Source of the DNA: Gemmatimonadaceae bacterium
GTDB taxonomy: Bacteria > Gemmatimonadota > Gemmatimonadetes > Gemmatimonadales > Gemmatimonadaceae
DNA: 37,455 bases
Direction of reading: 5' to 3'
Assembly: GCA_026786185.1 (NCBI GenBank)
Contig: JAJAYP010000241.1
Span: 1-37,455, forward strand
Position numbers and translations under genes: made by a program
The notes under the pieces: generated by a model
Databases searched by the model: none
What the model saw: the letters and a program-made list of their open reading frames with translations, nothing else
What the model was told of the DNA's origin: nothing
Shown: positions 1 through 37,455 of the stretch, piece after piece
Position numbering within the stretch: the first letter of the stretch is position 1
How the letters are laid out: every line of letters starts with the position of its first letter

Positions 1-70
1 CCCCCGCCGCCGCCCCCGCCCCCCACCCCCCCCCCGAAACCCGCCGGGCGCCGGCCCCCCGCTCCCCCGC
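1..70. repeat. C-rich low-complexity tract at window start
   Basis: Bases 1-36 are almost only C with a few G and one A, and C-rich sequence continues to about 70. Nothing else in the window has such composition. It may be a Pro-rich coding linker or a sequencing/assembly artefact at a contig end. Confidence 0.6.
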
Positions 71-216
71 CGCGAGCCGGCGGGACTGGCGCATTCACGG
101 GTGCGATGGCGACGAAGGGTGGCGCCGTCGTCGCCGGCACCGCGTATCGGGGCGCAGCCGATCCGGCAGCTACCACGAAGTGGTGGGCCGGCTGGACCAA
201 CTACACGCGCAACTGA
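1..216 (+). CDS. C-terminal fragment of an unknown, probably secreted protein
   Basis: Frame 1 is open from the window edge to a TGA at 214-216. The first part translates to a proline run (the C-rich DNA of 1-70). The last 30 or so residues look like real protein: TAYRGA, then DPAATT, then KWWAGWTNY. A YRGA...WxxGWT ending is something I associate with the C-termini of exported proteins in Gemmatimonadota and related bacteria. No function can be assigned from this. The start lies outside the window, and the C-rich part could be a genuine Pro-rich linker or an assembly artefact. The unknown lipoprotein starts 66 bases downstream on the same strand. Confidence 0.42.
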   Translation, partial: PPPPPPPPTPPPKPAGRRPPAPPPRAGGTGAFTGAMATKGGAVVAGTAYRGAADPAATTKWWAGWTNYTRN

Positions 217-281
217 TTCCAGGACAGCGGCGAACGCGGGGCCGGCGCGCTGCGGCGGCCCCTCGTTCGTCCTCACCTCCC

Positions 282-899
282 ATGCGACACCTCGTCCTGA
301 CCTGCACCATCGGCCTGTCGCTGGCCTGCGCCCTCCCCGGGGACGCGTCGGATCCATCGACGACGACGCCAGGAACCGTGGCGCCGGCGCGCACGATCAT
401 CGACAGCATCCTGCCGCCAGCCGAAGAGATGCGGCGATTCCGGGCGAACGGCGGCCCAGTGCGAACGATGCTGACCGGCGGCGCGGTGTCCCGCGACGCG
501 CTCGCGCGGGCATTCGTGCAGGCGCTCGCAACACGAGATACGGCGATGATCCGCTCGCTCGTCGTCCATCATGTCGAATTCGCCGATCTCTACTATCCCG
601 CCAGCCGGTACGCGCGTCCACCCTTCCGCACACCGGTGGGGCTCATCTGGACGCAGATCCAGCTCAATAGCGAGAAGGGCATCACGCGCGCGATGGATCG
701 TCTGGGGGGACAGCCCGTGCGATTTCTCGGTTTGACCTGTGCGTCCAGGCCGGATTCCGTCGGCGCGGCACGGATCGACAGCCGATGTTCGACCCGGTAC
801 GTCGAGCCCGGGGGAGACACGGTGTCGCGCCGCCTGTTCGGTGCCATCGTGCAGCTCCACGGCCAGGCGAAGTTCCTGTCCTACTCGAACGACATGTAG
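282..899 (+). CDS. Predicted lipoprotein of unknown function (205 aa)
   Basis: Begins MRHLVLTCTIGLSLAC, a short lipoprotein signal with lipobox LSLAC, so export and lipidation at Cys16 are predicted. The ATG at 282 is chosen because this signal starts there; an in-frame ATG at 180 would put a long Arg-rich stretch in front of it. The mature part holds SILPPAEEMRRFR, then LARAFVQAL, LYYPASRYARPPFR, a conserved-looking QLNSEKG segment and an end LHGQAKFLSYSNDM. The style resembles a small family of hypothetical envelope proteins that I associate with Gemmatimonadota, but no enzymatic motif is visible. It ends 7 bases before the convergent purine nucleoside phosphorylase gene. Confidence 0.72.
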   Translation: MRHLVLTCTIGLSLACALPGDASDPSTTTPGTVAPARTIIDSILPPAEEMRRFRANGGPVRTMLTGGAVSRDALARAFVQALATRDTAMIRSLVVHHVEFADLYYPASRYARPPFRTPVGLIWTQIQLNSEKGITRAMDRLGGQPVRFLGLTCASRPDSVGAARIDSRCSTRYVEPGGDTVSRRLFGAIVQLHGQAKFLSYSNDM

Positions 900-906
900 G
901 CATCGC

Positions 907-1743
907 TCACGCGAGCCGTTCGACGAACCGTTCGACGAGCGCCTCGAACCGGGACGCGACGCGGGTGGTGGTCTCGAGCACCTCCGCGTGCGAGAGCGGA
1001 TGCGGCGAGATGCCTGCCGCGAGATTGGTGATGCAGCTGATGCCGGCGACGCGCATCGCCAAAGCTCGCGCGACGATCACTTCCGGAACGGTGGACATGC
1101 CGACGGCGTCGGCGCCGAGTGCGGCCAGCATTCGCACCTCGGAGGGCGTCTCGTACGTCGGCCCGAGCAGACCGCCGTACACTCCCTCCTGCAGGGGAAT
1201 ACCCAGCGTCAGCGCATGCGCACCCAGTTGTCGCGCGTACTCGTTATCGTAGGGCTCACTCATGTCGGGGAATCGCTCGTCGCCCGGTTCCAGCGCGCCG
1301 ACGAGCGGATTGCGGCCCGTGAGGTTCAGCTGATCCCGGATGAGCATCAGGTCGCCCGCCCGGAACGTGCGCCGTATGCCGCCGGCGGCGTTCGACACGA
1401 AGAGGGTGCGTGCGCCGAGTGCGTGGAGCACGCGTACGCTGAAACCGGCGAGCGCCGCGTCGTGTCCCTCGTACATGTGGAACCGTCCGGCGAGGGCGAT
1501 GACCTGCCGGCCCGCCAGCGTGCCGGCGATCAGCTGACCCGCGTGACCGACGACGGTGACCGTCGGAAAGCCGGGGACGTCTCCGAACGGCATGCTGACG
1601 GCGGCGACAATGCGCTGCGCCAGACCCCCAAGGCCCGAACCGAGCACGATACCGGCGACAGGTAACTCCGTACCGATGCGCTGGCGAATCGCGGAAGCGG
1701 CGAGGCGCGCCGAAGCGAAGCCGTAGGGCGACGGCGCGCTCAC
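907..1743 (-). CDS. punA: Purine nucleoside phosphorylase (PNP/MTAP family, trimeric type)
   Basis: 278 aa, the usual length for trimeric purine nucleoside phosphorylases, which split inosine or guanosine with phosphate into base and ribose-1-phosphate in the cytoplasm. Family motifs are clear: GSGLGGL near residue 36 (phosphate-binding loop), GHAGQL, RFHMYEGHD, FVSNAAGGI, a DQLNLTGRNPL segment, the GPTYETPSE motif, then MSTVPEVIVA and the C-terminal TNLAAG. It starts with GTG, and its GTGA overlaps the adenosine deaminase stop by 4 bp, implying translational coupling. As the last gene of the nucleotidase-deaminase-phosphorylase operon it would act on inosine made by the preceding enzyme. Substrate preference (inosine/guanosine versus methylthioadenosine) cannot be settled by eye. 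Confidence 0.95.
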   Translation of the reverse strand: MSAPSPYGFASARLAASAIRQRIGTELPVAGIVLGSGLGGLAQRIVAAVSMPFGDVPGFPTVTVVGHAGQLIAGTLAGRQVIALAGRFHMYEGHDAALAGFSVRVLHALGARTLFVSNAAGGIRRTFRAGDLMLIRDQLNLTGRNPLVGALEPGDERFPDMSEPYDNEYARQLGAHALTLGIPLQEGVYGGLLGPTYETPSEVRMLAALGADAVGMSTVPEVIVARALAMRVAGISCITNLAAGISPHPLSHAEVLETTTRVASRFEALVERFVERLA

Positions 1744-2789
1744 GCTCCCGCCGCGCGGAGCGCCGCGATCTCCAACTGCGCGCTGGCGACCAGCTGCAGC
1801 CGCTCGGCGTGGGGCAGGAAGCAGCTTTCGAATCCGTTCAGTGCGACGCGCGCCAACTCGTCGAAGCTGAAGTCGAGCGACTGCGCGGCATGGACGTATT
1901 CATCCGTGAGCGTCACGCCGCTCATGAGGCGATTGTCCGTGTTCAGCACCACGTTGAGCCCGCGATCGAAGTACTCACGAAAGGGATGCAGTGCATACGA
2001 CCGGGCGACGCGGGTCTGCACGTTGCTCGTGAGGCAGATCTCGAGCGCGATCCGGTGATCGTTGCAGTAGTCGGTGAGCGATGCGTCCTCGATGAGCCGG
2101 GTGGCATGTCCGAGTCGATCCGCACCACAGACGTGCACCGCCTGCCGCACGGACTCAGGCCCGTCACCCTCGCCGGCGTGACAGGTGCACGCGAGGTCGT
2201 GGTTGCGCGCGTACGCGAAGGCATGCGCGTGCGCGCGGGCGGGATGTCCACGCTCCCCTCCTGCCAGATCGAATCCCACGACGCCCTTGTGGCGGTACGC
2301 CACGGCGAGCTCGGCGAGCTCCTGTGACACCCCGGGCGACATGCTCCGGATCGCGGTGATGATGACGCGGCCGATCACGCCGTGCTCCCGCTCGGCGCGC
2401 GCCAGCCCACGCAGCGGCGCCTCCACCGCCTGCTCCAGCGACAGCCCTTCACGGACGCTCAGCACGGGCGCGTATCGCACTTCGAGATACCGCACGCCAT
2501 CGCGAGCGGCATCTTCCGCCAGCTCGAACGACACGCGCTCGAGCGACGCCTCCGACTGCATGACGGACAGGGTGACCGCGAACCGTTCGAGGTATTCCTC
2601 GAGATTGCGCGCGTCGCTGACCGTCATGTACTCTCTCAGGGCGTCGGCATCGGATGCCGGCATGGTGGCGCCTTTCTCACGCGCCAGCTCCAGCATCGTT
2701 TCCGGCCTGAGCGATCCGTCGAGGTGGCAATGCAGCTCGGCCTTGGGCAGTCGCCGCAGCGTCTCCCGCAGGCACTCAGCGTCCGTCAT
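1740..2789 (-). CDS. add: Adenosine deaminase
   Basis: 349 aa, normal for the family; hydrolyses adenosine or deoxyadenosine to inosine plus ammonia. The TIM-barrel metal site is visible: HxH at His20/His22 in KAELHCHLDGS, HAGEG around residue 200, the GADRLGHATRL motif, and LNTDNRLMSG carrying the metal-binding Asp in the form seen in many bacterial homologues. No signal peptide, so cytoplasmic. ATG at 2789 overlaps the stop of the upstream nucleotidase gene (ATGA) and its own stop overlaps the phosphorylase start, so the three genes are tightly coupled. An adenine deaminase cannot be fully excluded by eye, but the length and the SLRPETMLEL region fit adenosine deaminase. Confidence 0.95.
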   Translation of the reverse strand: MTDAECLRETLRRLPKAELHCHLDGSLRPETMLELAREKGATMPASDADALREYMTVSDARNLEEYLERFAVTLSVMQSEASLERVSFELAEDAARDGVRYLEVRYAPVLSVREGLSLEQAVEAPLRGLARAEREHGVIGRVIITAIRSMSPGVSQELAELAVAYRHKGVVGFDLAGGERGHPARAHAHAFAYARNHDLACTCHAGEGDGPESVRQAVHVCGADRLGHATRLIEDASLTDYCNDHRIALEICLTSNVQTRVARSYALHPFREYFDRGLNVVLNTDNRLMSGVTLTDEYVHAAQSLDFSFDELARVALNGFESCFLPHAERLQLVASAQLEIAALRAAGA

Positions 2790-5700
2790 CGAGCCTCAGC
2801 GGTGAGGACGAATCGTGCGTCGGTGGGCGCGCGCACCGGCTGTGGTCGAGTGCGCAGGTAGGTCACGAACGCGTCGAGGTCCACCACCGGCAGGACCTCG
2901 GTCCGTCGCGCTGCCGACGACAGGCCGAGACCGTCACCGCCAGTGGCGAGAAAATCGTTGAGGACCAGCGTGTACTCGCCGTCGGCTCGGAGGTCGACGC
3001 CATTGGCGAGGCGGATACGGCGGACTCGCCCGCCCACCGCCGCGGTGGAATCGTAGCTGACGACGATGCCGCTGACGTGCACGTTGAGTCGCCGGGCGAC
3101 GAGGCGCTCCATGTACGTCCGTAGCGCGGCGCCCGACACCGTCAGCCGGTACAGCGTGTTCGCGAACGGCTGCACCTCGAACAGCGCGCCGTACGTCGCG
3201 ACGCCTCGTCGCAGCGTGGCACGTATGCCGCCGTTGTTCATGACGGCCACGTCGCCGCCTCCCGCCGCGCGCATGGCATCGGCGATGAGATTGCCGCGCG
3301 AGTACTGGTCACCGTCGCGCACGAGGTCGTCGGCGATCGTCGCGACGCGACGGTCGACGATGGGGGCAACCCTGGCGACGGCGCGTTGCACGAGCGCGGC
3401 GACGGCGGGATCAGCCGCCATGGTCTCGGGAAGCACGTCTCGCACCCGGGGCCGGCTGCCGTCGGGACCCAGGTCGACGACGCCGAACGCCGTGCCGCTG
3501 GACCGCGACTGCACGATCGGGATGCCGTTGACGACCGTGCTGACGAGTGAATGCGTGTGCCCGCTGACGATGGCATCGACCGGCTCGCGAAGCCGGTTGG
3601 CGAATTCGACGATCTCACCGCGGCAGTTCGTCACGCCATCGCGATCGCAGAACGCGCCCTCATGGGCGACGACGACGACATAATCGGCCCCGCGCGCGCG
3701 CAGTCGGCGCGCGAGGCTGTCGACGACCGGCACCGGATCGATGAAGCGGAGGTCGGCGACGTTCGATGCCCGCGTCGTCGTGGGCGTCAGCGTCGTCGCG
3801 ACGCCGACCACGCCGATCTTGAGCGCGCCACGCGTGATCAGCGTGTCGTCCCGGATCCATGGAACGTCGCGACCATCGGCATAGCGGACGTTGGCCGCGA
3901 GCAGCGCGTATTTCGCGTCGCGCATGCGCGCCCGCAGGGTGTCCTGTCCCCAATCGAACTCGTGATTGCCGACCGCCGCCGCCGCGTATCCCATCGCGTT
4001 GAACAGCTCCACGACGGGACGGCCGAACGCGAGATTCGACGCTGGCGTCCCCTGGAACTGGTCTCCGCCGTCGAGCAGCAGCGTCTCGCACGCGGGAGAC
4101 TCACAACCCGCCCGTTCACGCGCGATGCCGGCGGCCAGATGGGCCGCGCCGCCGCGCAATCGGCGGGTGGCATCGGGGCGCGGCTCGAGCGCCCCGTGGA
4201 AATCGTGCGTCGCGATGACGCGCAGGCGCGGCACCGGCCGGGTCGCTCGCACGCTCGACGCAGTGGTGGACATCGCGGCACCTGGAGCGGCGGCCGGGGA
4301 GACCTGGCTGGTGCGCACCTCCGGTGTCTCGCGTCGCCGAAGCTGTCGATACAGGTCCCCCACCGCGCTCGCGGGCTCGATCCGCCAGTTGCGCGTGAAG
4401 TAGGTCCATGGGTTGATCGTTCCCCGCCGACGCACTTCATCCAGCAGGAGCTGCCGAATTTCTTCCTGCTTGTCGTACACGACGGGCGCGCCGGCGAGCA
4501 TGGAGTAACCGCCTCCCCCCGTCTGGCGGTAATTGTTGAGCGCGAGCGTGAAGCTGTCGGTGGGCGCGACTGCGCGTCCCTTGAAGTCGAGCCGGGTGAC
4601 GCGCTGCCCGATCGGACGCGACACGTCCAGCGTGTAATCCGCGCCTGCGACGATGTCGAAGTTGTAGCCCGGGACGTCGGGGTCCACGCCGACGGTGCCG
4701 TCGGGTGCGAGTCGGTAGTAGCGCGCGCTGTATTCGAGGTATGCCTTGAGCTGGCCTCCGCTGATGCGCACGGCGCGCAGCGTGTTGTCGTAGGGATACA
4801 GGGCCTGCAAGCGCGCGGCAGTGATGGTGCCCGAGTCGAGGGACGCGTCGAGCGAGAACGCGGCCGTGGACGCGAGATCGGCGCCCGCCGCCTTCCGCTG
4901 CGTTTCGAGAATGAAGTCGATGAGTGGCGTATCCACGACGCGGGACGAATCGGCGCGCCAGGCGACCGGCGTGCGCCCGATCGGCGCGGTGACCCAGGCG
5001 ATCGTGGCACGATGCGCCGCGTCCGTGACGGCAAGCACGATGGGATCCTCGGCGTGCCCGGCGGCCTGCACGACCGTCGAGCGCTTGTTCGCGACGCGCC
5101 AACCGGTCGCGCCGCGCACGAGGGCGAGATGTGCGACGGCGACGCTGCCTGCCCAGTTCCGCGGCTGCATGAGCAGCACGCCGTTGATCGTCGTGTCGGC
5201 GACTTCGCGGTGCGAGTGCCCGTAGAGGATCAGGTCGACTCCCGGTACCTCGTGCGCGACCCGTGCGGTGACGTTCTCGCTCGGCACGCCCGTGGAGACG
5301 GTGTCGTAGCTGGACGGCCCGTCGAGACCGGAGTGAATGGTCACGAGCACGATCGTCGCCCCGGCGGCGCGCACATCGGCAACGGCCGCCTTCACCTCTG
5401 GAATGACGTCCTTCACCACGATGCGGCCGGTCAGGTTGTCCCGATCCCAGACCATCGCGCCCGGTGTGGTGGCGCCGACGATGCCGATGCGGGCCTCGCC
5501 GCGCTGCACCATCGTCCACGCGGCGAAGGCTGGCTGGCCGTCGGGACGCAGCGCATTAGCCGCCATGAAGGGAAACCGCGACTGGCTGATGGCGCGCTGC
5601 AGCAGCGGCAATCCGTAATTGAATTCGTGGTTGCCGATCGCCGCGCCGTCGTACTTCATCGCATTCATCGCGCTCACCACCGGGTGTGGCGCGTCGGCGG

Positions 5701-6013
5701 GTGCGACCTTCCCCGCGACATACGTGAGGGCGTTGCCCTGCAGCAGGTCACCCGCGTCGAGGAGAATCACGCGGCCGGGCGCCGCGCGTCGCAGGGAGTC
5801 GACGATCGTCGCCGCTCGCGAGAGTCCGCGCGACGCGTCGGGCGCGTTGGTCTCGTAATTCCACCCGCGCAGACGGCCGTGTACGTCCGTGGTGCCCGCG
5901 ACGACGAGATCGAACGTGTCGCCGCCCGAGCCAGTTCCTCCCGCGCCACCGGAGGCGCACGCGGCGGCGAGCGAGAGGACGACCAGCATGATGTGATGAT
6001 TTCGGTTCCGCAT
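2786..6013 (-). CDS. Exported double-module nucleotide phosphoesterase (CpdB-like + UshA-like, YfkN-type lipoprotein)
   Basis: 1075 aa, about twice a normal 5'-nucleotidase. The N-terminus has a lipobox (LAAAC, Cys19), so the protein is exported and lipidated. Module 1 (about 35-545): TTDVHG 41-46, LDAGD 85-89, GNHEF 127-131, GHSH 265-268, then NNYRQTGGGGY near 493-503. The GLSRAAT stretch and the NNYR/GGG motif resemble CpdB 2',3'-cyclic phosphodiesterase/3'-nucleotidase. A Ser/Ala/Pro linker spans about 560-590. Module 2 (about 597-1060): ATHDFHG 601-607, LDGGD 647-651, GNHEFD 682-687, GHTH 818-821, GNLIAD 907-912, NNGGIR 926-931, TGGDG 1024-1028, as in UshA 5'-nucleotidases. Metal-binding residues look intact in both. 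This is the arrangement known from Bacillus YfkN. Likely role: release of phosphate and nucleosides from external nucleotides. Pho-box-like repeats lie 115 bp upstream. Confidence 0.93.
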   Translation of the reverse strand: MRNRNHHIMLVVLSLAAACASGGAGGTGSGGDTFDLVVAGTTDVHGRLRGWNYETNAPDASRGLSRAATIVDSLRRAAPGRVILLDAGDLLQGNALTYVAGKVAPADAPHPVVSAMNAMKYDGAAIGNHEFNYGLPLLQRAISQSRFPFMAANALRPDGQPAFAAWTMVQRGEARIGIVGATTPGAMVWDRDNLTGRIVVKDVIPEVKAAVADVRAAGATIVLVTIHSGLDGPSSYDTVSTGVPSENVTARVAHEVPGVDLILYGHSHREVADTTINGVLLMQPRNWAGSVAVAHLALVRGATGWRVANKRSTVVQAAGHAEDPIVLAVTDAAHRATIAWVTAPIGRTPVAWRADSSRVVDTPLIDFILETQRKAAGADLASTAAFSLDASLDSGTITAARLQALYPYDNTLRAVRISGGQLKAYLEYSARYYRLAPDGTVGVDPDVPGYNFDIVAGADYTLDVSRPIGQRVTRLDFKGRAVAPTDSFTLALNNYRQTGGGGYSMLAGAPVVYDKQEEIRQLLLDEVRRRGTINPWTYFTRNWRIEPASAVGDLYRQLRRRETPEVRTSQVSPAAAPGAAMSTTASSVRATRPVPRLRVIATHDFHGALEPRPDATRRLRGGAAHLAAGIARERAGCESPACETLLLDGGDQFQGTPASNLAFGRPVVELFNAMGYAAAAVGNHEFDWGQDTLRARMRDAKYALLAANVRYADGRDVPWIRDDTLITRGALKIGVVGVATTLTPTTTRASNVADLRFIDPVPVVDSLARRLRARGADYVVVVAHEGAFCDRDGVTNCRGEIVEFANRLREPVDAIVSGHTHSLVSTVVNGIPIVQSRSSGTAFGVVDLGPDGSRPRVRDVLPETMAADPAVAALVQRAVARVAPIVDRRVATIADDLVRDGDQYSRGNLIADAMRAAGGGDVAVMNNGGIRATLRRGVATYGALFEVQPFANTLYRLTVSGAALRTYMERLVARRLNVHVSGIVVSYDSTAAVGGRVRRIRLANGVDLRADGEYTLVLNDFLATGGDGLGLSSAARRTEVLPVVDLDAFVTYLRTRPQPVRAPTDARFVLTAEAR

Positions 6014-6127
6014 GGGAAAAACCTAGCGGGCCACCGCGGGCCGGGCGAGCGGCGCCGCGGTTGACGCCTCGGCACGCGCCGGTCACACTTGAGCAGGCAA
6101 ACGCGCCTCGCTCGAGTGCACCCGCCC

Positions 6128-6159
6128 GATACAGGACCGTGACAGCGATCCCACTACAG
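6128..6159 (-). promoter_or_regulatory. Candidate Pho box upstream of the nucleotidase operon and udk-phoBR
   Basis: On the minus strand the sequence reads CTGTCAC, GGTC, CTGTATC (positions 6145 down to 6128). This is a 7-4-7 direct repeat matching the 11-bp phasing of PhoB boxes, with the first half identical to the classical CTGTCAC half-site. A further CTGTAGT lies just upstream (6159-6153), out of 11-bp phase. The repeats point toward the nucleotidase start (6013). They sit in the shared divergent region with udk-phoB-phoR, so they could serve both sides. Binding is inferred, not shown. Confidence 0.5.
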
Positions 6160-6221
6160 TCCGCTCGCGGCGACCGTCATTTTTCGTGCAGTCGCGATCG
6201 ACGGCCGATCGGCCTTCGCGC

Positions 6222-6848
6222 ATGAAGCCGCTGATCATCGGAATCGCCGGCGGATCCGGATCGGGCAAGAGTACGGTGGCGCGTAACGTCGCCGCCGCAC
6301 TGGGCGACGTGTCGGTCGCCTTCATCGACATGGATGCGTACTACCTCGACCATGGGCATCTCCCGCTCGAAGATCGCAAGCTCGTCAACTGGGATCATCC
6401 GAATGCCTTCGACTGGGAGCACCTCGTCCGACACCTCGGTGCGCTGGCGAGCGGCGAGGCGATCGACAAGCCGGTGTACGACTTCGTCGAGCACGCACGC
6501 GCCGAGACATGCGAACGCATCCCGCCCGCCGATGTCGTCGTCATCGATGGCATCCTCCTCTTCACCGACGCCCGGGTGCGAGATCTCTGCGACATCAAGG
6601 TGTTCGTCGATGCCGACGCCGACGTCCGGCTCATCCGGCGCATTCGGCGCGACATGGCGAAGCGTGGCCGTCCGCTGGCCGAGATCGTCGAGCAGTACCT
6701 GGCGACGGTGCAGCCCATGCACCTCGAATTCGTCGAGCCGAGCAAGCGGTACGCGGACGTGATCGTGCCGCGCGGCGGGCACAATCCGGTCGCGATCGAG
6801 ATGATCGTGGCCAAGATCGCGCGCAGCGTACAGGGGGCGAGGCCTTGA
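6222..6848 (+). CDS. udk: Uridine kinase
   Basis: 208 aa; phosphorylates uridine and cytidine with ATP or GTP (pyrimidine salvage, cytoplasm). P-loop GGSGSGKST at residues 10-18 follows the short leader that uridine kinases have, which is why ATG 6222 is preferred over an in-frame ATG at 6186. Further family marks are AFIDMDAYYLDH, the LVNWDHPNAFDWE segment, VVVIDGILLF, RLIRRIRRDMAKRG, and the C-terminal QPMHLEFVEPSKRYADVIVPRGG. Length matches E. coli Udk. Its stop overlaps the TTG start of the response regulator gene by 4 bp, which couples it to phoB-phoR. A nucleoside kinase fits functionally with the divergent nucleotide-scavenging operon. Confidence 0.94.
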   Translation: MKPLIIGIAGGSGSGKSTVARNVAAALGDVSVAFIDMDAYYLDHGHLPLEDRKLVNWDHPNAFDWEHLVRHLGALASGEAIDKPVYDFVEHARAETCERIPPADVVVIDGILLFTDARVRDLCDIKVFVDADADVRLIRRIRRDMAKRGRPLAEIVEQYLATVQPMHLEFVEPSKRYADVIVPRGGHNPVAIEMIVAKIARSVQGARP

Positions 6849-7567
6849 CCGGCACGGCGCCGGCCAGCGGCGAGCGGGTCCTCGTGGTGGACGACGAGGC
6901 GGACATCGTCGCGTTGGTGGCCTACCACCTGGCCAAGAGCGGCTACCGCGTGTCCACCGCTGCCTCTGGCGCCGACGCGCTCGACGCTGCGCGGCGCGAG
7001 CGCCCCGCGCTGGTCGTGCTGGACCTCATGCTGCCGGGGCTCTCCGGGTACGACGTGCTGGAGCAGCTTCGAGCCGGAGAGGGAACGCGCGACATCGCCG
7101 TCCTCATGCTCACCGCGCGGCGCGATGAGCAGGATCGCATTCGCGGACTGTCGCTCGGCGCGGACGACTACCTCACCAAGCCGTTCAGTCCGCAGGAGCT
7201 GGTGCTGCGCGTCGCGGCGATTCTTCGTCGCGTCGGTGCCGGCGCAACGAACGCGACGGACACGCTCGTCGTCGGCCCGCTCGAGATCGATACGGCAGCA
7301 CATGTCGTGCGCGTGAGTGGCCTGCCCGTGGAGCTGACCCCCACCGAGTTCAAGCTGCTGCTGACACTCGCCGAACGACGCGGTCGCGTGCAGGCGCGCG
7401 CGCATCTGCTGCAGACGGTGTGGGATGCCGCTCCCGATATCCAGACCCGTACGGTCGACATGCACGTCCAGCGTCTGCGCGCCAAGCTCGGGATCGCCGG
7501 CGATCTCGTCGAGACGGTGCGCGGCTTCGGCTACCGCCTTCGCGCGCCGCAGTCACGCGTCACGTGA
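6845..7567 (+). CDS. phoB: Response regulator, OmpR/PhoB family
   Basis: 240 aa. Receiver domain about residues 11-125: VVDDEAD, phosphoacceptor Asp60 in LDLMLPGLSGYD, Thr in MLTAR, Lys in YLTKPFSPQEL. Winged-helix DNA-binding domain about 140-235: ELTPTEFKLLLTL, DIQTRTVDMHVQRLRAKLG, TVRGFGYRL. The start is taken as TTG 6845, overlapping the udk stop (TTGA), with GGGGCGAGG just upstream; later in-frame GTG codons would remove the first beta strand. Its GTGA end overlaps the kinase start. The naming as PhoB rests on domain type plus location beside phoR, a porin, pst and phoU genes, and on Pho-box-like repeats nearby. It would activate phosphate-starvation genes. Confidence 0.9.
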   Translation: MTGTAPASGERVLVVDDEADIVALVAYHLAKSGYRVSTAASGADALDAARRERPALVVLDLMLPGLSGYDVLEQLRAGEGTRDIAVLMLTARRDEQDRIRGLSLGADDYLTKPFSPQELVLRVAAILRRVGAGATNATDTLVVGPLEIDTAAHVVRVSGLPVELTPTEFKLLLTLAERRGRVQARAHLLQTVWDAAPDIQTRTVDMHVQRLRAKLGIAGDLVETVRGFGYRLRAPQSRVT

Positions 7568-9273
7568 CGCTCGCTCGCCGACTCGTCCTCGGCTCGCTCA
7601 TCGTCGTCACGACCCTCGTCTTCGCCGTCGTCCTCATCGCGGGGGGACGGCTGCGTGACCGCCTGGTTGCCGAGAAGTTCGATGAGCTGGGTCGTGCGGC
7701 GCGCGTCGTCGCCCTCGGCTGGACGCGCGAGGTGAATGCCGACTCGCTCGCCGCCGCGGCGGGGACCGCGCTCGGCTACGGGGTGACGCTCATCGATACC
7801 AGCGGCACCGTCGTTGGCGATTCGGAGTTCGGCGCTGAGGCGCGCGGACGACTCGACATGCAGTCTGCGCGCGCGGAGGTCATCGCGGCGCGCGCGACCG
7901 GACTCGGGATGGCGCGTGGGCGGGGCAGCCCGTCCGGCGTCGAGGAGCTGTACGTCGCGGTGCGGCATCCCGTGGGCGTGGTGCGGATCTCGATCGCGAC
8001 CTCGCCGCTCGAGTCGGTGGTGCGCGGCGCCCAACGCGACGTCCTCATGAGCGGCCTCGTGGCGCTGATCGGTGTGCTGGTGCTCTCGACGATCTTCGCG
8101 CGCAGCATCTCGCAGCCGGTCGTGGAGCTTCGCGATGTCGCCCGTGCCATCGCCAGCGGTGACCTGAGCCGCCGCCCCGCGCTCTCCGCGCCAGGTGAGG
8201 TGGGCGACCTGGCGACGGCGGTCCATCGCATGACGGAACAGCTCGCGACCCGTCTCGAGGCGCTCGAGTCCGACGATCAGCTCATGACCGCGGTGCTCGA
8301 GTCCCTCGAGGAGGGCGTCCTGGCGATCGACGAGCGCGGCATGGTGGTGCGCATCAATCAGCGCGCGCGCATGCTGCTCAACGCGTCCGCGCCCCTGCCC
8401 TTTCCGCGCGAACTCCTGCCGCGCGACCCCGCCCTGCGAGCCGCGGTGGAGTACGCGATGTCGGGACGCACCACGCCACCCGAGGAGATCGCCTTGCACG
8501 ATCGAACGGTGGCCGTGGCGTCGCGACCGTTGTCACAGACGGGGGCCGTGGTGACGGTGCTCGACCTCACCGTGCTGCGGAAGCTGGAGACCATCCGCCG
8601 CGACTTCGTGGCCAACGTCAGTCACGAGCTGAAGACACCGCTCACCGCCGTGAGCGGGTTCGCCGAGACATTACTCGACGAGAACATCCCGAGCGACCAG
8701 CGTCGCCGGTTCGTGGAGACCATTCGGGACAACGCGTGGCGCATGCAGCGCATCGTGGACGACCTGCTCGATCTTTCGCGCATCGAGAGCGGCGGATGGC
8801 GACCCAACGTCGGCAACGTGGACGTGGCGGCAAGCGTGCGGGACGTGTTCGCGGCCGTGCGCGCGACCGCCGACGCGAAGGGGCTGAGCCTCGTCGCCGA
8901 CGTGCCACCCGGCGCCGCCATCGTGCAAGCCGATCCGACAGCGTTTCGCCAGGTGGTGAGCAACCTCGTGGAGAACGCCGTACGCTACACGCACGACGGC
9001 GCCGTGACCCTCCGGACGCGCCTCGGCGACACGGGAGTCTGGGTGGACGTGCGCGATACGGGTGTCGGCATCGCGCCCGAGCACGTACCGCGCATCTTCG
9101 AGCGGTTCTATCGCGTGGACTCGGGTCGCTCCCGCGAGCAGGGAGGAACGGGACTCGGCCTCGCGATCGTGCGCCATCTCGTCGACGCGCACGGCGGGCG
9201 TGTCGAGGCGGCCAGCGTGCTGGGACGTGGCACCACGATCAGCGTGCTCTTTCCGGCCACGCCGTCGGCCTGA
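7564..9273 (+). CDS. phoR: Sensor histidine kinase, PhoR-like
   Basis: 569 aa membrane kinase. TM1 about residues 7-28 (LVLGSLIVVTTLVFAVVLIA), an extracytoplasmic sensor stretch of about 130 residues, TM2 about 160-180 (SGLVALIGVLVLSTIF), then a HAMP domain (SISQPVVELRDVA...GDLSRR). A PAS-like domain follows (LESLEEGVLAIDERGMVV). HisKA has phosphoaccepting His354 in VSHELKTPL. HATPase_c shows NLVENAVRYTH, VRDTGVGIAPEH, FERFYRVD and GGTGLGLAIVRHLV. The GTG start overlaps the regulator stop (GTGA). The order TM-sensor-HAMP-PAS-HisKA fits PhoR kinases of the Pho system, where the kinase responds to Pst/PhoU state. The specific signal is inferred from neighbours. Confidence 0.9.
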   Translation: MTLARRLVLGSLIVVTTLVFAVVLIAGGRLRDRLVAEKFDELGRAARVVALGWTREVNADSLAAAAGTALGYGVTLIDTSGTVVGDSEFGAEARGRLDMQSARAEVIAARATGLGMARGRGSPSGVEELYVAVRHPVGVVRISIATSPLESVVRGAQRDVLMSGLVALIGVLVLSTIFARSISQPVVELRDVARAIASGDLSRRPALSAPGEVGDLATAVHRMTEQLATRLEALESDDQLMTAVLESLEEGVLAIDERGMVVRINQRARMLLNASAPLPFPRELLPRDPALRAAVEYAMSGRTTPPEEIALHDRTVAVASRPLSQTGAVVTVLDLTVLRKLETIRRDFVANVSHELKTPLTAVSGFAETLLDENIPSDQRRRFVETIRDNAWRMQRIVDDLLDLSRIESGGWRPNVGNVDVAASVRDVFAAVRATADAKGLSLVADVPPGAAIVQADPTAFRQVVSNLVENAVRYTHDGAVTLRTRLGDTGVWVDVRDTGVGIAPEHVPRIFERFYRVDSGRSREQGGTGLGLAIVRHLVDAHGGRVEAASVLGRGTTISVLFPATPSA

Positions 9274-9310
9274 GCGCGGTCTCCCCTGTACCTGCGGCGA
9301 CGAACCAGAC

Positions 9311-9622
9311 TCAGTCCACGTGGTAATATCGAGTCGTGCACCATCGCACGATCATCGTCAGCCGGTCGGCGAGCGAGTCGCCGACGACCGACGAACCAGT
9401 CGTGGCGGGAGAGGCTCGCATCGCGACGGCCTTCACCATGGTGATGGCGCGTTCCGGCGGGCTCTGCTGCATTCTCGCGAGATCGGCGAACTGCTCGACC
9501 AGCGCGCGCAACTCACTCCGGGTTCCTCCCGCTCGCAGCACGCGCTCGATGGACGCCTCGATCCGATCCTGCCGAGGGGTGAGCGGCTGACTGGCGTTCA
9601 GGTGGAGCTCCGGGTCGGGCAT
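9311..9622 (-). CDS. Small protein of unknown function (103 aa)
   Basis: Start taken at ATG 9622 (MPDPELHLNAS); the frame is open further upstream to 9679 but that part looks non-coding. The protein is mostly helical: IEASIERVLRAGG, ELRALVEQFADLARM, then SPPERAITMVKAVAM and DSLADRLTMIVRWCTTRYYHVD. The phrase PPERAITMVKA recalls small hypothetical proteins often seen beside regulators in Gemmatimonadota. No signal peptide or membrane segment. It lies between phoR and the porin gene, on the porin's strand, 38 bp from convergent phoR. Function unknown; it may or may not be part of the phosphate response. Confidence 0.55.
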   Translation of the reverse strand: MPDPELHLNASQPLTPRQDRIEASIERVLRAGGTRSELRALVEQFADLARMQQSPPERAITMVKAVAMRASPATTGSSVVGDSLADRLTMIVRWCTTRYYHVD

Positions 9623-9709
9623 GCATCCCTCGGTGGCGGCGGGAGCGTGAAGGATGGGTTCCACCCTGAGACGATGCAACCCGAACGAACCCCGCCAACA
9701 TCACGGTCC

Positions 9710-9734
9710 GGTAACGGTTGCGCGAACCGTTGCC
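9710..9734. repeat. Inverted repeat with 10-bp arms
   Basis: GGTAACGGTT at 9710-9719 and AACCGTTGCC at 9725-9734 form a 10-bp stem (one G-T pair) around GCGCG. It lies upstream of the 103-aa ORF and downstream of the porin gene on the minus strand. It may be an operator for the small gene or a second stem of the porin's terminator region. Confidence 0.5.
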
Positions 9735-9747
9735 ATGCAACGACGAC

Positions 9748-9771
9748 GGGCAGCCACGAATGCGGCTGCCC
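9748..9771 (-). terminator. Stem-loop after the porin gene
   Basis: GGGCAGCC (9748-9755) and GGCTGCCC (9764-9771) form a perfect 8-bp GC stem with an 8-nt loop, 8 bp past the porin stop on the minus strand. No T tract follows, so it may be a weak terminator or a 3'-end stabilising hairpin. Confidence 0.5.
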
Positions 9772-9779
9772 ATCTCTGG

Positions 9780-10985
9780 TTAGAAGTTCACCATGAAGTG
9801 CAGGAAGTAGCCTTTTGATTGTACCGGCGGCGCGGTCGAGAGTCCGTTGTCCGTGGCCAGCGACTCCTGATAGTCGAGCGCAAACTGCGCGCGCTGGTTC
9901 AGGTCGTAGAACGCGCCACCGATGCGAGTGTGGTAGGAGTTCGACGTCGACGGCGGGACGGCGATACCGGTGGTGCTCGTGGACGGCGACACCCTGTCGT
10001 AGCGCGCCACGATCCCGAACGGCGACTTGCCGGTGCCGTTGGTGAAGGCGAAGGGACGGACCTGGGTCAGCCCGGACAACACCCGGCCCGTCGTCGTGGT
10101 GCCGACGCGCGCGGAGGCAGCGGTGTTCGCGCCGGCGTCACCGCCGTCGCGGCGCATCGCGAACTCACCGCCGAGCACGAGGCGCGGATCCCTGATGCCG
10201 ACGAACACACCCGCTCGGCTGCGCTCGAGCGCCGCGCCCACCGGCCCGACCTGTCCCGCCCCACCGTTCACGAAAGTGCTCGCGGTGGCGCCCTTGTAGC
10301 CCCATCCGGTGAGCGTGAAGCTCTGCAGCAGCGGCATGTCCGTCCTGTTGGCGAGCGGTGTCAGCGACAGCCGGATCGCGTAGTCCTTGAACCGGTCGCG
10401 CTCACGCGAGGTGTAACCGGGTCCGTTCATGATCGTGGCGTACATGTCGCCCATCCTGTTCGGAAGCGCTGCGCCGGCGGCGAGGCCCACGTCGGCCGAG
10501 GAGAAGAAGCCAGCCCGCTCGACGGCGCTCTGGCTGAGGTAGCGCGGCCAGAACGATTCGACGTGCTCGATGATTACGTTCTGCAGGATGCCCAGCCGGG
10601 CAAACATGCTGGCGCCGTTCGAGAACTTCGGCGCGTCGTACTGCAGGTAGGCGTACTTTGCGCGGATGGTGTAGGCGTTCTGGGTATTGGTCTCGGACGT
10701 CTGATACACGTCGGTGGTGACGCGAATGCTCAGACGGTCGCCGGCGGGCGCGCGAAAGTTGAGGTACGCGCGGTCGATGATGAAGCCGTTGTTGTTCTGG
10801 TTCGTCAGCTGCGCCGGCGTGGTGCGCATCTGGTAGTTGTAGCTGCCAAAGATCAGGCCGGAGACGCTGAGCGGCGGCACGGCAGCGGCCGGTTGCGCGG
10901 GGGCAGTCTGCGCGGCGAGTGGAGCGGACGCGATCAGCGCGACGAACGTGGCGAGCGGGAACCGCAGGGTGGGCATGCGGGGCAT
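9780..10985 (-). CDS. Outer-membrane beta-barrel porin, probably phosphate-selective type
   Basis: 401 aa with a signal peptide (PLATFVALIASAPLAAQ) and a mature part of alternating aromatic/polar strands: LIFGSYNYQ, FIIDRAYLNFRAP, LSIRVTTDVYQ, AKYAYLQYD, VESFWPRYLSQ, ending FLHFMVNF with a C-terminal Phe, the outer-membrane barrel assembly signal. The opening (SGLIFGSYNY, then DRAYLNFR and RLSIRVTTDVY) resembles the OprO/OprP phosphate-selective porin family. The gene lies divergent from pstC and next to phoBR, so import of phosphate across the outer membrane is a reasonable inference. Substrate specificity cannot be read from sequence. ATG 10985 is used; ATG 10976 is also possible. Confidence 0.82.
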   Translation of the reverse strand: MPRMPTLRFPLATFVALIASAPLAAQTAPAQPAAAVPPLSVSGLIFGSYNYQMRTTPAQLTNQNNNGFIIDRAYLNFRAPAGDRLSIRVTTDVYQTSETNTQNAYTIRAKYAYLQYDAPKFSNGASMFARLGILQNVIIEHVESFWPRYLSQSAVERAGFFSSADVGLAAGAALPNRMGDMYATIMNGPGYTSRERDRFKDYAIRLSLTPLANRTDMPLLQSFTLTGWGYKGATASTFVNGGAGQVGPVGAALERSRAGVFVGIRDPRLVLGGEFAMRRDGGDAGANTAASARVGTTTTGRVLSGLTQVRPFAFTNGTGKSPFGIVARYDRVSPSTSTTGIAVPPSTSNSYHTRIGGAFYDLNQRAQFALDYQESLATDNGLSTAPPVQSKGYFLHFMVNF

Positions 10986-11074
10986 GGGGTTGTCGAGGCG
11001 TGGAAAAAACGACGCGCTCGCCGAGGTCCTGCGGCGGCGACGAAATGACTTCGCGGTCGTTTAACGAATGCCGC

Positions 11075-11127
11075 CTGACCGGTGAGCGGCACCGTCGTGA
11101 CCGGACCGTTACATGACCGGGGACAAT
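11075..11127. promoter_or_regulatory. Candidate Pho box and -10 in the porin-pstC divergent region
   Basis: On the minus strand ATGTAAC (11114-11108), GGTC and CGGTCAC (11103-11097) form a 7-4-7 repeat with the same GGTC spacer as the box near 6135. A further CGGTCAG lies at 11081-11075, in 22-bp (2 x 11) phase. On the plus strand these appear as three TGACCGG copies at 11076, 11098 and 11114. GACAAT at 11122-11127 is a possible -10 for pstC (4/6 to TATAAT) with no -35, as expected at PhoB-activated promoters. The half-sites deviate from CTGTCAT, so this is weaker than the other two candidates. Confidence 0.42.
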
Positions 11128-11158
11128 TCGCGACCCCCTTCGATGAGGTTTCGGTGCG

Positions 11159-12217
11159 ATGAAGCGCCCTTCCCCCGACGCGACCGCGATACCACGTACG
11201 TCAGTGGCCTCAGCCTCCTCGTCCGACTCCTCCCCCCCGACGGCGACCGGCGCTTCGATCCTCTCGTCCGCCGAGCCGGCCCGGCATCTCCCGTCGATCC
11301 AGGGCTCGGTGGTCGCCGACCGGATCTACCGCACGGCCATCCTGTTCTTCGCGCTGTGCGTGCCGGTACTGCTGCTGCTCATCTTCGTCGAGGTTGGCGT
11401 GGCGGGCTGGCCGGCGCTCCGGCAGTTCGGCTTCAGCTTCCTGACGTCCAGCACCTGGGATCCGGTCAAGGGAGAATTCGGGGCGGCGCCCGCCATCTTC
11501 GGCACCCTCCTCACGTCGATCATCGCGCTCGTGATCGCGACGCCGCTTGCCCTGGGCGGCGCGATCTTCCTTTCGGAGTTCTCCCCGCGCTGGTTGCGGC
11601 AGCCGGTGTCGTTCCTGATCGATCTGCTCGCCGCGGTTCCCAGCGTCGTGTTCGGCCTCTGGGGCGTCTTCGTTCTCGTGCCGCTGTTGCGCACCGGGCT
11701 CATGCCGTTCCTGCGGGATACGCTGCATCTGGGCGCAACGCCGTTCTTCAGCGGCCCGGCCTACGGACCGAGTGTGCTGGCGGCCGGATTGATCCTCGCC
11801 ATCATGGTGCTGCCGTACATCGCCGCGGTGTCACGCGAGGTGCTCATGGCCGTTCCGCGCTCGCAGCGCGAGGCGGCGCTCGCGCTGGGTGCGACCCGAT
11901 GGGAGGCGATCACCGGCGCTGTCCTGCCGTACGCGCGAACGGGCATCTTCGGCGGCATCATCCTCGGGCTGGGCCGAGCGCGCGGCGAGACGATGGCGGT
12001 GACGATGGTGATCGGCAATCGGCACGAGCTTGCGGCCTCGCTGTTCGCGCCGGGTTACACCATGGCGTCGCTGATCGCGAACGAATTTGCCGAGGCCACG
12101 ACCGACATCCATCTCTCGGCATTGATGGCCGTCGGATTTGTGCTGTTCCTCATCACGCTGATCGTGAACGGCATCGCGAGACTGCTGGTGCGACGCGTCG
12201 GCGAGGTGCGCGCATGA
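11159..12217 (+). CDS. pstC: Phosphate ABC transporter permease PstC
   Basis: 352 aa inner-membrane permease of the high-affinity phosphate importer. The first 50 or so residues form an unusual Ser/Pro/Thr-rich cytoplasmic extension. The core then follows with TM1 (AILFFALCVPVLLLLIFVEV), FGFSFLTSSTWDPV, GAAPAIFGTLLTS, the PLALGGAIFLSEF helix, LLAAVPSVVFGLWGVFVLVPLL, and the EAA loop REAALALGATRWEAI near residue 238, where the ATPase docks. The order of PstC motifs (the STWDP segment, AVPSVVFGLWG) is characteristic. ATGA overlap with pstA. First gene of the pstCABB-phoU chain; the 173-bp upstream region is shared with the divergent porin and holds Pho-box-like repeats. Confidence 0.96.
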   Translation: MKRPSPDATAIPRTSVASASSSDSSPPTATGASILSSAEPARHLPSIQGSVVADRIYRTAILFFALCVPVLLLLIFVEVGVAGWPALRQFGFSFLTSSTWDPVKGEFGAAPAIFGTLLTSIIALVIATPLALGGAIFLSEFSPRWLRQPVSFLIDLLAAVPSVVFGLWGVFVLVPLLRTGLMPFLRDTLHLGATPFFSGPAYGPSVLAAGLILAIMVLPYIAAVSREVLMAVPRSQREAALALGATRWEAITGAVLPYARTGIFGGIILGLGRARGETMAVTMVIGNRHELAASLFAPGYTMASLIANEFAEATTDIHLSALMAVGFVLFLITLIVNGIARLLVRRVGEVRA

Positions 12218-13110
12218 GCGCTGGCGCCGCCGGCCGCGATCGGGCGGAAATCCGGCCACGCGCGAGCGGACTCGCGCGCCGCAGAGGGGTGAGCGTGGTG
12301 ATGGTGACGCTCACCTGCATCGCGGCGGCGATCGCAGTCGTTCCCTTGCTCGTCATTCTCGGCTACCTGCTCAAGCAGGGTGCGGGCGCGCTCTCGCTCG
12401 ACTTCTTCACGAGCATGCCGAAGCCGGTGGGCGAGGAGGGTGGCGGCATGGCGAACGCAATCGTCGGCACGCTCATGCTGCTGGGTATCGCGTCGATGGT
12501 CGGACTGCCGGTCGGCATCGGCGCGGGCCTGTACCTGGCCGAGCGACGGGGGACGCGGCTCGCCAACCTCGTGCGCTTTCTCGCCGACGTGCTGAATGGA
12601 CTGCCCTCGATCGTGATGGGCATCTTCGCCTGGCAGTTCCTCGTGCGGCCCTTCGGGCACTTCTCGGCACTGGCGGGTGGGGCGGCCATCGGGGCGATGA
12701 TGATTCCGCTCGTCACGCGGACGACGGAGGAGATGGTCCGCACGGTGCCGCAATCGCTGCGCGAAGCGGCGCTCGCCCTCGGGTACCCGCGATGGCGCAC
12801 CTCGCTGCAGATCGTCCTGCGCACCGCGCTTGGCGGCATCGTCACGGGTGTGCTCGTGGCCGTGGCCCGCGTCGCGGGAGAGACGGCCCCACTGTTGTTC
12901 ACCGCGTTCGGCAATTCGTTCTGGTCCACCAACCTCGGGCAGCCCATCGCGGCGCTGCCGCTCCAGATCTTCACGTACGCGATCAGCCCGTACGACGACT
13001 GGCACGAGCTGGCATGGGCGGGCGCGCTGGTGTTGATTGCGCTCGTGCTGGTGATCAGTCTCGTCGCACGCGTCGTCACGCGCGCGCGACATGGCGGCGG
13101 GCATGACTGA
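12214..13110 (+). CDS. pstA: Phosphate ABC transporter permease PstA
   Basis: 298 aa, normal length. Partner permease of PstC. TM1 is VVMVTLTCIAAAIAVVPLLVILGYLL near residue 28. Family motifs follow: FFTSMPKPVGEEGGG, ANAIVGTLMLLGIAS, GIGAGLYLAE, the LNGLPSIVMGIFAW segment typical of PstA, MIPLVTRTTEEM, the EAA motif LREAALALGYPRW, and near the end VARVAGETAPLLFTAFG. ATG 12214 overlaps the pstC stop by 4 bp. Its end overlaps the first pstB gene by 8 bp (20 bp if the earlier ATG is used). The two permeases form the membrane channel for phosphate delivered by PstS, which is encoded 6 kb away on the other strand. Confidence 0.96.
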   Translation: MSAGAAGRDRAEIRPRASGLARRRGVSVVMVTLTCIAAAIAVVPLLVILGYLLKQGAGALSLDFFTSMPKPVGEEGGGMANAIVGTLMLLGIASMVGLPVGIGAGLYLAERRGTRLANLVRFLADVLNGLPSIVMGIFAWQFLVRPFGHFSALAGGAAIGAMMIPLVTRTTEEMVRTVPQSLREAALALGYPRWRTSLQIVLRTALGGIVTGVLVAVARVAGETAPLLFTAFGNSFWSTNLGQPIAALPLQIFTYAISPYDDWHELAWAGALVLIALVLVISLVARVVTRARHGGGHD

Positions 13111-13924
13111 GCTGGTTTCGCTCCGCGAGACCGAGCCCGTGACGGCCGGCGCGCGCGGCGCACCGTGCGCCATGCGTGCCGTCGGGCTCAACGCGTACTT
13201 CGGCGCGACGCAGGCGGTGAGGGATGTCGCGCTGGACGTACCGGCGAACGAGGTGACGGCCATCATCGGACCGTCCGGGTGTGGCAAGTCGACGCTGTTG
13301 CGCACCTTCAACCGGATGCACGAGACAGTGCCCACCGCGCGCATCACGGGCCAGGTGTTCTTCCACGGTCAGGATATCTACGGCGACGACGTGAACCCGA
13401 TCACGCTGCGCCGCTACGTGGGCATGGTGTTTCAGCGGCCGACGCCCTTCCCCACCATGTCGATCAGGGACAACGTCGCGGCGGGGCTCCGGGTGCAGTC
13501 AGGCGACAAGCTCGATCGCCGGCAGGTGGATGAGATCGTCGAGCGCGCGCTTCGCGAGGCCGCATTGTGGGACGAGGTGAAGGATCGGCTGAAGGCGAGC
13601 GCGACCGGCATTTCCGGTGGCCAGCAGCAGCGCCTCTGCATCGCGCGAGCGCTGGCCACGGCGCCGCATGTGCTGTTGCTCGATGAGCCGACCGCGTCGC
13701 TGGACCCCTTGAGCTCGCAGAAGGTAGAAGAGCTGGTGTACGAGCTGCGGAAGACGATGACGGTGGTCATCGTGACGCACAACATGCAGCAGGCCGCGCG
13801 CGTCTCCGACCGAACGGTGTTCATGTTGTCGGGCCAGCTGGTGGAGACCGCGCCGACACGCGTGATGTTCACCGCGCCGACCGATCCGCGGACCGAGGCT
13901 TATATCACGGGCAGGTTCGGATGA
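13103..13924 (+). CDS. pstB: Phosphate ABC transporter ATP-binding protein PstB, copy 1
   Basis: 273 aa. ABC ATPase energising PstCA. Walker [11 protein letters not shown]-loop [15 protein letters not shown], signature SGGQQQR, Walker [14 protein letters not shown]-loop [14 protein letters not shown], and the PstB-type ending [13 protein letters not shown] 13103 is preferred because GGCGGG precedes it; ATG 13091 would add MAAG. The Q-loop region differs from the usual PNPFP-MSIYDNV form ([13 protein letters not shown]), and the copy has an N-terminal leader of about 25 residues. Directly followed by a second pstB through an ATGA overlap. Both copies keep all catalytic motifs, so two working ATPases, possibly as a heterodimer or alternates, are likely. 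Confidence 0.94.
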
Positions 13925-14718
13925 CCGCGGCACCGGAGATGGGCCCCGTGCCAGACCGGCGCCGGCACGGCCGCATCGATGTGGAGCACTTCGAGTTCTG
14001 GTACGGGAAGAGCCAGTCGCTCTTCGACCTGAACCTCCAGATCACGCCGCGCGCGGTGACGGCGTTCATCGGGCCGTCCGGGTGTGGCAAGTCCACCTTT
14101 CTCCGGTCGATCAATCGCCTCAACGAGTTGATCCCGGGCGCACGGCGCGCCGGCATGATCCGGCTGGACGGCGAGAACATCTATCAACAGGGGATGGACG
14201 TCGTCACGCTCCGGCAGCGGGTGGGCATGGTGTTCCAGCGCTGGAACCCCTTTCCCAAGTCGATCTACGACAACGTGGCGTACGGTCCGCGGATCAATGC
14301 GAGTCCGTCGCGACAGGAGCTCGACGTGGTCGTCGAATCGGCGCTGCGACGGGCGGCGCTCTGGGACGAGGTGAAGGATCGCCTGCGTGAGAGTGCGCTC
14401 GCGCTGTCGGGAGGCCAGCAGCAGCGGCTGTGCATCGCCCGCGCACTCGCGAACGATCCCGAGGTGCTCCTGCTCGACGAACCGGCATCGGCGCTCGATC
14501 CGAGCGCGACGCAGAAGATCGAGGAACTGGTGTACGAGCTCAAGCGCGAGCTTACCATCGTCATCGTCACGCACAACTTACAGCAGGCGGCGCGTATCTC
14601 CGATCGTACCGCGTTCTTCTACCTCGGCCGTCTCGTCGAGATGGAGGACACGCAGCGGCTCTTCACGAGTCCGCGCGAGGAGCGCACGGAAGCCTACATC
14701 ACGGGGAGATTCGGATGA
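13921..14718 (+). CDS. pstB: Phosphate ABC transporter ATP-binding protein PstB, copy 2
   Basis: 265 aa. Walker [11 protein letters not shown]-loop [24 protein letters not shown] (closer to the usual PstB form), signature SGGQQQR, Walker [14 protein letters not shown]-loop [14 protein letters not shown], ending EAYITGRFG. The second of two adjacent pstB genes; ATG 13921 overlaps the stop of copy 1, and its own stop overlaps the phoU start (ATGA). The copies share overall design and the [16 protein letters not shown] region but differ at many positions, so the duplication is not recent. Two different ATPases with one permease pair is unusual but known from some bacteria. Confidence 0.95.
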
Positions 14719-15422
14719 GCCCAACAGACGCACCATTCCGCCACTTTCACGACCAGCTCACGGCGTTGAATCGCCGGCTGTTGACGATGTCGGAAAAGGC
14801 GGAGGCGCTGGTCGAGCTGTCGGTCGAGGCGCTGCTCGCCAAGGACGAAGGCAAGGCGGAGGCGGTGATCGCCGCCGATCGCGAGCTGGATACCATGGAG
14901 ATCGAGATCGAGGCCGACGCGCTCGAGCTGCTGGCGTTGCAGCAGCCGATGGCGCGGGATCTCCGGTTCATCGTCAGCGCGATCAAGGTCACGAGCGATC
15001 TGGAGCGCGTGGGCGATCATGCCGTGAACATCGCGCAGGCGGCCCTTCGCCTGATTTCCCAGCGCACGAACATCACGCCCGATCCCGAGATCGAGGACAT
15101 GGCGCGCCGAGCGCGATCCATGCTCGGCGACGCGATCGACGCCTTCCTGCGCGCCGATGGCACGCTGGGACGCGACGTCTGCGCGCGCGACGACCAGGTG
15201 GACTCGCTGCACGAGTCGGTTTTCCGGATCCTTCTCACGCACATGATGGCCGACCCGCGCACGATCAACCCTTCGCTCGAGTACCTGCTCGTGAGCCGAA
15301 ACCTGGAGCGAGTCGCCGACCTCGCGACCAACATCGGCGAGGACGCCGTGTTCCTGGCGGAAGGCAAGAACATCAAGCATGGTGGGGGCGATTCCGCACG
15401 CGCCGGGACCTTCACTTCCTGA
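14715..15422 (+). CDS. phoU: Phosphate transport regulator PhoU
   Basis: 235 aa, typical PhoU length. Two related three-helix PhoU repeats: the first centred on [30 protein letters not shown], split here by [20 protein letters not shown], and the second on the [12 protein letters not shown] region followed by [24 protein letters not shown]. The E/DxxxD metal-binding type motifs ([25 protein letters not shown]) are present. PhoU links Pst transport state to PhoR and limits Pho-regulon expression and phosphate uptake. ATG 14715 overlaps the pstB stop. Ends 12 bp before ppx. Confidence 0.96.
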
Positions 15423-15434
15423 GGACGGGGTGAC

Positions 15435-17075
15435 ATGACCGAGACCGCGCCGCGACTCACTGTTTCCACGCGACCTTCGCGGACGCCGCGCGGCGTTCCC
15501 GGCGCCCGCCGCATCGCGGCGATCGACATCGGCTCCAACTCGGTGCGCCAGAGCGGCGCCGACGTCACGCCTCACGGCGGCATCACCGTGGTGGACGAGA
15601 TGAAGGCCGCGCCACGACTCGGTGCGGACCTCGACGTCACGGGGGTGCTGGGCACGACCGCGATGGAGCGCGCCGCGGAGGCCGTCGGCCGCATGGCCAC
15701 GCTCGCGCGACAGCCCGGCGCGACGCGGATCGAGGCGGTGGCGACGAGCGCGGTGCGCGACGCATCGAATGGCCAGCAGTTCGTCTCGCGCGTTCGGCAG
15801 GAGGCGGGCCTGGAGTTGCGGATCATCGACGGAGCGGGCGAGGCGAGGCTCTCCTGGCTGAGCGCCCTCGCGCACTTCGACGTCGGTCGCGGGCGGACGG
15901 TCGTGATGGACATCGGCGGCGGCTCACTGGAGCTCGCACTCGCCGCCGATGGCGTGCTCGACGACCTCGTGTCGCTGCCGTTCGGCGCGCTACGGCTGAC
16001 CGAGCGGTATCTGCGCGGCGGATCGGGGCCCAGGGCGGTGGAGAAGCTTCGCAAGCACGTGCGTGACGCGCTGAAGAACGTCCTGCCGCGGCGCGACTGG
16101 CGTGGCGCCCAGGTCATCGGCTCAGGCGGCACGTTCACCAATCTCGCCGGCGTCCACCTCGCTCGGCGCGGGATGCTCGTCGCCCGGAACGTGCACGCGA
16201 CCGCGGTGCCACGAGAAGAGGTCGAGCATATCCTCGACATGCTGGCGGCCATGCCGGCCGACGAACGCGGCGGCGTAACCGGGCTCAATCCAGAACGATC
16301 GGACATCATCGTGGCCGGCATCGCCGTCGCGGCGGAGGTGATGGCGCGGCTCGAAGCGAGGGACATCCATGTCTCGCGCTACGGCATTCGCGAGGGACTG
16401 CTGCTCGAGATCGCCCGCATCACGCCATCGGTGGCCGACCCGGGTGAAGCGCGAGAACGATCGGTGCGCGAGTTCGCGGAACGCTGCCACTACGAAGAGG
16501 GACATGCTTCGCAGGTGCAGCGGCTGGCGCTCCGCCTGTTCGACGCCGTCGGCGCACGGCTCGGCTGCGGACCGGACGAGCGACAGACACTCGGCGACGC
16601 CGCGCTGCTGCACGACGTCGGCTACCACATCAACTACGACCGGCACCACAAGCACTCGTACCATCTCATCCTGCATGCCGAGCTGCTGGGGATCACGCCG
16701 AGCGAGCAGGTGGTGATCGCGAACGTGGCGCGGTATCACCGCGGCGCGCCGCCGAAGAAGAAGCATCGCAACTTCAGCGGTCTCGACAAGGATCTTCGCG
16801 ACAGGATTCTCAGGCTTTCGGCCATCCTGCGGGTGGCCGACGGGCTCGATCGCGGGCACGTGGGCGCCGTCCGCGAGCTCGGCATCCGCTATCTCGAGCG
16901 CGCCCTCCGCATCACGCCGCGGCCGGCGAAAGGGGCGCGACAACTTCGGCTCGAGCTCTGGGGTGCCCACCGGAAGTCACAACTGCTCGCCGAACTTGCG
17001 GGAATCCCGGTGGAGATCGTGGCGAAGAACGGTGTCGTGCTGTCGTCGACCGAGGTGGACGCGATCGAGGGGTGA
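15435..17075 (+). CDS. ppx: Exopolyphosphatase / Ppx-GppA family with C-terminal HD domain
   Basis: 546 aa. Removes phosphate from polyphosphate ends, or hydrolyses pppGpp in GppA members. Actin-like ATPase fold: phosphate-1 motif IAAIDIGSNSVR near residue 29, EAVATSAVRDASNG, phosphate-2 motif VVMDIGGGSLEL near 156, and IGSGGTFTNLAGV near 230. The C-terminal HD-type region shows AALLHDVGYHINY, HKHSYHLI, ANVARYHRG and LRVADGLDRGH. After SVR the usual hydrophobic residue is replaced (QSGADV), a minor oddity. ATG 15435 is 12 bp after phoU with GGACGGGGT upstream, so it belongs to the pst-phoU transcript. It is convergent with ppk, 22 bp apart, giving opposing polyphosphate enzymes on opposite strands. 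Confidence 0.92.
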   Translation: MTETAPRLTVSTRPSRTPRGVPGARRIAAIDIGSNSVRQSGADVTPHGGITVVDEMKAAPRLGADLDVTGVLGTTAMERAAEAVGRMATLARQPGATRIEAVATSAVRDASNGQQFVSRVRQEAGLELRIIDGAGEARLSWLSALAHFDVGRGRTVVMDIGGGSLELALAADGVLDDLVSLPFGALRLTERYLRGGSGPRAVEKLRKHVRDALKNVLPRRDWRGAQVIGSGGTFTNLAGVHLARRGMLVARNVHATAVPREEVEHILDMLAAMPADERGGVTGLNPERSDIIVAGIAVAAEVMARLEARDIHVSRYGIREGLLLEIARITPSVADPGEARERSVREFAERCHYEEGHASQVQRLALRLFDAVGARLGCGPDERQTLGDAALLHDVGYHINYDRHHKHSYHLILHAELLGITPSEQVVIANVARYHRGAPPKKKHRNFSGLDKDLRDRILRLSAILRVADGLDRGHVGAVRELGIRYLERALRITPRPAKGARQLRLELWGAHRKSQLLAELAGIPVEIVAKNGVVLSSTEVDAIEG

Positions 17076-17097
17076 CCACACGGTTGCCCGCGAGCGC

Positions 17098-19224
17098 TCA
17101 GTCGCTCGCCTGCTGGGCGCGGGACGGCTCGTGGGACAGCGTCTCCTCCAGCTCGCCCCAGGAATCGCGGAGCAGTCTGGCCTGGGACGCGCGCGCCTCA
17201 GCGGCGGGAACGCGCTGGACATAGCGGCCGTCGGCGGACAGCTCCCATGCCTGCCGATCGTCCTCGAGATACGTCGAAAGCAGGTGCCGAAGCCGCTCGC
17301 GCAGCCGAGGCAGCTCCACCGGCGTGACCGCCTCGACGCGCCGCATGAAGTTGCGCGGCATCCAGTCGGCCGAGCCGATGTAGAACTCGTCGTCGCCGGC
17401 GTTGCCGAATTGCCAGACGCGCGAGTGCTCGAGAAAGCGACCGATGACGCTGATCACCCGGATGCGCGAGCTCACGCCATGCAGTCCGGGCCGCAGACAG
17501 CAGATCCCCCGCACGATCAGGTCGATTTCGACACCCGATTCCGACGCGGTATACAGCGCATCGATCGTCTCGGAATCAACAAGCGCGTTCATCTTGGCGA
17601 CGATGCGGCCGCCGCGTCCGGCAGTCGCGTGGGCACTCTCGCGCTGAATCAGCTCGATGAACCGCTCGCCCATGTTCGCCGGCGCGACCAGCAACTTCCG
17701 GTAGAGTCGCTGACGTGAGATGCCAGTGAGCGAGTTGAACAGATCGCTCACGTCGGCGGCGATCGATGGGCTGCAGGTGAAGAGGCCGACGTCGGTGTAC
17801 AATCGCGCCGTGCGCGAGTTGTAGTTGCCGCTGCCGATGTGGATGTAGCGGCGGATCCCATCGGGTTCGCGGCGCACGACCATCGCGGTCTTCGTATGGG
17901 TCTTCAAGAGGGCGGAGCCGTAGGCGACGTGCACTCCGTAGTCCTCGAGCGTGCGCGCCCACGTGATGTTGTTCGCCTCGTCGAATCGCGCGCGGAGTTC
18001 CACGAGGACCGCCACCTGCTTGCCACGTTGCGCCGCCTCCGTAAGCGCGCGCACGATCGCGGTGTCGCCCGAGGTGCGGTAGAGCGTCAGCTTGATCGCC
18101 AGCACGTGCTCGTCGATCGCTGCACTCTGGAGGAAGCGCTCCACGGTTGCGGGAAAGGAATCGAAGGGATGGTGCACGAGCAGGTCCCGCTCGCGAATGA
18201 CGTCGAAGATGGAACGATCCGGGTCCCGCAGCTCCGGGGGCACGCTCGCCGTGAAGGGCGGGTCCCGCAGTTCCACGATGTCGAGCGACGCCAGTTCCAG
18301 GAGGTCCGACAGATCGAGCAGGTGCCCGGCATCCTCGACGTCCGATTCGCTCAGGGACGTCTTCGCCGGAAAATCCGCGTCGCGCAGTTCGTCCAGCAGT
18401 AGCGACCGCAGGTGCGCCGGCATGTCGTCCTGCACCTCGAGCCGGATCACCTCGCCGAACCGACGCTCGAAGACGCGCTCCTCGATGGACGCCAGCAGGT
18501 CATCGGGATCCTCGAGGTTCGTGAACTCGAGGTCGGAATAACGCGTGACGCGGAAGGCGTACCAGCCGAGCACGTCCATTCCGGAGAACAAGGCCTCCAG
18601 GTTTTCGCCGATTACCTGCTCGAGCGGCACGAAGTGGTGTGCGCGACCCGGAACGGCGACCCATCGTGACAGCCGCTCCGGGACTTTCACACGGGCGAAG
18701 TGCACGCTCTGCTGCGCCGGATCGCGAACCTCGACGGCAAGGGAGAGCGACAGGTTGGAGACGTAGGGAAAGGGATGCCCGGGATCGACGGCGAGCGGCG
18801 TGAGCACCGGGAAGATCTGCGACTCGAACTGTTCGTCGATCGCGCGGCGCTCGCCGGCCGTCAGCTCGCTCATGCGCACGAGCCGCACCCCGTGCGGCGC
18901 GAGCTCGCCAAGCAGGTTCGCCAGGCATTGTCGCTGGTCGGCGAGGAGCAACGCGACGCGGGAGCGGATCGCCGCGAGCTGCTCGGCCGCCGTCAGCCCG
19001 TCGGGGGTGTGGTGCAGCACCCCCGATGCGACCTGCCGGCGCAGTCCCGCGACCCGCACCATGAAGAACTCGTCGAGATTGCTCCCGAAGATGGCGAGGA
19101 ACTTGAGACGTTCGAGCAAAGGCACGCGCGTGTCCGCCGCCTCATGCAGGACACGCGCGTTGAAGGCGAGCCAACTGAGCTCGCGATTCAGGTACAGCGG
19201 CGGAGGTGCGCCTTCCTCGTGCAT
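17098..19224 (-). CDS. ppk: Polyphosphate kinase 1
   Basis: 708 aa, normal for PPK1; makes polyphosphate from ATP reversibly. N-terminal NRELSWLAFNARVLHEA and FLAIFGSNLDEFFMVRVAGL, then PLAVDPGHPFPYVSNLSLSL. Two phospholipase-D-like catalytic halves follow: LTLYRTSGDTAIV, ARFDEANNITWARTLEDYGVHVAYG, KTHTK with His443, HIGSGNYNSRTARLYTDVG, ICCLRPG, and VIGRFLEHSRVW with His600. The 157-residue spacing of His443 and His600 equals that of the catalytic pair His435/His592 in E. coli. The gene starts 25 bp after pstS on the same strand, implying a pstS-ppk operon that makes storage polymer when phosphate uptake is induced. Confidence 0.96.
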   Translation of the reverse strand: MHEEGAPPPLYLNRELSWLAFNARVLHEAADTRVPLLERLKFLAIFGSNLDEFFMVRVAGLRRQVASGVLHHTPDGLTAAEQLAAIRSRVALLLADQRQCLANLLGELAPHGVRLVRMSELTAGERRAIDEQFESQIFPVLTPLAVDPGHPFPYVSNLSLSLAVEVRDPAQQSVHFARVKVPERLSRWVAVPGRAHHFVPLEQVIGENLEALFSGMDVLGWYAFRVTRYSDLEFTNLEDPDDLLASIEERVFERRFGEVIRLEVQDDMPAHLRSLLLDELRDADFPAKTSLSESDVEDAGHLLDLSDLLELASLDIVELRDPPFTASVPPELRDPDRSIFDVIRERDLLVHHPFDSFPATVERFLQSAAIDEHVLAIKLTLYRTSGDTAIVRALTEAAQRGKQVAVLVELRARFDEANNITWARTLEDYGVHVAYGSALLKTHTKTAMVVRREPDGIRRYIHIGSGNYNSRTARLYTDVGLFTCSPSIAADVSDLFNSLTGISRQRLYRKLLVAPANMGERFIELIQRESAHATAGRGGRIVAKMNALVDSETIDALYTASESGVEIDLIVRGICCLRPGLHGVSSRIRVISVIGRFLEHSRVWQFGNAGDDEFYIGSADWMPRNFMRRVEAVTPVELPRLRERLRHLLSTYLEDDRQAWELSADGRYVQRVPAAEARASQARLLRDSWGELEETLSHEPSRAQQASD

Positions 19225-19249
19225 CGGCTACGCTCGGCCGGGCTCTGAG

Positions 19250-20323
19250 CTACTGCGGCAGCTGGATCGAACTCAGGCGGGTCACCAGCGCCGACCGCAT
19301 GCTCTCCGGCAGCGGCGCGTAGTCCAACGGGGCCGCCATGCTCTGGCCGTTCGTGAGAGCCCAGCGAATGAAGTCCACCACCTTCTTGCCCTTCACGGCG
19401 TCCGCCTGCTTCTCGTAGAGCAGGATCCAGGTGAACGAGGAAATCGGGTAGACGCCGGCGCCTGGCGCGTTCACGATGGAAACCCGATAGTCGGTACTCG
19501 CCGGCAGCTTGCTCGAGATGCCTGCGGCCGCCGCCGTCACGGAGGCGATCGTGGGAGCCACGAATTCGCCAGCGGCGTTGCGCACAGTGGCGGTCGACAG
19601 CTTGTTCTGCGTGGCGTACGCGAGTTCCACATACCCGATGGCGCCCGGCGTCTGCTTCACCTGACCGGCGACGCCTTCATTTCCCTTGCCTCCCAGACCG
19701 ACCGGCCACTGCACTTCCTTGCCCTTGCCCGGCTTGGTCGCCCAGGCGGTGCTGACGGCGGCGAGGTAGTCCGTGAAGACGTAGGTGGTACCCGATCCAT
19801 CGGACCGGTGCACGACGAGAATGTCGTCGGCGGGCAGCGCGACGCCGGGATTGAGTGCCATCAATCGCGGGTCGTTCCACTTGCTGATCTGGCCCTGGAA
19901 GATCGCGGCGATCGCGTCACCGCTCATCTTGAGCGGCTGGGTGACAGCGGGAAGATTGTAGATCACCGTCACGGCGCCGAGCACCGTGGGAATGTGCAGG
20001 ATCGCGCCGCCCTTCGCCTTGGCCAGCTCTGCGTCACTCATGGGCGCGTCCGACGCGCCGAAGTCCACCGTCTGTTCGGTGAGCTGACGGATACCACCGC
20101 CGGACCCGATGGACTGATAGTTCACCTTCACGCCGGACTTGCCGGCGTACTCGTTCACCCATTTGCTGTAGAGCGGATTGGGGAACGTCGCACCGGCGCC
20201 GGTGAGGTCGGCGCCTGAGGTCCTTGAGGCTGGGGGAGCGCCAGTGTCGCCCGGCGTCTTGGCACCGTCGCCGCATGCGGCGAACAGCGAGAGGGAGATG
20301 AGCGCGATGAATTTGCGGTCCAT
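19250..20323 (-). CDS. pstS: Phosphate-binding lipoprotein PstS
   Basis: 357 aa. Periplasmic high-affinity phosphate receptor feeding PstCAB. Start ATG 20323 gives MDRKFIALISLSLFAAC, a lipoprotein signal with lipobox LFAAC; longer in-frame starts add unrelated residues. Mature motifs: LTGAGATFPNPLYSKWVNEY, SIGSGGGIRQL, DFGASDAPMS, IPTVLGAVTVIYNLP, LVVHRSDGSGTTYVFTDYL, and near the end YPISSFTWILLYEKQ. Phosphate-contact segments (GATFP, GSGGG, DGSGT) are intact. Unusually it is not in front of pstC but 6 kb away, on the opposite strand, heading an operon with ppk. A 7-4-7 Pho-box-like repeat lies 79-96 bp upstream of the start. Confidence 0.95.
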   Translation of the reverse strand: MDRKFIALISLSLFAACGDGAKTPGDTGAPPASRTSGADLTGAGATFPNPLYSKWVNEYAGKSGVKVNYQSIGSGGGIRQLTEQTVDFGASDAPMSDAELAKAKGGAILHIPTVLGAVTVIYNLPAVTQPLKMSGDAIAAIFQGQISKWNDPRLMALNPGVALPADDILVVHRSDGSGTTYVFTDYLAAVSTAWATKPGKGKEVQWPVGLGGKGNEGVAGQVKQTPGAIGYVELAYATQNKLSTATVRNAAGEFVAPTIASVTAAAAGISSKLPASTDYRVSIVNAPGAGVYPISSFTWILLYEKQADAVKGKKVVDFIRWALTNGQSMAAPLDYAPLPESMRSALVTRLSSIQLPQ

Positions 20324-20401
20324 TGGCTTCACGGGAATGGGGTGGGACACGCGGTAAAGATCGCCAGTCTGCGACGCGTTGCCGCGGTCGGACCACCTGC
20401 T

Positions 20402-20419
20402 GTGACACGATAGATACAT
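20402..20419 (-). promoter_or_regulatory. Candidate Pho box upstream of pstS
   Basis: On the minus strand ATGTATC (20419-20413), TATC and GTGTCAC (20408-20402) form a 7-4-7 direct repeat. The six-mers TGTATC and TGTCAC are exactly those of the candidate box at 6128-6145, in swapped order. The orientation faces pstS and the distance to the start is about 79 bp. PhoB binding is inferred. Confidence 0.5.
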
Positions 20420-20510
20420 AGGCGGCCGGCGCTTACACAGCGGATCAGGCCGTAACGCGCTCCGAACCGTGGCTCGGTCGACCACGCGCTAGCGGGCGCG
20501 GGTGAATTCA

Positions 20511-20540
20511 ACGGCCCTCGTCCGCTTGGACGGGGGCCGT
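20511..20540 (+). terminator. Strong terminator-like hairpin not behind a known gene
   Basis: ACGGCCCTCGTCC (20511-20523) pairs over 13 bp (one G-T) with GGACGGGGGCCGT (20528-20540), loop GCTT, followed by TTTC. It has the shape of an intrinsic terminator, but the plus strand upstream has no gene because pstS runs the other way. It could end a small transcript or act in the dnaK leader. Confidence 0.5.
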
Positions 20541-20735
20541 TTCATGTGCGTCAGTCTCGTTCGCGAACTGTCGAATGGGCATCGTGGTGTCCACGTCGCG
20601 TCAGCCTGACACGTTCCGACCAAGAAGACGGGCCACGCGCTGTCAAACTGGCGTGGAGCACCGGGTCCCGGACTTGCCCCTTCCCTTCGCGTCCGCGGCA
20701 GTGACTGCCGCTCTTCACATTTCATCGAGGTAGCA

Positions 20736-22685
<1,950 letters not shown>

Positions 22686-22722
22686 TCACGCGCATTTCCG
22701 GCGCGATGCATCGGAAACCGGT

Positions 22723-22762
22723 CGGGCGCCGTACCTGTCCCATGGAGGGACGATGGCGCCCG
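22723..22762 (+). other. Nested hairpin between dnaK and htrA
   Basis: CGGGCGCC (22723-22730) pairs with GGCGCCCG (22755-22762), and inside it GTCCC (22737-22741) pairs with GGGAC (22747-22751). No T run follows, so it is either a rho-independent-like stop lacking its tail, a 3'-end stabiliser for dnaK, or a leader structure of htrA, which starts 54 bases later. Confidence 0.5.
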
Positions 22763-22816
22763 GCCGAGCATGACGGGTGGAGTACGGCTAGCAACTTTTT
22801 CGGAGACGGAACCAGC

Positions 22817-24370
22817 ATGGCATCCAGATTCTCGCGCGCTCGCTTCGGCGGCGTCGTCGTCATCGCCTTCGTGTGCGGCCTGCTCTTCGCCTCGGGGCTC
22901 GACCTGACGAAGTTCGGTTTCGCCCAGGACGGCAAGGGCGGAAAGGTGGCGTCGTCACAGGTGCAGTCGCTTGCCGAGACAGGGAGCGCGTTCGAGGCGA
23001 TCGCCGATCACGTCACGCCGGCCGTCGTCTCGATCCAGACGCAGCGCGTGCGGTCGAACGTGCGCCGCGGTCCGCAGCGTCCGGGCATCGAGGATTTCTT
23101 CCGGAACTTCGAACAGCAGCAGCAGCCGCAGCGTGAAGAGGCACAGGAAGCCAGCGGCACCGGCTTCATCGTGTCCAAGGACGGCTACATCCTCACGAAC
23201 AACCACGTGGTCGCCGACGCCGACAAGGTGACGGTCACGATGCTCGACAAGCGGACGTTCGAGGCTCGCGTCATCGGTCGTGATCCCACCACCGATGTGG
23301 CGGTCATCAAGGTGAACGGCGTCGACCTGCCCGTGGTGGAGCTCGGCGACGACAACCTGGCGCGCGTGGGACAGTGGGTCGTGGCGATCGGCAACCCGCT
23401 CGGCCTCGACTTCACGGTGACCGCGGGGATCATCAGCGCGAAGGGCCGGCCGCTGCCGGGATTGCTCGGCGGCAAGTACGAGATCACGGACTTCATCCAG
23501 ACCGACGCAGCGATCAATCCCGGCAACTCGGGCGGGCCGCTCGTCAACATCCGTGGTGAGGTGGTGGGCATCAACAGCGCCATCGCCAGCAGCACCGGTT
23601 TCTACGCGGGCTACGGCTTCGCGATTCCCGTGTCGCTTGCAAAGCAGGTGATGGACGACCTGATCGCGTACGGCAAGGTGCGCCGGCCGGTCATCGGCGT
23701 GGCGATCACCAACGCCACCGCCACCGACGCGCGGGCGGCGGGGCTGAAGGACGTGACGGGGGTGCTCGTGCAGACGTTCAGTTTCGTTCCCATCGACGAG
23801 AGTCCGGCCAAGAAGGCCGGCATGGAGCCGGGCGACGTCATCATCGCGGCCGACGGCAAGCCGACCGACCGGGTCAGCACGCTCCAGCGCATCGTGCGCT
23901 CTCACAAGCCGGGCGAGACGATGACGTTCGAGGCGATGCGCTTCGGCGCGAAGAAGACGTTCCGCGTGAAGCTGGCGGAGGCGCCGGAAGCACCGCAGCA
24001 GGTGTCGGCGGCGCCCGCGCCCGCGCGCGGGAGCGAGTCCGCGAGCCGGCAGTTCGACAAGATCGGGATCGCCGTGGAACCGGTCTCGCCGGAGTTGATC
24101 ACGCGCGCCCGCATCGCCGAGCCGTATCGGCGCGGGCTGATCGTGAGCGACGTGAATGTCACGGGTCCCTCGTATCGGAAGCTGACCGCCGACGGGATGA
24201 TCCTGTTGCAGGTGATCAATCCTGGCCCCAAGCGCGACCTGCGGTCGCCGGCGGACCTGGACGCGGTGCTGTCGCGGCTCAGGTCGGGCGACCTGGTGAC
24301 CTTCCTCGTGTACGACCTTGGCCAGGACGGCCCGCCGCGGGCGGTCTCGGTGCAGGTGGGCGGGGGGTGA
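22817..24370 (+). CDS. htrA: HtrA/Deg-family periplasmic serine protease
   Basis: 517 aa. Start ATG 22817 has GGAGACGGA before it and opens directly into an N-terminal export/anchor segment (GGVVVIAFVCGLLFASGL, about 11-28); the frame is open from 22706 but that part is not protein-like. Trypsin-type protease domain about 110-285: GTGFIV, His130 in LTNNHVV, Asp160 in DPTTDVAVIKV, Ser238 in NPGNSGGP. PDZ1 about 290-385 (KAGMEPGDVIIAADGKP), a short Ala/Pro linker, PDZ2 about 410-510. A glutamine-rich LA loop lies near 98-105. Acts in envelope protein quality control. Follows dnaK by 131 bp; its end is followed by a heptamer repeat and a terminator. Confidence 0.95.
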   Translation: MASRFSRARFGGVVVIAFVCGLLFASGLDLTKFGFAQDGKGGKVASSQVQSLAETGSAFEAIADHVTPAVVSIQTQRVRSNVRRGPQRPGIEDFFRNFEQQQQPQREEAQEASGTGFIVSKDGYILTNNHVVADADKVTVTMLDKRTFEARVIGRDPTTDVAVIKVNGVDLPVVELGDDNLARVGQWVVAIGNPLGLDFTVTAGIISAKGRPLPGLLGGKYEITDFIQTDAAINPGNSGGPLVNIRGEVVGINSAIASSTGFYAGYGFAIPVSLAKQVMDDLIAYGKVRRPVIGVAITNATATDARAAGLKDVTGVLVQTFSFVPIDESPAKKAGMEPGDVIIAADGKPTDRVSTLQRIVRSHKPGETMTFEAMRFGAKKTFRVKLAEAPEAPQQVSAAPAPARGSESASRQFDKIGIAVEPVSPELITRARIAEPYRRGLIVSDVNVTGPSYRKLTADGMILLQVINPGPKRDLRSPADLDAVLSRLRSGDLVTFLVYDLGQDGPPRAVSVQVGGG

Positions 24371-24372
24371 GG

Positions 24373-24417
24373 GTGAACGGTGAACCGTGAACCGTGAACC
24401 GTGAACGGTGAACCGTG
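24373..24417. repeat. Heptamer tandem repeat GTGAAC(C/G), six copies
   Basis: Six contiguous 7-bp units (GTGAACG, GTGAACC x3, GTGAACG, GTGAACC) plus a partial GTG, starting 3 bp after the htrA stop. Non-coding on the plus strand. Short heptamer arrays of this kind usually vary in copy number by slippage. Confidence 0.95.
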
Positions 24418-24419
24418 TG

Positions 24420-24455
24420 ACGGGCACCCCCGCGTGAGGCTGGGGTGCCCGTTTG
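24420..24455 (+). terminator. Intrinsic terminator of htrA
   Basis: ACGGGCACCCC (24420-24430) and GGGGTGCCCGT (24442-24452) form a perfect 11-bp stem with an 11-nt loop, followed by TTTGG. Located 50 bp after the htrA stop, directly behind the heptamer array. Confidence 0.8.
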
Positions 24456-24516
24456 GCTTCGTTCACTGGGTCGGCACCTGCCCACCGGCTTCCGGGACCC
24501 GTAACTTCCGGGAGGG

Positions 24517-24598
24517 GCGAGAGTGGCGAAACTGGCAGACGCACCAGACTTAGGATCTGGCACCGAAAGGTATAGGGGTTCAAGTCCCCTCTCTCGCA
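24517..24598 (+). tRNA. tRNA-Leu (anticodon UAG)
   Basis: 82 nt. Acceptor arms GCGAGAG (24517-24523) and CTCTCGC (24591-24597) pair perfectly, discriminator A at 24598. The anticodon stem CCAGA/TCTGG holds loop CTTAGGA, anticodon TAG, reading CUA/CUG-family leucine codons. A variable arm (CACCGAAAGGTAT region) is present as in type II leucine tRNAs. The T arm is AGGGG-TTCAAGT-CCCCT. CCA is not encoded. TAACTT at 24502-24507 may be its -10 element. Confidence 0.97.
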
Positions 24599-24720
24599 TG
24601 GGATAGACCGCACGAGCGGCGCAGGGTCCGGCGTGGTGGAACATCTGCGGCGCGCGTACGTTCATTCGACAAACCCAACGAGTTTTTTCCAACCCCGTAG
24701 TCCGACGCGAACCAGGCTGG

Positions 24721-25677
24721 ATGATCGAGCCCGACGCAGCGCACTGCCAACGAATCGTCCGCTCGCACGCCCGTACCTTCTGGCTCGCGAGTCATTTCCT
24801 GCCGCCCGAGAAGCGTCGGGCCGCGTTCGCGTTGTATGCGTTCTGCCGAGTGGCCGACGACATGGTGGACCTCGCGCCGGGCGAGCGAACGACCGAAGTG
24901 ACGGCCATGCTCGCGGCGTATCGCACCAGCCTGGGCGCCGCGCTGGCGGGCCAGCCTGACGGGGCGGTGTTCCGTGAGCTGTCGCGCGCGGTGCGCCGGT
25001 ACAACGTGCCGGCCGCCGTCATGCACGAGCTGCTCGACGGCGTGGCGTGCGACTGTGCGCCGGCGCGCTATGCCGACTGGCCGGCGCTCGCTGCATACTG
25101 TGAAGGCGTCGCGAGCAGCGTGGGTGAGATGTGCACGCATGTGTTCGGCGTCGACGGTGACGATGCCGTTCGCGTTCGCGCATTCCGGCATGCCCGAACG
25201 CTGGGGATGGCGATGCAGCTCACCAACATCCTGCGCGACGTGGGGGAAGATGCGCGGAACGGCCGCTGCTACCTGCCTGACGCGGATCTCGCGCAGTTCG
25301 GATATGTGCGGGCCGACGTGCTGCGAGGCGACATCGGCGGTGATGCCCGGTGGCGCGCGCTGATGACGTTCCAGATCGCGCGTGCACGCTCGCTGTACGA
25401 TGCGGCGATGCCGGGCATCGCGTTGCTTGCACCCGACGCACGCCCCTGCGCCACCGCGTGTGCCGTGGGATACGCCGGCATCCTGAGCGCCATCGAGGCG
25501 ATCGGCTACGACACCTTCCGAACCCGGGCGCGGCTCGGCACCATCGCGCGGGCGGGCGTGCTGTGGAGTGCGTGGCGCGCGCCCCGTGACTCGGGCCAGC
25601 CCACACCGGCCCAGGGTCACGGCGTCCCTCGCTCGACCGGCACACTCGCCGACGGAGAATTCGTCACATGGGCGTGA
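24721..25677 (+). CDS. crtB: Phytoene synthase
   Basis: 318 aa. Joins two geranylgeranyl diphosphates to make phytoene, the first carotenoid step. Squalene/phytoene synthase motifs: HARTFWLASHFLPPEKR, the first Asp-rich motif DDMVD in FCRVADDMVDLA near residue 45, YCEGVASSVGEMCTHVFG, and the second motif LTNILRDVGEDA near 165, then GRCYLPDADLAQFG. The C-terminal 20 or so residues are Pro/Gly-rich and probably disordered. It starts 122 bp after the tRNA and overlaps the next gene by 10 bp, so it leads the carotenoid operon crtB-cruF-crtI. Diapophytoene or squalene synthase activity is less likely given the neighbours. Confidence 0.94.
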   Translation: MIEPDAAHCQRIVRSHARTFWLASHFLPPEKRRAAFALYAFCRVADDMVDLAPGERTTEVTAMLAAYRTSLGAALAGQPDGAVFRELSRAVRRYNVPAAVMHELLDGVACDCAPARYADWPALAAYCEGVASSVGEMCTHVFGVDGDDAVRVRAFRHARTLGMAMQLTNILRDVGEDARNGRCYLPDADLAQFGYVRADVLRGDIGGDARWRALMTFQIARARSLYDAAMPGIALLAPDARPCATACAVGYAGILSAIEAIGYDTFRTRARLGTIARAGVLWSAWRAPRDSGQPTPAQGHGVPRSTGTLADGEFVTWA

Positions 25678-26621
25678 TGCCACTCGCATCGCCGACGCCG
25701 CACTCGTTCGAGAGCCGCTTTGCCGGGGTGGCGCTGATCGGTCACGCGCTGCTGCTCGTGTTCTCCGGCATCGCCTTCGCGACGTTCCTCGCGCCTCCCG
25801 CGCCCGCGTGGCTGCTCACGCCGGCGAACCAGCGCGTCGCTGCGACGATGTTCCAGTACGGCGGACAGACAACGGTGGTGCTTGGCGCGCTCGCCGGCAT
25901 CCTGCACGCGGCGTGGCGCATCGGCTGGCGGCGCGCCCTCGCGATTTTCGCCGCGGCATTCACCATCTCGCTCGGCGCCGAGCTCGCGGGCACGACGACG
26001 GGCTACCCATTCGGTCCGTACGCCTACACGACGCAGCTCGGCTACCTCATCGGAGGCCGGGTACCGTTCAACATTCCGACGTCGTGGTTCTTCATGCTGT
26101 ACGCGTCGCTCGCCATCTGCGGCCGTCTGCTTTCGGCGGGCGACGACGCGCGCACGAAATGGAAGTGGGCCGCGGTCGCGGCACTGGTGCTCACCGCCTG
26201 GGACGTCTCCATGGACCCGGCGATGGTGTCGACGACGCACTGGCTCTGGAACCTCCCGCCGGCGGCCGGCCAGTCGTTCGTGCGCCGAATCGCGCTGTCG
26301 GATCTGTTCTATGGAATGCCGCTCACGAACTGGCTGGGGTGGCTGCTGACCGGTTTCGTGGTGGCGCGGGTGCTCCTCGCCATCGTGCCACCGAGCCTGT
26401 GGGCGGCCCGGGTGTCGCCGACGAGCCTGCCGCTGGTGCTGTATGCGGTGAACGGGATCTTCCCGATCCTCATCTGCGTCGGACGCGGGATGTGGTGGGC
26501 CGTCGTCCTCGGCACCGCGGCGATGGCGCTGCCGCTGGCCCTGGCACTGTGGCCGCGCCGGACGGTGCGCGTCGGGGAGCGGCAGACCCACGTTCCTGCG
26601 TTCCGCATCGCGACCGACTGA
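25668..26621 (+). CDS. cruF: Carotenoid 1,2-hydratase-type membrane protein (CruF/DUF422 family)
   Basis: 317 aa polytopic membrane protein with about seven or eight hydrophobic helices (GVALIGHALLLVFSGIAF, TVVLGALAGILHAAW, RALAIFAAAFTISLGAEL, WFFMLYASLAICGRLL, WAAVAALVLTAWDVSMD, WLLTGFVVARVLLAIV, MWWAVVLGTAAMALPLALAL). Family marks are ELAGTTTGYPFGPYAYT, VPFNIPTSWF, TAWDVSMDPAM and the NWLGW segment. In Deinococcus and cyanobacteria CruF adds water across the psi end of gamma-carotene or lycopene-type molecules, giving a 1'-hydroxyl. Its place between crtB and crtI fits a hydroxylated acyclic carotenoid. Start ATG 25668 overlaps crtB; ATG 25677 is also possible. Confidence 0.86.
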   Translation: MGVMPLASPTPHSFESRFAGVALIGHALLLVFSGIAFATFLAPPAPAWLLTPANQRVAATMFQYGGQTTVVLGALAGILHAAWRIGWRRALAIFAAAFTISLGAELAGTTTGYPFGPYAYTTQLGYLIGGRVPFNIPTSWFFMLYASLAICGRLLSAGDDARTKWKWAAVAALVLTAWDVSMDPAMVSTTHWLWNLPPAAGQSFVRRIALSDLFYGMPLTNWLGWLLTGFVVARVLLAIVPPSLWAARVSPTSLPLVLYAVNGIFPILICVGRGMWWAVVLGTAAMALPLALALWPRRTVRVGERQTHVPAFRIATD

Positions 26622-26625
26622 CTTC

Positions 26626-28101
<1,476 letters not shown>

Positions 28102-28126
28102 TCGGTTCGCGGGGTTCGCGCCTCCC

Positions 28127-28155
28127 TTCAACGCACTCCTCCCGGGCGTTAACTT
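28127..28155 (+). promoter_or_regulatory. Candidate sigma-70-type promoter of tig
   Basis: TTCAAC (28127-28132), 17-bp spacer, TAACTT (28150-28155). Spacing is ideal and the -10 resembles the TAACCT of the clpX promoter. The predicted transcript would start about 74 bp before the tig ATG. Confidence 0.45.
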
Positions 28156-28235
28156 CCCTGGAGTCATTCGCGCGGCTCCCCGTCCCGCCCTGGCGAACGG
28201 GTCCGCGCACCCCGATCCCGGCTCATTCGGTCGAC

Positions 28236-29492
28236 ATGGACATCCTGATCACCACCAAGAAGAGCGAAGGCGTCGAGCGCTTGCTCGAAGTGTCGGTCCC
28301 CCTCGTGGCCGTGCGCGACGAGGAGGAGAAGACTGCGAAGAAATACGCCGCGTCCGTTCGTCTCCCCGGATTCCGGCCCGGCAAGGCACCCGCCGCGATG
28401 GTCCGCAAGCGCTTCAAGGATGCCATCCGCCAGCAGGTCATCGAGACGCTGGTCCAGGAAGCGTTCAAGGAAGTGATGTCGCGCGAGAAGCTCGACGTCG
28501 CCGCCCAGCCGCACGTGCACGACGTCAGGTTCGAGGACGACCAGCCGTTGACCTTCGAGCTGCACCTCGAAGTGCGGCCGAAGCTCGAGCTCTCCCGCAC
28601 CGAGGGGTTCAGCGTGGCACGCGCGTCGGGCCTGGTGACGGAGGAGCAGGTGAACGAGCAGCTGGAGACCCTGCGGGACCAGAAGGCCACCTGGACCCCG
28701 GCCGATGGCCAGCCGCGGGAAGGTGACATGGTGAAGGTGCTGCTCGCGACACCGAAGAACGATGGCGACGAGATGCCGGAGGGCAGTCCGTACGATCTCG
28801 TGCTCGGCGGCGGCCAGGCGATTGCCGGCATCGAGGAGCTCGTGATGGAGCTCGCCGGAGGCGAGACGAAGGAGCGTGTCGTGAAGTGGCCCGATGACTT
28901 TCCCGACGAAGCGCAACGCGGGCAGTCGAAGCGGGTTCGCGTGACGCTCCAGGACGTGAAGCGGAAGGCGGCGCCGGCCCTCGACGACGCATTCGCGCGC
29001 GAGGTCGGCGACTTCGATGGACTCGACGCACTGCGGACGGCGGTGCGTGCCGACCTGCAGCAGCACTCGACGCGCGACGCCGATGCGGCCGTGCGCTCGG
29101 CCCTGCTCGACCAGATCATCGCGGCGAACCCGTTCGACGTGCCACCGAGCTGGGTGAACCGGATGATCGATGACTACATGCAGGCCTACCAGATTCCCGA
29201 CGAGCAGCGCAAGCAGTTCGCGGGCGAGTTCGCCGCTGTTGCCGAGAAGCAGGTGCGGCGTGGCATGCTGATCGACGCGCTGGCCGAGCAGCACCAGTTG
29301 GCGGCGAGCGAGAAGGATGTCGACGAGCGCGTCGCGAAGGTGGCCGAGCAGCGGGGAACGGAGCCTGGACAGGTGTACGCGTCGCTGCAGAAGGCGGGGC
29401 GCTTGCCGGAAATTGAACGGAGCATCACCGAGGAGAAGGTCTTCGAGTGGTTGACCTCCCGGAACGACGTCACCAACGCAATCGACTCATGA
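28236..29492 (+). CDS. tig: Trigger factor
   Basis: 418 aa. Ribosome-bound chaperone and peptidyl-prolyl isomerase. The N-terminal ribosome-binding domain carries the signature [10 protein letters not shown] near residue 45. The FKBP-like domain about 150-235 has the ring [44 protein letters not shown]. The C-terminal helical chaperone arms are about 250-418 ([37 protein letters not shown]). ATG 28236 gives the expected [22 protein letters not shown]. Its stop overlaps the clpP start (ATGA). First gene of the conserved tig-clpP-clpX-lon-engB block. Confidence 0.97.
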
Positions 29493-30148
29493 GCAACCCC
29501 ATGGCCACGATCTACCCGCCGTACGTCATCGAACGCTCCAGCCGGGGCGAGCGCACCTACGACATCTTCTCGCGGCTCCTGATGGACCGCATCGTCTTCC
29601 TCGGCACGCCGATCAACGACGATGTGGCCAACATCATCATCGCGCAGCTGCTGTTTCTCGAGGCCGACAATCCCGAGCGCGACATCTTCGTCTACGTCAA
29701 CTCGCCCGGCGGCAGCGTCTCGGCGGGGCTCGCGATCTACGACACGATGCAGTACCTCAAGGCGCCGGTGAACACGATCTGCATGGGCCTCGCGGCGAGC
29801 ATGGGGTCGTTCCTGCTCGCGGCCGGACGCAAGGGCAAGCGCAGCGCGCTGCCGCACTCGCGCATCATGATTCATCAGCCGTCGGGCGGCGCGCAGGGCA
29901 CCGCGGCCGACATCGAGATCCAGGCGAAGGAGATCCTCTTCCTGCGCCATCAGCTCAACACCATCTACGCCAAGCACACGGGCCGGCCGATCGAACAGAT
30001 CGAGCGCGACATGATTCGCGACTTCTTCATGTCGGCCGAAGAAGCGAAGGGTTACGGACTGATCGACAACGTGATTTCCAATCGCGGCGATATCGTGCCA
30101 GCCGACGTGATCGCCGCACAGGCCGCAACGAAGGTCCTGGCTCCGTAA
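29489..30148 (+). CDS. clpP: ATP-dependent Clp protease proteolytic subunit
   Basis: 219 aa serine protease that forms a double heptamer and degrades proteins fed by Clp[20 protein letters not shown] at the N-terminus, [11 protein letters not shown], catalytic Ser104 in GLAASMGSF, His129 in IMIHQPSGG, Asp178 in [12 protein letters not shown]. All three catalytic residues are present. ATG 29489 overlaps the tig stop; ATG 29501 (MATIYPPYV) is an alternative. Followed by a stem-loop and the clpX gene with its own predicted promoter. Confidence 0.97.
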
Positions 30149-30184
30149 ATCGGGGCTCGTGTAATAACGTTCACGAGTCCCGAT
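30149..30184 (+). terminator. Stem-loop after clpP
   Basis: ATCGGGGCTCGTG (30149-30161) pairs with CACGAGTCCCGAT (30172-30184), 13 bp with one G-T pair, loop of 10. Starts right after the clpP stop. No T run follows, so it may attenuate or stabilise rather than stop fully. Confidence 0.55.
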
Positions 30185-30193
30185 CGTCCTTGC

Positions 30194-30222
30194 TTGACCG
30201 GTTCCGACACGACAGTTAACCT
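30194..30222 (+). promoter_or_regulatory. Candidate sigma-70-type promoter of clpX
   Basis: TTGACC (30194-30199), a 17-bp spacer, then TAACCT (30217-30222), 60 bp before the clpX ATG. The -35 matches TTGACA at five of six positions. It would allow clpX to be transcribed apart from tig-clpP. Confidence 0.6.
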
Positions 30223-30281
30223 CGGTCACATCGTCTCGTCCCGGCCGCGTCCGGGCGTGCGCCTCCTGCAGAGTCACCGCC

Positions 30282-31532
30282 ATGTCGCACGACAAACATC
30301 TCCGCTGCTCGTTCTGCGGCAAATCCAAGGACTCGGTCCGGAAGTTCATCTCCGGGCCCTCGGTCTACATCTGCAACGAGTGCATCGCGCTCTGCAACGA
30401 GATCCTGGCCGAGGACGAGGAGCGTGAGGTCGCCGAGGCGATCACGTCGGTCCCGACGCCGCAGGAGATCAAGGACACGCTGGACGCGTACGTGATCGGC
30501 CAGGAGCGCGCGAAGAAGGCGCTCGCCGTCGCCGTCTACAATCATTACAAGCGCATCAATTCGGCGTCGACCCGTGAAGACGACGTCGAGCTCGACAAGT
30601 CCAACATCCTGCTCATCGGCCCGACGGGTGTGGGCAAGACCCTGCTCGCGCAGACGCTGGCGCGCATCCTCGACGTGCCGTTCACGATCGCCGACGCCAC
30701 GACGTTGACCGAAGCCGGGTACGTCGGCGAGGACGTGGAGAACATTCTCGTCCGGCTGCTGCAGGCTGGCGACTTCAACGTCGCCGAATGCGAGCGCGGC
30801 ATCGTCTACATCGACGAAATCGACAAGATCGCACGCAAGTCCGAGAATCCGAGCATCACGCGCGACGTGAGCGGCGAGGGCGTGCAGCAGGCCCTGCTGA
30901 AGATTCTCGAGGGGACGGTCGCCAGCGTGCCGCCGCAGGGTGGTCGCAAGCATCCGCAGCAGGAGTACATCCAGATCAACACGAAGGACATCCTGTTCAT
31001 CTGCGGCGGCGCGTTCGACGGGCTGGAGAAGATCATCGAGGCTCGTACCGGAAGACGGCAGATCGGATTCTCCAAGGTGGAGACGGATCCCGTGAAGGTC
31101 GCGACGCTGTCGAAGAATGCGTTTTCGGAGGTGGAGCCGGACGACCTGCTGCGGTTCGGACTGATTCCGGAGCTGGTGGGCCGCCTGCCGGTGACCGTGC
31201 CGCTGGAGGGTCTCGATGAGGACTCGCTCGTTCGCATTCTCCAGGAACCGAAGAACGCGCTGACGAAGCAGTACAGCAAGCTGTTCGACCTCGAGGAGGT
31301 GAAGCTCACCTTCGAGACGACGGCGCTGCGGGCGATCGCGCAGAAGGCGCTGAAGCGCGGCACCGGCGCGCGCGGGCTCCGGGCGATTCTCGAGGAGCTG
31401 CTGACCGACGTGATGTTCGACCTGCCGACGCGCGAGGACGTGGTGGAGGTGAAGATCACGGAGACGTCCGTGCTGAACGGCACGGCGCCCCTGCTGGAGC
31501 TGGCGCCGACGAAGCGGAAGAAGGAAGCGTAG
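30282..31532 (+). CDS. clpX: ClpX ATPase, unfoldase subunit of ClpXP
   Basis: 416 aa. N-terminal zinc-binding domain with four Cys (RCSFCGKS and [13 protein letters not shown]). AAA+ domain: Walker [13 protein letters not shown], pore loop GYVGEDVE, Walker [13 protein letters not shown], sensor region [14 protein letters not shown], and the RTGRRQIGF segment holding the IGF loop that docks on ClpP. C-terminal small domain ends in KRKKEA. Full length and motif-complete. 133 bp behind clpP, with a hairpin and a promoter in between; 31 bp before lon. Confidence 0.98.
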
Positions 31533-31551
31533 CCGCGCGCGCCTGCGGCGC

Positions 31552-31557
31552 TATCTT
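31552..31557 (+). promoter_or_regulatory. Possible -10 element directly before lon
   Basis: TATCTT at 31552-31557 ends 6 bases before the lon ATG (31564), so transcription from it would begin at or next to the start codon, giving a leaderless or near-leaderless mRNA. No ribosome-binding site is visible there. No clear -35 was found. Confidence 0.3.
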
Positions 31558-31563
31558 TTCTGC

Positions 31564-33972
31564 ATGCCTTCCTTCCCGCTCGACGGCGAAGTCCTCGTCA
31601 CGCGCGACCGGTTGCCCGTGCTGCCGCTGCGTGACGTCGTGCTGTTTCCGCATGTCGTGATGCCACTGCTGGTCGGGCGCGCCGCCTCGCTCGCGGCGAT
31701 CGAGGCAGCGAACGACGAGGATCGCGTCGTGCTCCTCGTTGCGCAACGGGACCCGGAGACGCAGGAGCCGGCGGCCTCGAATCTCTATCGCGTCGGCGTC
31801 CTCGCCCGGGTACGGCAGCTCACCCGATTGGGCACCGGCACCGTGAAGGTCCTCGTCGAGGGCCTCGCCCGCGCACGCGTGACACGATACATCCCCACGG
31901 GCGCATTTCTGCGCGCGCAGGTGGAGCCGATGCCGCCGCTGGCCGCCGACGATGTCGACGGGGAAGCTCACCTGCGCCGCGCGCTGTCGCTGTTCGAGGA
32001 GTACGTCTCCCTGCATCGGCGGCTCCCCACCGAGCTCGTGACGATCATCCAGGGCGCCGACACGCCGGCACGGCAGGCGTTCGGAATGGCCGCGCACGTC
32101 GGCACGCGCCTGGAGCGTCGACAGGCGCTGCTCGAGATCCCGCAGCTCCCCGCACTGGCGCAATCCATCGGCGACATGCTGAGTGGCGAGATCGACCTGC
32201 TCAAGCTGGAGCGGAAGATCGACGATGACGTGCGGGGCTCGCTCTTCCAGAACCAGCGCGAGTTCTACCTGCAGGAGCAGCTCAAGGCCATTCATCGCGA
32301 GTTGGGTGGGGAGGACGGCGATGACACGGACGATCTCGCGGCGGCGCTCGTCGCCAAGGGCTTGCCCGAGCCCGTGCTCGCGCGCGCGCAGCGCGAGTTG
32401 CGCCGACTGCGCCGGTTGTCGGCGATGTCCCCGGAATCGGGCGTCACGCGCACGTACCTGGACTGGATCGCCGCGCTGCCCTGGACGGAGCGAACCGACG
32501 ACGTGCTCGACGTCGCGCACGCGCGGCGCGTGCTGGACGAGGACCACTACGGACTCGATGACGTGAAGGAGCGCGTGCTGGACTACATCGGCGTGCTCTC
32601 GCTCGTCGAACGCCTGGACGGCCCGATTCTCTGCCTCGTCGGGCCGCCCGGCGTCGGCAAGACGTCGCTCGGCCGCTCCATCGCGCGCGCGATGGGTCGC
32701 AAGTTCGTGCGCATGTCGCTGGGTGGTGTGCGCGACGAGGCGGAGATTCGCGGACACCGGCGTACGTACATCGGGGCGATGCCCGGGCGCGTCATCCAGG
32801 CCATGCGGCGCGCGGAGGTGGTGAATCCCGTCATCCTGCTGGACGAGATCGACAAGCTCGGAAACGACTACCGTGGTGATCCGTCGGCCGCTCTGCTCGA
32901 GGTGCTCGACCCTGAACAGAATTGCGCCTTCAACGATCACTATCTGGAGGCGGACTACGACCTCTCGCAGGTCCTGTTCATCACGACGGCCAACTCGCTG
33001 GCGACGATCCCGGAGCCTCTGCGCGATCGCATGGAGATCATTCGCCTCGCGGGCTATCTCGATCAGGAGAAGTACGCGATCGCCAGGCAGTTTCTCCTGC
33101 CGCGCCAGTTGCGGCAGCATGGCATCGATCCGGCGTCGGTCACACTCGCATCCGACGTCATCCCGGCCATCGTGCATGGCTTCACCCGCGAGGCAGGCGT
33201 GCGCGAGCTGGAGCGGCGGCTCGCGCGACTCGCCCGCAAGCTGGCCCGCGCGCGGGCCGAGCATCGCGCACTGCATCCGGACGCCGACACGTCCGTCGCG
33301 GTGGAGCGCGTGTCAGCCGACATGCTGCAGGCGATGCTCGGCGTCGCGCCATTCGACCCGGCGGCGAACGCGATCGAGGACAAGGTGGGAGTGGCCACCG
33401 GTCTCGCGTACACGAGCGTGGGCGGCGACGTCCTGGAAATCGAGGTCAGCGTGGTCCCCGGCCGCGGGCGGCTCCAGCTCACGGGCACCCTCGGCGACGT
33501 GATGAAGGAGTCCGCATCGGCGGCGCTCAGCTACGCACGCGCGCGCGCGTCGACCCTTGGGCTCGAGCGCGAGTTTCTGCGCACGCGGGACCTTCACGTG
33601 CACATCCCGGCCGGCGCCACACCCAAGGATGGCCCGAGCGCCGGCATCGCGATCGCGAGCGCCATCGTCAGCGCACTCACCGGAATTCCGCTGCGCGGTG
33701 GCGTCGCGATGACCGGAGAGATCACGCTGCGCGGCCGAGTCCTGGGCATCGGCGGGCTGAAGGAGAAGACCGTGGCCGCGCTGCGCAATCGCATCACGCA
33801 CGTGATCCTGCCGCAGGAGAACGCCCGCGACCTCGACGAATTGCCGGCGGAAGTGAAGGCCGGCATTGTGTTCCATCCGGTGCGATCGATGGACGAAGTG
33901 CTCGCCGTGGCGCTCGCACACAGCGTGATCGGGCTCGCGCCCGACGAGGCGGTGGCGATGGTAGCCCATTGA
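31564..33972 (+). CDS. lon: Lon ATP-dependent serine protease
   Basis: 802 aa LonA. N-terminal substrate-recognition domain ([23 protein letters not shown]), coiled-coil middle ([15 protein letters not shown]), AAA+ module with Walker [13 protein letters not shown] and Walker [12 protein letters not shown], plus [23 protein letters not shown]. The protease domain ends with Ser692 in PKDGPSAG and Lys735 in [11 protein letters not shown], spaced 43 as in E. coli (Ser679/Lys722). Degrades misfolded and regulatory proteins. Its stop codon overlaps the proposed TTG start of engB. Confidence 0.98.
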
Positions 33973-34763
33973 GCTCCCCCGACCCTTCGCGAACAGCGGG
34001 ATTGCCCACGCGGTCTGCCGACGAGGGCGTCGTCCCCGCCGTTGGGAAGGACGTGACCGCCGGACGCCGCGACCCGCTGGTCATCAAGACACTGGACTTC
34101 ATCGGGCCAATGGCGACGGCCGACGGATGGCGTCCCACCAACGATCTCCCCGAAGTGGCGTTCGCCGGCCGCTCGAACGTCGGCAAGTCGTCGCTGTTGA
34201 ACCGGCTCGTGCGTCGCAAGGCATTCGCCCGCGTGAGTAACACCCCGGGTCGCACGCGCGAGATCAACTTCTTCAAGGTCAACGGCCGCTTCGTCCTCGC
34301 CGATCTGCCCGGCTACGGCTACGCCAAGATCTCCAAGACGCGAAAGGCGGAATGGCTTCCGCTCATCGAAGGCTATCTGCGTGCATCCACGGCGCTGCGC
34401 GGCGTCGTCCAGCTGCTCGACTCACGTCATCATCCGTCGGAAGAGGATCTGCAGATGCTGGACTTCCTCGCCGACGTCGGGGTCCCCACCGTCATCGTGC
34501 TCACGAAGATCGACAAGCTGCGGAAGCGCGAGGTCCCCGAGCGCGTCCACGCGATCGCCGTCGCGCTGCGGATGGAAGACGACCAGGTCATCCCGTTCAG
34601 CGCCGAGACCAACGAGGGGCGAGACGACCTGGCGGAGGCGCTGATGTCGCTGATCGATCAGCCATCGTGGCGCGCCGCGGCGGAGGAGCCAGCGGAGTCG
34701 GGCGCCGACGCGGCAGCTGGTCTGGTGGACGGCGAGCCCTCCCGGCCGACGCCAGCTCCGTAG
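33969..34763 (+). CDS. engB: Ribosome-biogenesis GTPase EngB (YihA/YsxC)
   Basis: 264 aa with the proposed TTG start overlapping the lon stop (TTGA); a GTG at 34053 (about 236 aa, start just before DPLVIKTLDF) is an equally good choice, since EngB core proteins are near 200 aa. G1 GRSNVGKSS, G2 Thr in TPGRTREINFF, G3 DLPGYGYAKIS, G4 TKIDKLR, G5 SAETNEG. Required for large ribosomal subunit assembly. A C-terminal tail of about 30 residues is Ala/Glu/Pro-rich and looks disordered. Its position after lon is a conserved arrangement. Confidence 0.93.
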   Translation: MSSPDPSRTAGLPTRSADEGVVPAVGKDVTAGRRDPLVIKTLDFIGPMATADGWRPTNDLPEVAFAGRSNVGKSSLLNRLVRRKAFARVSNTPGRTREINFFKVNGRFVLADLPGYGYAKISKTRKAEWLPLIEGYLRASTALRGVVQLLDSRHHPSEEDLQMLDFLADVGVPTVIVLTKIDKLRKREVPERVHAIAVALRMEDDQVIPFSAETNEGRDDLAEALMSLIDQPSWRAAAEEPAESGADAAAGLVDGEPSRPTPAP

Positions 34764-34851
34764 TGACAGGCGTGGTCACGGGCGCATCCATCACGTGCCC
34801 GAGTCACAGCCAAGGGGTGCGCACGAGGACTGACTCGCCCAGATTACGAGG

Positions 34852-35706
34852 ATGCCTTTCCTTCCCCTGCGGACCCTGCCACCCACGGCCGGCGCGAAAC
34901 TCGAGCAGGCGTGGCTCGAGCGCATCGCCGATCGACTCGCCAATCCCGCCGCCGACCTTGCGGCCGACCGGGCTCGACTCTGCCGTGAGACGCTCGCCGA
35001 GCTGACCTTTCCGCAGTACGCCGCGAACTACGACACTGCGGTCGCGGATCCGTCGCTCCCAATTGGCACGCGCCTGCTGCTCTCCGCCCTGGATCCGCGC
35101 AACGTGACGCTCGAACCGGAGTTCTACTCCGATTGTGACGACGCGCGGTTTCAGCCGGTGAAGCCGTTGCTCTGGCTCTGGTATTCCTTCGACCGCACCA
35201 TGCTCGCGGGGCAGAACGTGGATCTCGCCGTGAAGCTGCGGCGGCTGCTCGCGCGGCGGATCTTCGCCTCGTGCGGCGAGAACTTCAAGGCATTCCAGAA
35301 CGTCGAGTTCTCGTTCGGCTACAACATGGACGTGGGCGACAACGTCGTCATTCATCGCAACGTGCTGCTCGACGATCGGGGCGGCATCCGGATGGGCAAC
35401 GGGGTCTCGGTGAGCGATTATGCCAACATCTACAGCCACACCCACAGCATCGTCGACCAGCGCGACGTGACCAATGCACTCACGGTGCTGGAGGACGGCG
35501 TGCGCATCACGTACCACGCCACCGTGCTCGCGGGCGTGCACGTCGGCGAGCAGGGGATGGTGGGGGCGAGCGCGGTGGCGACGAAGGACGTGCGGCCCTA
35601 CCACGTCTACGTCGGCATCCCGGCGAAGAGCGTGCGCGTGAAGCCCAATGCCCCCGAGCCGGCAACGGTGCTGCGTACGTCCGAGCACCGCGTGCCCAGG
35701 CCATAG
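34852..35706 (+). CDS. Hexapeptide-repeat (left-handed beta-helix) acyltransferase
   Basis: 284 aa. The C-terminal half is a hexapeptide beta-helix: VEFSFGYNMDVGDNVVIHRNVLLDD, GIRMGNGVSVSDYANIYSHTH, VTNALTVLEDGVRI, ATVLAGVHVGEQGMVGASAVATKDV, then the family end VYVGIPAKSVRVKPN. The helix contains the NIYSHTH segment, with the catalytic-type His of maltose/galactoside O-acetyltransferases. The first half (about 1-135) is helical and not recognised. Acceptor unknown: sugar, antibiotic or lipid-linked glycan are possible. Ribosome-binding site GAGG directly precedes ATG 34852. Convergent with the Nudix gene, 4 bp apart. Confidence 0.85.
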   Translation: MPFLPLRTLPPTAGAKLEQAWLERIADRLANPAADLAADRARLCRETLAELTFPQYAANYDTAVADPSLPIGTRLLLSALDPRNVTLEPEFYSDCDDARFQPVKPLLWLWYSFDRTMLAGQNVDLAVKLRRLLARRIFASCGENFKAFQNVEFSFGYNMDVGDNVVIHRNVLLDDRGGIRMGNGVSVSDYANIYSHTHSIVDQRDVTNALTVLEDGVRITYHATVLAGVHVGEQGMVGASAVATKDVRPYHVYVGIPAKSVRVKPNAPEPATVLRTSEHRVPRP

Positions 35707-35710
35707 CGGA

Positions 35711-36175
35711 TCAGAACACCCGCAGCACGTCTTCCACGGGACCGGCGTCTCCGCGTTGCAGCAGCAGCAGCACATCGCGCAACGCGGCGCGTTCGCGAGG
35801 CCAGACGAACCGCTCCAGCGCGCGTTCCGGCACCAGCCACTCGGACCGCGCGTGCTCGGCCCCGAGCGTGAGCTCGGCAGCCGGATCGACGAAGGCGGCG
35901 AACGTGACGGCCAGCTCCACCGTGTGCGTGTGATGCAGATAGAATGGCTGCACGCACACGTTGTAGAGCCTCGCGATGTCGAGTCCGGTCTCTTCACGCA
36001 CTTCGCGGACGGCGGCGTGCTCGGGCTGTTCACCCGGCTCGATGCGGCCGTGCACGGTTTCCCACGCCATGGGGCAGCGCGTGTCCTTCGCGCGTTGCAG
36101 CGTGAGGATCCGCCACCCGTCGGTGCGCGGACTGATGAGGATGACGTCGACCGTGCCGACGTTGATCGTGGCCAT
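35711..36175 (-). CDS. Nudix hydrolase
   Basis: 154 aa. Start ATG 36175 gives MATINVGTVDVILISPR; the frame continues upstream but that part looks non-coding. The Nudix box is complete: GRIEPGEQPEHAAVREVREETG (split here, G-x5-E-x7-REVREETGL, about residues 44-66). Hydrolyses a nucleoside diphosphate linked to another group. The TLQRAKDTRCPMAWETVHG lead-in is like NudB/MutT-type enzymes. Substrate cannot be fixed. 95 bp separate it from the upstream ATPase gene on the same strand; nothing clear lies in between. Confidence 0.88.
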   Translation of the reverse strand: MATINVGTVDVILISPRTDGWRILTLQRAKDTRCPMAWETVHGRIEPGEQPEHAAVREVREETGLDIARLYNVCVQPFYLHHTHTVELAVTFAAFVDPAAELTLGAEHARSEWLVPERALERFVWPRERAALRDVLLLLQRGDAGPVEDVLRVF

Positions 36176-36270
36176 GACGGCGAGTGGTTGATTGCGGTGA
36201 GGGGCGCGTGGTGCGACCGCGCACCGGAATTCTGGTGGTTCCACGACGCGCGCGACAGTGGCGAGCGCCA

Positions 36271-37455
36271 TCAGCCACGTGATCGCCACCGCAGCAGTGC
36301 GAGGATGGACGCGAGCAACTCGCGACCGCTGGAGTCCGCTGGCAGGACGACGTCCGCGTCGCGCGCAAGCGTGCGCACGGCTTCGTCCCTGGCTGCGCCA
36401 GTGGCGAACGCCACGACGAGCGCGCGGGGCGGCGCGGCGGCTACCATTCCCGGCTCGTCGAGGATGATGGCGTCGACACTGCTGAGCGCCTCCGAGTGCG
36501 CCGCGTCCGCCACGACGGTCACCACGTCCACCCGGCCACCGAGCACGGCGGCGGCGGCCTGGAGATCGTCGCGCAAGGAATGCGCGCCGACTTCGCCGGC
36601 GCCCGTCATCCAGGCGATGCGCACGCGGATGGATGAGGGCGTCGCGAATGACGAGGATGGTGTCATGTCGGGCGGCGACACCGACGGGGGTAGCGCGCGG
36701 AATCGGGGCTCGGTGACCAGGCTGACGGGAGCGGCCGCCACGCGACGCAACTCGTCGGCCGTCGTGGCACCGCTACGGACGAGCGCCATCCCGCTTTCCC
36801 ACAGCGACGAGCACCCGGTGGATCGGGCGCACTCCGCGATCGATTCGGTGGGCGCCCCGGCGGCGACCTGCCGCTCGAACTCCGGCGACGCGATCAGCAC
36901 TTCCGCGATCGCCAGACGTCCGCGATATCCCGTTCGCTCGCAGGCGGGGCATCCGGTCGCATCGCATTCCGGGCACACGCGACGGATGAGTCGCTGAGCA
37001 ATCACGCCCTTGACCGCCGTGGCGATCTTGTAGCCGGGGACGCCGATGTCGACGAGGCGCGTGACGGCGCTCGCCGCATCGTTCGTGTGCAGGCTGGAGA
37101 GGACGAGATGACCAGTGAGCGACGCCTGGATCGCGATCTCCGCCGTTTCGCGGTCCCGGATCTCGCCGACGAGTATGACGTCGGGGTCCTGGCGCATGAT
37201 GGATCGAAGGGCCGCGCCGAAGGTGAGGCCGGCGCGTTCGTGCACCTGAACCTGCACGATGCCTGGCAACCGGTACTCGATGGGATCTTCCACCGTGACG
37301 ATGTTCACGCCGCGCTCCGATATTTCGCGCAGGGCCGCGTACAGTGTGGTGGTCTTGCCGGATACGGTCGGTACGGTTACCAGTACCAATACCTCGCGCT
37401 GCACGCGCAGCGACCCGAATCGCCGCACGTCGTAGGGCGCCACCCCCATTGCGGC
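36271..37455 (-). CDS. PilB/GspE-type secretion or pilus ATPase (5' end outside window) with receiver-like C-terminal domain
   Basis: The frame runs off the window edge, so this is the C-terminal 394 residues. ATPase core: Walker A region reads VPTVSGKTTTLY where GPTGSGKTTTLY is usual; Asp box VTVEDPIEYRL, Walker B DPDVILVGEIRD (numbered 88-99 from Met 37449), His box SLHTNDAASAVTRL, and zinc-type Cys pairs CPEC and CPAC (159-170), as in PilB/GspE. After about residue 240 a Pro/Ser linker leads to a domain (about 273-390, DNA 36633-36274) that resembles a response-regulator receiver: DAIILDEPG with Asp331, and DADVVLPADSSGRELLASILALL where active receivers have a Lys. It probably powers type IV pilus or type II secretion. 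Confidence 0.85.
   Translation of the reverse strand, partial: AAMGVAPYDVRRFGSLRVQREVLVLVTVPTVSGKTTTLYAALREISERGVNIVTVEDPIEYRLPGIVQVQVHERAGLTFGAALRSIMRQDPDVILVGEIRDRETAEIAIQASLTGHLVLSSLHTNDAASAVTRLVDIGVPGYKIATAVKGVIAQRLIRRVCPECDATGCPACERTGYRGRLAIAEVLIASPEFERQVAAGAPTESIAECARSTGCSSLWESGMALVRSGATTADELRRVAAAPVSLVTEPRFRALPPSVSPPDMTPSSSFATPSSIRVRIAWMTGAGEVGAHSLRDDLQAAAAVLGGRVDVVTVVADAAHSEALSSVDAIILDEPGMVAAAPPRALVVAFATGAARDEAVRTLARDADVVLPADSSGRELLASILALLRWRSRG
36274..36633 (-). other. Degenerate receiver-like domain fused to the ATPase
   Basis: About 118 residues beginning RVRIAWMTGAGEVG and ending LLASILALLRWRSRG. The periodic beta/alpha pattern (VDVVTVVADA, DAIILDEPG, PRALVVAFATG, DADVVLP) matches a receiver fold. 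Asp331 sits at the phospho-Asp position, but the conserved Lys is replaced (LPADSS for LTKPF type) and the early acidic pair is missing (WMTGAG). Likely a pseudo-receiver used for binding rather than phosphotransfer. Confidence 0.6.

Follow-up and report, generated by a model that had tools for sequence, protein, structure and literature searches.

The window analysed here, a stretch of 37,455 nucleotides from a Gemmatimonadaceae bacterium, carries a three-gene operon for an exported nucleotidase, an adenosine deaminase (ADA), and a purine nucleoside phosphorylase (PNP). Its probable role is to remove phosphate from extracellular nucleotides and to degrade purine nucleosides within the cell. 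The best explanation, to which we assign a probability of about 0.6, is that it serves purine nucleotide scavenging under phosphate starvation, as a member of a Pho-type regulon, and that in relatives an additional small protein, SML, has a role in the futalosine route to menaquinone (vitamin K2). For a phylum with few cultured members, this provides a specific operon for phosphate scavenging together with a predicted site for its regulator. What is new is SML, an unnamed protein family that tracks the choice between two known menaquinone pathways; a survey of Gemmatimonadota calls the preference between these pathways unclear (PMC9426454). No account of this operon, or of a beta-grasp partner of ADA, was found in the open-licence literature.

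The three genes and their products

All three genes are on the minus strand, and their reading frames were confirmed: 6013 to 2786 for the nucleotidase (1075 aa), 2789 to 1740 for ADA (add, 349 aa), and 1743 to 907 for PNP (278 aa). Stop and start codons overlap by 4 bp at both junctions, as ATGA between nucleotidase and ADA (2786..2789, minus strand) and as GTGA between ADA and PNP (1740..1743, minus strand). The earlier note had given the same genes, order, and overlaps; the translational coupling it claimed is likely, and transcription as one unit may be expected. A sigma-70 promoter scan found none and a terminator scan found one on the opposite strand, both scans being uninformative for this phylum. 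The proposed chain from nucleotide to nucleoside and phosphate, and from adenosine through inosine to hypoxanthine and ribose-1-phosphate, is supported as a prediction by the family assignments. What the note had missed is the double nature of the nucleotidase, the phosphate-regulon neighbourhood, and the extra small gene of the relatives.

The nucleotidase is composed of a CpdB/YfkN-like unit (residues ~31-550) and a UshA/CD73-like unit (~593-1070), and its N-terminus, judged by eye, resembles a lipoprotein signal with Cys19. Pfam stretches comprise two Metallophos and two 5_nucleotid_C domains, and the metal-site motifs DxH, D(A/G)GD, and GNHE occur in both units. The best matches of the first unit were 4q7f/3qfk of the 5' nucleotidase family, followed by YfkN and CpdB, and those of the second were nucleotidases including UshA and CD73. 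This is the layout of YfkN, with two complete Metallophos plus 5_nucleotid_C units, the CpdB-like one first and the UshA-like one second. The scores were far below the cut-offs of NCBIfam PRK09419 (520 bits against 1646 for PRK09419.1-1); therefore, only the layout is considered to be shared, and orthology is not claimed.

ADA matched A_deaminase of Pfam with 337 bits and TIGR01430 with 314.4 bits (cut-off 216.55), while it remained under the cut-offs of the narrower PRK09358 models. The HxH, HAGE, GH, and NTD motifs are conserved, and the metal and catalytic columns H, H, H, E, H, and D are invariant (alignment A3). PNP matched the profiles of its family, PNP_UDP_1 and, by a narrow pass, TIGR01700 for the inosine/guanosine-specific class (296.8 bits, cut-off 293.35).

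Conservation and phosphate-gene neighbourhood

ADA matches were found in 141 of 200 genomes, the window included, and the loci of 132 were fetched in addition to the window. Paralogues or weak matches with 31-36% identity (G001, G046, G054, G060, G149, and G163) and fragments (G180 and G194) were left out. Of the 59 genomes that gave no ADA match, G199 was examined for the operon; stretches of G095 and G186 were also fetched and left unused. The order-level table omits G175 and G148, in which the contig ends at the site.

Among the 66 loci of the window's family, a nucleotidase lies at most 600 bp upstream of ADA in 57, PNP lies downstream in 65, and both are present in 56; the three-gene order is therefore not a matter of chance. 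In the sister family, 22 of 39 loci have the nucleotidase within the same distance together with the downstream PNP. None of the 17 more distant loci (f5+ and f6) has this order. Conservation in relatives, which the earlier note had proposed as a check, is thus found in the two nearest families of Gemmatimonadota, where the outcome that the note had named as refuting did not occur.

Divergently from the operon, on the plus strand, lie the uridine kinase gene udk (6222..6848, with a possible earlier GTG start at 6186), a PhoB-type response regulator gene (6845..7567, overlapping udk by 4 bp; best NCBIfam match TIGR02154 PhoB, below cut-off), and a PhoR/PnpS-type sensor kinase gene (7552..9273, in an ORF whose open frame extends back to 7420; its best matches remain under their cut-offs). 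They are followed on the same strand by a permease gene (BPD_transp_1, 11159-12217), pstA (at the end of the ORF 11113-13110), two pstB genes (13091-13924 and 13921-14718), phoU (14715-15422), and a Ppx/GppA phosphatase gene (15435..17075). The polyphosphate kinase gene ppk (17098-19224) and pstS (19250-20485) are on the minus strand. A divergent phoB is present in 59/66 family loci and 30/39 sister-family loci, whereas udk is present, within the stretch fetched, in 49/66 and 0/39. The role in pyrimidine nucleosides that the note had given to udk is therefore a weak reading.

A PHO-box-like site, CTGTCAC-GGTC-CTGTATC, is at 6128..6145 on the operon strand (minus), 115 bp upstream of the nucleotidase start. 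This putative 18-bp site is E. coli-like and recurs in the family when set against shuffle, coding, and reverse-strand controls: at a score of 9.8 or more, it was found on the operon strand in 48/61 family upstream regions, against 9/61 on the other strand and 6/61 in the coding control. For a pattern run on the window itself, the pattern came from the window's own site, so that its single exact match is by construction; with up to three mismatches, 1.8 chance matches are expected. In the sister family, the operon strand gave 0/27 at a score of 9.8 or more. Control of the operon by PhoB is suggested by the site and its neighbours.

In the proposed mechanism, the exported double enzyme would convert 2',3'-cyclic, 3'-, and 5'-nucleotides to nucleosides and phosphate. 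The released phosphate would enter the cell through the neighbouring Pst system, and the purine nucleosides through a transporter not found in the window's assembly. ADA and PNP would then turn adenosine into hypoxanthine and ribose-1-phosphate. The note was right in implying an uptake step: the sister family places a NupC-type transporter gene beside ADA in 33/39 loci. Since the window's own assembly (92% complete, 327 contigs) gave neither a NupC nor a NupG match, this step is putative in the window.

The same genes could form a plain purine salvage operon that uses nucleosides as a carbon or nitrogen source, with the Pho genes as mere neighbours. The products of ADA and PNP, ribose-1-phosphate and a base, include no phosphate; loci of the sister family have a nucleoside transporter gene in addition and lack, on the operon strand, a PHO box of the E. 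coli type; and in some relatives ADA and PNP lie beside phoB without any nucleotidase. The recurrence of divergent phoB in both families and the conservation of the PHO-box-like site in one of them speak against this explanation, as does the precedent of Bacillus subtilis YfkN, which one report describes as a fusion of cpdB and ushA that phosphate starvation induces (PMC8475336). Plain salvage seems unlikely, and the phosphate-starvation reading is preferred.

A small beta-grasp protein and the menaquinone pathways

In most relatives, the small gene SML lies between the nucleotidase and ADA genes. The direct 4-bp overlap at this junction in the window therefore looks derived; the window has lost SML. 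In 66 of the 82 loci in which both were found, a possible start codon for SML overlaps the end of the nucleotidase gene by exactly 4 bp, and 14 genomes encode SML as a fusion with ADA. Outside this site, the SML profile gave no match in the window's genome at E <= 1; in two congeneric genomes, both of which had contributed to the profile, it gave ~1e-33. SML was near ADA in at least 17 among the 80 named collection loci listed, all with Gemmatimonad titles, which is weak information for other phyla. In G199, a single 5.5-Mb contig, SML and MqnA/D are kept with no ADA at E <= 1e-35. This means that SML is not strictly a subunit of ADA.

The predicted fold of SML is a beta-grasp. The top fold rows tie near Z 8.7 (for example, a TGS domain, 63 residues, 1.9 Å), and assignment to a single family was rejected, as many beta-grasp families tie. 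Searches against Pfam (48 members), NCBIfam, and PHROG (15 members) gave no convincing match. The C-terminal tails are variable and have no conserved Gly-Gly of the ThiS/MoaD sulfur-carrier type (alignments A2 and A5).

The presence of SML follows the menaquinone route. It was found in 98 of the 125 genomes with MqnA/D of the futalosine pathway, against 2 of the 75 that lack them. Within the two nearest families (f1+f2), 95/95 SML-positive loci are in Mqn-positive genomes and 6/6 Mqn-negative genomes are without SML; the two SML-positive loci of f7, in which SML is fused to ADA, are both in Mqn-negative genomes with the Men route. The 27 of 125 Mqn-positive genomes that show no SML include contig-end cases, such as G175 and G094, and true absences at sequenced sites (G026, G105, G108, G038, G043, and the loci of f4, f6, and f8). 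Five Mqn losses (six on the three-gene tree) were inferred in f1+f2, all coinciding with loss of SML; the rough probability of this coincidence by branch length is 1e-5 (5e-7 on the three-gene tree). Independent pairs differing in Mqn were concordant in 4/4 cases (sign test, p 0.125), and pairs differing in SML in 4/6, the other 2/6 being without a Mqn difference.

This correlation is why a role of SML in the futalosine step is proposed: in relatives, SML together with the operon's ADA, or with another deaminase, would serve the conversion of 6-aminodeoxyfutalosine to futalosine. Stated for Gemmatimonadota as a whole, the salvage ADA and the new beta-grasp protein would form a two-part deaminase of the futalosine pathway, encoded in a phosphate-starvation scavenging operon and fused in some lineages; a switch to Men would drop the beta-grasp gene and return ADA to salvage alone. 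We put this forward tentatively, at not quite even odds. Futalosine hydrolase (TIGR03664) provided a weak test, with matches in 47/200 genomes, two over the cut-off, so that the deaminase requirement is unsupported for most genomes. The SML correlation makes a specific deaminase experiment possible.

For the window's lineage, the Men route would be in use, SML dropped, and ADA kept for salvage alone. Could the window's ADA itself deaminate 6-aminodeoxyfutalosine for menaquinone synthesis, and not be a salvage enzyme? Most genomes of the window's family have the futalosine pathway (MqnA/D in 35/39), and ADA-family enzymes (COG1816 type) with such activity were reportedly described by Goble et al. 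2013. The window's genome, however, gave no match to MqnA/D (PF02621) in the profile search and carries menF, D, H, B, A, and E in one stretch. This explanation is largely refuted and was rejected as very improbable. Hardly more credible is an assembly gap as the cause of the apparent lack of SML and Mqn. An assembly of 327 contigs at 92% completeness would allow for one, but the SML site is sequenced, the nucleotidase-ADA overlap leaves no room there, G196 of the same genus has such an overlap as well, and the alternative men genes are present. Among the ADAs of SML-negative genomes, those of the Mqn-negative group were not enriched in unusual residues, which suggests that ADA works without SML. 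Positions 56 and 196, unusual in 5/6 and 4/6 of that group, were considered as convergent changes and given no weight, because both sites are variable and more than 300 sites were inspected.

SML might instead be an operon factor with a role in regulation or assembly, its loss together with Mqn reflecting shared ecology or gene replacement and no pathway step. The presence of SML without Mqn in f7, of Mqn without SML in several lineages, and of SML without ADA in G199 would fit such a factor. Against it, SML loss accompanies every inferred Mqn loss in f1+f2, and SML is fused to an enzyme of the needed chemistry, 6-aminopurine nucleoside deamination. We regard this factor role as a serious but rather doubtful alternative to the futalosine-step proposal.

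Comparison with known systems

Like YfkN of B. subtilis (2',3'-cyclic-nucleotide 2'-phosphodiesterase / 3'-nucleotidase / 5'-nucleotidase), the window's nucleotidase is one predicted exported chain with a CpdB-like unit followed by a UshA-like unit, and its gene context suggests a similar link to phosphate starvation. Unlike YfkN, it has 1075 aa, a lipoprotein signal recognized by eye, and ada and pnp downstream. The window's ADA resembles the bacterial adenosine deaminase Add (TIGR01430) in its motifs and score; the ADAs of relatives differ in having a beta-grasp domain, unnamed in the families and papers searched, either encoded just ahead of them or fused to them. The 6-aminodeoxyfutalosine deaminase of the COG1816 type belongs to the same enzyme superfamily, and its step is proposed for relatives only, whereas in the window's genome the Men route is encoded, and such an activity of its ADA is putative. 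The predicted fold of SML is like the MoaD/ThiS, TGS, SAMP1, and ferredoxin-like beta-grasp domains, but the SML alignments contain neither a conserved C-terminal Gly-Gly nor a conserved Cys.

Operon and its order in relatives

Three minus-strand genes, encoding the nucleotidase (2786-6013), adenosine deaminase (ADA, 1740-2789) and purine nucleoside phosphorylase (PNP, 907-1743), were confirmed at the places given in the earlier note, overlapping through ATGA and GTGA junctions that would couple them. The window is one whole contig of a 3.5-Mb assembly (327 contigs, 92% complete). Among 200 genomes of the phylum, the nucleotidase was matched in 129, ADA in 141, and PNP in 187. The surroundings of ADA were fetched from 132 genomes for comparison of gene order, and a locus cut by a contig edge was scored as a miss. 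Of the 66 relatives in f1, the window's family, 57 have the nucleotidase no more than 600 bp upstream of ADA, 65 have PNP downstream, and 56 keep both flanks; a divergent phoB is found in 59 and udk (uridine kinase) in 49. The corresponding numbers for the 39 loci of the sister family (f2) are 24, 37, 22, 30, and 0. The order that was to be checked in relatives is kept in these two families but is absent from the f5+ and f6 groups of the same phylum: in 15/15 f5+ loci, none of the other sought genes accompanies ADA, and the same holds for both f6 loci, one of which has udk nearby. Genome G000 carries a second PNP (contig 197, 14043-14840) with 51% identity to the operon PNP.

The same note held that a nucleoside uptake step is implied but not encoded here, and this was borne out: neither NupC, in a search of the 200 genomes, nor a NupG-type symporter was found in the window's genome. 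These two are the likely nucleoside carriers in relatives. In f2, ADA and PNP are separated by a gene for the concentrative nucleoside transporter NupC, which adjoins ADA in 33/39 loci. The NupC family is present in 118/200 genomes (12/69 in f1), and the NupG-type symporter was matched in 33 of 39 family genomes.

The window operon is an ordinary, well conserved enzyme set headed by a double nucleotidase, and is probably phosphate-controlled. The new part is a small gene, SML, which is missing from the window's lineage.

A small beta-grasp protein and the menaquinone route

In relatives, the gap between the nucleotidase and ADA holds SML, an ORF whose length, approximately 70-95 codons, varies with the start codon assigned (for example, positions 5118-5369 of locus L015, and 97 further fetched loci). 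A possible start codon for it lies exactly 4 bp within the nucleotidase end in 66 of the 82 loci having both genes, and in 14/98 loci (12 from f2 and two from the f7 group) it is joined to the N-terminus of ADA. A profile built from nine copies matched 103/200 genomes at E <= 0.01, 100 of these at E <= 1e-5, with no match in the window's genome at E <= 1. Searches with 48 members against Pfam, with 15 against PHROG, and against NCBIfam gave no convincing family match; the commonest weak Pfam matches were beta-grasp families, Fer2_4 (14/48, best 0.0003) and TGS (2/48). The AlphaFold model of SML (mean pLDDT 86.6; 66/86 residues at 90 or above) has a beta-grasp fold, with TGS, SAMP1/MoaD, and ferredoxin-like domains as structural neighbours. 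A natural SML-ADA fusion was modelled as one confident chain (pLDDT 93.6, pTM 0.91), with lower confidence for the small domain (75-92); the ADA part of the fusion matches adenosine deaminases.

MqnA/MqnD (PF02621), marking the futalosine route to menaquinone (Mqn), was found in 125/200 genomes, and MenD, marking the classical route (Men), was above cut-off in 65, none of them Mqn-positive. SML (E <= 1e-5) is present in 98/125 Mqn-positive versus 2/75 Mqn-negative genomes. Of the 108 loci of f1-f3, two were unassessable; SML occurs in 95 of the other 106, and all 95 have Mqn and lack MenD above cut-off. Six lack both SML and Mqn (the window, G196, G016, G191, G020, and G050), and five have Mqn without SML (G026, G105, G108, G038, and G043). 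MenD is above cut-off in the window's genome, G191, and G020, with a partial match in G196; in G016 and G050, MqnA/D was not found and MenD was not above cut-off. In the window's genome, the genes of isochorismate synthase, MenD, MenH, MenB, MenA, and MenE are consecutive on contig 159. According to a survey, the futalosine pathway is favoured by Gemmatimonadales and the classical pathway by another group (PMC9426454).

Loss of Mqn maps to five clades in a four-gene FastTree or six in a three-gene tree, and every one coincides with loss of SML; the chance of this under random placement by branch length is about 1e-5 (five) or 5e-7 (six), values that leave lineage bias in gene loss out of account. 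In the treekit sign test, four supported pairs differ in Mqn and 4/4 are concordant (p 0.125); six pairs differ in SML, four of them concordant and two without a difference in Mqn.

Possible role in deamination of 6-aminodeoxyfutalosine

SML might aid the deamination of 6-aminodeoxyfutalosine. This proposal is drawn from the SML-ADA fusion, the co-loss of SML and Mqn, ADA-family enzymes reported to have such activity (Goble et al. 2013 are said to have described them), and a futalosine-hydrolase-like gene in genome G019, two genes upstream of an MqnA/D-family gene (94 bits, under the 124.7 cut-off). Such hydrolase-like matches occur in only 47/200 genomes, two of them above cut-off. In the single 5.5-Mb contig of G199 (L247), the order is nucleotidase, SML, NupC, PNP, and MqnA/D is present; ADA is missing from its usual operon place, with no match genome-wide at E <= 1e-35, although a more distant deaminase may be present. 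Therefore, SML tracks the futalosine pathway better than it tracks ADA there. SML is also missing from futalosine genomes of the f4 and f6 groups and from one of f8, and two f7 Men genomes carry SML fused to ADA; like the G199 case, these argue against a simple relationship. Unusual residues at conserved ADA sites number 0-5 in the group lacking both Mqn and SML (median 2 with SML) and 7-10 in the less conserved groups having Mqn without SML. ADA is still conserved in the Mqn-negative group after loss of SML and therefore has its own work.

Phosphate-regulon setting and the double nucleotidase

Judged by their sequences, the genes around the operon are those of a phosphate regulon. Divergent from the operon are udk and a PhoB-type regulator gene that shares 4 bp with it, with a PhoR/PnpS-type kinase next in line; regulator and kinase score under the equivalog cut-offs, and therefore PhoB/PhoR is the best name rather than a proven one. 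Beyond the kinase gene lie pst permeases, two pstB, phoU, and ppx, with ppk and pstS on the opposite strand from these. The two pstB-type ATPase genes (13091-14718) are adjacent, each above the TIGR00972 cut-off. A large ORF (9819-11048) between phoR and the pst permeases has no Pfam or NCBIfam match and may be non-coding.

A candidate PHO box, CTGTCAC-GGTC-CTGTATC, is located at 6128-6145 on the operon strand. A single site of this kind proves nothing, but its recurrence across the family is more telling. In 61 f1 upstream regions, 48 reached a score of at least 9.8 and 22 at least 10.8 on the operon strand, compared with nine and none on the other strand and six and none in length-matched ADA coding sequence. 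In 35% of the 89 upstream regions from all families, none of 30 shuffles matched the score (approximately 3% expected). In f2, such a site was found in 0/27 regions on the operon strand and in 4/27 on the phoB strand.

Pfam and PDB sequence searches gave two complete units in the nucleotidase, each with DxH, D(A/G)GD, and GNHE motifs. The structures nearest to unit 1 (residues ~31-550) are 5'-nucleotidase family members, YfkN, and CpdB, and those nearest to unit 2 (~593-1070) are nucleotidases including UshA and CD73. The N-terminus has a putative lipoprotein-like signal, judged by eye. In all 62 fetched loci where both units were found, the window included, a single ORF contains the best match to each; G071 has an extra C-terminal piece in a second ORF, and a single unit only was found in 17/66 f1 relatives and 11/39 in f2. 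The best NCBIfam model is the multifunctional PRK09419 type, at a score well under cut-off. B. subtilis YfkN has been described as a cpdB-ushA fusion and as induced by phosphate starvation (PMC8475336).
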